Positions 1-64,000 of a DNA stretch of 64,000 nt are shown here, one piece after another. Within the stretch, counting starts at the first letter, position 1. Each line of letters begins with the position of its first letter. The notes beneath the pieces were generated by a model. That model saw only the letters and a program-made list of their open reading frames with translations. It had not been told where the DNA came from and did no database searches. Both the position numbers and the translations under genes were made by a program. This DNA is from Chytriomyces cf. hyalinus JEL632 (Eukaryota > Chytridiomycota > Chytridiomycetes > Chytridiales > Chytriomycetaceae), in contig JAIWWG010000009.1 in NCBI GenBank assembly GCA_025435555.1, positions 62,001-126,000 of the forward strand. The letters are read 5' to 3'.

Positions 1-546
1 CCTTGAATAGAGGGCTTCCGCGGAGATAACTCTAGAGGAGTTGTGAAACCACCTCCGCCGCCGCCGGGAAGCTACTGGCAGTAGCTGTGCTGAAGTAATG
101 AGAAACACGCAAATGAGGAACAGCGTCCTCTTTGGGTGGTTGTGGTGGAAGAAGCTGCTGTTGTGCATTGTTTAACTTGTTTAGTTTGTGTGTGTGCGTA
201 TCTTTTGGCCGCTCTTTTTGTGCGATTGGTGGATCGCACGTGTTTTTTGTGGCACGTGTTTTTGCCAAGCGTTTGGACACCAAAAAATTGTCGGGCGCCT
301 TTTATGTTTTTTTTTCATAATCAGTTGGGAATGAATTGTTCGTGTCGGATTCCATTCATTCGATCGATGCCGCGTGTATCCAAGTACATCGAGTGAGAGG
401 GTCGAAAAGGCAATGAGAACTAATTGTTTCGACGTGTTTCATGAGGCTGTTCTTACTATTCTTCTTTCTTATTTTGATCATTATTCGGACTTTATTACAC
501 GTTATTTACTTGCTTTCGATTGTTCCCTGCGTGGTCTCTCTTGTTT
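1..546. other. Intergenic, no supported gene
   Basis: Only short overlapping reading frames without recognisable domains occur here. The stretch is T-rich between about 130 and 330 on the plus strand. It lies downstream of the minus-strand RING gene and may hold its 3' UTR. I see no RNA gene or repeat. Confidence 0.5.
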
Positions 547-1402
547 TTATCGTCTGCACGTCCTTCTGTTATGCCCCGTTTGCCCACAATTGCCACACCT
601 ATTCCCACCACCACCACTCTCCGAAATTAACATCCCCTGCATCATATTATGAAGCTGCGAAGTTTGATATACCTGCGCATTTTGATTAAGCTGGCTAATC
701 TGACTGTTGAGGCGTGAGACCTCTTCCGCATGCCTCGCTGCGAGGCTCTCGTCCGCGCTTCTCGCTGTACCGCCGGCATCCGCAGCTCGTCTCTCCGCTT
801 CGGCACACCTGACTTTGCACGCTGCCAGCTCTCTCTCCATCCCGGCAAATTTGATTTTTAAGGCTTCAAATTCGTTCTTGCACGCTGCGAATTTGCTCTC
901 CACATTGGTACATTTGATTTTACAGGCCTCCAATTCGGACACGGCTTTGCTACACACTGGCTTTTGACATTCTGCTGTACACTCAGCTGCATGAGTCTCA
1001 TCGTCCAAGAGGCTACCCGTCCACACACATCCTTTTGAAGCGTTCTTGCACGCGACTGTGTTTGCTGAGGATCCGAAACACGGCCGGGTTTGCCGTTTTG
1101 ATGGGCTGTACTGAGCAGCTTTGATTTCTTTCGAGGTCTTGGGCCGTCGAGCCTGCTGCCAGTGTGGGGAGTAGGCCCGTGTACATGTACGGGTAGGTTG
1201 ACTGGCACATTGGGCATTTGTGAATGTTCTCAGGGACTCGTCGTTCGTTACTGCGTGAGAGACATTCACTGCAAAACATGTGGGAGCAGGTGCGTATTGT
1301 GACGGCGGTGTTTGGATCGAGTAGGTCTGTGCACACTACACAGATTAGATTGTCGCTGATGAACTCGTGTGGCATGGTGCATCGGTCGATACGGTGGTCC
1401 AT
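547..1402 (-). CDS. RING and TRAF-type zinc-finger protein with coiled coil and C-terminal zinc knuckle
   Basis: Likely E3 ubiquitin ligase or adaptor. The first ATG (1402) opens a frame with a C3HC4 RING: CVVC, then CSHMFCSECL, then CPMC within about the first 65 residues. The next domain lies in a different frame and resembles a TRAF-type zinc finger (ACKNASKGCVWTG, then H and C). A 100-residue Cys/Lys/Glu-rich coiled-coil region follows, then a CCHC knuckle near the stop (CGNCGQTGHNRRTC). A GT-AG intron at 1106-1190 (85 nt) would join the frames, but a frameshift is not excluded. RING followed by TRAF zinc fingers is a known E3 layout; the terminal nucleic-acid-type knuckle is unusual and hints at RNA binding. 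Substrate unknown. Confidence is high for the domains and moderate for the join. Confidence 0.72.
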
Positions 1403-1456
1403 TTTGGTTTTTTGTTTGGTTGCGTTTTTGTGCCCCGCGCTATGTAGTAGTTTCAA

Positions 1457-2111
1457 CTTTTTCTTGAAACCGATCGTTGGAATGTTTTGGTGACCAAATT
1501 GAAACCAGTTTTTGGTGAAAACCAGTTTTCAGTCAATGGAGGCGCTGAAGGTTCACACTCCGGTTACACTGAGCTTTCATAAAGCTGTGTGTTGCTTAGA
1601 GTGATCCTGGATTATCGTCGACCATCAAGTCATTGAAACATGACAGGTTAACTGTTTAATTTCTAAACCCGTGCACGATACCAGCCTGGCTCAAACTGAT
1701 CATGTGACCTATAAAATGCCCGCCATCCCACTGCTGTCGAGCCATTTCTTGCAGTGGACTGCCCAAACAACGAATTCTTTTGGCCAATGATATTAAAGCC
1801 CCTTTTTTTATTTTAAGGTTGACCTTGTGTCAACAGGTTGCAGGCTCAAATGCATGCAGAAATGTAGGCAGTTTTCACTGTCGGGTGACATGAGCCCCGC
1901 AGGCGAAGCCGTGCTACACAATGGTCGAGATCCATCCATAGATAGTTGCAGCTTGCGAGGGCACCATTTGCCATTTTTGCGAGAATGAAATGTGGGGGTG
2001 CCAAGGTTGTTTCCGCAGTACATCTAGCTGGGTCAAGAATATCCCACAGCCAATCTTTCAAACAAGCCCGTCACTTGGTCATAGTTATCTCATGTTTTAT
2101 TTAACTGTATA
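1457..2111. other. Intergenic, possible decayed repeat, no supported gene
   Basis: No convincing coding frame. A TATA-like box near 1709 (CTATAAAA) and a polyadenylation-like ATTAAAG near 1790 are spaced as in a small LTR, and two short minus-strand frames overlap at 1808-2061 without a recognisable domain. I cannot identify an element from this alone. Confidence 0.35.
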
Positions 2112-3487
2112 TCACATCGCATAGGCTGCCGCGATTTGACCGCGGACACTTTTCATTCTCTTGACACCGGCAATCCCAGTAGTAGTCTGACTCATTGGTT
2201 TCTTGACACTCGTGCTGGTATTGACTGAAGGACTCGATTGGCTTCTTTCCAACTCAAGACCAGGAGACTCTTTACCAAAGATGCCACCACCCGGGATTCC
2301 ACCCATCGATGGAACCGAGGATTCCTGTGAGGAACGAACGTTCCATCGAGAATCGTTGTTCTCGGCATTGGGTGAGTATGAAGAGTAGGCAGGTGATGCT
2401 TTTCGGAACTGTTGGAACTGTGCGGCGTCCGATTGCGCGGTTTGGTTACGTCGGTAGTTTAGGTAGGCATGGTCGGTGCCTTGGTCGGACAAAATACGAG
2501 CCATTGCAACGGGTCGGTACTGTTGAAATATTTGCTGCTCGTTGTTATTATTGGAAAAGTACACTGGCGCAGCTGGCCGGTACTGTGACTGTGTCAGTGT
2601 GTGTGTTGGCAGACTGGATTGTTGTTGTTGGGGTTGTTGCCATGAGTCATAGTATCCCTCAGGTTGTCGGTCGCTTCTAATACTGCTTATTCGGTGCTGG
2701 TTCTCATTCTGGTTCTGATGGGATTAAAAGACATTTTCATTTGAGTTTATCGCTGAACTTGAGCGGGGAAACTTTTCTGATCACTCACCATAGTCGGAAT
2801 GCGCTGCAGAGCAGGCACGGAGGACACTGGTTCTGGAGCAACAGCGTCGTCGTAGTCCAGATAGCTTCCCATCACGTCCGAGTAGTCGCTGGCATTATCG
2901 GCGCGATTGCGAGTCACGGCACTGAGCTTGGACAACCAAACATTCTTTGCACTCTTTGTCAGGGCCAACAGTCTTGCGTAGCAACGTGTTTTAGATCGGA
3001 GAACAAAATACAAGGATTCCGTACAAATCTTACATCCACAATTTATCGTTGGCTTGGTCTCCAACCTCAAAGCACAAAGGTGGCATGTGTGACACGAACG
3101 ACGACGTTGTCGAGACAATTAAATGGTCCAGCAGGACTTCTGACGGGCTCGCAGAGTGGAACAGGAACATTCCGTCTGAGGCAAGCACGAAAAAGCGTGT
3201 TTGGAATTGAATTGGGCGGTTGAGTTGATCACGTGGGGAAGCGTCGAGATAGTCCAAGTATCCGGTGATGGCGTCGGGCTCCTTGGCCTTGAGCAGTTCA
3301 GCGAGTGATGGTGGTGGTTGTGGGGATGGCATGTCGTCTGTATCTGGAGTGTGGATTGATGCTGATAAGAGGATTAGACAGCGCCGCGAAATTCGGAAGA
3401 GGGGTTACCAGTGTCCGTGTCGATGGTAAACTCCTGCATGCTTCTGTCGAGGTCGCGCATGAGCTCGTCGATGTTGATACGAGCCAT
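2112..3487 (-). CDS. PH-domain protein (about 391 aa)
   Basis: Four exons fit: 3487-3409, 3343-3034, 2972-2789 and 2714-2112, with introns of 65, 61 and 74 nt. The total is 1176 nt, a multiple of three. The product starts MARINIDELMRDLD, has a Pro-rich linker (MPSPQPPPSLAELL), then a pleckstrin-homology fold at about residues 50-150: ITGYLDYLD at its start, a FFVL strand, and the closing helix with the invariant Trp (VWLSKL). The remainder is low complexity, rich in Asn, Gln and Ser. PH domains bind phosphoinositides or proteins at membranes, so a signalling or cortical adaptor is likely; the ligand cannot be read from sequence. The family is not recognised beyond the domain. Confidence 0.78.
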
Positions 3488-4014
3488 TGAGTGCAGGTGT
3501 TAGTGTGAGGGGGGTGATTGTGGGAGGGAAATTTGTGGGGCTTGTTTCTCTTTTTGAGAGGACCGTCCGTCGAGTTTATTTACGGCGCCACCTGTTTTTA
3601 TATATTTGTTTAGTGGCAGTGGCAGCAGAGGCAGCGACGGAAGTGCCTCTGCACAGCTTATCGGATGCTGCTGATGCTGCCCATCCATCCATCTATCCGT
3701 GTCGGATATCCACGTAGATATCCATCCATCCACAACAGAGAGCCCAACTCAGCTGTTGTTGACACTCCCTCGGGAGCACCGGCTTCAATTGCAAAAGGCA
3801 GAGCCATGAGCAAACGATGGAATTGCCATTCACGCACACCCATTGAAGATGGAGGAAAAGAACGAGGATGGCGCGACGGGCAAGGAAAGCCACCCCTGCA
3901 AATGTGCCGAGCATCAGCATCACACTCATGGCCCACACAAATAAAAGCAAACAGCAACAAAATCATCGGTTCGCATTCCTGCGGTTTCACATCAATAAAA
4001 AAAAACTAAATTTG

Positions 4015-5292
4015 ATGGCCGCAAGTGTCAAGTTCTCGCTGAAACGCAAGGCAGCCGAGCCACTGGCACCCACAAACTCGCACGCATTTGAGGATGAAGC
4101 TCGAAAGGCGCTGCGGGTGAATGCGGACGACGTTGAGCATTTGATTGCCATGGACGGACGAGCGACTGTGAGGTGCAGTGGTGTCCCTCCTTGTCCCTTC
4201 CTCGGCGGTGCGCGATACTCACTCTCTTTCTCCCACAGTGCAAACAACAGCGGAGCAAAGGGTCCCTTAGTTATTCCACTGGTCAAGGTGAACGCGTGGA
4301 ATTCAGACCTTGTGAAAGACTCGGCGACTGCGCACACAAATGCAAAGCTTGGCGTGCCAGCAGCGGCACCGAATCTATCGCTCAGCAACGCAATGCCGGA
4401 TCTTAAGCCATCTCAGGCTGCAGAAAACGCAGAGGAGACCCCCGTGGTTATGACCGAGTCTCAGATGTTGGACTCCAAACCTGAAACTAACCCAAGAGGA
4501 AAATGGGGACTTCAAATTCGAAACAAAAAGGCACTTGCATCAACGACCTCGCTTGGAGAATCACCGGCCTCGTCGACCATGATGGACGTTGATTCGGAGG
4601 ATGCTCGAACGCTCGAGGAAAAAGCAATAGCGCAACTGCTGCAAGGTATGATTTCTTTCACACACCCATCCAATGAAAAGCGCACTTATAACAAAAAATG
4701 CCATCAACCGCACAATTTAGAATCTTCTCAAGCAAGACCGGAAATTGTTCCTATCCTGCAACAGAACGCAGTCCCAGGGATCCAAAATCTCACGGATCCA
4801 AAAGAAAAATACCTCTATGACGTCTCGCTGCGACCGGACGAAGCCACAATCCAAGACTTTGAAGATGTTCCCATTGAAGATTTCGGCATTGCTATGCTCC
4901 GAGGGATGGGTTACAAGGAGGACGAATCCAAAAAGAAGGAAGACTTTGTTTTCAACAAACCACGGCCGAACCTTTTGGGACTTGGAGCGGAGCCGCCGAA
5001 ACCTCCTCCGTCTGGATCAAAGGACAACAAAAAATCAAAAGGCCCGTGGGATCGTGACAATGAAAAGTCGTCGGCGCGGTCTTCAAAGACTGTTTCAGCC
5101 CCAGACACATCAAAATCAAATCCTTATGCCCCGGAAAAGAGAGTCAAGCTTCTAAAAGATGGGATAAATCGAGGTCTTGTGGGTGTCATTATATCCTGCA
5201 AGCACAAGAAGGATGGCATAGCTTTGAAGATTGCGCTTGAAAACAAGGCAGAGGTACGATGCTGGTCTGAGGATGTGCAGTTGCTTCAATAG
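4015..5292 (+). CDS. GPKOW: G-patch/KOW splicing factor, GPKOW/Spp2 type
   Basis: Spliceosome component that in other species binds and stimulates the DEAH helicase Prp2/DHX16 through its G-patch. The ATG at 4015 opens MAASVKFSLKRK, typical of the family; further in-frame ATGs upstream to 3868 would add a poorly conserved leader. The motif PLVIPLVK (about residue 80) and the G-patch (IEDFGIAMLRGMGYK, about residues 225-245) match Spp2/GPKOW. The C-terminus carries a KOW motif (VKLLKDGINRGLVGVI). Introns are inferred at 4173-4238 (66 nt) and 4646-4720 (75 nt). Both are multiples of three and lack stops, so retention would not break the frame. Spliced length about 378 aa. The annotation is firm; only the first intron's donor is uncertain. 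Confidence 0.87.
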   Translation: MAASVKFSLKRKAAEPLAPTNSHAFEDEARKALRVNADDVEHLIAMDGRATVRCSGVPPCPFLGGARYSLSFSHSANNSGAKGPLVIPLVKVNAWNSDLVKDSATAHTNAKLGVPAAAPNLSLSNAMPDLKPSQAAENAEETPVVMTESQMLDSKPETNPRGKWGLQIRNKKALASTTSLGESPASSTMMDVDSEDARTLEEKAIAQLLQGMISFTHPSNEKRTYNKKCHQPHNLESSQARPEIVPILQQNAVPGIQNLTDPKEKYLYDVSLRPDEATIQDFEDVPIEDFGIAMLRGMGYKEDESKKKEDFVFNKPRPNLLGLGAEPPKPPPSGSKDNKKSKGPWDRDNEKSSARSSKTVSAPDTSKSNPYAPEKRVKLLKDGINRGLVGVIISCKHKKDGIALKIALENKAEVRCWSEDVQLLQ

Positions 5293-5392
5293 AGAGGGAT
5301 ATTCGGAAAAACCAATACATTGGGATGCATTTTGGATTTAATGACGAAGTTTGTGAAGCTTACTTCAGTTGTCATTGAAGCAACCACAGTTT

Positions 5393-5956
5393 TTATTCGC
5401 GAACCATCCACCAACAACTCTCTTGCAAATGCACCTCCGAGTACACAACGAACCCAAACTTTTTATAAAACTCGACATTGGCAGGGTTCGCAGTCCACAG
5501 ATAAACTTGCGCCTTCTTCCCACTCGGCTCCTGTGCATCCAGCAAAGCAAGCTTCTGCCTCAGCATATTGCTGCCGGCACCCTTTCCGGCAACCTTGGTC
5601 GCCAAGAATGCAAGATACAGGAACGGCTTTGGTGGGCCAATGTCATACACTTTTTTAAAAAAGTCAGCAACCTCTTGCCGTGGCTGTTGCGTTGGTGCTG
5701 CTGCTGCACTCTCTTTATCCTCGACAGTCTTTCGCTCCCATACACTCACACAGTTAAAGTCCTCTGAGGCAACCACTTCAACCGTTGGATCCGCAAGAAG
5801 CGTCGAGAAACGAGTGAGCAGACGTTCTTGCTGGACTTTGGGGTCTGGTCCGTGCACGAACGGTACAATGGAGCCATCGCGAAGGAATGCCGCGACGAGC
5901 GTTTCGATGGCGGCTGGGCGCTCGGATGTGGTCAGGGTGTGGATGGGTTGCGACAT
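5393..5956 (-). CDS. GNAT-family N-acetyltransferase
   Basis: Single-exon protein of 187 aa with the GCN5-related acetyltransferase fold. Visible are a beta-4 strand (FLYLAFLAT), the acetyl-CoA pyrophosphate-binding turn (KVAGKGAGSNML, matching the Q/R-x-x-G-x-G/A pattern) and the C-terminal NPANVEFYKKFGFVV motif that closes the fold. The family transfers acetyl from acetyl-CoA to amines, small molecules or protein N-termini. The substrate cannot be assigned. The gene converges with GPKOW: the stops are about 100 bp apart and the 3' UTRs probably overlap. No signal peptide or membrane segment, so cytosolic. Confidence 0.85.
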   Translation of the reverse strand: MSQPIHTLTTSERPAAIETLVAAFLRDGSIVPFVHGPDPKVQQERLLTRFSTLLADPTVEVVASEDFNCVSVWERKTVEDKESAAAAPTQQPRQEVADFFKKVYDIGPPKPFLYLAFLATKVAGKGAGSNMLRQKLALLDAQEPSGKKAQVYLWTANPANVEFYKKFGFVVYSEVHLQESCWWMVRE

Positions 5957-6569
5957 TTGTCAGCTTGTTTTTTGGGGAGAGTTTTTTTTATTGAGCAGAA
6001 AAGTTGGTAATCAGTCAGTGAAACGGCTCATCAATTGGCATCAGTGAATTTCTTATTCTTCTTTTCTCAGTCCCTGTCATGATTCGTGGATCAAGTTCGT
6101 CGAAGATACACTCTACTAAGCAAGTGGCCTATGAATTGTCAGGGAAGCGGCCTGTGGGAAATTCGAAATCTGAATCGGAGCTGTAAATCTTGAAGTACGT
6201 TACGGAATCAAATAGATAAAGCGACAATTGGTACGTAATCTACTGGATTGCGTTGACGTACTTCAAAGAATGCGCAGCAAAAGTTCTCAACTAAATTTCC
6301 CACGTTTCAGAAATCCGCTTGTTATTTTGAACACACCAAAAATCTCTCCCTTCTAAAATCTCCAAACCATTTTCCAACTGTTTCACTTCATGATTAGTTA
6401 CCAGAAACTCCAATTGAAGCCTGCCCTTTTCCTCCAATAAAGATTAGTCTCTCAATAACTCACTTACTACTCTCTATCTCTCTCCTGCTCGAGAGTAGTC
6501 CAAGTCCAGCCTCTGAATAGTCAAGAAGCCAGTTCCAGCACTTGACCTATTCTCTGACAACAATTATCC
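5957..6569. other. Intergenic, upstream of tRNA-Asn; possible LTR relic
   Basis: No coding frame of note. At about 6433-6455 the plus strand reads CCAATAAAGAT followed by CTCAATAAC, resembling the polyadenylation segment of the Ty3-like LTR at 17.7 kb (CCAATAAAGAT). The match is short, so a degraded LTR next to the tRNA is only a possibility. Confidence 0.35.
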
Positions 6570-6643
6570 GCCCGGTTGGCTCAGATGGTAGTAGCGTGGG
6601 GCTGTTAACCTCAAGGTCGGTGGTTCTACCCCACTACCGGGCG
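6570..6643 (+). tRNA. tRNA-Asn (GTT)
   Basis: A 74-nt cloverleaf can be drawn. The acceptor GCCCGGT pairs with ACCGGGC, G is the discriminator, the anticodon stem TGGGG pairs with CCTCA, and the loop CTGTTAA gives anticodon GTT. The T stem GGTGG pairs with CCACT through one wobble. Two oddities: the D stem has one mismatch (GCTC against TAGC) and T-loop position 57 is a pyrimidine (TTCTACC), normally a purine. No intron. It could be functional or a slightly degenerate copy. Confidence 0.82.
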
Positions 6644-7147
6644 ATGTCCTACATTTTGCCTCCTATAAGAATGACGTACAGGCTATCTTTGCTGATCTTT
6701 TCTGTTCTAACAGACTTCTGAAGCGCACGCATGTCTCAACTCTCAAGTTTGCATTGAGTGCTGTGATCCAGTTCAGTTGACCTGAAAGAGGACCTGAGAC
6801 ATACTTATCTGGCAAGTGAAATGGAGGGCGGATGCTCACGCGTCCAAGACCATCTTCATCTCATCCGCATCATAAGAAGATGAAGAAACAGATTGAATCG
6901 CCGAAGCAGCGTCGATGCCAACCATGCTACCATCAAGAAGGTTGCTTTTAGGATAGAAGGCGGTACAAACCCCCCATATTGAAATTGAGAAGGAATGCGC
7001 AGGGCTCTGAGTGAAGAAGACGGCATTGACTGACGGACAGATGACTGCCATCCGCTAAAACCTGTTTAGTTGAACACCCCAAATGCAGGGCATTGAATTA
7101 AATAAAAAAAGTGACACATTTTGCTTTTTATTTTTATTTACGAAACC
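6644..7147. other. Intergenic, no supported gene
   Basis: A 71-codon minus-strand frame (6836-7051) has no recognisable domain, and I do not call it. The stretch holds the tRNA-Asn 3' flank and probably the promoter of the TMEM242-like gene. Confidence 0.4.
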
Positions 7148-7846
7148 ATGGACACCAGTTACGACAGATCATCTCTCCAGTACGCCAAGTAGGCTGTCTT
7201 GCGGTCCCTAATCACAACTGCTTGCTAACTACATTGTGCATGCAGAACTGCAGTCGCCCTTGGATCGGCAGCTGTCTTCGGAGGTGCCTTGAACCCACTT
7301 CGAATCAACATCGTACCCACAAAATCTCAATCACTCCAGGGATTCTCCTCCGTATGCGAATGAGATCAAAAGGACAGATGGAGTTACCAATGGCCCGTCT
7401 CATGATGGAATCTGCCTCCGCACGGGCTGCGGATCCGAAACTCGCTGCGTACATGTTTGCTGGGCGTGCATTCTTCACGGGCACGGCGTTAACTCTGTCC
7501 GCATCTCTTGCCATGACCATGGGTGTTGCTGCTGCTCTCGATGTCAACAGTGCAAGTAACATGTATCTTCTCAGCGTTATACAAACATCTGCTTACAAAA
7601 ATACAAATACAGCTGAAGGAATTCTCGCAGAAGATGAAGTCTCTCAGCAAAGGCAGCGTGCTGAATGGAAAGTACTCTGAAAATCATGATGACGAAGTGG
7701 ATGACGCGGAATACGAGTTTCTGCTCGCCTTCCGTGACGAGGCTGAAAGGGAGCAGAGGGAGGGGCCGTACCAGGAGAGCAAGTACCACAAAGAAATCAC
7801 GTCGAGACTCAAGGAGCAGCTCGGACCGTTAGTGAAGGCGATTTGA
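7148..7846 (+). CDS. Small two-helix membrane protein, TMEM242-like
   Basis: Four exons can be assembled: 7148-7188, 7246-7283, 7340-7542 and 7613-7846, giving 171 aa in frame. Introns of 57 and 56 nt have good signals (the first has GCTAAC before its acceptor). The third (7543-7612) needs a weak donor, GTCAAC, so its edge is uncertain. The product has a hydrophobic segment near residues 14-27 (TAVALGSAAVFGG) and a second near 70-92 (AFFTGTALTLSASLAM, MGVAAAL), then a motif (EFSQKMKSL) close to the C-terminal helix of TMEM242. That family is a small mitochondrial inner-membrane protein linked in animals to ATP synthase and complex I assembly. Family assignment rests on pattern and layout, not on a search. 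Confidence 0.55.
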
Positions 7847-7977
7847 AATAAATAAGAATTGAAAATGACCACTGTATTATTGAACCAGACTGTTCACTCG
7901 AAATATGTTAGACAAGTTTACTCGAAGGTAGTTTTCTTTCCAGCTGTTGGCAACAATCGAATTAGGGGTGGTATAAA

Positions 7978-10080
7978 TCAAATGCAACTAAAATTAGAGG
8001 TACCTGGCTGCGCGCTGAAGCCTCCACGACCGCCACTGAAGCCTCCACGGCCTCCCCGGTCTCCACCAAAGCCACCGCGTCCTCCACCCCGACCCCCACG
8101 GTCACCCCCAAATCCTCCACGGCCACCACCGCGTCCTCCACGGCCACCGCGGTCTCCACCAAATCCGCCACGGCCACCTCCACGGCCACCTCCAAACCCA
8201 CTGCCTTCCGGGCGAGGAGTAGAGAAGTCCAAACGCAGACCTCGTCCTTCGTATTCATATCCGTTCAGCGCTTCAAGGGCAGCTTTGGCAGATTCAACAT
8301 CGGAGTATGTGATGTAACCGAATCTATGAGAAAAACAAGATGTTAATCATCAGATCAGTGTTGCGCCAAATCAATATTCGTACCCTTTCGGGTTTCCGGT
8401 TTCGCGGTCAGTTGGGATACGGCAAGACACAACTTGGCCGTGTTCGCCAAACACTTCGCGGAGGCCTTCTTCAGTGGCGTTAAAGCTCATGTTTCCAACA
8501 AACAAAGTGTCAGATGGTGCAGACGATGAAGCTTCGGGCTTTTTTGCTGGGCGGGGAGTAGAAAGGTCAACGCGGATGGGCCGGCCGTCCACCTCAGTGT
8601 CAGCCATCTTCAAAGCGTTCTTGGCAGACTTTGAATCAGCAAACTCAACGTATCCGAACCCTTTTCTTTTGCCGTCTGGTCCGCTGATGATGCGAACACC
8701 AACAACTTCACCACATTCGGCAAAAACTTGAGCAACAGAGTCTTCGTCAATGTTGAAAGACAGGTTTCCAACAAAAACTGGACGAATGGCAGAATGATCA
8801 ATAAAGATGAGGGAGGCATTTGAGGAATCTTAAATTGAAACCCACTGGTTTTTGACTCTCCATCATCTTCGACTTTCTGCTTTTTGGATGGGACTTCTTC
8901 TTCTTCAGCGGCACGCTTCTTGCTTGGCTTCTCTTCCTCCTCAGACTCTTCTGATTCTTCCCTAATGACATTTATGCCACGTCAGTTGCAGTGGATGATG
9001 ATAGAGAAAAACCACAGGTACGAACTCGTCGTCAGACTCTTCCTTCTTGGCAGCTTTCTTTGAGGCTGGCTTTTCGGCTTCAGATTCTTCATCGCTGGAT
9101 TCCTCCTCGTCGCTGGACTCCTCCTTCTTGGCAGCTGCCTAATCACCAGAGGATGAGCTCTTGCAACAGAACCACGAACAGACAAATTTCGAAAATACAC
9201 ACCTTGACTGGAGTAGCTTTCTTTGGTGCTGGCTTTTCGTCTTCAGAGCTTTCGTCGCTGGACTCTTCGTCGCTGGACTCCTCTTTCTTGGCAGCAGCCT
9301 TTGCTCCGTCAATGGTTTCGTTAGTTGGAGAGAACATTTTTGCACGCGACAGGTACCTTGACAGGAGTAGCCTTCTTGGGGGCAGGCTTTTCGTCCTCGC
9401 TTGATTCCTCATCGCTTGATTCTTCCTTCTTGGCGACAGCCTTCTGATGGCGCAATTGGAGTGAGCTTGTATGATAGATCAATAAGTGCAATGAGACGCT
9501 ACCTTTGCTGGGGTGGCAGCCTTCTTGGGGGCAGGCTTTTCGTCCTCGCTTGATTCCTCATCGCTTGATTCTTCCTTCTTGGCGACAGCCTTCTGATGGC
9601 GCAATTGGAGTGAGCTTGTATGATAGATCAATAAGTGCAATGAGACGCTACCTTTGCTGGGGTGGCAGCCTTCTTGGGTGCTGGCTTTTCCTCCTCGGAG
9701 CTTTCGTCACTGGACTCTTCGTCACTGGATTCATCCTTCTTGGCGACAGCCTTCTTGGCAGCGGCCTTCGAAGAGAGGGGGAACAGATGATTAGGGAGAC
9801 CCGAGTAGCTGAACGAGAATCGCTCGTGCCGAACGCACCTTCTTTGGTGCAGGCTTCTCCTCCTCGCTTTCGTCTTCGTCGCTGCTCTCTTCGTCAGAGC
9901 TTTCGTCCTTTTTCGCAGCCTGTGGACATGTAGCGGTGTATAAGTATGGGGCGCATACTCGCACAACACTCTAATTGGCACCTTCTTAGAAACTGGGGCA
10001 GCCTTCTTGGTTTCCTTGACTGGGGCCGCCTTCTTGGCGACCTTGCCGGCCTTAACGCTCTTCACAATATCTTTGGCCAT
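7978..10080 (-). CDS. Nucleolin/Nsr1/Gar2-like nucleolar protein (copy A)
   Basis: Nucleolar pre-rRNA processing protein with the nucleolin layout: Lys/Ala-rich start ([17 protein letters not shown]), alternating acidic Ser and basic blocks ([10 protein letters not shown] / KPAPKK), two RRMs and a Gly-Arg (RGG) tail. RRM1 shows VFVGNLSF (RNP2) and KGFGYVEF (RNP1). RRM2 shows LFVGNMSF and, after an intron, FGYITY. The tail is a run of GGRGG units. About ten short introns are seen; most acidic/basic blocks are separate phase-0 exons of roughly 80-120 nt, so the N-terminus looks grown by exon duplication (see the 149-bp repeat). A paralogue lies directly upstream on the same strand. The role is inferred from family: rRNA processing and snoRNP assembly. 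The exact end of the last exon ([10 protein letters not shown]) is less certain. Confidence 0.83.
9369..9666. repeat. Exact 149-bp tandem duplication (exon plus intron) inside nucleolin-like gene A
   Basis: Positions 9369-9517 and 9518-9666 read as the same 149 bases. On the minus strand each unit holds a 90-nt, phase-0 exon (30 codons, starting [18 protein letters not shown]) and a 59-nt intron (GTAGCG...CATCAG). The intron is duplicated as exactly as the exon, so the event is recent or the copies are being homogenised. Neighbouring acidic exons are similar in protein but have different introns. Confidence 0.93.
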
Positions 10081-10285
10081 TTTATGCTGAAACTTATCTG
10101 AAGAAAAAAAGAAAGAAAAGTGGCCTCACGACGGAAAAAGAGTTGAAAAATCCGTTCATAAATGGCGCATGCTGTAAACTAGTAAGCTTTATGAAAATAC
10201 GCTCAAGAAGAGAGACCCGGAACCCAAAATAGACAGTCCCCCATGCGATAAAATACCCAATTTAAAAGTGGATAACAGGACCCAT

Positions 10286-11768
10286 CTAATCACGGCCCCC
10301 TCTGCCTCCGCGGAAACCGCCTCCACGACCTCCACGGCCACCACGCCCTCCGCGACCACCCCGGTCTCCACCGAAACCGCCACGACCTCCTCCTCGGCCT
10401 CCGCGAAAGCCACCACCACGGCCACCACGGTCACCACCTCCACGGCCTCCACGGAATCCACCACGGCCTCCTCCGTCGTTGGTTCGGGGTGTTGAGAAGT
10501 CCAGACGAAGGTTGCGTCCTTCGTATTCAACTCCGTTCAGGGATTCCAATGCAGTTTTAGCAGACTCAACATCGGTGAAGGAGACGTAGCAGAATCTGAC
10601 AAGCGAAACAAGAAGTAACAAAAAGGGATGAGCAAATCGCGATCCGCAATTCATTAAAAGAGACTACCCACCCTTTGGCTTCTCCGGTTTCCCGGTCAGT
10701 GGGGATACGGACTTGCTTAACTTCGCCGTGCTGTCCAAACAGCTCTGTAAGACCATCCTCAGTGGCGTTCGCACTAACGTTGCCAACAAATAGGGTGTCA
10801 CAAGGGGCACCAGCTTCCTTCTTCTTTTCAGTACGTGGGGTCGAGATGTCCACCTTGATTTCACGGCCGTCGACTTCAGTGCCAGCAAGCTCGAGTGCTT
10901 TTTTGGCACCAGCGCTGGTCTTGAATTCAACATATCCGAATCCTTTTTTCCGGCCATCAGGTCCGCTGATGAGACGCACACTTGCAATGTCACCACAGTC
11001 GGCAAAGACTTCAGCAACAGCGTCCTCGTCCGTGTTCCATGACAGGTTTCCAATGAACACTACCAATTGTCGTTGCATATAGGTTTAGACGGACATTCTG
11101 GAGATAATCTATTGCATCATTCACGATGTACCGGTGGTATCGGTTGATTCAGCAGTGTTTTGCTTCTTGGCTGGTGCAGAAGATTCCTCCGCGGCACGTT
11201 TTTTGGACACTGGCTTTTCCTCTTCTTCCTCCTGTGGCGGGAGAAACGGTTTGATTTAGTTTCTGTTGTACGATGAGGTTCCTATCCATCGCATTTGAAA
11301 CTCACCGCTTCATCTTCATCGTCATCATCCTCAGATTCCCTGTCGATATCATGAGTTCTTGGTTTTGATTGGGTTAACGCGTGAAAAACTCACCCAGCAG
11401 CAGCGGCCTGAAAGAAAAAAGGAAGTTAGTGACGTGCGAGCTGTATTTAAGAATAAAAAGTGTGACAATACCTCTTCTTCGGCAGATTCTTCTTGATCGC
11501 TAAAGAATGGTGGAGAGTTATAACAACGATTCTGATGCGGGAGACACGGCGGTATAAACACTGCTCACTCTTCCTCTTCCTCGTCGCTCTCCTCCTCAAC
11601 GGGTGCAGCAACCTTTGCCTGCTGAGATATTGCGGGAGGGGTGTTGATCAGGACTTGGAGGGCACCAATGAATGCGACGACACACACCTTCTTGGCAGCA
11701 ACGGGCGCCTTGGCTGGGACGACCTTTGCGGCCTTTCCGTTCGACTTCTTTGCAACTTCCTTTCCCAT
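10286..11768 (-). CDS. Nucleolin/Nsr1/Gar2-like nucleolar protein (copy B)
   Basis: Tandem paralogue of copy A with a shorter acidic region. It begins MGKEVAKKSNGKAAK at 11768, has an acidic block (EEESDEEEEE) over several short exons, and a KKRAAEE-type basic patch near 11180-11220. RRM1 has VVFIGNLSW and [11 protein letters not shown]2 has LFVGNVSA and, after an intron around 10600-10670, FCYVSF. The tail (GGRGG, FRGG units) ends at the stop at 10286. Family role: nucleolar pre-rRNA processing through RNA binding by the RRM pair and RGG tail. Copies A and B share order, RRM spacing and STPR linkers, so they arose by local duplication and diverged mainly in the number of acidic exons. Confidence 0.83.
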
Positions 11769-12336
11769 GTTTGTTTTACAAGTGTTTTTTTGCGAAACCA
11801 AAAAGAAAAAGAAAACCAAAAAATCGTCAACTCAGGTCGCCAAAATCACGCCCCAATTTTTCTTGTCAAGTTGCGACCACCGTCTCGACAGCTACGACTT
11901 TCATCCGCGCATCAGCTGCCTGCGAATACGAGAATATCAATACTCAATAGCAAGTTGCAAGCAGCTGTAAATGCCGCGACTGCGCTTGAAAGTATCTCGC
12001 CAATGCTTTGCTCCCCAGAACTAATACTGCTTCGTTTTCTGTCATCCGCGGTTTCGACAGGTTCTCATTCTGTTTAGAAAGGAACAAGAAATAAAGAAAA
12101 AGAAACAAAGAGAAAAGAAAGAAAAAGACCCACAACCCCTCCCCAGCCAGCCAGAAAAAGTACGGAAGTCTCGAGAAGGACGAATAACAGTGGTTTTACA
12201 GATGTTTGTACACACGTGATAAACCCCGTTCCCAAACCAGGCGAATGTAGTAAAAACGTGCAAATTGTACTAAAGGACGTTCCAACTGCTCACGCGATGT
12301 CGTTCCAAAAAAAAAAACTACATGTTTATATTTGGT
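11769..12336. other. Intergenic, nothing coding seen
   Basis: Holds the upstream region of nucleolin-like gene B and the 3' flank of the DUF4436 gene. A purine-rich run at about 12075-12130 (AAGAAA-type) and an A run at 12308-12318 are visible. Short reading frames lack domains. Confidence 0.45.
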
Positions 12337-13314
12337 CTAGCACTGCCTATATTCATCGCTCTTGTCTTGAGTGCCATGAAACCCAAAAAACACACTCCAT
12401 CTCCACCCCTCCGGCCTCGTTGCAGCAATGAACCGCGCATAGTAAACCAGCAAGCACGCACTCTGCAATCCCATGCCCCACACCAGGCACACCTGATCCA
12501 GCAGAATCCCAATGTCCGGTGCATCCGGCATTGCGTTCCGGAGCCCAGGCAGCGCAAAGAGCAGCGATGTCGTGAACATAATATGGTGAGGCTCCACCTT
12601 TTTTTCAAACGCCCATAGTCTTGAAGCAAGCGTCACCGCGCTTAAACAGAGCATCCACATGGCGGAAGAGATGAATATGGCAAAAGCTTTCGTTGCTGCG
12701 CTTCGATGAATGTCCAGTTCAAGGTAAACATCCGTTCCAAGCGCGTCGTTATCGGTGTTCAAGCTGCCAAAATGGTAGTCAATGTCGAACCCGTTCGGGC
12801 TTCCAGAGATTTGAAGAACTACTGGGAGATTCTCCACTTGGGATGAGTTTATGGGGATATACGTTGCGTAAATTTCCATCTGGCATTCCCAGTAGTCGAA
12901 AGGGTACAGGTACGAGTCCCCAATCATGGGGAGGGTGGTAGTCTGTATGAGCAGCGGGTTTCCCGCTTCAAACACGCTGTAAGACGAACCAAAGGACAGG
13001 TTTACTGGCACATTAAGCTCGTACAGGTTGGACTGACGGATGTTTCTGGCATGGATCGATGCGCTGGGGAACACCGTGTACTGAAACTTGGCATTTTGAC
13101 CAATTAGATCGACGGCGATGACTCTGGCCGTGACTGCGATTCTGTACCCATTCTCGACATCCCACTCGGACGAGGTTACAGGGTATTTTCTGCTCTGGTT
13201 GCTGTTGTTGTAGCCGTGCGCGGAAATGAGGCTGACCGCGACAATGATCCCGAGAAGCCCAAAGAAGCCGAACGCAAGCTTGATGATAACTTTGGCTGGG
13301 CGAGGTCCCTTCAT
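12337..13314 (-). CDS. DUF4436 family membrane protein
   Basis: Single-exon protein of about 325 aa; the first ATG is at 13314 (MKGPRPAKVIIK). One N-terminal membrane segment (LAFGFFGLLGIIVAVSLI) is followed by a large extracytoplasmic domain of about 190 residues with several Asn-x-Ser/Thr sites, including the conserved-looking YPFDYWECQMEIYA. Three C-terminal membrane segments follow (AFAIFISSAMWMLCLSAV; IMFTTSLLFALPGLRNAMP; CLVWGMGLQSACLLVYY). This layout and the YPFDxW motif match DUF4436, present in fungi and some actinobacteria and of unknown function. The FTTSLLFALPGLRNA stretch resembles the membrane part of other multi-pass families, so an ion-channel-like or sensor role is possible but unproven. 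Confidence 0.78.
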   Translation of the reverse strand: MKGPRPAKVIIKLAFGFFGLLGIIVAVSLISAHGYNNSNQSRKYPVTSSEWDVENGYRIAVTARVIAVDLIGQNAKFQYTVFPSASIHARNIRQSNLYELNVPVNLSFGSSYSVFEAGNPLLIQTTTLPMIGDSYLYPFDYWECQMEIYATYIPINSSQVENLPVVLQISGSPNGFDIDYHFGSLNTDNDALGTDVYLELDIHRSAATKAFAIFISSAMWMLCLSAVTLASRLWAFEKKVEPHHIMFTTSLLFALPGLRNAMPDAPDIGILLDQVCLVWGMGLQSACLLVYYARFIAATRPEGWRWSVFFGFHGTQDKSDEYRQC

Positions 13315-13553
13315 ATCTGGATGTGCGTTCACAGGTCAAGTGAGTATGGCAAAAGATTGTCAGGATCGACACGGCTCCTTCAAATTATTTGGACTTAATT
13401 GTTTGAATTTAAAGATGTTATTTCAGGATGTCGGCCAGCTGAACCAAACTTGGTTGTGTCGAGAGACACGATAAAGAATCACACCACAACGCTCCAAGGC
13501 ATTTCCCCTCTATGCTTTTGCACCGACCTCCACATGTGTGCAGAGTTTGAATC

Positions 13554-14479
13554 CTACTTCTTCTTCTGCTGAGAACTGGCTTGTGAAGAGAAATCTTCAT
13601 CCGCGTTTGAATTTGCGGATTTCGCGTTTGCTGCTGCAACTATCGCAATCGCTTGCGCAACATTGTTGCCATCACCACCAAGCGCTTCCAACTCTTTCCA
13701 TGCGACCAGTTCAGCTGCGCTCAAGAATCGTCCACCCGGCCCCCGTGGTCTTCGCATTGCGTGCTTGTGTCGCGACTCGTGTGCATATGGTGCATTCTGA
13801 TATAGTCAGAAATGACAAGTGCTCAGAATTCAAAAAGTGCCAGGATTTCGAGGGTTCTTACACTTTTACTTGCCGGCCGTATTTTTGCCATAAGAGCTGC
13901 TCTAGCTTCGCGCCGTTTCAAGATTCTGTGATACTGCTTTGCGTTGACGTACATGGGTTGCTCTTCCATCTGTTGATTACTATTTTGTTTGTAAGGAGGG
14001 AGATCTGATTCCTGGTGACGGTGCGGTGATGAGAGATGCTGTTGCAGGTGTTGCTGTTGATGATGCTGATTGACATTCATTTGCTGGTGTGTATGCTGTT
14101 GGGGATGAGAATCTCGCTGAAAAAACTGCGGGTCGAATGGACTCGATAACTGACGGTACTGGCTTTGCTCTGTGGAAAATGAATGGCTACCGCGTAAACA
14201 CAGACCCAACACACCGTGTGAAATTGAGTTACCTTGATGCGATTCTTGAACCGGATGTATTTGAATTTGAGCCGAGTTTGCAAGAAAGGCTGCTGCGGCT
14301 GCCACTGGATCGTGGCTTGTGTAGTGTTGATGCATCTCACCCTGGGACGGTAGCTGTGTTGCGTCCATCTGTACAAGAGGGGCTGTCAGTGCTGTAGCAG
14401 TTTGAGAGCCAGTTTCAAGTGGGGTTGTTATAGATTCAAGCGGGAATTGTTGGATCGCTGCAGGAATGGAAAGGTTCAC
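13554..14479 (-). CDS. HAP2: NF-YA / Hap2 subunit of the CCAAT-binding complex
   Basis: Sequence-specific subunit of the trimeric CCAAT-binding factor (with NF-YB/Hap3 and NF-YC/Hap5). The N-terminal part is Gln/His-rich. The conserved core lies across an intron at 13797-13861 (65 nt). The subunit-association helix reads PMYVNAKQYHRILKRR and EARAAL; the DNA-contact part reads HESRHKHAMRRPRGPGG. With donor GTAAGA the joined linker is KIRPASKSNAPYA, one residue longer than in yeast Hap2, and the frame is kept. An upstream 63-nt intron (around 14170-14235) is in frame and stop-free. No ATG precedes the first recognisable residues in this frame, so the true start lies in an upstream exon, perhaps near 14650. 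Confidence 0.88.
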
Positions 14480-14751
14480 TTTGATCCATTGTTGGTCGAT
14501 AGTGGGTTCATTGTTGACAAAAGAGTGAGGATAGATAGTCCCGAAAGGGGTCCCCCACCCATTAGCCTTGCCGCCTTATGTGGGTGCGTGGTGGTGCGGC
14601 CATGAACATGGAGGCCGTTTGTGAAGGAAAGACCGGGGGCCTCTTCTCATTGGCTGCCATCTTACCTGTGTTGCGATTGGTCAGTTTCAGCCTTCTTTTT
14701 TTTATCGGATTCACCCTTTGCAGTAAACCGTAAATTAACATTGTGATAAAA

Positions 14752-17061
14752 ATGAACAAACCAGACGGCATCGTGTGCACGTTGCACGGCGGGGTCAAAG
14801 TGGTTGAACTAACGCATGCGGGACATAGCGTCATGCGCAGACTTTCGAGCAACTTGTCTGTCAACGGCACCCACATTTTACTGCTGGCTGGTGTCATTGA
14901 CAAGGTTCGGCGGTCGGTGAGTTGCCGTCAGAAAGTGTGTAATTACCGTGTATTTAACTGCGGAATTATATCGATTCTGATTGCTAGCGCATTCTCGATG
15001 AAAAATGCATCAGTCTCGGCTGGCCGCACGAGAAAGTCCAAGGCGGCAGTGGAAGGTTCCAGGGAACATGGTACTACTTTGTTTTCTGACGACTCTAAAC
15101 AGTAGCTTTAACTCTACGGAGAAGGATGGGCACCAAACACGCATTGGAACTGGCGGCGGAATTTAATGTACAAGAAATCGTCCAGCAACTTGTTGACTAT
15201 GTCCCAGCTCCAGACGCCCAATTCGTGCCGCACTCTACATCTTCAACGCCTTTGAACTTGTCGCCTCAGCTGCCGTCACGGCGTGGTCTTAAAAGAAAGG
15301 TTAGCTTTCTTGCATATCATATCATTTTTTTTTTCTCCCTCACAAATCAACAACTTCCAAAAGGCGGATGCTGAGTCTCCTCAGACAAAAAAAATGATCA
15401 TTGCAAACTTGAGTGAAGAAGAGGCCGATGATGTTGATTCAGATGACATGATGAGCTCTGAAGAAGACAGGGAAGTTTTTGCCCCACCCAATCCAAAGAA
15501 GCCAGCAGACACAAAAGATTCCATCCAAGCAGCATCGCACGAATACCTGATTTCACTGTTTTTACCGCAAAAGTTGACATCGACTGATCCCATCCCTTCC
15601 TCGGTGGATGTGTCCATGCCGATCGACTCAAAAGGAAACACGGCAATTCACTGGGCTGCTTCTTTGGGTCATGTCGAAACTCTTCGAAAGCTTTTAGCAG
15701 CAAATTCAACAAACCCAGACAGCGCAGACAGCAACACTAAAAAATTGCTCCTCAATTTCGCATTGGAAACTCCACTCATGTCTGCAATGCGACTCGCAAA
15801 TAACTACGCGCGTCAATCCTTTCGATCAATTTTAGAACTGCTCGGGACTGAATCTCTATCCGCGAAGGATTGCACGAACCAAACATTGCTGCATCACGCG
15901 GCCGCATTAGCCGGATCTTCTTCCTCGGGCAAATCAGCTTGCATATACTACGTTTCAACACTTGCGCAGGTATTGAAAGATTCCAATGTCTCTGCTGCGC
16001 CATGGGTCGATCGACGAGATTGGAATGGCGAAACCGCGGTGGACATCATTCGAAAACGCGTTTCAGGGTGCGAATCGGTGCTAAACGCACTGAGAGCACT
16101 AGGTGCGGATGTGGATTCGTCCATCGAACGATTTAAAGTGAGAGATGGTTCAATCAAGATTCAGCAGGTAGTTGCTTTACTTGAAGCGATTCCTGCCTCG
16201 GTGCTAACCTTTTTTTTTGTCCGCGGCAGATTGAAACAGAAATTGATGTTGCAAGTCAGCAAATTCTGGGGAGCATTGCAGAAAAATCAAAGACGGATGG
16301 CCCCATCCAAATTCCTGAAAGTCAAAAACGCACCACAATCACTGCTGGAAATCCCAATTTCGTGAGGCACGCGAATGATGCACAAACTGGTATCATTGTC
16401 ATACTCCTTTCAGCTAAATCGACAGTTAAATTCACTGTGTTGCTTCGTCATTCTAGCTGCAACTGCAATGCTGAATCAACTAAGTGACATTTACAACGAA
16501 GCTCTTGCATCCAAAATCGCTGCAATTCAAGAACATGAGAATCAAATTGCGTCACGACAAATTGAAATCAGCAACCTGCGCAAGCAAAACAAAGACTTGC
16601 GTTCGCAAAATGTAAACATTAGCGAACTGGCGCATCGAATTGGGGCGTTGGAAAAGTCGTATTCTGAAGAACGTGAGCAACTGAAGCGAACGTAATTAAA
16701 TAGGCAGAGCGTCAACATTGTTCTTTTTTTGTCATCAGGGAAAATTCTTTCATCGGTTCCTCTTGGAAATGCTGATTTCAAACTTGCTTCGGAATTTGGA
16801 GCGGGGGTGAGCGAAGCAGGTGTAGAGTCACTAAAAGCGCAGGAAGCGGAACTTATGGCAGAAATGGAGAAAGAGCGCGAAATCGGGCAACAGCTGCAGA
16901 AAGAAAAGTTGGCATTGCGGGCGCATGGGGATCCGAAATATTCCGAGAACGTTGCCATCATGCGCAAAATCATTTCCTTTGCAATCGAAGTGCCCATGAA
17001 CGATATTGATGCATATCTGGATCCATTTTTGGTGGCGATGGAGGATGGAAAAAGCTTGTAA
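14752..17061 (+). CDS. APSES (KilA-N) transcription factor with ankyrin repeats, Mbp1/Swi4 type
   Basis: Likely DNA-binding subunit of the SBF/MBF G1/S regulator. Seven exons fit (14752-14916, 14988-15070, 15125-15299, 15364-16167, 16230-16389, 16457-16672, 16739-17061). They total 1926 nt, 641 aa, with introns of 54-71 nt. The APSES fold covers about residues 5-110: GHSVMRRL, VNGTHILLLAG, RILDEKC, then the strongly conserved HEKVQGGSGRFQGTW and LELAAEFNV. Ankyrin repeats lie in the middle (KGNTAIHWAASLGHVETL; NQTLLHHAA; NGETAVDII), and a long coiled coil with a C-terminal helix follows, as in Mbp1, Swi4 and Swi6. The usual Trp before VNATHIL is absent here (NLSVNGTHIL). Family targets are G1/S genes with MCB/SCB sites; the partner (Swi6-like) is not in this window. 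Confidence 0.88.
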
Positions 17062-17501
17062 TGTCTTGAATATTATATGCCCTTGTCACCCACAAGCAAT
17101 GCGATTCGTAATTTTTGTTCGTACTTTGGTGGCACAACTTCTCCATTGAAATGACCTCCCACCAAAATGCGCGTAAAGGTCAACTTGTGACCGTGCACAC
17201 TGCTGTGCCAAGTTGTTGCGCACTGCGAATCTTTCTGCTGCCTCTTTTAACTGCCTCAATTCTTTCACAGAACTCTTTTCGCACCTCTGCAATATCATAT
17301 TGTGTCAGCAACAGTCACTTGTGATTGGTGCCGTCCAAAAAAATCTCCTCTAATCACCGAATCGCCAATTGACCCGAACGTGTCTGTTTTAACCCGCCAC
17401 ATGTAAGAATACACCAAAGGCCGAGCCTGCTAAAATAGCAATACCAGGCTCCATCCTGGTGTTTGAAAGGAAAATAAATGCAAACGAAAAAGAAAAAAAA
17501 A
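17062..17501. other. Intergenic between APSES gene and tRNA-Ser
   Basis: No coding frame supported. An A run at 17490-17501 on the plus strand, directly 3' of the minus-strand tRNA-Ser, reads as a T run on the tRNA strand and can serve as the RNA polymerase III terminator. Confidence 0.5.
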
Positions 17502-17583
17502 CGTCCTGCACAGGATTCGAACCTGCGCGTCCAGAGGACAATGCCTTAGCAGGGCACCGCGTTAACCACTCCGCCAACAGGAC
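17502..17583 (-). tRNA. tRNA-Ser (GCT)
   Basis: An 82-nt type II tRNA. Acceptor GTCCTGT pairs with GCAGGAC over seven positions. The A box (TGGCGGAGTGG) and B box (GGTTCGAATCC) are canonical. The anticodon loop CTGCTAA gives GCT, and the long variable arm expected for serine is present. A T-rich run follows on its own strand (17490-17500). The 5' side is occupied 11 bp away by the LTR of a Ty3-like element. Confidence 0.93.
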
Positions 17584-17594
17584 TCCGTGAATAT

Positions 17595-17786
17595 TGTTGC
17601 GTAATAACGCCAGTTCCTCCATTGTGTCCATTTTACTTGACTTTAATTTTTCCTTCAAAATTCCGGAGATAGAAACTTCTCGAAAACAACAAAGTTCAAA
17701 TCACCCTCACCACAGCAGTATAAAAGCCAGTGTCCTTCTACCAATAAAGATCATCTATCAACCAACATTGCTTTATTTCCGTAACA
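17595..17786 (+). repeat. 5' LTR of the Ty3-like element (192 bp)
   Basis: It starts TGTTGCG and ends CGTAACA, which are inverted complements apart from one base. It holds a TATA box (TATAAAA, about 17721), a polyadenylation-like AATAAAG about 26 bases later (about 17747), and ends two bases before a primer-binding site. No 3' LTR was found in the window. The edges rest on the terminal inverted match and PBS position. Confidence 0.7.
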
Positions 17787-17788
17787 TT

Positions 17789-17800
17789 TGGTAGCATCGG
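17789..17800 (+). other. Primer-binding site of the Ty3-like element
   Basis: TGGTAGC starts two bases after the LTR end; it is complementary to a tRNA 3' end GCTACCA, as in initiator methionine tRNAs, the usual primer for Ty3/gypsy elements. Complementarity beyond the first seven bases was not checked against a tRNA from this genome. Confidence 0.6.
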
Positions 17801-17804
17801 CTAG

Positions 17805-18971
17805 ATGTCCTCCTCCTCTACCAGCCCAGAATCCATGACCAACGAGCCATTTGCTGCTTCCCAAGCCTCAACATTCTTTGCCGACGTAAATGGCCGTATT
17901 GTGACCACCAATGACATTGTATCAACCTTGGATGAACTTGTTCAGTTCATGAACACACTCAAGACCCGTGACACTGCCAGCTTTGCAACCTCACCAAAAC
18001 CAATTGAAGAAACCAAGCTCCTGTCTCGAAAGGACTTCCGTATGCCAAGTATCAAGCCACTACCATTCAGTGGAAAACTTGGAAACAGACCTGCCCATGA
18101 AATCCAGAACATTCTTGACGACTACCTTGAACGTAACTTGGAGAACTGCCGTCTCTACAACCTTGCACCTGATATCAACTCAATTACTCACAATGGCCAA
18201 CCGACATATGTTCAATTTGTTTCCTCTGGACTTACCGACACTGCACGCCAACGCTGGAGACAATTACCAGAATCAACAAGAGATGAAATGACTTGGCCAG
18301 AATATGCCCAATGGATCAACAAACGTTTTGGATCTCAGCTAGCACTCTCCCAAGCCATTGACGCATTGGACACCATTCAGCAAACAGGATCAGCAGTCAT
18401 CTACTCAAGTGCCTTCAATGAATTAGTATCTGCAACTTCTTCTGCCAATGTTCACCTTCCCGAAGCCTTCCTTTGTGTAAAGTACCTCAATGGACTCAAG
18501 CCACATCTTCAAGTGATTCCAGAACTCGGTAACATCTCTGGTGACCTCAGTAAGCTCCAAGCAGAAGCAGAACGCCTTGATGATGTGTACTACCGACGAA
18601 ACATGTGTTCCAAGACCTCAGCCTATCCTCGTAACCGTTTCAAGCTCCAAGCCCAACAAGTTCCTCCAGCCAGTCACTCTCCTGGACCTTTCCAGAATGA
18701 GCCCATGGACCTTGATGCTCTGCAGCAAGGGAGGCCTTCCAGACTTCTCACTCCAGTCCAGAAAGCTGAATACCGTTCAAAAGGATGGTGTGTTTATTGT
18801 CAGTCCAAAGATCATTCAATCGACAAGTGTAGCAAGCTCAAGAACAAAGTTACCTTTGAAGAAAGACCACGACCCAGCCGATCCTTCCATCAAGAAAGAC
18901 ACCCTTCAGTCAATCATGCCACACAAGCAGATTCAGACTCAGAGCCAACAATTGATGAAAGTGCCTGTTGA
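17805..18971 (+). CDS. gag: Gag polyprotein of the Ty3-like element
   Basis: Intact 388-aa frame starting 19 bases after the LTR. The middle has the retrotransposon capsid-like pattern (ARQRWRQLP ... [13 protein letters not shown]). Near residue 327 there is one CCHC zinc knuckle, [14 protein letters not shown], of the nucleocapsid type. Gag forms the virus-like particle and packages element RNA. The stop at 18969-18971 is followed by pol in the +1 frame with overlap, so pol would be made by ribosomal frameshifting, as in yeast Ty3. Confidence 0.85.
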
Positions 18972-20193
18972 AAGCCTTGTTCTCAGCAAGCCCTGCCAAC
19001 CTTTACCCTCAGTCTCAGCCTTACCAGAAAACAAAACAACGGAAAATTTTACCTCTGATTGCCCCCGTCAAACAAACGCAGCCACACTATCCCTCCACCA
19101 CCTGCAAGAACGCACCAACCAGCCAGGACTACTCATTTGCCAAGGTGTAATCAATCACCAGCCAGTATCCATTCTCATTGACTCTGGAGCCAATCCCAGT
19201 TTCATTCAATCCAAATATGCCAGCAGCTACGTGGACAAGAATTCCAGTACCGTATTGATCAAATTGGCAGACAAAACAATGATTCGAGGGCATTGTACCC
19301 TCCCAATTCCCTTTATTGTCAAAGACAATGAATTCCAAGATTCCCATTCCTTCACGGCAGTCCCGTCTCTAGCCTACGACCTGATCCTTGGAAAGGACTG
19401 GTTAAACAAACATAATCCTGTTATCGACTGGCCGTCAAATACCGTAAAGATCAAAAACCATACCTGGACCTGCGCCACTCCAAGAAAAATTCCAGAGATC
19501 CTGTCAGCAATACAGTTCAAGAAAATCATCCGTAAACCCATGCACGACATGCTGTGTGGAGTCCTAATTCCTTCCGAGCCTTCGAATGGCCCTTCGCAAT
19601 TGACTACTGAAGATAGCAATCAGCTTGACAGAGAAGCAAAATCGAAATTGAATCCAGACCTGCAGCAGCTTTTGGATCGTTATCCAAAAGTGTTTAGTAC
19701 ATTCGAGGGACTCCCTCCATCCAGAACCACCGACCTGAAGATTGAAACAAGCCCAGAATCCACGCCACCATGGCGACCAATTTATCCAATGAACGAGAAA
19801 GAGTTGTCAACCCTCCGAGACGAGCTCGATTTCCTACTCAAGCATGGCCGAATCAAAGAATCCATTTCACCGTATGGAGCCCCAGTATTCTTTGTCAAAC
19901 AAAAGGACAAACTCAGATTAGTTTTTGACTACCGAGCATTGAACAAACTCACTGTCAAGAATCGAGCACCCTTGCCCAACATTCTGGAGTCCCTAGACCG
20001 CCTGGGAAAAGCCAAATTCTTCAGCAAAATTGACCTTGCCTCTGGTTACCATCAAATAAGAATTCTACCTGCCGACACACACAAGACTGCATTTCGAACA
20101 AAGTACGGACATTTCGAATGGATCGTGATGCCATTTGGACTTGCAAACGCGCCCGGAACCTTCCAAGCCACAATCAACTCGATTTTTCGCGAC
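18972..20193 (+). pseudogene. pol: Truncated pol (protease and partial reverse transcriptase) of the Ty3-like element
   Basis: The +1 frame relative to gag is open from 18541 onward. It holds an aspartic protease active site ([12 protein letters not shown]) and the conserved GKDWL. The reverse transcriptase fingers follow ([25 protein letters not shown]) and part of the palm ([28 protein letters not shown]). The frame runs on to 20418, but the sequence after about 20193 is foreign. The YxDD catalytic motif is absent, so the product is inactive as a polymerase. Confidence 0.87.
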
Positions 20194-20965
20194 CTGTGTT
20201 TGGTTTTGAACTTGGGCTTTTATGATATTTATTATCTTAAGGTGAATCACAACACAACAAAACAGCTCTCCTTATATACATTTTTGGCTCCTGCAAAATC
20301 TCATTGGGCTTTCTTCAGTTTCACTTTTGAGCCACCCGTTTTTTCCATTTCATTTGTCATTTCAGTTCTACAAATGAGATTTGATGTGAAATCATCCATT
20401 TTTCATTTTGCAGTTTGAAATTGCTGAAAAAGTGAGTCAGTGCTGACAATTCAGTTTTTCAGGCTGATTAGTCATTCATTACTGGCTGACAGTTAAGGCT
20501 TGTCAATCATAATTAATATCCCCACACTGGGTAAGGTTATTGATTAATTGCTTGACTGGCTTGACATATTAGTCATACAAAAGTAGTAATAGAATACTTT
20601 TCCAAGTTGATTTCTATTTCTTCTTCTTCTGCTTATTTCACTATAAAGATCAGAAGATAGCTGCATGAAACTGGCAGCAGTGTGGGTTGAACCAGGGACC
20701 TGTTGGTCTGTAGTCGCGTACCTTAACAACTAGGCCAGCATCATATATATTCCAGACAATTACTTTCAACCATCTTTATGCTTGATCAGAGCAAGAATAG
20801 TTGAAGTCATGTAGTGAAATAAGCTATCATCATCTACAAGTCCGCACCCTTCATAGAACACGTGTATTCGTGTATTCATTCCTTGTTATAGTATCTACTA
20901 GACGTTTACCCTACTCAATGTCATAATTCATGTGCTACCGTTTACACAAACGACACCACACATTT
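20194..20965. other. Mosaic junction between the Ty3-like and copia fragments
   Basis: AT-rich sequence without coding potential, joining two unrelated retroelement pieces. It includes a tRNA-like stretch (20672-20745, listed separately) and a TC-rich run near 20608-20632. It may be the remains of further insertions; I cannot name a family. Confidence 0.5.
20672..20745 (-). other. tRNA-like sequence (SINE head or decayed tRNA)
   Basis: On the minus strand a good A box (TGGCCTAGTTGTTAAGG, 20737-20721) and a B-box-like GGTTCAACCCA (20693-20683) occur at tRNA spacing. The acceptor and anticodon stems do not pair, so this is not a working tRNA. A polymerase III promoter head of a tRNA-derived SINE, or an old tRNA pseudogene, would both fit. 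Confidence 0.45.
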
Positions 20966-21509
20966 GGATGACCCAAAGTGGGGTACAGCTATACCACAAG
21001 CCTACGCTGATGCTAGTTACGCAGAAGACACAGGCAGAAAGTCCAGGTCTGGCCACGTGTTCATGATGGCTAATGCTGCAGTCACGTGGTACAGCAAGAA
21101 GCAACCTGTGGTCGCCCTCTCTTCCACTGAGGCGGAGTACTACGCACTCAGTGAAGCCGTTAAAGAGGCCCTATGGATACGCCAACTGCTAGATGAAGTC
21201 GGCGTCAAACTCAATGACTCGACGACCATCCACCAGGACAACATGTCAACCATGGCTATAGCACTAAACCCTGTACAACACCAGCGTGTAAAACACATGG
21301 ATGTAAAGGTACACTTCCTACGTGACCACTTAGATAAGCAGGACGTAAAGATGGTCTACTGTCCTACTGAAGACATGGTAGCTGACATCATGACCAAAGC
21401 ACTACCACAGAGACTACACCGTAAATTCACACGGCTTCTCGGTCTCCGATCACTCGTTACCCTCAAAGGTTTCGATGAACCCACATACACAAATGAACGG
21501 AAGTTTTAA
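20966..21509 (+). pseudogene. Ty1/copia RNase H remnant
   Basis: C-terminal piece of a copia-type polyprotein of about 181 codons with an intact frame and stop. The RNase H acidic residues are visible in order: YADASYAED, SSTEAEYYA and HQDNMSTMAI. The typical copia ending follows (KHMDVKVHFLRDHL, ADIMTKALP). Everything upstream (gag, integrase, reverse transcriptase) is missing, and no ATG-led gene is expected. This is a truncated element from another superfamily than the adjacent Ty3-like one. Its own 3' LTR is not recognisable. Confidence 0.88.
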
Positions 21510-21689
21510 CACTCCGGGCGACACAATATGCATCCACATGTAATTATCGTTCCTCATTTGTACACAACCAAAATTGTAAATATGTAATTGCCACATTTTT
21601 CAATTATTGCCCACGGTATACCCCAGTGTACCAAGGATTATCATATACCAAACGTTCGTGACTATCAGAGAGTCATTTCCCAATTTTAA

Positions 21690-22412
21690 GAAGAAATGGA
21701 CTGCCTCAACCTCTTGTACGCCTGCTTCATCGAACCGATCAGACAGCAGCAGCACCGCAGCAGCAGTGACTCTGATGCCAGTTCCTATGCATCTTCTCCA
21801 TCAATGCCTGGAAAGTGAATCGGTTGCGATAGACCATATTCCAGCTTCAAATCAGAAGTTGAGATTCGGGACCAAGTCTGCCTAATCTGCTGGCTGCATC
21901 TTGATCCTCAAGCCGTTTCTTTGTTTGCACAGAAATCCTCAGACGCAGTCAATGACATTATTGACAATCACCTGAAGAATGCTTGCTACCCTCGACTCAG
22001 TGTATCAAGTCCAAAACAGTGTCTTGTTGTGTCCTACTTGTCGCGTACAGTTTGATGCGTCGTGGATGGTCGCCTGATTGCCAAAGTTGTCAACGTGACA
22101 AATGATCCGAATTACAGAGCTTATGGTCAGATGGTCTTTCAGATTAAAAATCAATGCAGAGGGCAAGTCCTGAACATTAATTCCTGTGCCGCCTGGAACC
22201 CAGTGGATTGAAGTGATGAAATGCCAGTGTATTTTGTTGATCTTAACGCCAACACCCATCCCAACCGCACTGCCCTTGTGTTTCATAAGGCAGCGTGTTT
22301 GATTTGGAACATGGCTGGAGCCGGTGATGTCCGTGAGGATGAGATATGGATGATGATGGAATGAATGTCGACACTCGCTTAGCAATGGTGGTAAACAGAC
22401 TGCAGAACCTGT
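21690..22412 (+). pseudogene. Decayed HNH-nuclease-like gene, copy A
   Basis: Frames broken by several stops and shifts still give peptides such as DQVCLICWLHLDP, NDIIDNHLKNA and VLLCPTCRVQFDA. The C-x2-C pattern and the LLC-x-x-C-x-x-x-FD pattern resemble fungal HNH_2-type proteins. A second relic at 38215-38756 aligns over about 500 bases, sharing for example GACATTATTGACAATCACCT. The segment at 21690-21815 may hold the start (MDCLNLLYACFIEP). HNH domains cut or bind DNA; this copy cannot make a full protein. The family name is tentative. Confidence 0.55.
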
Positions 22413-22725
22413 AAGGATGAATACAGGGGTTCCAGCTCTACTTATGGGGGTTTGGGAAGAGAGTGAATAAAATAGGGTTCAGAATGTGGGGAAAGCAGTT
22501 TAGACGCAACAAGAAAATTAAAGCGTCCATTTGCCCGTTATTTATGTCCCGTCCACGCAGATCGCCCTTCATGTGGACAGTCAGGGCCAACATATTCGAG
22601 GATGTATCGCGTCTCTTTCCGCTTTGCGCATGAGCGATTCAGTCCTGGGTTTTATATCCACTTGAAGTGAGGGGTGAGTTAAAGGCTGTGTTGCATTTTA
22701 CATAAAACCGTAAAAAATATTTCAA
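22413..22725. other. Intergenic, promoter side of the Dabb gene
   Basis: No coding frame supported. It separates the HNH relic from the Dabb gene. Confidence 0.4.
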
Positions 22726-23103
22726 ATGGTGCTCATCCACACTGTCGCATTCACGCAGCTGGAGACAGCCACCGACGCACAGATCGCAGCCGCAGCAGCT
22801 GCACTCTCTGCACTCGCGCAATCGATCGAAAGCGTCGAGAAGGTCTATTTCGGACGCACGTTCACCACACAGCGTGCGAAAGGGTACACGCACCAGTTGG
22901 TTGTGCATCTGCGTGGAAAGGATGATCTGGACGTGTATGCCAAGCATCCAGAGCATGGTAATATTATTGTTTTTTTTTTAATTTTTTTTTATTTTATTTT
23001 TTCTTTGTATGCATCCTCACACAACACAGTGAGCGTTATCCAAACCCACATGGTCCGTCTCTTTGACACTGCGAATGCATTGGCGATGGACTTTGAATGC
23101 TGA
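22726..23103 (+). CDS. Stress-responsive A/B-barrel (Dabb) domain protein
   Basis: Two exons, 22726-22957 and 23030-23103, separated by a 72-nt intron with a long T-rich tract, give 101 aa in frame. The protein opens MVLIHTVAFTQL, has a helix with alternating Ala, then VEKVYFGRTF and YTHQLVVHLRGKDDLDVYAKHPEH, followed by VSVIQTHMVRLFDTA. This is the usual Dabb pattern: a beta strand at the N-terminus, and an xYxxHPxH motif before the last strand. Dabb proteins are small ferredoxin-like dimers linked to stress responses or polyketide cyclisation; the substrate here is unknown. Single small soluble protein. Confidence 0.85.
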   Translation: MVLIHTVAFTQLETATDAQIAAAAAALSALAQSIESVEKVYFGRTFTTQRAKGYTHQLVVHLRGKDDLDVYAKHPEHGNIIVFFLIFFYFIFSLYASSHNTVSVIQTHMVRLFDTANALAMDFEC

Positions 23104-23373
23104 TTCGTTGTGCGAGAGCAAGAGTCGCGCGTGATCTGTGACCTCTTTCAGCGAGTGTTCCATTGTGACAGTGGACGCAATAAAAAGTTGAACCAATTTG
23201 CCGTCTCACAAATTATCGCTGGTAAAGTATGGTTACCCACGATCCTTGGCGCGTCGCCGCACATTAGTTGTGACGAATCTGTCTTGATCAACTTCGGATT
23301 CTTGTGAGCAAATTTTTCTTTTCCACCAATCTTCCCAAAAAGGCCAGACCAAATCCCTGTACTGCAGAAAGTC

Positions 23374-24580
23374 ATGCAGGACCATCCACTGCCGCAACCA
23401 CCTGAACCAGTGGTGAACCCAGGTGAACCTACACTTGCACAAAGGCAGCCGTCAGTGTTTTCGCAGAAAGTGTGGGCTCGAAGAGTGCCTTGCGACATGT
23501 GCCGGACCAAGAGGGTAAAAACCCAACGCTGCCCTCCTATGAATTGCACCTTCGTTCACCAATTTAACACCTTGTTTTCGTTTACAGATCCGATGCGACA
23601 TTGAAAAACCCAGCTGTGGGTTCTGTCGGCGGCGAGAGATTCGCTGCGTGTACTCTGACAGGAAGACTACCTACACCAAAAGGAAACAAATGGAGTCGCA
23701 GCAGGTGGAATCCAGCAACGCATTGCTTCATTACGTGCTTCCGGGGTTGGATGTGCAGCAGCCACAGTCACAAGAGACGGGTCGGGGAATCAAGGCCGAG
23801 GATGCCAAGCCCGTCACGGCCCTTTCGGAAACAGAACCATCCACGTCAGCGTCGCTGTCTTCGGTGCACACGGCATTCTCAACACACCTTCCTCCCCTGC
23901 ATGCACCATCATACAGCACCATACCCGGTACCCAACTTGACCCTATCCAACAGCAGCAGCATGGCCCAGTATACCAGATGAACTATATACCCACACCCAC
24001 ACTGCATCCCTATTATTATCACCCACCCTCCACCAACAACACCTTCGATTGGTCCAAGCATCCTCATTCGATCAGCAGTTCGTGTAACCCTAATATGCAA
24101 AATGTGATTCAAACAACAGCCACTTCTTATCCAACCAACACTCTGCAAGAATCTGCTACTTCTAAACCGTGTTCCAGTGGCCCAAGTGCCGTCCCACCTG
24201 CCGCCGAGTCACGCTCAGACCCCGCCATCCCACATCCGGCGTTCGTCGTTGAACCTGTCCAAGAATCTCTGAGACTCCAATGCCGCATTTTATCCACGCT
24301 TCTTGACACTATAAGTAATGAGCAAGAGTCTCAGTCAGAGGTGTACCGCGAGAATGTTGCAAAAGCCGTGCAACTCGTTCAGCGGCTGTCTGTGTTTACG
24401 AGTTTAACCCAAATCTCACGTGACGATGCGATGGAACTCAGCCGAGATTTGAATCACGTTGTTGTGGAGCTTGGCTGGGAGGATGCGAGTGAGGGTGGGG
24501 ATGGGGGGGATGAGAGTGGGTGTGGGTTGGAGCGTGGGTTGGAGCAGCTGCAGTTGCTGGTGTCGCGGTGGTTGGGCTGA
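23374..24580 (+). CDS. Zn2Cys6 (Gal4-type) transcription factor
   Basis: Fungal binuclear zinc-cluster regulator of 377 aa from two exons (23374-23514 and 23588-24580; 73-nt intron; in-frame total). The six cysteines span the intron: CDMCRTKR, then IRC, then DIEKPSC, GFC and RRREIRC, giving spacing C-x2-C-x6-C-x6-C-x2-C-x6-C. Downstream are Gln-, Pro- and His-rich stretches and a leucine-rich C-terminal helix. No fungal-specific middle homology domain is evident, so the effector part is short. Zinc-cluster proteins usually bind CGG-type repeats as dimers; target genes cannot be told. A related but broken locus lies about 450 bp downstream. Confidence 0.88.
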
Positions 24581-25039
24581 TGCGCTTTATTTATTGACTA
24601 CACTGACACTCTCCTGTTTGTTTATACCTTGAAGCAACAAAATTTTCATACGCATAAAATTTTTGTGTGACAAATGGTTTATTTAAACTTTGCGCAAACA
24701 AAAACGAAACCACAATTTTTCACCAACGAAGTTTGTGTCGAGTCAGTTAACGCCCTCCCGCAAACAGCATGTCCGAAACCATGAGAGCTGTCTCGAATGC
24801 TTCCCATACAAACCATCCGATTCCATTCGCAGTCATGCTCAGAGTGCGCCAGCGTGCCGCGACTCAACGAACCAAAGCGCCTATGCTCTCGATGCACTGC
24901 CACCAACACAGCACACGCAAGCTTAAGCGGGATGCACGTCAGCGTCATCCCATCCACGTTGCGGCATGTTGAAAGTGAGTGTTTGTTTTACCGCGGGTGG
25001 TTATTATAAAACCCAAACGAGGGAGACTGATCTGTTTTC
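24581..25039. other. Intergenic between the two zinc-cluster loci
   Basis: AT-rich, no coding frame with a domain. It probably holds the 3' end of the first gene and the promoter of the second; a possible TATA-type ATTATAAAA is at about 25002-25010. Confidence 0.45.
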
Positions 25040-25980
25040 ATGACTCCGAGTCTCCACAGCCCTCCCACTCGCACCTCTCCATATCCCAAAGCCCACATCA
25101 CTGAGCGAGCCTCAGCTGGCGACACTTCCGGCACTCAAAATCATTCCGCAAAGCCAGCAGTCGTCCATTGGGAAATTGCCGCATCTGCATCGCTTCCAAC
25201 CTGTTCGACAACAACAACAACAACAACAGCATTCTCAACAAACGGCAGCAGCAGCATCCTCACTGAATAAACCACGGCCACGGCATTTGATGAAGCTCCC
25301 CTAGAAGAACAACTTGAACCCGTGTGTTGGATGCAAGAGTCATAAAAAGAGGTACAACAACGTTCTTGAACAATGCCTGGAACTCGCACCTCTTTTTCCA
25401 TTTCTTTTTCATGCACCCTATTTTTGGTTGATCTAAACAATTGAATTAAACAGATGTGATGGTGCCCGTCCCAAGTGCGGGTACTGCGCGCAAGCGACGC
25501 AAGGTGTCTGAATGCGTCTATCCATGTTCTGCAAAGCGGAAAACTGATTCATCACCTGCAAGCGAAACTGCCCCGTCACCGAAAAGGAATCAGATTGAAT
25601 CGATCCAAAATCAACCTTATCGGTCCATGCAAACTCATTGCGCGCAATCTGGCCGAGTCACGAATCAACATCCTCACTCGCAGCAGCAACATATTCATCA
25701 GCAAGGTATGCGTACACCGAATCAATGCTACGAGCATCATGAACCTCAGCAGCGATGGAATGCGCATCAATCGAATGTTTGTACATCAGCTTTTACACCC
25801 ATTGCTCCTGGCGCTATGCCATCTTTGGTGAATGATCAATCAATACGAAAATCAAATGCATCATCATCATCTTGGATGTATTGCTCCACTCAGACGATGA
25901 AGAAGACGCTGTGGTGGGAAGTGCTGCATCTGTGCCTCGTGCCGCTGAGTGCTGCTTGTGAATTATTTAGTGATACATGA
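25040..25980 (+). pseudogene. Second Zn2Cys6 factor, frame-broken within the zinc cluster
   Basis: The cluster begins CVGCKSHKKR at about 25319-25350. After an intron (about 25351-25453) it continues RCDGARPKCGYC. That frame stops at 25514-25516 (TGA) after QATQGV. The sixth cysteine and the rest (VSECVYPCSAKRK and on to 25980) are in another frame, so one base is in excess between about 25491 and 25510. An upstream in-frame TAG at 25303 can be avoided if it is a CCTAG splice acceptor. The remainder is Gln/His/Ser-rich. Either a recent pseudogene or a sequencing error explains the break; a functional product needs all six cysteines in one frame. Paralogy to the neighbouring gene is likely. 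Confidence 0.55.
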
Positions 25981-26476
25981 GACTTATAGCTGCTTGTGAG
26001 GATGTGTGTGTTGATGTGAACATGAATGATAAAATGATAGACACATGTTTTGTAAACGCTTGTTTTGATGATGCCATCAATTTTTTACGTCATTCTGTCT
26101 TTTTTCTAACCGTTCTAACCGCGTTACGAACCGACAGCTGGATGAGTTGAGCAGATATGCAAGGACGAGCGAGTGTGAGGACGTAGCTGGGAGTGAGTGT
26201 AGTGACCTTCCCGAGTGAGTTCCAGCATCAACCGACAAGACTACCAGCAGACAACAGCGACTGCAAAAGCGGCTTGCCGGTCCAGTCCAATTAATAAGGA
26301 TGCCCGCCGCTTTTTGAATCAGTCTTTGTGTTGTGACAATCAAAACAAATTTTGCAGTTGTTGTGACAAACGCTGTCTTCACTTCAATAAATTGCAAGGA
26401 TTATCCGATCCCGATTTACACTCCACAACTGCAACGACCAACCAACCAACCTACATCGACACACACACAGCACCCT
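25981..26476. other. Intergenic, upstream of the ABC transporter
   Basis: No gene seen. Contains the 5' region of the ABCG gene; no clear core-promoter motif is distinguished. Confidence 0.4.
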
Positions 26477-29400
26477 ATGAGTGAGTTTATCGTTGCCCGC
26501 GGGAGCTCTTCTGACGCCGTCCCGGCAGCCCATGCAGACATACAAGAGGACATTGTCCATGCTGCTGGAGGACCCGACAACACGGGTGAATTCGGGGCCA
26601 TCCATCCTGTCTCCATCATTGCCAAATCTGTCAGTGTCAGGGTAAAGAGCAAGGCTGCTGAGGACTCGGAAGGTGTTCGGTCGATTCTGAATAATGTATC
26701 ATTGCATGTGCCGTCTGGTCAAGTCATGGCGATTATGGTGTGCAGCATTTTTTTTTTAGAGTGCTGTTCTCTCTCGGCAAATCCGCTCAACACATGAAAC
26801 AAAACAACAGGGAGGATCCGGGAGCGGAAAGACCACGCTGCTCAACACGCTGGCAGGAAGACCCGTCGGAACCGTCTCCGGCGAAATCCAATTTAACGGC
26901 GAATCTCCACGCAAATACCACAACTCTGGAATGGTGGCCTATGTCACGCAGCAGGATAACCTTCTTCCATATGTCACGGTCCGCGAAACGTTGCGGTACG
27001 CGGCAAGGCTGCGGTTACCAAGGACGATGCCGCTGGCGAAAAAGTACGAGCTTGTCGAGAGTGTTATTCTGGAGCTTGGACTGAAGGAGTGCGCAGACAC
27101 GTTTGTGGGCGATGAGTGGCGCAAGGGCATCTCTGGTGGCGAGAAGCGGCGCGTCTCGTGAGTGTGTCACGTGATTGATTACAAATCATTGATTACTAAT
27201 CACCCCCCCACACACACACACATACACACACACATACATACGCACATACATACACAGTGTGGGAGTGCAGCTGATGTTAAACCCAAGCGTTATTTTCATG
27301 GACGAGCCAACAACAGGCCTGGACTCCTTCTCAGCACGATCACTAATCGAAACACTTGTATCACTGGCCCATAAACGCAACCGCACAATTATACTGTCGA
27401 TCCACCAACCACGCTCCGACATTTTCGGCTGCTTTGACCAAATCGCGCTCCTCGCACGTGGTGGACGGCTCGCATACTTTGGGTCACCTCGCGGCAGCAT
27501 CCGGTTCCTAGACAGTATCGGGTTCCCAGTCACGCAGGACATGAATGGAGCTGATTTTATCGTGGATGCTGTTGCGATTGATGATCGGAATGATGCTCGT
27601 GAGGCAGAGACGCGGGCGAATGTGGATACGATAGTTGCAGCGTGGGAGCAGAGGGTTGCTGGGCAGCATGGGATCGAGTATAAGGTGTCGAAATCGTCGC
27701 TTGCGTACAAGGCAGCTGATGTTGTAGGTGACTCAGCGGATGATAGTGATACGGTTGGGTTTAATTCGCGTGTGCAAGGGGCTGGAGTTGTGGAACAGAT
27801 TTCGGTGCTCTCGAAGCGGATGGTTGTGAACATGTGGGAAGATCGACTGACGCTATGGGGATCTGTGCTGGAAGTGATTCTGATGGGTGTTGTGATTGGT
27901 GTCATATTCTGGTTGCCGGACCAGGAGCCCACGGGAATGTACAACAGAAAGTCGGCTTTGTACATCTGCACGGCCATGCAAAACTACCTGGGTTTGATGT
28001 TTATGATCTATAAGCTGACGCTGGAGTGAGTGTTCCTGCTTTGATTGAATGTCTGTTCTGACTCTTACTCGTGGCAGTATGCAAGTGTTTGACAAGGAGC
28101 GAGGTGACAAAATGTACAGCGTTGGCGCTTACCTTGTGTCGTGGATTTCAGTCAACTTTACCCTCTACGGCCTTCTATCGGTCCTCTTCTCCATCTTTGT
28201 GGTGAGTGCAGTTTGTTTATTTTTGACGACAACATTTCTGATGCCCTCACTTTACCTCCAGTACTTTATGTGCGGTATGCGCAAAGACGATGTAGGCTAC
28301 CACTTTGGCATGTTTTGCTTGAATTCAATTCTGCAGCAGTGGATCACGATGGCCTTCTCGTTTGTCTGTGTTGCGTTTGCGCGAGACTTTGCGACGTCCT
28401 CGCTGATTGGAAGTGAGTTGCTGCCGCTCTTGGGACAATTACCACGCGGAGACTCCGATTGACTCTTTTCCTCATTTGTTGCAGACTCTGTCTTTACATT
28501 CCTCAGTCTCTCGTCCGGCTTCTTTATCCCCGAAACAGCAATCCCCGTCTACATTCGCTGGTTCGAACACATTTCCTACGTCACTTACGGCCTCAGACTT
28601 TACATCTCGAACGAATTCCACGACCACATTTACGAATGCACGTCTCTGCCAAACATTCCCGAGGCAAGAGCTGCATGCGATGGAGACAACCTCATCACAG
28701 CCACTGGATTCACGCCTGATATCCGTGTCCCTCTTATTGGCCTCTTTTCGTTGTTGGCGGGGAAAATTTTCATCACTGCCGTTGTGCTTTCTTTGTTCCC
28801 TGCTGGTGGGGATAAACAAGCTGGTGCTGTTTCTGAAAAGAAGGACAGGAAGAGCAAAACGAAAGCTACACCCGAAACTTCTCTGGCTATCGAAGCTGCG
28901 CATAAACCACCTGCAATTGCTCTTGAGCTGCGTGACTTGAACTTGGACTTTGAAGTGAAACGGCAACCGCTCATTACGACAAGCGGCGCGCCCAGCAAAA
29001 CCAAAAACATTTTAAAGTGTGTGAATGCGACGTTTCCGCCGGGCCAATTAACGGCGATTTTGGGTGCCTCCGGCGCTGGGAAGAGTACGCTGTTACACTT
29101 GTTGCATGCGCGATCTTCGAACCTTCCATCACACATTCAAGCCGTCAAGACGGGTTCTATTTTGCATAATTCCGTTGAATTTGATAAAACTGCAATCAAC
29201 GCTTGTACAGCCAGTGTTCGACAGGATGATTCGCATTTATTGCCGGCTTTAACTGCACGCGAGACGCTTGTCTATGCGGCGTTGTTGAGGCTGCCCAGCG
29301 CTTGGTCAAAGCAGCAAAAAATTCAGAGAGCTGAAGAAGTGTTGGTGGAATTGGGGTTGAAGGAGTGTGCGAATACGGTTGTTGGTGGGGATGGAGTGAA

Positions 29401-30936
29401 GGGGTTGTCGGGCGGTGAAAAGAGGCGGTTGTCGGTTGGGTTGGCAATGTTGATGGATCCTTCTATTTTGTTGTTGGATGAACCTACTTCTGTGAGTTGG
29501 CTGCAATTGTTTTTTGTTTTTTTTTAGCGTGTGATTTATTGCTGATTTTTTTCTGCTTGTAGGGACTGGATGCGTCTTCTGCTCGAAACATGATGATCAC
29601 GCTCAAGGGCATCGCGGCGCAAGGACGTACCGTGATTTGCACCATCCACCAACCAAGATCCGACATTTTCCCATTGCTCGACCGCGTCCTTCTGTTAGCT
29701 CGTGGCGGTCGAGTCGTGTACCAAGGACTTGGAAGCTCCATGATCCCGTACCTTGCCTCGCTCAACCATAACATGCCCTTCCTGACAAACCCTGCCGACT
29801 TTGCGTTGGATATTTCTTCAGTGGACTTGCGATCGAGTGAAAGTGAAACTTCGACACGTGCTCGTGTGGATGGATTGATCGAGTCGTGGAAATCGAGAGT
29901 GGGAAATGAACCAGGAAGTTCAACCGTTACAAGTGACAGCTTGACCTCAGGTGAAGACACTGTGAAACGCGTTCTCGCGCTGTCTGGATTGAAACGACTC
30001 TCGACAACCAATGCGCTGCCCATTCTCATTTCGAGAAGTTTCTTGAACCTAAGAAGGCAGCCGGGTCTCCTTGCGGCGCGGATCATGAATGAGGTTGCGT
30101 TTGGAGTTATTTTCACGCTTTATTTTGCAAAGATTGCGAATAACCAGGCGGGTGTGATAAGTCGAATTGGGTTGTTGGTGAGTGGGTTTTTGAATCGCGT
30201 TTTCGGTTTTTATTTCTTACTTGTGCTGTAGCAACAAACTGGGTCGATCATCTTTATCGGAATGCTCAATTGCATCGCAGTGTTTCCGCAAGAGTTGCTG
30301 CTGTTTCGGTTTGAGCATCAGGACGGAACAACGACCGTTGAAAACTTTTTCCTGACGTACACAATCAACGAGCTGCCTTTCGGTGAGTTATCTTCAAACA
30401 TCTTGATATTATGAAGGAGCATTGTATTTACTCAAAATTCAACCTCAGAAATTGTTGGTGCTGTAATCTACGGACTCCTTGCCACGTACGCAATGGGTCT
30501 CGCTTTACACCCAGTCCACATGATCATCATGGCGTTCGTCTGCGTGTTTGTTGGAGAATCCATCGGAATCGGGTTCTGCACGCTCTTCTCCAAACCAGGC
30601 TTCTCTGTCCAACTCATGAGCGCCGTCATCTCCGTCTTTAGCCAAACCCAAGGCTTCCTCAGCGTCAACATGCCATCCTTTGTGAACTGGATCAACTACA
30701 TTTCCGTGCTACGATACATGGCGCGCATTTTAGCTGCGGAAGAGTTTACATCCACGCGCATGTATGACTGTGAACCAGGGTTACCCTGCCAGTATCCGAG
30801 TGGAGATGCAGTGTTGCGGTTGTTGAATTTCCCGGCGTCGGATCGGGATTTGATGTTGAATTATGTGGGGTTGGCAGTTTGTGTGGTCATGTATCGTGTG
30901 ATTGCTTATGCGGTTATGAAGCGGCAGTTGCCGTGA
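26477..30936 (+). CDS. Full-size ABCG transporter (two NBD-TMD halves)
   Basis: Membrane ATPase exporter of about 1303 aa from nine exons (introns 26738-26810, 27158-27257, 28026-28077, 28202-28261, 28413-28484, 29492-29562, 30178-30231, 30383-30448; spliced total divisible by three). Order is NBD1-TMD1-NBD2-TMD2, as in ABCG. NBD1: Walker A GGSGSGKTT, Q-loop VTQQDN, signature ISGGEKRRVS, Walker B VIFMDEPTTGLD, H-loop IHQPRSD. NBD2: GASGAGKST, signature LSGGEKRRLS, ILLLDEPTSGLD, IHQPRSD. Both ATP sites therefore look complete, unlike typical Pdr5-type pumps with a degenerate half. Each TMD has several hydrophobic helices and an extracellular loop (for example YECTSLPN). Substrates may be lipids, sterols or drugs. 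A CA-rich microsatellite lies in intron 2. Confidence 0.93.
27200..27257 (+). repeat. CA/CATA microsatellite inside an ABCG intron
   Basis: Imperfect run of CA and CATA units filling the 3' half of the 100-nt intron 27158-27257, up to the acceptor ACACAG. It takes the place of the usual polypyrimidine tract. Confidence 0.8.
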
Positions 30937-31137
30937 TGTGTGTGAGGTTACTTTTTTGCTACTTATCATATGGAGTATAGGTTCTGTTCTCAACGAACAA
31001 TTTTGGCTATGAAAATGATGGTACCTCGCGGACAATGAAAAATGCTTTCTAATGTGTGCCTTGTTGATCATGATTTTTGGATCGTTCATAACTTGAGCTC
31101 TTTATTGCCCTTCTTGACATAGTCTCGACAAAAGACT

Positions 31138-32784
31138 TCAATCCCACGCAGGCGCCAGTCCAGTGCCCCCACTAGCAACTCCACCCACCGGAGCCACTGC
31201 CGCAGCAGACTTTTCCAACTCATCCACATTAATTGATTTCACAACCGTACCCCTTGGTACCGCTGAGGCCGCCGTTTTCGTGAGCTTGGATTTATTGCTT
31301 TGCTGACGCGTCGGATCAATGACAGCCACCACACCAGACCGCAGTTGTTCTTCCTGCTTGTCGAGCATTTTTTCGTGTTTTGATTTTGCGGCGGAGATGG
31401 CTGGGTTTTCTGATGTTGTTGTTGGGAGAGTTGCTGTGTTGGAAGGTGTTGAGGATTTGAATGAACTTAAAAAAAATCCGTCGCCCGATGATTTCTTCTT
31501 AGGTATTTCGGTTGGTTTTGGGAGAGTTTGTTTGGTGGCGGTTGTTGGTGTGATCGTCTTTTGTTTTTGTGAGATTGGTTTTGGCGTTGCAGTTGATGAA
31601 GAGGAGGAGACTTTGCTTGCAGGCTTGACGATGCGATCATGTGGCTTTATCGGGCTATCGGGTGCATTGCTCGATGGTTTTGAAACCTTGATCTTTTTCG
31701 CAACTTTCGATGGTTTTGTATCGTCATCCTTTTCCAAAGCCCGCTTCACTCGCTTCTCACTGACAGGTGGTTTCTCCACATCATCACTTTCATTTCCTCC
31801 ATTCGCCTGCTGCTCCCTAAGAACTTTCTGCTTCTCCACCCACCCACTCTCCTTCCTCTTTTCGCGCCTCTCTAGAAACTTTGCATCAAACCTTACACCA
31901 TCTAGCACTTTCAACCCGTCCCCACAAGACTGTACAACAGCTTCCTTGTACCCTTCCACATCGACAACAGGGTTTCCTTTTAGATTCAAGTTTACGAATG
32001 TTGCGTTTGGAGCGAGGAATGCGAGCGCGGTTGTTAGATGTGCGATTGTGGTGAATTGGATGAGGTTTGAGCCCAAGTCAAGTGTTTTCACCGCAGGGAG
32101 GGAGTGTGTGGTTGTTTGCTTTGGAGCGGGTTTGTTGGATGTTGGTTTTTTGAAGGCCAAGGGAGCACGAGGGAGTGTCGAGAGCTTGTTGTGGCTGAGA
32201 CGCAGTTCTTGGATTTGTGGTGCAGGAATCATAAACACTGGGTACTCTGTGAGACTGTTGTTTGACACGGACAGTTTTTTTAGGTGTGGTAAATGTGGGA
32301 AGGGTTTTGGAAGAGCGGTGAGTTTGTTGTGCGAGAGGACGAGGGTGTTGAGGTTCGCGGCGAGTGGGGTCAGATCGGGTAATGCGGCGATTGAATTGTT
32401 GTTGAGGATGAGAGCTTTCAGGTTGGTGAAGTTGCGGATTCCTGAGATGGATGTGATCTTATTGTGGGAGAGGTTGAGAATCTGTGGGAGATGTGCTTAG
32501 CGTCAGAGGGAATTGTAATCCGGACTAAGGAAGCTCACCTGCAGCAATGGGCAGTTTTCCAGGCCCGCAAATGAAGTCAGGCTGTTATTTGACAGGTTGA
32601 TCCAGGTCAGGTTCGGGAAGGCAAAAGGGCCGAGTGCCGCGTTCGACAGTTTGTTAACGCTGAGATCGAGTTTGCGCAGGGTCTCGGACGCCTCAGACAC
32701 GTCCCCGATCTGGGTCAAGTCCATGTCCGAGCAGTCGGCGCTTGGAGCCTTGGCGGCCTCTTCGTTGAGCGTGAGAACTGCCAT
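31138..32784 (-). CDS. Leucine-rich repeat protein with basic C-terminal tail
   Basis: 529 aa from two exons (32784-32539 and 32481-31138; 57-nt intron). The N-terminal half has about eight LRRs of the SDS22-like or typical class (LRKLDLSVNKLSN, LTWINLSNNSLTSF, ILNLSHNKITSI, LKALILNNNSIAAL, LNTLVLSHNKLTAL, IQELRLSHNKLSTL). They end in an LRR cap: NLKGNPVVDVEGYKEAV and LKVLDGVRF. The second half is disordered and rich in Lys, Ser and Thr with nuclear-localisation-like stretches (KVAKKIKVSK). LRR proteins of this shape act as binding platforms; a nuclear location is inferred from the tail. It shares an 83-bp divergent promoter with the helicase gene, so co-expression is plausible. Confidence 0.82.
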
Positions 32785-32867
32785 TTTCTGGTGGTAAAAA
32801 GAAAGAAAGCAAGGTGAAAAATAACCACGTTTCTTTCTTTTTTCCTTTATAACAACCCTTCTATCTC
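32785..32867. promoter_or_regulatory. Divergent promoter of the LRR and Dbp6-like genes
   Basis: Only 83 bp separate the two start codons (32784 on minus, 32868 on plus). A TATA-like TTTATAACA lies near 32847 on the plus strand and T-rich runs precede it. Both genes must share this segment or overlap each other's leader. Confidence 0.6.
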
Positions 32868-35428
32868 ATGTTCCAAGTGGAAAGATACGGAGAGGAGAAG
32901 CGAGTTACAAGCACGGCGAAAGACACGGCCAAGAGCAGCAGTAAGACCCACAGAGATGCGAAAGAAGGAGACGAGAGCGAGAGGTCCACCGGCGGAAAGG
33001 GCCCGTCTTGGCGAGACATCAAGAGCAAGAAGAAGAGATGGGCTGAGGAAATTGAGCGCGAGATGGACGCTAAGCGTGGGGAGGCTGCAAGTGTCCAGGC
33101 AGACAAGCATCCACACCAGGGCGACACCAACAACGTGACCGAGAAACACTCCAAAAAAAGGACTCGTGGCGGCGCAAAGAACAGAGAAAAGAGGGCTAAG
33201 TTGGTCGCTGACTCGGAGCCAATCATCGAAGCAGTTTCGATTTCAGCTCCTGAGGAAGACCGCACTGAACCGCAATTGGAGAATGATGCGGAGGTGGATC
33301 CAAATTCTGCCCTGGTCAATTCAGCCATGATGGAATCAGATTCTCCAAATGCTGGTGCAAGCGATGAACCAATTGCTGACGCTGAGGAAGACTCGGAACC
33401 TGCCGTAACTGAAGCGGAGCCAGTTGCATCGAAATCTCCCTCGAAACTAGTTCAGCCCAGCTTGAAATCACAAGGTCTACCTCACTGGTTGGCAAATCCC
33501 ATCCGTATCCCTTCAACCCTATTATCAAAGACTGAAACTTCAAGCATCGCGAACTCAAATTACAACCTTTCGAAACACACTCAAGCGCGACTCTCAACTC
33601 AAGGCATTGACCATCTCTTCCCTGTCCAGCAAGCCGTGCTTCCACGACTCCTTCTTTCGCGCTTTTCATCGTCACCCCGAACTCCACCAGGAGATTTGCT
33701 TGTATCCTCTGCAACTGGATCTGGAAAAACGTTGGCATATGTTCTCCCGATCCTCGAATGCCTGATTTCCGGAACCTTTTCAGTGTCTTCTTCTTCTGCC
33801 GCATATTCAAATATGGGTCGAGTTATACCCCGCCTGCGTGCCCTGATTGTCGTTCCCACACGCGATTTGGCAGTGCAAGTCAAAACCACATTCGAACAAG
33901 TTTCAAAAGGAAGTCAACTTCGAATTGGCGTTGTCACTGGGTCCATCAGTTTTCATGCTGAGCAGGAAATGCTTGTGGAGACGATTAATGGTCAGTTTGG
34001 GGGCAGTCGCGATGTTGGGACTGAAAATGCGATTCAGATGGGGGAGCAGTTGCAGCAGAGCTCGAGTAAAGTGGATATTGTTGTTGCTACACCGGGTAGG
34101 CTGACGGATCATTTGAAGGGAACGCCGGGCTTTACCTTGCGGCATTTGAGATTTCTGGTGTTGGACGAGGTAATTGCGTTCTTCTTCGCCTTCGATGTTA
34201 TATGCGCTGACTCTGATTTATTTCGCATGATGTTCAGGCAGACAGATTATTGGTGCAAGATTATCATGGATGGCTGAACCTTGTTCTGAATGCAGTGAAA
34301 TCGGACGCTCCAACTGCCGAATACGGCGCATCAGGGATGGACGGCGAGAGCGTCATTGCGGCTCATTACAAAAACCGTTATGACCGATACCTGTCAAGTG
34401 GTTGTGTTGCTCCAGTGGAACCAAGTGATGATACTGAATGTGGGAAGCTGTGGACTCAACGCGGGCTTCAGATGGATAACCTTCATGCACCTCTACATAA
34501 TGTATTGTCACTACGGCATGAGCATATTCAGAAACTGGATGACGATAATATTCGAATCGCGAAAAGTGGATCTTATTTGCTCCGTCATCATACACCACTG
34601 CAAAAACTCCTTTTCTCTGCAACACTGACGCGAAATCCAGAAAAGATTGCAGCACTCCAATTGGTTAACCCCACGTATATTGCAGTTGCGAACGCCATCT
34701 CAACGCTGGACGAAGATACACCCCTCGGAGGTCAAGACGGCGACGATGAAACCGAGAAATTCACGGCCCCGCCCACGTTGAAGGAGCACATGATTGTCGT
34801 GCCTTCAGCATCTTCGAAACCGTTGATTCTGATGCATATCCTGTTTAACCTCAATTTGCGGGGACTCTTGATATTCACACGGAGTGTCGAAAGTGCGCAT
34901 CGTCTTGCCTCGTTGATTGGATCTGTTGCAGCCATTCAGGCAACCAACGAACCGTCCGCAAGTGGGGTTACTGCGCGGGCTATTACCAGCGACCTTGGTA
35001 CTCAGGAACGAAAACGCGTGATTGCACGTTTCAAGGCGGGGAACGTGTCGTGTCTTGTCGCGTCTGATGTGATGGCACGTGGAATGGATTTGGGAGAAAG
35101 TCTGCTTGGAGTTGTCAATTATGATGTACCTACCGGATCAGGTGGGAGTGGGGAGGCTGGGGATGGTGGCGGTGGTGTTAAGACGTATGTTCATCGTGTT
35201 GGGAGAACTGCCCGTGCAGGTAGAGAAGGTCAGGCATGGAGTCTTGTTGAGGAAAGAGAGGCAAGGTGGTTTAAGAAGGATGTGTTGGCTGGTGTACGGC
35301 GAGTAGGGGGCGAGAAGGGCGTGTTGAGGGTTAAAGTTGGTGTGGAGGATGTTGGAGAGGAGTTGAAGGCAGCGTATGAAACTGCGTTGGGTCAATTATC
35401 TGCGCTTGTGAAAGGCCCGGGACGATAG
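32868..35428 (+). CDS. DBP6: DEAD-box RNA helicase, DDX51/Dbp6 type
   Basis: Nucleolar ATP-dependent RNA helicase for 60S ribosomal subunit assembly. Two exons (32868-34169, 34238-35428; 68-nt intron) give 830 aa. A charged 200-residue head is followed by the helicase core. Motifs are: I SATGSGKT, Ia PTRDLA, Ib ATPGRL, II DEAD (split by the intron, DE/AD), III SAT, IV LLIFTRS, V ASDVMARGMDLG and VI HRVGRTARAG. The DEADRLLVQDYHGWL run after motif II and the position of the insert match DDX51/Dbp6 rather than other DEAD proteins. Two fragments copied from the second half lie downstream (37.7 and 38.8 kb). Divergent to the LRR gene. Confidence 0.9.
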
Positions 35429-35816
35429 ATTTGTTCTGTGAAGGTTTTCGGGATGGGACGACAGACTTTCTGCTCAGTTTTCCAATCAAGTTTTGCAAAA
35501 GAGAGGTGGCAGTTTATTTGACGTCAGAATTTTTACCCGCTGGTTACAACAAAGGGACTCACTGAATGCCTCTGACAACCTTCTCCGCCGCTACATTTCC
35601 AGCACCACCAGAAACGAATCAAGTTGCGGCTGCAAAGCGAACCAGATAGACGGGCTTTCTTCAATAACGCATGCAGAGTCGTTATAAACCAGACCGCACT
35701 GGTGCTCACATCTGGACATTTTGAGTGCAATTTTGTTGATAAGCAGTCCCATCGATCAGGTTTTTATAAATGTAAATCGCACTTTTTAAGAGGACAAAAA
35801 AAATCGAGTTGTTTTT
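35429..35816. other. Convergent 3' region, no gene seen
   Basis: Between the helicase stop and the stop of the GPI-type protein; no coding frame supported. Confidence 0.45.
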
Positions 35817-37148
35817 TTAAACGGAAAAGAACGAAAGAAGCAAGGCAGCCACAGACGCGACTGGAATAAAAGCCGACGATTTCGATGTCTGCGCAGCGCC
35901 AGTGGATTTCACAGCAGCCGTAGCCGTCACGTTGGCATCTTTTTCAAATTCCTTTGGATCGTAGGCTTGCAGATCGTCATCCTTCGCCTGGGAATATGCC
36001 ACACAACGGCTTAGCGTCAAATCGAAATTTACTGTGTGAATTTTACGTACCTCTGCCCAGTACCAGTAGTAGCTATCTTCACCCGGCAAAGCCTTGAAAT
36101 CTCTTGTTTGTCTGACAGCAAGGGAATTATTTAGAGTCTCACATCTCATACATGATGACCAAAAAAACCCGAGCCTCACCTTCTGAAATTCACCATCATG
36201 GCAGTTTTACCGTCATAGTCGGGCTTGCAGTACAAGTCACAACCAAGGTCAGTGAAGCAAGGGAACTTGAAACCACACTGGGTCGCTGGTGTGAGTGGAT
36301 CTCCAGGAGCGTCCCTGATGGTATTGCCGCACCAGCAGTCTCTGCTCTGCTTGACTCCGGCAAGGGTAGTTGCATTTGTAATGCGTTTGTACGACGCCGC
36401 GTCAAAGAAGTAGAATTCCCATTGACCAGCTTGTGTATCTTTCTCGTCATTCTGGGGGAAAAAACATGAAACGCGTAAATGAAAAGAAAAACTTTTTTTG
36501 TGCAAAAGGCAACGCGTACCGCCACAAAGTAGAAGTCGTTCACAGAAACTGGGGACTTCTCAAGGAACCAGAGGTCAACCTCGTTATAATCGCAAAGGTA
36601 GGATCCGTCATCCATAAGGTCACAGCCGCGCTTGAAGGCGCCTTCGGTTTGCCGTTTCAGGAGTTGTTGTTTAGCCTTCATCGCGCTCTTGAGGGTCGTG
36701 GAAATTGCAGGTGTGCATTTTCTGGTGGCAGGATTGAACACTCGGCACTTCTGGCACACCTTTGCTGGGTCTGGGTTGCTGTGGGCGTTGGAAGCTTGAC
36801 TGACCAAAATGAGGGGAATAAAGACGTACCAAATAAGTGAAAGTTTTTGAAGTTGGCCAGGGTCCTTGCCGACGGACAGATGGTCGTCAAATTCAAGAAG
36901 GGCTTCTCTCTCAGGACAGTATCAAGGCCACAGGACCTTGTGGTGATGTTGGATGGGAAGACAAACTTCTGCAAGTCCGGAGTCACTTGCACGTTCTTGC
37001 TGTTGCACTGGAAAGCGGTGTTGCCAAACTGAACAATGGTCGACCTCTCAACAGCAACGAGTTTAGAGCCGGTGTTGCTGGCGACGGCCGCCAGCGCGGG
37101 GGCTGTGAGAGCAGCGATAAGAAACGCGAGAGCCGCGTTGAGAATCAT
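35817..37148 (-). CDS. Secreted Cys-rich protein, probably GPI-anchored
   Basis: Begins MILNAALAFLIAALTAPALA, a signal peptide, and ends SSAFIPVASVAALLLSFFSV, a hydrophobic tail of the GPI-addition type preceded by small residues. Between them are about five exons (introns around 36800, 36470, 36120-36170 and 36005-36045) encoding Cys-containing segments: CQKCRVFNPATRKC, KRGCDLMDDGSYLC, SRDCWCGNTI, CGFKFPCFTDLGCDLYCKP. Many cysteines and Asn-x-Thr sites fit a disulfide-rich cell-surface protein. I do not recognise the family; a wall or surface role is inferred from the two terminal signals. Exon edges are approximate. Confidence 0.68.
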
Positions 37149-37739
37149 TCGTAAAAGAGTGAGATTGACTCGTTCAATTAAGCGCGGGAAAAGTCGCTCC
37201 AACGAAAAATCATGAGACTGATTTGGGTGAGTGATCTCATGTGCATTTTGCATTGATTGACAGGTTTGATTGACGGCACATGTGACTGATTAGTGAGCTC
37301 AGCAAGAGACTTGCTGGGTTTGCTGAACGCGACATTTGTTGAGTCATAACCGTTTGATCCCGCTGAGAAGGATGGAACAGAGAACGCATGTCCGAGATGG
37401 TCATGCATGCACGGGCTCCTGAGCCGTGTGTTTCGATGGGTCGGAACCCTGTGAGAAGTTGATCAAATTTTTAAACACAATCCCTTGCCCGTAAATGATA
37501 TGCACATGCAGTGCTGCGTCATTCAGGCCCCCCTGTCGTGTCGCTTTGCGCTGGGACATGGAGAAATATCCAATCCAGCAAACAAACTCAAACCAGCTCC
37601 AGGAATTGAATGTGCGGTCGCTTTGATTTACTAGCCGATAAATTTCATGCCCCCACGCGTCCTTGACAACGATGGTTTGGCCGCGAGTGCCAGTTTGAAT
37701 ATACCTTGTCAGCGAATCGCCGTTGCGAAAATGGCAGCC
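37149..37739. other. Intergenic, promoter of the secreted protein; start of the relic region
   Basis: No conserved gene. A frame beginning at 37647 (MPPRVLDNDGLAASAS) runs into the helicase-derived fragment and is likely fortuitous. Confidence 0.4.
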
Positions 37740-37831
37740 TCCAATCTCTATGGAAATGCTGCATATGAAACGGCGTTGGGTGAATTAGCTGCCACTGGAG
37801 AAGGGCCCGGGAACATACATTTGTTCAATGA
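37740..37831 (+). pseudogene. Fragment copied from the 3' end of the Dbp6-like gene
   Basis: Bases around 37763-37831 resemble the end of the helicase gene at about 35369-35438: GCATATGAAACGGCGTTGGG against GCGTATGAAACTGCGTTGGG, then GGGCCCGGGA and CATTTGTTC, corresponding to its C-terminal residues YETALG and GPG. The fragment is out of gene context and cannot be functional. Confidence 0.6.
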
Positions 37832-38214
37832 AGAGTATGGAAAATCACTCATTCGGTGCGCAGTGCACCTGAATACCAATGTTGGCATTCAAGGTATAAG
37901 ATTCTCTCCGACAGTGGCGCAAATAACACTGCGCAGTGTCAGTCTCATGGCCGAAATGAGAGCGCAAATTCTCGCGATCGAGTTTGAGGACTCGTATGCA
38001 CGCTTCACTGGATTTGGATTTCTTTTCCAAAACTTGATTAAACATTCTTCTGTTCTGTGATCCCCCAGCCAACGCACCTCCAGTCACGTACGGCATGGCC
38101 GTCTATAAGCTGGCTGTCTTTGACGGCGTTGATGATGTTGTTGGAGCCACGTGAGAGACCCGAGCCTCTTTCGGAAGCTCGGGTTCGGAGAATAAGTTGC
38201 AATCAACCTGGCAT

Positions 38215-38756
38215 ATTCCAGCTTCAAATCAGCAGTTACGACAAGGGACCAAGTCTGTCTTTTTTGATGGCAGCGTGTTGATCCTGAAGCCGTTCCTTTG
38301 TTCGCACAGAAAGCCTCGCGCGCTGTCAAGGACATTATTGACAATCACCTGAAGAGCGCTGGCGTCGACTCGGTGCATCAAGTCCAAAACTGTGTCCTGT
38401 TGTGTGCTACTTGTCACGGACAGTTTGATGCGCTCAAACGGTACAATTGATGTCGGTGACCGTCGCCTGATTGCCAAAATTGTCAACTTGACAAATCAGA
38501 GCTTATGGTCAGCAAACATCAACGCAGAGGACAAGCCCAGAACATTGATACCTGTGCTGACCTGGACCGCCGGTTCATTTTCCTGACAATGACACGAGCA
38601 CGCATCCCAACCACGCTGCCCTTGCGTTTCATAAGGCGGCATGTCTGATTTGGAGAACGGCTGGAGCTGGTGATGTTAGAGAAAATGTCTGCTTTAATGA
38701 AGGGGATGTCGAAATTCGTTTGGCAAAGGTGGCAAACAGGTTGCGGAATTTGTAAT
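38215..38756 (+). pseudogene. Decayed HNH-nuclease-like gene, copy B
   Basis: Aligns with copy A (21690-22412) over most of its length, with many substitutions and small gaps in both. The best preserved part encodes NCVLLCATCHGQFDALKR (38388-38441, with a stop soon after) and RRLIAKIVNLTNQ. Copy B keeps the His of the CHxxFD pattern that copy A has lost (CATCHGQFD against CPTCRVQFD). Several frame breaks remain, so it is a relic. A preceding stretch near 38080-38150 (VTYGMAVYKLAVFDG) could be an older N-terminal part. Confidence 0.58.
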
Positions 38757-38811
38757 GATCTTATTTCTTATGGTGGTTGGGCAAGTAATAAATAGCCTGC
38801 ATTCAACCTTA

Positions 38812-39108
38812 ATTTGAGCGGTCTCTTGATATGTACGCAGAGTGTCGAAAGCGCGCACCGTCTTGCTTTGCTGATTGGATCAGTCACTGCAATTCAGGCA
38901 ACCAACAAAGTATACTGCAAGGCTGGTTACTGCGCAAGCTATTACCAATGAAGTTGGCACTCAGGAACGAAAAAAGCGCGTGATTGCAAGTTTTTCAGGG
39001 CAGGGAGCGTGTCTTGTAGCTTCTAGCGTCATGACACGCGTAATAGATTTGGGAGAAAGCATGTGCGGGGTTGTCAAATAGGATTGTACCTACAGGCCTC
39101 AGGCGGGA
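38812..39108 (+). pseudogene. Fragment copied from the core of the Dbp6-like gene
   Basis: Similar to about 34850-35135 of the helicase gene: shared GAGTGTCGAAAG, ATTCAGGCAACCAAC, CTCAGGAACGAAAA and GATTTGGGAGAAAG. Insertions, an extra AA after GGAACGAAAA, and in-frame stops (TAG after GTTGTCAAA) break the frame. It covers motifs IV to V (LDLGESMCGVV-type end). With the 37.75-kb piece this shows that part of the helicase gene was copied into this region and decayed. Confidence 0.75.
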
Positions 39109-40328
39109 TCGGACTCATTATGGTAGCAGTACACGTTAAATGAAAAAATGTTGACGCTCAAAGAGTTTCGAAAGTGAGGGTGCGAAAAAAAAAAGTGGCT
39201 GTTGCTTGAACTCACGGAAAGAAATGGGAGCGCACAAACTTTGGGTATGATTTCGAGGATGGTCCATGTGCACACATGCTTGTCTGTTTGATTCGAACTG
39301 GCGAGGGGGAGGTTGCATGCATTCACGGCGTTACCGTGTTTCTCTTGGTAATGAGTTCAAGTGTTGATTACCTTCGTTCAGCTGTCGGTAAGTGTATCTC
39401 CTTTTGTCGGCAGTGAAAACGAGCGCTTCCTTATTTGGAGACCATCTGGTCGCAAAAAGTTGGGAGATGAACCTCCGTCACAACTTGCCCGACAGACAAC
39501 AAATGCACAAAGATAACATACCTGACACGATACATGAACAGATCCACGCTATTTCCACGGCTGCCTAGTACCATACTTATATACATCCAGATGAGCTGGT
39601 GTTGTACGCGCACCACAGAGCATCTCACTCACCGAGGGCAGAATCTTGATCCCCTCATACAATTCTTTCACGAGACTGATTCAGACTGCGAGATGCCACA
39701 GCCCGTTCAAGGCCACAGCAGCGAGAGCCGTAATGATTATCGCCGCTGCATGTGTATGAGATGCTTGAAGGATTCGGGAGTCCAAGTGAGAGATTTCCCA
39801 GCTGGCAAGGGTCCACACACCCGAGGTATTGTTCATGAGGTTCTTTCTTCGTGGGAGGGGGCAAGGCAGTGAGTTGTTGAAGTTCAGAAGGAGGCGGAAT
39901 TAATGAAAGAGATAGTTCCCGAATCGATTCAGCTGAAAGTCCGGGTTGTTTTGTCGTCCTTGTCTTTCCTTGATTTTGACGGCGGAGACATCTTTCGTTG
40001 GAGCGACTGGCTGTCTGTTGTGAAGGCGTTGGTTGATGAGTTGAAGCTTTGTCTCGATGAGGCGGGTTCGGTTGGATGGCCAATTCAAGATTTTGGGGCT
40101 GGCTAGACTGACGACTTCTCCCTTGGCACCGCGGCTCACAGCGCGGCTTCCCCAATAATTTGTGTATTCAACAACAACAGACTCTGAAGTACGAAACTAA
40201 ACTATCTTGTAAATAAGCGACAGGAGAGTGGTGGGAACACTTCAAAAACAGAAAGCAACAGTAATAAAAGATGGAAAGCGCACTTGAAACAGCATGTGTT
40301 TGATTTCGGAGCACAGACGGAGGATTGT
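39109..40328. other. Intergenic; one unresolved minus-strand frame
   Basis: Mostly without coding evidence. A minus-strand ATG at 40139 opens MSRGAKGEVVSLASPK for 79 codons, and another frame further on reads HTHAAAIIITALAAVAL, a hydrophobic stretch. They might be exons of one small membrane protein, but I could not find convincing splice signals and no family is recognised. Confidence 0.35.
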
Positions 40329-42156
40329 TTACTGCTGCTTGCATTCGGCTGGCTTCTCACCATCCGCACCAGCTCCACCTTCCTCATCATCATCGTCCTC
40401 ATCATCGCCTCCGTCAAACTCGTCTTCATCGAATTCTATCATTTCGAGAAAAGTTAAAGTTTGTTTTTCACTAAAATACTACGCGTTCACTCACCATCGT
40501 ATTCATCGTCGTCTTCGTACTGCAGAGCCTTTCCAGTGAACCAGTCAACTGCGTGGGGAATAATCTTCTCCTTGATGAGCTCTCCAATCTCGTAATCCAT
40601 CTCCAACTTGGAGTCAATGTCCTCATCGATGTCTTCGTCATCTTCAGTGGGTGGTTTAGGTGGGTTGAAGAAGGAGAAGAATGTTGGCGCTGGGACAGTT
40701 TTCTTGACAGTGCGGGTCTTGTTGGTGGCTGCAAACAGAGAGCCGGATAGAATTAGAGTACGAACAGCAGGAATACCAAAAATAACTCAACTCTTGTGAC
40801 GTTGAGTCTTGACTTCAACAGTCACACTCAGGTCCTTGTCGTCCTTCCACTCAATCTTGGTTCTGTCAACAAAATACCATGGTGAGCTACTTTTACAAAA
40901 CCCATCCTCAGTCCAACTCAGCGTACCCTTCAGCGTGGTCGTAGACGACATCGCCGTAAGAAGTGTCAGGGGAATTAATGAGGAAGTAAGTCTTTTCCAA
41001 CTTTGTGTTTGAAAAGAATTCGTTTTCTGAGAAAAAGAATTCGAGCTTGAAGCCCTGTTTGCGCGATACGAAAATCGTGGATATTTAGTCATTAAATGAT
41101 TAGTAATCTAAAGACACTCACTGGGTTGTCTGGCAAGTAGGCGTACTTGATGTTGACCAAAGCCTTCAACGCCTCCTCATCCCGTTCAGTAATGAATTCG
41201 CTGATGGCGCTGTTGGTTTTCAAGGCAGTCAGCCAGAATTCGGGGATACCCTTTGTTGCCTTGTCCGATGGCTTTGATGCGGTCTTTTGGTTTTTCCGAT
41301 TTGACGTATGTTCGAAATAAAAAAAAAAACGTGGGTAAGCAAGGATTAACAACTCCACGACTGAATGTCGGTCGAACCTTCTCTTCCTCCTCATCATCGC
41401 CTTCCTCGGGTTCACGGTGAGCTTCCGCGTCAGTTGGTTCGACATCCCCAGACACGATTTTCGCACGCTTTCATGTCCAAGCACAGAATGAATTATAGCA
41501 CAATTTAGCAACCCATGAATCGAGTTTTGATAGTGCTTTTGAAGTCACCTGGTCGTACAATGGCTGATGCTGGGTCAAGTATTTCTTTTCGAGGGCAAGG
41601 ACTTCTTCACGGAACTTTGCTTCCAACTCAGAGTGCTTGTCCTGTCAACAAGATATCATGTTATATTATCTTTCTCTTTCGCGTATGGGTGATGATCGAT
41701 TGAAAAATGGTTCACCAAACCTGAATGTTCCGCAGGGCGTCGACACGACGCTTCACATCGGCGGGGAGATCTGCAATGTACGAAGACGGTTTACCGACAA
41801 GTCCGTTGAGGCGTTGCTGTGGTTAAGTTGGTATGGAGCACAGTTAGTTAATGAGCGAGCAATGAGCGAGTGATGAGGGGGAGCGCATAAGCAAGCATGT
41901 AGCACACACATGCAAACAAGAACACATACACACCTGGAGGGCACCAAGCACAGCTGGGTGCTGGAACACGCCGCTCAGTTTGTTACCTTTGGATGAGATT
42001 CAAGAAACGTTAACGGGACGGCGTCTCTTGACAATGACAACGGCATCTCACGCACCTTGCACTTCAGTAATCTGAGACTGTTTGAACGAAGCCAGGTCCG
42101 GGTCAATGCACTTGCGAAGGACGTCAAACGAGAGCGGCCAAGAAGCAACATACCAT
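40329..42156 (-). CDS. NAP1: Nucleosome assembly protein NAP1
   Basis: Histone H2A-H2B chaperone. Multi-exon gene; family segments in order are HPAVLGALQ and [33 protein letters not shown]; an acidic stretch (EEGDDEEEE); [11 protein letters not shown] and [40 protein letters not shown]; the signature QRHK and TRTVKKTVP-type run; FFSFFNPP; a long acidic tail; and the end PAECKQQ, identical in pattern to the CaaX-like end of animal NAP1L1. No ATG precedes the first coding exon in frame unless the start codon at 42156 is followed directly by a 43-nt intron (GTATGT...GCAAG), giving [10 protein letters not shown]. Divergent from MDM33 with 89 bp between starts. The identity is firm; exon edges are approximate. 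Confidence 0.9.
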
Positions 42157-42245
42157 TTTTGGTTCCGATTTTATTTTATGTAAAAAAAAGCAAAAGATCC
42201 CATATAAAAGTAACCACCAGTGTCCAACAAGTCGGTGTCAAGTCC
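42157..42245. promoter_or_regulatory. Divergent promoter of NAP1 and MDM33
   Basis: 89 bp between the inferred starts. A TATAAAA at about 42202-42208 on the plus strand could serve MDM33. The A/T-rich part near 42168-42190 could serve either gene. Confidence 0.5.
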
Positions 42246-43456
42246 ATGCACGCTGCCAACCCCACGCGCATGTTTCGGACACATATTCCGCTGCTCGGAC
42301 TCTCTTCAAGGGTCTTGCGCTTCAATTCCGCAGTCTTTGTTCCATTCATATCCAGACGATTCTCTGCCCCAGTGACTCCCACCACTCCGCAACCACCCTC
42401 CTCAGCCGCGCCTTCAGCAGTCCCACGATCCACGCAACCAATCATCCCACGATCCACGCAGCCAATCAAAGCCGCTCCCAAGCAGCACACTCAGTCCCTT
42501 GTCCATACATTCAACCAAGAATACCTTCCCGCTCTTTCCACATTCATGAACAAAGTGACGGGGTACGACTCGGTCGTTGAGCGTAAAATGCGCGTCGAAG
42601 CAAAGGGAAACCAGCTGAAGGACGCGTCTCGAAGCTTGGAAGACGCCAAGGTCAAATACGAAGACAGCATTGACGAGCGGCGGCGCTGTCAGAAGGAGAT
42701 AAATTCTCTTTTGCAGCGGAAAGATTCGTGGAGTACGTTTGCTTTTTTACATTATGAGTATTCTGAGTGACCTCCCTCCCTTTGTGTGCTTTGCAGTCGA
42801 CCAGGATATTCTGCAGTTTACGACTCTGTACCGCAAAGATCATACCCTCGAAGCCAAAGAAACGGATACAAAAGTTGCGTACAAGGCTGCTTCTGTGCAG
42901 TATGATACCATCAACACGGACTACTTGTCGCTCATTCGGGAGCGGTATATTGATGAGCAACTGTACAGTGACAAGGTTGGAAGCCTTCTTTTGCCAAATT
43001 TCATCCATCCAACTTACATTCCTATTTTGGTAGATCCGAGCAGCAAGCGTGTACTGGACGATTCTCCACTTGTCCATTTTCTTAATCTTTAGTCTTGTTG
43101 GATGGGGACTCAAAGTGCGGGACCGAGAAGCGTTGCTTGCTGGCGTAGAGGAGATTTTTGCAAAATCTTTAGCCACGCAGTCGCTGGAGAACGCAAATAC
43201 AGATTTCGCGAAATTGGTCGCGAAAGACGGTACTATGGTTGCAGACGGTTCGACTCGTGCTGAATCAGTGGTAACAGATGGGACTTCCACGCCTCATGAA
43301 ACCAACAGTAATGAAGGGACATTTCTGTTTCGCGGTGCCACAACGTGGGTTGCAGATCGGTTGCGAATTCCAAGGGAGGATGCATCGTTTGTTGTGGGAC
43401 TGTGTTTGGGGGCAGCGGTTAGCTTTACCGTGTGCGTTGCAGGACTGCAGTACTGA
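42246..43456 (+). CDS. MDM33: Mdm33/She9, mitochondrial inner-membrane protein
   Basis: Three exons (42246-42732, 42797-42975, 43034-43456; introns 64 and 58 nt) give 362 aa in frame. In yeast Mdm33 sits in the inner membrane and affects fission and lipid homeostasis. The N-terminus is a mitochondrial presequence (Arg/Ser-rich, ending near SRRFSAP). The conserved part follows: VTGYDSV, a long coiled coil, EINSLLQRKDSW, ILQFTTLYRKDH and YIDEQLYSDKIR. Then comes a first membrane segment (YWTILHLSIFLIFSLVGWG), and a second one near the C-terminus (FVVGLCLGAAVSFTVCV). The layout of coiled coil then two membrane helices matches the family. Confidence 0.9.
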
Positions 43457-43578
43457 TCATGACAACAAACTGATACAATAAGACGGAATAATTGCGTTCC
43501 AAACTGCAGAATACGAAATGAGATTTCGAAACCTTTTTTGCCCTTCAACATAAATTTTAGACTCGCCCTTAGACAGCC

Positions 43579-45035
43579 ATGCAGCTCCTTCTCGTTCTCT
43601 CCTCCGTGGCTGCCATGGCACTTGCTCTGTGAGTTTATGACCCCTGCATTCTCGTTATATATCCTGCTCTCCTCCTTCCTGTGCCGTTCCGGTGGGGTTA
43701 AGGCTTGAAGGGCTGAAAACGATCTGGCGGTAGTGTACTATCCAACCAAGTCTTGGTCTCTATGGATACAGCCGAAAGTAGCCTGAATATCTGAAAAGAC
43801 CTTAACTCTGTCGGGGGCGAGACAGGAAAACGAAGCCAGGGTCTCTCAACTGCTCATTTACCCGAAATAATTTTCTGATGTGACACATTTCAAACGTTGC
43901 CTTCAGTCCTGCGTCCTACGTTGCACCCGCTGCAGCCACCCCATCCCTTGTTGGGGTTCCCACTGTTCCCAGCTGCGCTACTCCACCGGCACCCAACAAA
44001 GTGACGCCACCTGCGGATGTGAAACCAACCACTGCAGGGTATGTTCCGCCCACCCCGCCAGCGAACTTGAAACCTGCAACTGCGGCTGCGTATGTGCCGC
44101 CTACTCCACCTGCTAACTTGAAACCAACGACTGCTGCGTACGTACCGGCTACTCCACCAGCGAACTTGAAGCCAACTATTGTCGCGTATGTGCCAGCTTC
44201 CCCACCAGCAAACTTGAAACCTACAACTGCTGCTGCGTACGTACCGCCAACTCCACCCGCAAACTTGAAGCCAACCACTGCTGCCTACGTGCCAGCCACG
44301 CCACCAGCAAACATGAAGCCAACTACAGCTGCTGCCTATATTCCACCGACACCTCCAGCCAAAATCACTCCCACTCCTCCCGCCGACGTCAAGCCAACTA
44401 CCGTTGCTGCATACGTTCCACCAACGCCCCCAGCCAAAATCACTCCCACACCTCCCGCCGATGTCAAACCAACTACTGTCGCTTACATTGCGCCAACACC
44501 ACCTGCAAACGTTGCACCCAAGACGACTCCAGTGTACAACGTACCTGCAAATGTGAACCCAGTCACGAAAAAGAAGTGTGTTCCGAAGGTGGCTGGGCCA
44601 CCTGCGCAGAATGTTCCAGCGCCGGTTGGGTCTGGTGCAAACGCGGTGCCTACCACTTCTTTTGTTCGAGCGAGTGAAGTGTATGAACCTGCTGCTGCCA
44701 CCCGTGCGGCAGGGTCAGCTTATGAACCAATTACCACTCAAGTTTCTTCAGTAGCGCCAGTGACTGCTGCTTCAACCACTGAGTCGGATGAAGTTGTTTC
44801 CAAATCCGTTTCTTCTGCCGTTGTTGCGAGCACGACTGCTGCTTCTGTGGTTACTTCTTCGGCTCCTGTGGTAAGTTCTACCAGCAGCGTTGCTGCAGTG
44901 AGCTCTGCTAGTTTCGCGGAATCTGTAGCTGCACCCACCACGTCAGTTGCGCCATCGACTTTCGCTACTTCTACTGTTGCAAGCACAACGACTGGTAAAG
45001 TTCACATTGACATCAAGATTGGGTACGGAAACTAG
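43579..45035 (+). CDS. Secreted Pro/Thr-repeat protein
   Basis: Two exons (43579-43628 and 43907-45035; 392 aa). The first encodes only the signal peptide MQLLLVLSSVAAMALAL and is separated by a 278-nt intron, several times longer than others here. The mature part has about ten repeats of a 13-17-residue unit of the form YVPPTPPANLKPTTA, with variants ending AKITPTPPADVKP. A Ser/Thr/Val/Ala-rich region without cysteines follows, and it ends KVHIDIKIGYGN. There is no GPI tail. Such repeats are usually heavily O-glycosylated and occur in cell-wall or secreted proteins. Not recognised further. Confidence 0.75.
43990..44510 (+). repeat. Coding tandem repeat, Pro-Pro-Thr-Pro units
   Basis: About ten imperfect copies of a 39-51-bp unit encoding PPTPPANLKPTT-type peptides. 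Late copies switch to a PPTPPAKITPTPPADVKPTT form. The bases differ between copies at third positions, so the array is not a fresh expansion. Confidence 0.8.
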
Positions 45036-45357
45036 GCCAAAAAAAAGAGATGAATGACTTGAACTCTGTTTGCATTTTGCGATTTTATTGTTTGTTTTTT
45101 GATGTTTGGTAGATGTGTGGGCAAATAAACCATGGCTTTTAGTTTTCGCTTTTGATGGTCTCTTCGTTGCTGAACTCAATTGAGATGAACTCTCATAAGG
45201 ATGACCTCTGCTGAGGATGAGCTGGATGATGGGATGGGATGGGATGCGTGTGGATTGCATGGGATGGGATGGATGGTGTTTCTGTCAATGCCCAGTTTGG
45301 ATCAAGAATTGCTATTGGCCGACTGGGCACAGCGAATTTGGAAAAAAGTTGCCAAAA
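45036..45357. other. Intergenic, promoter of the PARP gene
   Basis: A GGATGGGAT-type repeat occurs at about 45225-45270 on the plus strand (GATGGGATGGGATGGG). No gene is seen. Confidence 0.5.
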
Positions 45358-48300
45358 ATGGTGTCGACCAGATCCAAGACAACAACGCCGCGAGCAACGC
45401 GATCCGGCGCCGCAGCAACGCCTGCAAAGAAGGGCAAGGCGCCCATCGCAAGTGGCAGTCAGGTACGCAAGACTATACGATCATAAACTGTACAAATGTA
45501 ATCAACTGACGAGTTGGTAACATGTTGACCCCCTCGGAATCAGAGCAAGAAGCGCTCGCGATCAGCAGATCCGGCGGTAGCTGCTGTTTCTACCGCCAAG
45601 AAGGGATCCCGGATCGCAGCTATGCGTGCGCGGGAGTCATTGCCTGGCACTTCGAAAAATGCGGCGGACTTGTCTGATCAAGATATGTCAGCAACTCCGT
45701 CAGCGACTCCTTCAGTCGCTTCCAGGAAAAGAGTCGTGTCAAATGGGAGACAAAAACAACCTGCTCCAGCACCGACCGAGATGAAGGAGCCGAAAGTCAT
45801 TTACATCTCTGACGATGAGGACGATGATGACAGTGACTTGGATGATTATGACAATGACAGCGCCGATGAGGATTTTGATGTGCGTCGTGGGTTCGATGTG
45901 GACCAAGTGAGCAAGCTGTTTGGAAAGAGAGGCCGCAGATATGTGGAGGAGGAGGAGGAGGGCAGCGAGGGAAGTGAAGATGCTGAGGATGGCTCTGACA
46001 ATGATAACAATGATGAAAACGAGCAAGGCTCCAACAAGCGCCGAAAGGGCGCTAAAAAGGCAAAGAAGGAGAAGGCGCCAAAGGCTGAAAAGGCTGCCGG
46101 TGGAATGAGCGCCAAAAAGGCCAGGGAAAATGCTGGACTCAAAGTAGCAAATATCGTGCATCGCAAAACTCTGCAACAGCCTGAATTGATTGCGATTAGC
46201 GACAATGTTGCTCCTGATACTTCTTGTTGCCTGGTTTGCTCTTCCCGCGAATTTGCACGTGCTGCCAAAACGAATAACTTGGGTTTGGTCAAGGCGTGTT
46301 TGGACGATCATACCGGTGTTGGAAATTGGATCTTTAGCAGTCCACCTGACAATCCATATTCGGGTGCCCTCAGTACCGCAGTCACTGCTCATCACGATGA
46401 ATTTATCCATCTCCTATTGAAACCGCGGGATGACGGGAAAGAGAATCCTTGCCCGAGCGGTCGCTTTCTTAGCAGCTCTTCGAGTACAGGGCATGTCAAT
46501 TATCGGTATCCAAAGTTTTATTGTTTCTTCCGACGGGCTGCGAACTGATGTTTTTACCTGAACAGTTCGTATGGGCACGCCATGAAAGCTGTTAATCAGG
46601 CACGTGGAAACAAGGAAGGAAATGATGGTAACGATTGCGATTGGTACTTCTGGTGGGATACCCCCCTTTGACACACTCTGTCCTGCAGCATTTTACAGGA
46701 CTTTCACAACAAGTCCGTTTGACTTTGACAAACGCGGAACTCCAACGTACGTGGGAGCCGAGAAAGAAGACTGGTGGAACATTGCTCTTCGCACTGCATG
46801 TCGTGACCGTCAGCCATTTGATGAAAAGATTTTTGATCGATTGAGTCTGGGACATCCGCGTGCGTTTTATACTCTTTTCGAAAAGGAAATCCGGCACTAA
46901 AAAATATGCGTTGGTGGATTAGACCGAAACCCGCAAGCTGCATTCAGTTCTTGGGGGTTGTACGAAGCCGCTATTTCTGGAAACTATAAAATCGCGTCCA
47001 AAATGCTCAACATGATGATGGACTATGGAGAATTCAACATTCTCCACAGAGAATCAGTCTCGTTGGAGTTTGATGCTCCGTTCACCTCCATCAAGCCAGT
47101 CAGCGTGCTCAAGAAAGCGAGCAGAGAGTTGCATTGTATCAAGCCGTTGCATATGAGTGCGATTAACCCGGACCCAAAGAAACTTGCGGCGTTGATGGAT
47201 GCAATTACGCCTGCTAATGTAACTTTTTGAATTTTTTTGGCAGCGTTGTTGTTGTGCTTTGTTTGACAAACGTTTTTCATTCAGCATCTTGATACAGACG
47301 AGTTTGGCCGTACGATCATGCATTTTTCCGCGACTTGTGAAGGAACGGGTCCTCTCAAGCATTTACTGGACTTAAAATTCGAGCCTCGAAGCATGGATCT
47401 GGCTAAAATGACGCCGCTTCTTCTAGCTGCGAAATATGGTTACTTTGTTTCCATGTATTTTGCTTTGATTAAGCGTCGCTGACTTTTGCGGCATGCATCA
47501 GGTCGATCTGAGAACATCAAAATATTGATTGAGGCGATGGGAGGTGGCAAGGATGCGGTGGACATGACCTATTTGGCGAGTAGCTTGACTGCACTGCATT
47601 TTGCGGCTGGAATGGGACACTTGGAGGCAGTGAAGGTGCTCAAAATCGAATGATGCAATTCTCCTGGCTCATTTTGCCATTTTGAAACTGCCCAGGTTCT
47701 CCTCAACTCGGGTGCAACAGTCGACTTGATTGAAAAGAAGGACAAATGCACAGCCCTCATGTTTGCATGCAAATACGGACATTCCGAAATCGTGAAGGTG
47801 CTTCTTGAGCATGGAGCGGATGTCATGCTTACAGACAATATGGGGCGTACTCCGTTGATTCATGCGTGTAAAAACGGATATTACAACATTGTTGTAAAAT
47901 TGTTGAATGAAGGATCGAATGCGATGGCGTTGGATAGCAGTGAAAACACTGCGCTTCACTACGCGTGTGGTATGTGAATGGGATTTGTCGCTCTTTTTGT
48001 TACTTACTGCCAGTTGATATCAGGTTATGGCTGGAAGGACATTGTTGATCTTTTATTGACGTACGGAGAAGCCGATTTGAATGCCGCAAATGCTTGGAAA
48101 TGCAATCCACTCATGATTGCGGATGTAAAGGGCCACGTTGGACTTGTTCGCCACCTTTTAGAAAAACCTGGAATCACAGTGGACTTTTTGGACTCTGAAG
48201 GATACAGCATGATTCACTTGATGTTTGTTAAAGGCAGTGTCGAGAGTGCCTACGAAGCTGACTCGCTGTTGATGAAACTGGAGATGCTCTTGAATCATGG

Positions 48301-51300
48301 AGCGGACCCGAATTTAAAAGGATTGAATGAGAATACGGCGCTTCATCTGTTATGTAACTGGAGTGCCTGGTTTGGTTCGGAACAAGAAACTGATGCGGCG
48401 TTTACGGATGCGCATGTTTATGAATTCCTGGTCAAGTGTTTCAAAATCTTGGTTGGAAAGGGAGCCAATCTGGAGGCCAAAAACAAGGATGGAGATACGC
48501 CGCTCAAAATTGCACTCAAGAATGCGCATTTCCCGCTCATGTCAGCGCTTTTGGAGGCCGGTGCATCACCTGCGAATGTTGTTGGAGCTAAAGGACGCAA
48601 TTTTATGCACATGTGTTGTGCAGCGTTTGTACAGGTGGATGGAATCAAGTTTGAGAAACATCAATCGTTTCGGGAAAACGAGTTTAATGGGTTGGAAAAG
48701 AGGCAGCAGCGGGCTTTGGCGGGGGCGCTTGAGTTTATTCAAGTGTTGATGCAGGATGAGTACAAGGAGGTTGTGGCGGCGCAGGTTTGTTGCTTTTATT
48801 TTTGTGGTTGTTACAGCAAGGCATTCTGATTGGTTGTACAACAAGCAGATGCTTGAAGTGGATGACGAAGGATACACGCCGATGCTTAAAGGAATGCAGT
48901 CTGCAGTTACGACTCAATCAAATGGCAGCGAAAAGTTGTTGACTGATTGCTCCAATCAATCCTGGTGAGTTGTTCACCCACGTTGACATAACGTGTGAAG
49001 AATCTGAGATATATTTATTGTTTACGCAGGTTGTACGGCGTCAAGGACCTCCCTGTCAACTTGCAACATACGCACGCATGCTGGTCACACTTTGCGAAAG
49101 AAATCCTGGAACGATCGCCGCAACTTGTTACTGCCCGTGTAGTGCTTCCTCGCAACTTTGTCAAGGCCAAACCTACCGATCCTAATCCTCCACGCCTAGG
49201 ATATTCAATGCTTCATTTTGCTGCTTGGAAGACTGAAAGCGACCTCGTGACGATGCTGTTGAACTATGGCGCCGATGTAAACGCTGTTGGAGATGATTTG
49301 ACTACGCCCCTTCATTTCCTGGTGCCGAGATTGTTTGAGAAGCAAGACGTGCCGGGTGAATCTGAGTACTTTAAATATGTTATGAGAGATTGGAAGGCGG
49401 ATCAGTTGAAGAGTTTGACGGCGTTTGTTGATGCTGGGGTGAATCCGCTTATGCCGAAAGTTGGCGATGAAACTGCTCTTTACCGAATTTTAAAGAATAT
49501 GGAGTCGGAATGGAAAGGCATTGAGGATGGGATGAAGGCGGCGTTTGAGCGTCTATTCGACAGTGCGAAAAACTTCGAGGCCAGTGGGTTCGATTACATC
49601 AGCAAGAATGACAAGAAGTCTTGTGTTACGGTTGCTTTTGAGAAGGGGTGGGTTTCATCTCGTCGATTATTCTTTTAATTTTGCTAAACATGGTGTTTTA
49701 TAAGGTACGATGAGTTGGCTGCCAAGTTTGTGCAAGCAGGCGCGTCTCTATCTCTTACTGGCGTCAACAACGTGTCAATCCCACTTCTGGCGATTCGTCA
49801 AGGTCGGTTGTCTGCAGCCAGCGTTGTCAAAGACTCGGATTTGTCTATCCCCGATTCCAACAATGTAACCTGTCTGATGGAAGCGTGTCAACGCAGTGAT
49901 GATCTTGTGGAACTTCTCCTCGCGAATAAGGGCATCTTGAATATTGGCCTTGTGAACAATTGGGCGCAAAATGCTCTTATCCTTGCTGTTGTCGGAGGCA
50001 GATCAGCGGCGGTTGTTCGGAAATTGGTTGAGCGAGGTGCTGAAGTCAATTTTGTTTCTGCGCATGGAAAGACGGCGCTTATTCATGCGATTGAGTATAA
50101 GCTGGTTGCAGTTCTTAAAACTTTGATTGAGTTGGGTGCCAGAGTGGATGTGAAGGACTCTCGACAATATGCAATGCATTACGCGGTTGAGACGCGGAAT
50201 GTCAAGATTGTAGCGGCGTTGCTTGACGCTGGAGCTGATGCAAACGTGCACAGAGACAAGGACAATGCATCACCACTCCATGTCGCAGTCGAAGAGACCA
50301 AGAAGGAGGTTGACAAGTCTCTCAAGATTGAACGTGCGCTTATTCAAGCTGGCGCTAAAATTAACGCTGTGGATGTGCAAGGACGAACTCCACTTCACAT
50401 CGCCTTTGTCGGTCTTGGTACTGTCCCGCTTATGGGATATACAGCCAAAGAGCGCACGGTTCGGTCGAAATATGATTCGGATGTGGCTCAGCGTAACAGT
50501 GTTCATCAACGGGCTCTTGATTCGGTTGAAAAAGTCTTGGGAGTTGGAGCAAAGACGAGTATCCCAGAAGTCTTTGAATGGTTCTTTCAGAAACCGAAAC
50601 AAGAGGCTGAGAAGTCTGCACCAGAAATTGAAGACAAAAGAAGCCAAGCAGACGAGTTTGTGAAGGGGGTATTTGAAGTTGAATCACGTAACAAGAGTGA
50701 CCCAGTTGAGCTTGTGGATTACTTGGCCGGGTTGAAAGGGATCTTGACGGATGTTGTAGACCAGTTTGGGCGCAGTCCGTTGCATTATGCGGCCAGGGTT
50801 GGAGCATCCTCGTGCACCAATGCACTAATTAAATCAGGAGCTGAGATGGACAGGAATGATAAAGACGACAACAGTCCTCTTCAACTTAGTTTGATTGGGG
50901 AGAATGTTGACTTTTTCTTAAACCTTGCGCTTCAAGGCGCTGACGTGAATGGGAAAATTGTTCTTGCAAGTGGGCGAAAGGAAACCAACTTTTATTGTAA
51001 GTTGTCCATCTTGTTTGTGCTGTGCTGATATTTCCAATTTTTCAGATGCTCTGTCAAAGGGATACATGTCCATCGGTTACTTCATCAAGAATCAAGGCAA
51101 ACTGAACCCAATCGAAATCATCAGCGACGCGTTACGTACTGGAAAGTACAGCTTGGCACTCACAGTCCTCGGCAGTCTATCTCGCTCTCAAGTTCTTACC
51201 AAAGACTCAGACAGCCGCACGTTCCTCCACATCCTCTGCGACTTTCAAGCCACGAATTCAAAAGTGTGGGAGGATGAGTATGCTGAAGAAATGCTCAACA

Positions 51301-54300
51301 TCCTGCTCAAGGAGGGTGTTGAAGTGAATGCTGTTGACAGTAAAGGACGGACGGCGTTGATTCTTGCTGCGGAGAATGAGCACTGTGTTTTGGCTGAGCA
51401 TCTTCTTCGTGTTTCTGGAATCAACATTAATGCCATGGACGACTCGGGATGCACTGCTCTTCTTAACGCTGTGATGAAGAGCAAGTCTGAGTTCATTTTG
51501 ACGAAGCTGATTGAACATGGTGTGGATGTGAATCATGCTGACACGTCAAAGCAAGTGTCAGTTCTGCGTGCCGCGGTTGATAGTCAGAAGATCCGAATTA
51601 TGACCAAGCTAATTGAGGCTGGTATCGCTGCTGATTCTGAAGAGCCGCACAACAAGATGACTCCTTTGGTGAAGGCGATCAAACTACAAAATCTGGAAAT
51701 GGTGGACTTGCTCATCAAACTGGGCGCGGATTTAAACAAGCCATCGGCGTATCAAATGAATGGGGAAAATAGCAAGTCTGTCATTGTAACTATTAAGCCT
51801 TTGATTGCTGCACTGGAGAACTCGGGAACGGCGTTTGAGGTGAATTGAGTTTGGCTATTTTGAATCAAAACGTTGATGTTTTTTCCCTTCCTTCCTCCAG
51901 AAACTGATCGCAGCGGGAGCCAGTGTTGATGCACGCCATCCAATCTCAGACAGGACACCGCTAATGATCAAATTGAATCCAGGAATGCCAAAAGAATTAC
52001 TGCTCAATCTTCTCGAAAAGGGCGCCGACATCAATCTCATTGATCCAAAACTCAATCGATCCGTGTTTTACCGCGGCGTGTTTGAAAACATTTCCTTCTT
52101 TTCCGAGTTGGATGAAAGCTTGCGCCGATTTAAACCGGATGCGACTGTGTCGGATCCTGTCACGGGATGGAACTTGATTGACCATGCAATTAATAACGCG
52201 GATATGCCGTTGCTTGAGAAACTGTTGGCGCTTGGAGCGAATGCGAATGTTTGCTCGTCTGTCAAGGCAAACTCGCATAAACTGACGAGCGTCATGCGAG
52301 CAGTTAAAAGCAATTTCACAGAAGGTGCAAAGGCGTTGGTGACGCTTGGTAAAGCCGATTTGAAGCTTGTGGATGCCAATGGTCGCACTGTTATTCACCA
52401 TGTTGTCATGCCTGAGGATATGGCTTCGTATGAGAATGTGGACTTATTTGACTTCTTAGTTCAGCATGGCGCTGCGGTGGATACCAAGGATGTCGAGGGT
52501 AAAAGTTGAAAGGATTTTTATTTTTGATGATGCATTTTCTCATTGTATTTCTTTGGATTGTCAGGAAACCGACCAATTGATTATGCAGTGCGAAGTTCAG
52601 CGCGTCTCATTTACGACCGTCTTGTTGCGCTCAAATGTGGACGCCCTAGAGCCGCGCAAGCATTGGATATGGAGATGGTTGATGCCGTTGTTCCGTTGAG
52701 CGATGCCGAAGAAGACGCCAAACTGCAGCGAGTTGAAATGGAGCGTGCCATGGAAAAAGAAGCAATGACCAAAATGCTTGCTCTGGCGCGTGAACGTAAT
52801 GTCGACGTTAGCGTTTTGAAAGCTGAAGCGAAACAAAAGGAGTGGGTTGCGGTTGATCGAAGTGCGGCAATGGATGATGCGCAAGTGCGTGTGTTGTTTG
52901 AGGGTGATGGCGTTGAGACTGTAAGTTCATTTATTTTCAAGTTTGATGTACGTCCTTATGATGTTTGTAGTACAAGCCGTATGATGTTCTGCTGCACAAG
53001 TGTGACGTGTCCAAAGGTGTTTACGGCGAGAACAAGTTTTATAAGATGCAAGGTGATACGAACACACATCGACAGCGGTATATGACGAACTAACAACCCC
53101 GATTCTAGTCATTCACAACCATCTGCAGGACATGTACTTTCTCTTCAACAAGTGGGGAGGTATCGGCCAAGGAGACGGAATGTTCCAAAAGACCCCTTAC
53201 AACTCCAAAGAAGAATGCATCAAGGAATTCAAGAAAGTATTCAAGGCAAAGTCTGGCAACGACTGGGAAACTGAGTTTACTGAGAAACCCGGCAAATATT
53301 TGTTGGCAAAGATTACCAAAAAGAACCCTGTCACGGCGAGGCCATTGGATTTCAAGGGAACCCCAGCTTCTCAATTGCATGAGCCCGTGTTTGAGGTTCT
53401 GAAAATGTTTATGGACGTTGCTGCGATGAAACCGTCAGCTTCTACCTCAGATTTGTCTCTTCCCTACGACGGACTGCCGGAATCTGGCGTTGTTCAAAAG
53501 GCGTACGACATCTTGACTGACCTCAGAGAGACCATTATTGAATTCGACAGAATGCTTAAAGATCCAGCAGCGATTCCAGATGCCAAGACCATGTTGCGTT
53601 TGAGGGAAAAGCTCGTCTTGCTTTCGACAGATTATTTCCGGCTTGTTCCAACAACCGAGTTTGGTCGCCGTGGACTCAGCCCAATCATGTCTTTGGAACT
53701 GTTGAGTGCTCAAATGGTCCGAATCAATAACCTGCGTTACTACGATGCTGGTCTCACGCTTCTGCTGTCGGCTGCTTATAACCGCTTGCGGTATAATCCT
53801 ATTGACTACGCATACTCGGCGCTTGGATGTTACATGAAGCCACTTGAAGATGGGTCCGAGAATTCTCTGCTTCGCCGATGGATTGACACAACAAAGGGAG
53901 ATGCCTCCGTTGATGTCGTCAGCATCCTCAAACTCTCACGCGAAGGAGAATCCGCAGCATTTGAAGGCAATCTCAATAACCGCAAGTTGCTCTTCCATGG
54001 TTCAAGAATGTCCAACTTTTTGGGAATTCTAAAAAGCGGTCTCCGTGTAGCGCCAATTGAAGCACCTGTGACTGGGTACATGTTTGGAAAGGGAATCTAC
54101 TTTGCAGATGTGTTTCAAAAGAGTTATAATTACGTGTTTGATCATATTGGGCGAGGTGGTGGTCGGGAAGCTTATGGATGCCTTCTTATCTGTGATGTTG
54201 CGCTTGGAACTTCGTATGAGGCTGTGCAAGCTGATTCGAATTTGGAGGTGGCGAAGGCTGGGTCGGACAGCACAAAGGGTCTTGGTCAGCGCGTTCCGAA

Positions 54301-55274
54301 ATCGGATGCTGAGTTGACCATGTTCAAAGATTCAGTGAGTTCTATATGCGATTTCTGATGAATCTGCCACTGATTTTACTTTTATTTTTGAACAACAGGT
54401 CAAATTGCCCATGGGTCCAATCGTGGATGCCCCTGCCCGAGAACCCGGAGCAACAGATTATTCTCTCATGCACAATGAGTACATTGTCTACAGACCCACG
54501 CAAGTCCAAATTAAATATATGGTCGTTGTTCGTGACAACTCTGTGTGTCACTTGTGTTCGAGTTGTTCGGGCGGGTTGAAGCGGTGTACCGACTATGGGC
54601 AAGATTTTGAGAAGAAGGTTGGGTTACCGCGAAGGTGTCCGTTTGAGAGTGATGTTGTGGGTGTTGTTATGGAGCATCAAGGATATAATGGGAAGAGGCT
54701 TTGGGAGGATGAAATGCCGGGTTTCATTTCTGCAAAGAAATACGGTATTATGGTTTTCAGGGGTATTTATATTCTACTGATGCCTTATTTTTTTTTTTTT
54801 TTTTGGTGTGCTGCAGAGCCCACCTGGACTCCACCAACAACTCTGAGAGACGACTCGAAAATCTGTAAAAAATGCGCAGACATTCTCATGGGTTCATTGA
54901 TGGAAAGTTATCTCCAACAGCATAAGGACGCGGCTCCAAGTAAGGATTTGAGTTTTTAACCTGGCGGTTAGAGTGGATCTCTGATGCCTTACTTGCATTT
55001 ATTAGAGTCACTTGTTGAACGTGAAAACTGCTGGTACGGCCGTGACTGCAGGACACAGGCCTCTGGTACTGAGCATGCGCGAATGTTTAACCATTTCTGT
55101 GACAAGAAACCGGAAGAAGAACTGGCGGTTGCGGAGAAGACCTTGCAGCAAAATGGCGATATTGATGCTGTGGATAACGCATCGGCGAACGGGGATTCTG
55201 ATAACGGAGACAGTGATGGGAATGAGGACAGCGAGGACGAAGATGAAGATGAAGATGAGGACGAGGACGAATAG
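45358..55274 (+). CDS. Poly(ADP-ribose) polymerase with ankyrin repeats, WGR domain and C-terminal PBZ-like finger
   Basis: Nuclear NAD-dependent ADP-ribosyltransferase of roughly 2,900 aa with about 18 introns. From ATG 45358: a basic head (MVSTRSKTTTPRATRSG), an acidic Lys-rich region (about 45.8-46.1 kb) with nuclear-localisation-like KKAKKEK, then about 20 ankyrin repeats (46.2-52.6 kb), such as DMGRTPLIHACKNGYY-like and DKDNASPLHVAVEE. WGR (52970-53330): YKPYDVLLHKCDV, FLFNKWGGIGQGDG, KTGNDWE-like, PGKYLLAKI. The helical domain follows (PYDGLPESGVVQKAYDIL). Catalytic domain: His in LLFHGSRMSNF, Tyr in GYMFGKGIYFAD, Glu in HNEYIVY. Then a Cys-rich linker (CHLCSSC, ICKKC) and a PBZ-like finger, CWYGRDC then HARMFNH, ending in an acidic tail. 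H-Y-E suggests polymer synthesis. Exon edges in 46.5-47.6 kb are not resolved. Confidence 0.88.
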
Positions 55275-55451
55275 GCTTTGTTTGGAATTGTGGGAATATA
55301 GTTTTGAAATAAATCGTATGCTCTCTCGTGGAAGCTCAGTGAGTTCAAAAGTTTATCAGATGTTGGAACGAACACAGGCAATGCTTCGTCAGTTTATTAA
55401 AAACTCAGGACGGTGTTAAAAAAAAGAAGACATGAATGAAAGCACATAAAA

Positions 55452-57406
55452 TTAGTGTTTTGCCCCAAACTGCGACTCAGTCACTCCAGAGCCAAGGGCA
55501 GCAGTGGCAGTGACACCGCCTTGCACAGTCTTGATCAAGTTGTCGTAGTACTCAGCGCCAGACCACTTTTGGTGAGTCAGAGTCTCAACTCCGTTTTCGC
55601 GCTCTTGGCGCTGAATGCCCTGGACGTATGCAAGCATACCGCGCTTGGCGTAGTCTTTTGCGAAATTGTCAGAAATGAGAGCGTTGGAGTGGAACTGTTG
55701 GAATGGTGTTTTGATGAGAAACATTTTCAAAGGCGATTTTAAAAAAAGCAACCACTCACTCCTGCCAAAGTAATGAATTGCCAGACAAATCCAAGCTTGC
55801 CCAAGTCGTTGATGAAGCTGGAAATTTGCTGGTCGTTCATGCCAGCAGCGTCCCAGTTGAAGGATGGACTGAGGTTGTACGCCAGCATCACATTGGGGTG
55901 GACAGAGAGCACACCGTCAGAGAACTCTTTGGCTTGAGCATAGATGGGCTTGGCGGTCTCCATCCAAAGAAGGTCGCTGTAAGGTGCGTATGCAATGGCA
56001 CGGCTGATGCATGCCTTGGTGCCACCTTCGTAACGGAAGTATCCTTCACGGACTCTGGGCTTGTTCCAGCACCAGAAGGGGTCGACACCAAAGGACTTGG
56101 CCAAAGCACGCGCTTCAGAGTTGGACAGCTTGTCAACCTTGGCGGCAAACTCAGCAGCCTGAGTGTCCTTTCTCGCTGCTTTCAAAACATCGATGACGGC
56201 AGTGCTGTAAAGCTTAATTCCGGCAGAGGCAATCCATTCAGTTTCAACTTTCGCGAGTGCTGGGCCAGACTTTCCAGCTGCTTGGGCATCTTCCATGACT
56301 GAGGAAAAAACAAATGTTATTAAAACCAAGAATTTGAGGAGATGTTGCGGACAAACCCTCGGCCAAAGGTCTCTGGCTGGCGTTGGTGGATCCCAAAATG
56401 AATGGGTGGTCGCGACGGTCAATGTTTGAGGTGATGAGGGTGGCGGCTTCGGCATCAGTTCTGCTAACAATAATGTTCTCAACAGCCATAATGTCGTACT
56501 GCAGTCTAACAGCAACGAGACGGTTAACGTGCTCCTGAACTGGGACGAGCACTTTTCCGGCCATGTGGCCGCACTTTTTTGTGCCGGCCATTTGGTCCTC
56601 AAGGTGAATACCAGCAGCACCGCGTTCAACAAACATCTTTGCGAGCTTCATGGTGGCAGTAATACCACCGTGACCAGTGTCAGCATCGGCAATGATGGGA
56701 CGAAGGTAGTCGTGGTATGGAGTGGTGGCACGGACGTTGGCTGGCAGCTGCAGGCGGCTTTCGCGTTGCTTGCGGTCGTGGAACTGCTGGGCAAGGAAAA
56801 GGTGCTCAACCTTGTTGGGGACAGTGTCCATTGGGTAGTCCGCAAGATCTGGGCCTGGCTCGTTTGAGCTGGACGCGGTGGAGGAGCATTGCCAGCCAGA
56901 CACGTAGATTGTATCGAGGAACTTGCCCATTTGAATAACCTGATGAGATAAGGAAAATGATGGAGGGGTCAGCCATTGAGAAATTGACCAAACAGGAGAA
57001 GGAAAAGTGAAGAAGCCCAGAATCGGATGAGCTTGACACGAACCTGGATTGGGTCAAGGGCACCGTAAGTGCGGGAAGCGGTCTTGTTCTTGTGGTGGGT
57101 TTTCAACAGGGCCCACAGCTTCTTTGCCTGGGTGTTGGACGCGTAGTCCTGGGCCATAGTTCCGCGCTTAACGGCAACTGAAAGATAAAGAGACAGGTTA
57201 TTTCATATGACCTTCAGCGAGACTTCAAGCGGTATAACAAGTTCATAAGACGCACCATCGAAGGCCGAGTAAGGGCGAACAGTGTTGGCGTAACGTGGGG
57301 AGGCCCAGGCCTGCTTGACTTCGTTGATCTGCTTGTCGAACAGCTGCTGTTCCTGGGCCAGCTCAGCGGCACTCAGCTTGTGGGTCTGGGAGAGAGGTGA
57401 GGCCAT
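55452..57406 (-). CDS. ICL1: Isocitrate lyase
   Basis: Glyoxylate-cycle enzyme splitting isocitrate into succinate and glyoxylate, needed for growth on acetate or fatty acids. It starts [20 protein letters not shown] at 57406, with introns around 57178-57255, 56950-57035, 56300-56360 and 55695-55760. Conserved segments: [44 protein letters not shown] with the catalytic Cys in [29 protein letters not shown]; and the closing KWSGAEYYD. The C-terminus FGAKH is not a canonical peroxisomal PTS1 (SKL-like), so the cellular location cannot be told. Length, about 530 aa, is usual for fungi. Confidence 0.95.
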
Positions 57407-57857
57407 TGTTATGTGTTTCGGGGATGATTTTTAGCCAGAGCTTTTTTTTGCTGGTTTCCGTTTTGAGGGGAGCCACATGGGTGCCACGAGCAACCGTTTC
57501 GGTCCGAATGAGTTTTTTTTATTTACGGTTACTCATTCGATATATTGGGACTGGCGTTGTTGTATATTGGGGGACGGTTGGTGTGGTTGTGGTTGTGGTT
57601 GTGGTTGTTGCTGGGGTTCTGTCGCTTGCTTGCTTGAGGCGCTGCTCTTGGGACCCAGCAGCCACTGCTTGGACTGGCCCCACTTTGTTGGATGCCGGCA
57701 TTACCCTCGAGATGCTTCACGCGATGCAGCTTGGAGCGCGGCTGTGACGCTGATGAGATGCATCCCTTCAAACCACCGTTGCCTCAATGGCTGAAGACAC
57801 ACACAAAATGTTTATGAACAGTTTGAATTTATTTCAAGCGACGTACAGACAACAAAG
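57407..57857. other. Divergent intergenic region, ICL1 and DENND6 promoters
   Basis: A GTTGTGGTTGTGGTT repeat at about 57580-57610 is visible. Core-promoter motifs are not obvious. No gene seen. Confidence 0.45.
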
Positions 57858-60800
57858 ATGGCAGATGAACCTGCTTCGACAATGCCCTCGGCCCCTGCCC
57901 GGATAAACTCTGACATCCTCACAGAAATGATGGCGTCCATCGAAGCAACAGAGGATCTGAGCGATGCCGAATACGATAAATACCTGCAACAGGTCCTTGG
58001 CGATTCAGAATCCCACAGCACAGATGTAGATGCAGATGCGGAGTTGGATACTGAAATCATGCCAACACTGACATCCTTGCAAGTTGATGACATCCCCCAA
58101 CTGAATCCCATCTTGTCTCCCATTGCGAGTTCGGCCATGCGCGAAAGTCTGGATAATCCCGGCTTCTCTCTTGCAATGCTCCGACGCTGGTGTCTTTCAC
58201 TTTGTGTTGTAACGTTCGATTTGGATCTCGGACCTGGTGAGATATTCTATGCGACGCCAGTTTGGCTGGACGCTTACGTCTGAACAAAAATAGCTCTGGA
58301 GTATATTTATCCGCCTCTGGAGCTGTCGGAACCAGAACTGAAAACAATGTGATTCTCTTGCTTGTAGTTCATGCTGTCTCTCACTGATGGATGTTGCTGT
58401 TAACATACAATGGAAGATGCTTTTCTTCCTTCCCGGACTCAAACTCGACATCGCACCTTGGAGACACGACATTTTCATTCCGATTTCGAAGTGGCGCATC
58501 CATCGCGAAATTGTACTCTGGCAGCGATACGGGCTGTACAAATGCAATTGACTCAAACGCGAACATATCCGTCATCGACAGCGATGCATTCACGTATGCG
58601 TACGTGTATTTTCGTCAAAAGCCCGATAAAGAAATTCGGCGAGGATATTTCCAAAAGTCGGTTGTTTTGTTGAGTCCGCATCCGTGGCATGGGTTTTTCC
58701 CCATTTTGCTGGAGCAGATTTTGGGACCGCGGATCATGGATGCTTTGGGCAGTGAAAAGGGGGATGGTGGGGAACGTGGGGATGGTGTCTTGGTTCTTGC
58801 GCGGACATTGATTCAGGAAACATGCATCGATATCACTCGGTGGTATGAAACTGGAACGCTCGTTTCTTCAAATCGAATGCTGAACGTTTGCAATTTATGA
58901 AATCAGGCCACCACCACCTTCTTCAGTTCTTTCCAAATCATTGTATCAAAATTCTGCGCTTCAAATATCTCTCCTGGGCCGGCAATTTCTTTGCTTGTTC
59001 CCTCCGACTGTACGATATCCTCAACTGTTTGAATCAAGCGCAGTGTCGTTGAGTGCTCTTGGGACTGTGCATCAACGAAGCACGAGCGCTTTGAATGCAG
59101 TGCAGCATCAAAGTTCGGATTCCACCACTTCGCTCTCCAGTTCGACGATTTGTACGTTTTTCAACTGAAATTCCTTACGCTTCTGAACTGACACCACTCC
59201 AAAAGCACCCGTCCTTGCATGTCCAGGAAATATGTACACCACCTTTTCCACCAAAATCGTTCTCATGTATCCGTTATGGGAACTGCTCATCCTCGGAGAG
59301 TCCATTCTCGTGTCCGCTGAAACGCCAAAGTCTTGCAGCCAGGTTGTTTGGGCGCTATTGGAACTCGTGAAACCAGTTCCGTTTGGTGGAGATTTCCGCC
59401 CGTTCTTTACACTGCAGGACAGCGAGTTTCGAACGTTGGGCAGGAGTACGGTTTGAACGCGAAACTTGGATCAAGATTTCTTGACTTTGTTGGGGGCAGC
59501 AAATATTTACATTCTTTTTCATTATTTTAAAACAGAGCGTCCCGTCCGCCACAATCTTGGGAGTCACGAATCCCTTTTTCGACAAGCTTTTCCAGCATTG
59601 GCCGCATAAAGTTCGCGTGGGAAGTTTGAATCCGATGGCTGTTGGCGCGCCTTCTTCTCCTCAGACGGGGAAAGGGACGTTTGGAAATGGTGGCCCAAGT
59701 GCTGGCGATGCGTCTTTGAATCGATCCAGTACACCGATGGGGCGTGGGATGCCGATTATACCAAACAGGTGTTATTCAATGAAAACTCAACTGGATATGA
59801 AACGTACTCATTTTGTGTTATGCAGTGAAAACTCATCGCCAAAAAGTGGGAGCCCCAGACAATCAACTTTAAAATCATTCATGTCTTCCTTCCGTGGAAG
59901 TAATTCAAATCTGGGGAAAGCTGCATCCAACTCTGCTCAGCAACTTGTTACTGGAAGGGGGAGCCCGATTATCGTGTTTGATGCGGTCGTGGAGGTTTGT
60001 TTCTCGTTTGTTGTTGTTGTTTTTTCTGTGACCTGACGAGCGTCTTGTATTTTTGCGATGGCGCCCAGTCACTGTCAACAAAATATAAATCCGTTCTGAC
60101 AAAGGATAAAGCATTTTTGAAAGATTTGGCGGATTTGGTCACCGCAGGAGCGTCCATTGAAATCTTGAACAACACAATTCGGCGGCATTTTATAGAATTG
60201 ACGGACAAATTTCTCCAGCCTTTGAATCGGTACTATGAGGGACTTATTGTTGGGAGCCCTCTGTCCATGTCAGTGTGATGTCTTTTGTATGTTGCTAAAA
60301 GATAGGCACTGAAACTCTTTTTGGTCCCTCACATTCAGGACTTTATCAGCGCTTAGGGCAAAGCCAGAGGTGAAACCATTTCAGCAGAGTGGATTTCTTG
60401 ATGGCATAAAACAGTCACGTGAGTGAACGTTAGAATAACGACGATAAAGAGCAAGGCTTACCTTTTGCACCAAATCAGCGCCAGCGTTTCCGGCTCAAAG
60501 TCGCAAATCACTTCATGATTTCTATCGGCAATTCTTCAAGAGCGCCAATTTCGCAGCTTGGCTGCAACATCGAAGCGCGGAATTGAACCGCGAATGGCGA
60601 GGTCATTACATTGACGTTCTCTGCGACAGCGACGTGCAAGTTTGGGCGAATCAGAGGGGCAGACAAGAGATTGAGTGTGTTGATTTGTTGCTGAGGTTGA
60701 AGGATGAAGTGGTTCGTTGCCTTTCTTTTTATTGGCTGCATTACAACTTCGCTGGCTTATTGCAATCGACAGGCCAAGTATTCGCAATACTTTCCCGAGT

Positions 60801-60958
60801 TTAATGAAAGCGACAACTTGTCAACTCAGCAGACGATATTCTCAGCAGCTGATATCAGTGCTGGGTTTATTCCGTCGGACGAGCAGTTTAAGAAGCTTAA
60901 GAAGCAGCAAGCTGTCATTCTCAATCTGCTTCCAGAAAGTTTGAGGATGATGCAGTAG
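57858..60958 (+). CDS. DENN-domain protein DENND6 (FAM116)
   Basis: Likely guanine-nucleotide exchange factor for a Rab GTPase in endocytic recycling. Starts MADEPASTMPSA at 57858. The uDENN part crosses two introns: LCVVTFDLDLGPA, EYIYPPLELSEPELKTI, then CFSSFPDSNS and LGDTTFSFRFRSG. Then AYVYFRQKPDKEIRRGYFQKS and SVVLLSPHPW; a low-complexity insert; in the next frames YPLWELLILGESILV, FRPFFTLQDSEF, ILGVTNPFFDKLFQHWPH and SLHDFYRQFFKSANF. It ends LLPESLRMMQ. These motifs follow human DENND6A/B in order. About eight to ten introns; exact borders not all resolved. DENND6 is absent from common yeasts but present in animals and early-diverging fungi. Confidence 0.87.
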
Positions 60959-61100
60959 TCATGCACTTCAGTTGTCTTTTAGATTGGTTTTTAGATATGG
61001 CTAATATTTATCATTTTCTCATTCGTGGTGTTGGGAGCATAAAGGAGCATACACATTACAATTGATCTCGTGTTGTTACTATCTTTTGCGCTGTCATCAG

Positions 61101-61326
61101 ATGTCGAAGGGCGGTGTGAAGAGAGAAGTCGCGGTTGAAGATTATCCACACACACTGGTTCAAGAAATTCGCGCCGCAAGTATATGAAATCAAAAGGTCA
61201 AGATTTGTTTGGATGCTGAATGCAGTTAAGGAAAGCCGGGATGTGCCCAACTTTGCTGATTTACTCTCTCTGAATCGCAAATTGAAATTCATCACTCCAG
61301 ACTATTCGACAACTTCGCCAAACTGA
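61101..61326 (+). CDS. Small protein of about 59 aa, uncertain
   Basis: ATG at 61101 opens MSKGGVKREVAVEDYPHTLV. The frame stops after about 28 codons unless a 46-nt GT-AG intron (about 61172-61217) is removed, after which it continues KESRDVPNFADLLSLNRKLK to a stop at 61324-61326. No family is recognised. Its 3' end overlaps the minus-strand gene ending at 61302 by about 25 bases. It might instead be untranslated sequence. Confidence 0.35.
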
Positions 61327-62024
61327 TTATATCTGCGCTGATGTGATGATGCTGAGGCAGGTTTCGGAGACCCTGGCAAGTCCTTCCAGAGTTCGTCTTC
61401 AAACTCATCCCCCATGGAGACCACCTGTCTCGGTGCCGCTGAAGCCTTCGCCCATCCCGGCCTTGCGATAGGCTCGGCAGAATCGTTGTGATTTTCGTTG
61501 ACATCTGGATGAAATCCTTCGTCCGGCTTTACTGTCAAGTCGATCACTTCCTCAACGACAAGCCCCTTTTCACGCAGCGCTTCTTCTCGCAGCACTTTTG
61601 CAATGTGTGAGTCCTGGAGTTCCAAGACTGATTTCGCGGCCATTGATGTTGATATGGAACTGCCGACCCATAGCCCAATGGACGAGCCGGCGGAGATTGT
61701 AATGAACCGCTGGAAAGAAGTCCATTTCTTGAATCGCGCATACTAACGGAGTGGTGTTAGAGACAAGGATCGGAATCAGGATAAACAGTACGGTACCCTG
61801 AATCCGGCGTATCCACCAACAAGCACTGAGCCAACTGTGCCGTAGACGACCGTTCGGGCAGCTCGTTTGAAAGATTCGACTTCGTTGTGGGTGGGCGTGT
61901 ACCCTTTAAGGCGTGTGACGATGCGGCCAAACAGCGAATTCGCGTCTTTTACTTGGATGTTGTCGAAAGGGTTCTGCTGCATTCGTTTGAATTTAGATAA
62001 ATATTTTTTATGCTTCATAAACAT
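61302..62024 (-). CDS. Uncharacterised protein with two short hydrophobic helices
   Basis: Two exons: from MFMKHKKYLSK (62024), or the later ATG at 61982, to YAGFR, then a 56-nt intron (about 61746-61801), then YARFKKWTSF onward to 61302. The hydrophobic stretches are VVYGTVGSVLVGGYAGF and FITISAGSSIGLWVGSSI, spaced like a helical hairpin with Gly zippers. The C-terminal half is acidic and soluble (DEFEDELWKDLPG). About 215-230 aa. I do not recognise the family; small two-helix proteins with glycine zippers are common in mitochondrial and peroxisomal membranes. Start choice matters because the divergent gene begins at 62023. Confidence 0.6.
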
Positions 62025-63837
62025 GGACACTGACATGCAGCTGGATCTTCCGACAAACGCAGGTCTTGCTCAGGCGGTGCCTGTCTTGACAAGTGCAAAC
62101 CATCCAGTTGGAATACAGATGCAAGCAGGCGCAATGCCATCACACCCAGTGCATCCCACCTCGCACCAGCACCAACATCAGCCCTCAAACACACACCAAC
62201 CAGCTGCTTCCATCCCAGTATCGAGTGTTCCAACCCAGCAAGCTGCCCAACTAGAGTCAACTCAACCCAAACAAACGTTCGTCTTCAACGCACCGTCCAC
62301 TGACGCGTCCGCATCAGCTTCGGCCGCAGCGACTCACGCCCTCGCCAATGCAAGTTTATTGGCCCTGGCGCCATCGCTGCCTACCATTAAAATGTCAGCG
62401 GGTGAGAGATTTTTGGATGTTTGCCTTTGCACCATTGCTCAACCTTGCTCCTCACAGAGGTGTACGTCTCCCTGCTGAATGCGACTTGTCCACCGCTGAC
62501 TTCTCCATCCTGCTGTCCGCCAAATGCCGCATATACGCATTATTTGCTGCTTGGTACACGAGATATTGTGAATGACAAACTTGTGCTGCATGTCAAAGTA
62601 AGATTCTTTCTCGAGATCTTGAGCCGTATAGTACGTTAATGAATGATTCTTTTCTTCCAAAGTCACTTGTGCCTTTTGGATCCACGGATGCTGACATCTT
62701 GCACGCTTTTATATCCCATTTGAACGTCGATGGACAAACTGTGCTGGGATGGGTCGCGGTCAGTACTCACGCGATTGGATTGGTCGCTTTCGTTTGTTCT
62801 AAACTCGACTCGAACTTTTCAGGCCACGAGATTTGATTCTATTCCGCTGCCGCAAAGCGTAAATGCACAGCAACCGCTTCTCGAAATGGCGTGCGTCAGT
62901 ATTGCAACTGCCTACTTTGACTTGTTCCATAGCGCCGCATTAACAGCGTTGGCTCGAAATTGCGAGCCTTTAAAGCGAGACAGCGGCCTTCAAAATTTAA
63001 GTCGGTTTTGTGTGGAAGCGTGTGCTTTCTTGCAGGACTGTGTTGGAATTGTTTGTGTGAATCGTGAGTGTATTCGCGCTGTTAAGGCGTTTGTTTGGCC
63101 TCACCTTTTCATTCAATTTAGGGAGTCCTCTGATGGGCCACCAAATGATTCTTCCATTCGATACCCCCGAACTTATGCCATATGATGTGGAGCGCCGTCT
63201 TGCTGTGATTGCTCCTCATTTGTTTGCCGCAATCGATTTAAAATTGAACATGCAAGCGCCAACCCCAACTGCACCGACTTCTCAAGCGCAGCAAAAGTTC
63301 AAACAAAACGACACGAACGCTACAGCTACCTTATCTTCAGCAAAATCGAATGGCCCTTCCAATGCCGACGCACAAAAAGAAGCAGTTATAGAAGGCATCC
63401 CACTCATTGCGGCTTCAGAAACAACAGCGTTCACGGAGCCGCTGCTTCCACCCACGCTGCCGAGTCTCATCAAGTGTCATGTATTGCCGCATCACGTTAT
63501 TCATGTTCTGCCTGAACATTCTGGATTGAATACGTATCTGTGGCATGTGTTTTGCGGGGATGTGGGGGCAATTCCTGCTGCCAACGGTACGGTTGGAAGT
63601 TTGAATGATAGAATGGTGAGCTCCCCGATGGAAGAGGATAAGCGGAAAAACATGGAGCAGCAAATGGCGCGGTCTGATACTTTGGAAAGTGTTGCATCGG
63701 CGATTGATGGAGTTGGAGCGCGGTTAAGTCGAGAGTTTAGCGAGTCAATGGCATTGTATGAGCAAGAAGTTTTGGAAGTGCAGCAGCTTTTAGTGATGCA
63801 AGAGGCGTTGCAATGGGCTGTGGGAGAGTCTGCATGA
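62023..63837 (+). CDS. Uncharacterised protein, possible MPN(-)/Abraxas-like fold
   Basis: Begins MDTDMQLDLPTNAG, then a Gln/His/Pro-rich region of about 130 residues. After introns (about 62401-62459, 62600-62661, 62757-62820 and 63063-63120) there are segments EVYVSLLNATC; HYLLLGTRDIVNDKLVLHVK; DILHAFISHLNVDGQTVLGW; ATRFDSIPLP; then Pro/Ala-rich sequence and a C-terminal coiled coil (MALYEQEVLEVQQLLVMQEAL). The order of strand, LLG, acidic segment, GW and a late coiled coil is reminiscent of Abraxas/ABRO1 MPN-minus proteins, but no diagnostic residue proves it. About 550 aa. Treat the name as a guess. Confidence 0.5.
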
Positions 63838-64000
63838 GGAACATGGCGTTTATTTTTAGTGCTGGACGGATGACTTGGATATAAAGGTCTTTATTCAGGC
63901 GCACGAAGGATACTCTCATGATGAGAACCGGACTTTGTCTAATTCACGACCATGCTGCGACACACGTGTTTATTCAACCAAGCAGAGAAACCGGTAGAAA
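63838..64000. other. Window end, 3' flank
   Basis: No gene seen after the stop at 63837. Confidence 0.4.

Follow-up and report, generated by a model that had tools for sequence, protein, structure and literature searches.

The question raised by this locus is whether a single protein both writes and reads PAR, i.e., whether a PARP carries a PAR-binding zinc finger (PBZ) behind its own catalytic domain, and whether such a chain should be regarded as a new kind of system or as a variant of known ones. The window (the whole stretch of DNA analysed, 64,000 nucleotides) represents C232:62001-126000 of genome G000, an intron-rich genome of 37.8 Mb in 242 contigs. At 45358..55274 of the plus strand, a span that the earlier note had given and that fits exactly from ATG to stop, we recognized one gene: the frame opens with the ATG at 45358, continues uninterrupted through GT-AG introns to the stop codon at 55272-55274 and, under our splice model, encodes 2912 amino acids in 20 exons. 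All 19 introns (49-81 bases) were set by eye on three-frame displays. The gene structure is as follows.

45358-45462, 45544-46505, 46566-46627, 46689-46859, 46923-47218, plus strand: exons 1-5
47285-47438, 47502-47635, 47696-47969, 48024-48784, 48849-48964, plus strand: exons 6-10
49030-49647, 49705-50996, 51046-51839, 51901-52498, 52565-52920, plus strand: exons 11-15
52971-53052, 53109-54334, 54399-54744, 54817-54939, 55006-55274, plus strand: exons 16-20
54940..55005, plus strand: last intron, 66 bases, GTAAGG...TAG, joining the PBZ exon in frame

Up to the end of the catalytic domain, the chain is composed of the following parts.

45358..46248, plus strand: low-complexity N-terminal region, basic and acidic, residues 1-270, a disordered start
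47411..52491, plus strand: ankyrin array, about 25 recognisable repeats
52980..53272, plus strand: WGR domain, residues 2235-2313, over two exons
53369..53815, plus strand: PARP regulatory (helical) domain, residues 2346-2494
53885..54533, plus strand: PARP catalytic domain, residues 2518-2712, over two exons
53996, 54098 and 54477, plus strand: codons of the catalytic triad H, Y and E

The N-terminal exon, in the region of residues 1-270, matched no Pfam family. For the remainder, the full-chain Pfam search gave Ank_2 at 372 bits, PARP at 158.1, WGR at 60.8 and PARP_reg at 30.5 (cut-off 26.8); the profile search for WGR and PARP that had been called for beforehand thus returned both, and the WGR and helical domains do follow the ankyrins as had been supposed. 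The ankyrin array was likewise correctly seen, with the number of repeats underestimated at about 20: a profile derived from the repeats of the protein itself gave 25 matches, a few of them partial, 24 at E < 0.05. The H-Y-E triad, already noted as complete, is intact in this copy of the gene and in a second one described below (H 2555, Y 2589, E 2694 in the window copy), and the three residues fall in stretches that align with PARP1 structures. Against solved structures, the region from WGR to catalytic domain matched PARP1 at E = 6e-66, PARP2 at 2e-56 and the tankyrases at about 1e-4, which makes PARP1/2 the nearest solved relatives. Ankyrin repeats, WGR, PRD and PARP catalytic domain are thus present in one chain, and by domain content it is a Clade 1A-like PARP, whose catalytic domain would be expected to synthesize PAR. 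One detail missed in the earlier note concerns the WGR motif itself (53153-53161), which reads W-G-G in both copies; since the Arg that gives the domain its name is replaced by Gly, the sensing of DNA breaks may be altered.

Behind the catalytic domain, three further parts were distinguished.

54534..55007, plus strand: cysteine-rich linker, residues 2713-2824 with 7 Cys, from exon 18 through 19 into the first bases of 20
55020..55094, plus strand: PBZ finger of the CHFR-like subtype, C-x5-C-x8-H-x5-H
55029, 55047, 55074 and 55092, plus strand: zinc-ligand codons of the PBZ
55110..55271, plus strand: acidic C-terminal tail

The finger carries two Cys and two His in the order of PBZ (PF10283). 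The pattern had been correctly described as ending in H-x3-F-x-H with two extra residues, and indeed the spacing from the second Cys to the first His exceeds that of the APLF-type pattern by two. As the same spacing, C-x5-C-x8-H-x5-H, is found in the CHFR-like PBZ that this genome carries on another contig (C185), the two extra residues are an ordinary trait of the subtype. The finger also retains residues common to the CHFR structure sequence and the C185 PBZ. Its alignment score was reached by none of 2000 shuffles against either of these two, by 3/2000 against a PBZ on C172 and by 18/2000 against half of a PBZ on C27. In a search of the tail against PDB, the top matches were CHFR chains at about 1e-5 (best E = 9e-6). 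By its spacing and residues, then, the finger is of the CHFR-like PBZ subtype, and would be expected to bind PAR.

The Pfam profile of PBZ gave a mixed outcome: the PBZ exon of the window matched with E = 3.5e-4 and 20.9 bits, short of the curated cut-off of 22.7, and the tail of the second copy passed it with 24.5. PBZ was absent from the full-chain Pfam matches at E 0.01, and in a six-frame search of the genome the two sites scored 22.7 (window) and 26.5 bits (second copy). An AlphaFold2 model of the PBZ exon, built from a three-sequence input, had a mean pLDDT of 57.1, too low to be informative.

Evidence that finger and enzyme belong together comes from the second copy of the PARP locus, which lies in reverse orientation on contig C174 with about 89% DNA identity. 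Projection of the window model, a procedure that makes the comparison a consistency test, recovered 20/20 exons with GT-AG sites and with lengths that are the same or differ by multiples of three. Intron length, in contrast, differs between the copies in 14/19 cases, in 9/19 by a number that is not a multiple of three. The last intron measures 66 bases in the window copy versus 67 in the other, and the PBZ frame common to both copies can therefore be reached only through splicing. Because all exons stay in frame despite the 14 changes of intron length, the finger is part of the PARP gene, and the single chain claimed at the outset, a single gene with splicing common to two copies, is well supported by this comparison of genomic sequences.

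Selection has acted on the whole chain, finger included. The two proteins are identical at 2780 of 2916 aligned columns, identity amounts to 94.2% in exons versus 82.4% in introns, and dN/dS is 0.10 over the whole chain. By part, dN/dS is 0.014 for the WGR domain, 0.063 for the catalytic domain, 0.083 for the PBZ (from 7 differences only), 0.21 for the cysteine-rich linker and 0.24 for the acidic tail, the last indicating weak sequence constraint.

The two copies match over two collinear blocks. The first, of 12.7 kb with 88.8% identity, pairs window positions 22690-35431 (C232:84690-97431) with C174:235307-222560, and the second, of 22.4 kb with 89.3% identity, pairs 40092-62463 (C232:102092-124463) with C174:220088-197843; at one end there is also an inverted piece of 1.5 kb. 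When 124 kb of C232 was compared with 99 kb of C174, no other match of at least 600 bases appeared beyond these blocks and the inverted piece. Being confined in this way, the matches favour a segmental duplication over a plain haplotype. A doubled assembly, in which C174 would simply represent the alternative haplotype, is considered less likely also because searches for PARG, zf-CRD and CFA20 found a single locus each above the cut-off, with weaker matches under it on C100 and C204. We therefore regard a segmental duplication as more likely, and a divergent allele as the less likely origin of the C174 copy.

Around the enzyme, the genome holds further parts of PAR metabolism. Apart from the two copies, PARP was matched on C225 (with PARP_reg at 129 bits) and C9, and PARG on C221. 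In the CHFR-like gene on C185 (L021 6291-7382), zf-CRD and PBZ both pass their cut-offs, and a RING-like stretch falls short of its own. With PARPs, PBZ and CHFR-like genes and PARG, the parts for writing, reading and erasing PAR are all present. A search for HPF1 gave no match in the one genome searched (0/1), where the control was equally without a match. On C172 (L035 4244-6289), a PBZ that is presumably of the APLF kind, judging by its appearance, extends over two exons ahead of a DUF4246 protein (360.7 bits). Identical PBZ scores were obtained at C27 (L036, C27:56500-63000) and C61; the C27 PBZ adjoins frames that look ligase-like by eye, and the one C27 frame scanned had no Pfam match to a ligase. 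This locus could encode a PBZ-bearing ligase K such as that reported in Mortierella. As to the host, the N-terminal domain family of chitin synthase marks fungi and CFA20 marks flagellates; the fungal-type chitin synthase domain gave 14 matches in the genome and CFA20 a strong match at one locus, so a flagellated fungus is the most likely source.

Taking these results together, we think it fairly probable that the gene encodes a PAR-sensing writer, i.e., a Clade 1A-like PARP with a CHFR-type PAR-binding finger behind the catalytic domain that provides local feedback. In such an enzyme the WGR and helical domains would switch on activity at DNA breaks or in response to another nucleic-acid cue, the ankyrin array would determine which partners or substrates are engaged, and synthesis of PAR would fall to the catalytic domain. 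The PBZ would then bind PAR made by its own chain or by a neighbouring PARP; so bound, it could keep the enzyme where modification has already occurred and promote the lengthening or branching of chains, which would amount to local positive feedback. Every step of this scheme, from activation through PAR synthesis and PAR binding to feedback, is predicted from domain content. It has analogues in published work, as far as the excerpted texts go: binding of PAR by the N-terminus of PARP2 activates that enzyme towards branched chains and the PBZ of APLF reads PAR branches (PMC6089979), and a PBZ tether steers covalent PARylation, an effect abolished on loss of four zinc-binding cysteines (PMC13097088).

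A reading that deserves weight, unlikely as we hold it to be, is that the finger acts in trans only, as a targeting tag that brings the protein to PAR made by other PARPs (the C225 enzyme, for example) and leaves its own catalysis unaffected. The further PARP matches in the genome agree with such a role, as do, in the excerpts of the two papers, the PBZ of Dictyostelium Ku70, which serves enrichment at damaged chromatin (PMC5087659), and the recruitment of human PARP2 by PAR that PARP1 has made (PMC6089979). Binding in cis and in trans would nevertheless look alike in sequence, and the finger is fairly near the active site in the chain, its first Cys lying 138 residues past the catalytic Glu. 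It is more doubtful still that the finger has lost PAR binding and serves as a structural or protein-binding zinc finger: the Pfam score is indeed marginal and the spacing departs from the PBZ consensus as excerpted from PMC4030884, yet the residues it has in common with CHFR and C185 are kept, and the PBZ codons are constrained, albeit on few differences. That the last exon comes from another gene or from a splicing artefact, as might be suspected of a splice model made by eye from genomic DNA alone, is highly improbable, and we discard it as a separate gene, for the C174 joint is in frame across introns of unequal length, the finger frame of C174 contains no ATG in the interval from the last stop before the finger to the finger itself, and in the window an AATAAA begins 34 bases past the PARP stop codon, with the next gene convergent on the minus strand.

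Is the PAR-sensing writer, the reading we prefer, a new kind of system? We take PMC2964712 to be Citarelli et al. 2010. Clade 1A as described in its excerpted text consists of ankyrin repeats, WGR, PRD and PARP, and is reported from Dictyostelium, fungi and Paramecium; a figure legend names a CCHH zinc finger, the PARP that bears it not being given in that text (PMC2964712). A survey of 2014, likewise excerpted, places Dictyostelium ADPRT3 and C. elegans PME-5 among ankyrin-type Clade 1 enzymes, describes PBZ together with a PARP catalytic domain in Entamoeba (E. histolytica), Capsaspora and the lancelet (section 3.4), as well as PBZ in Dictyostelium PARPs, and has fungi without PBZ (PMC4245714). 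Later excerpts report fungal PBZ in DNA ligase K of Mortierella (PMC6264785) and in Eurotiomycetes (PMC12543289).

Set against these precedents, the present chain has the domain make-up of the Clade 1A PARPs up to the catalytic domain and the same H-Y-E triad; it differs in the W-G-G motif and in the C-terminal PBZ, which the excerpts on that clade do not mention. With the PARP-PBZ proteins of E. histolytica, Dictyostelium, Capsaspora and the lancelet it shares writer and reader in one protein, whereas those precedents, as far as the excerpted text describes them, include no fungus, their further domains and the position of the PBZ being unstated there. The CHFR ubiquitin ligase (2xoc, 2xp0) resembles it in PBZ subtype, in the C-terminal position of the finger and in the cysteine-rich stretch ahead of it, but has FHA and RING, neither of which was matched when the full chain was scanned with Pfam at E 0.01. 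Tankyrase (Clade 4) also combines an ankyrin array with a PARP catalytic domain, and has a SAM domain where the present chain has WGR and PARP_reg; with no SAM match in that scan at E 0.01 and PARP1/2 far closer, identity as a tankyrase was rejected.

The suspicion that the fusion might be undescribed thus held in part. Neither the exact ankyrin-WGR-PARP-PBZ chain nor any fungal PARP-PBZ was seen among the open-licence literature matches listed or in the excerpts, and one may exist in papers outside those listings, in figures or supplementary files, or in protein databases; but ankyrin-WGR-PARPs and PBZ-PARP combinations are both in print, if cited here from excerpts, and the fusion is not unprecedented. 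Since neither half is new and pairings of this sort have been reported from other organisms, we consider the gene an informative variant rather than a new kind of system, and the surprise a modest one, arising from the CHFR type of the finger, the fungal setting and the conservation of a duplicate. Its value lies in the union of writer and reader, roles usually divided among separate proteins such as PARP1, PARP2, APLF and CHFR: one chain with both allows one to ask directly whether positive feedback is what makes PAR signalling spread. Moreover, if the genome is fungal, as the chitin synthases suggest, several PBZ sites, a CHFR-like gene and a PBZ-bearing PARP in two copies would make PAR reading in early fungi richer than the excerpted 2014 survey indicates.

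As a tentative history, for which we claim rather low confidence, a CHFR-type PBZ may have become fused to the C-terminal end of a Clade 1A PARP of the ankyrin type within a lineage of flagellated fungi, giving a self-reading writer in which PAR binding drives branching or spreading, followed by segmental duplication with both copies kept under selection.

That the whole post-catalytic tail derives from CHFR, as its cysteine-rich domain plus PBZ, was tried and rejected. At first sight, cysteines and an E-S-D motif of the linker seemed to line up with CHFR; on testing, homology was unsupported. The cysteine-rich domain (zf-CRD, PF17979) was not listed in the tail at E 10, a search in which the HMMER filters drop most weak matches, and the six-frame genome search for it gave nothing at the PARP locus. 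The score of the linker against the CHFR structure sequence was reached by 385/1000 shuffles and that against the C185 CHFR-like gene by 34/1000, a weak excess, and the profile alignment of the tail spans 33 columns only, all of them PBZ.

Two neighbours of the PARP gene may finally be mentioned. The convergent gene downstream on the minus strand is one that we take, by eye and from its motifs, to encode isocitrate lyase, and the duplicated blocks carry this adjoining gene along with the PARP gene. Just upstream, on the same strand as the PARP, an open frame rich in Pro-Thr repeats (PPTPPANLKP-like) extends over 43884-45035, 383 amino acids from stop to stop.
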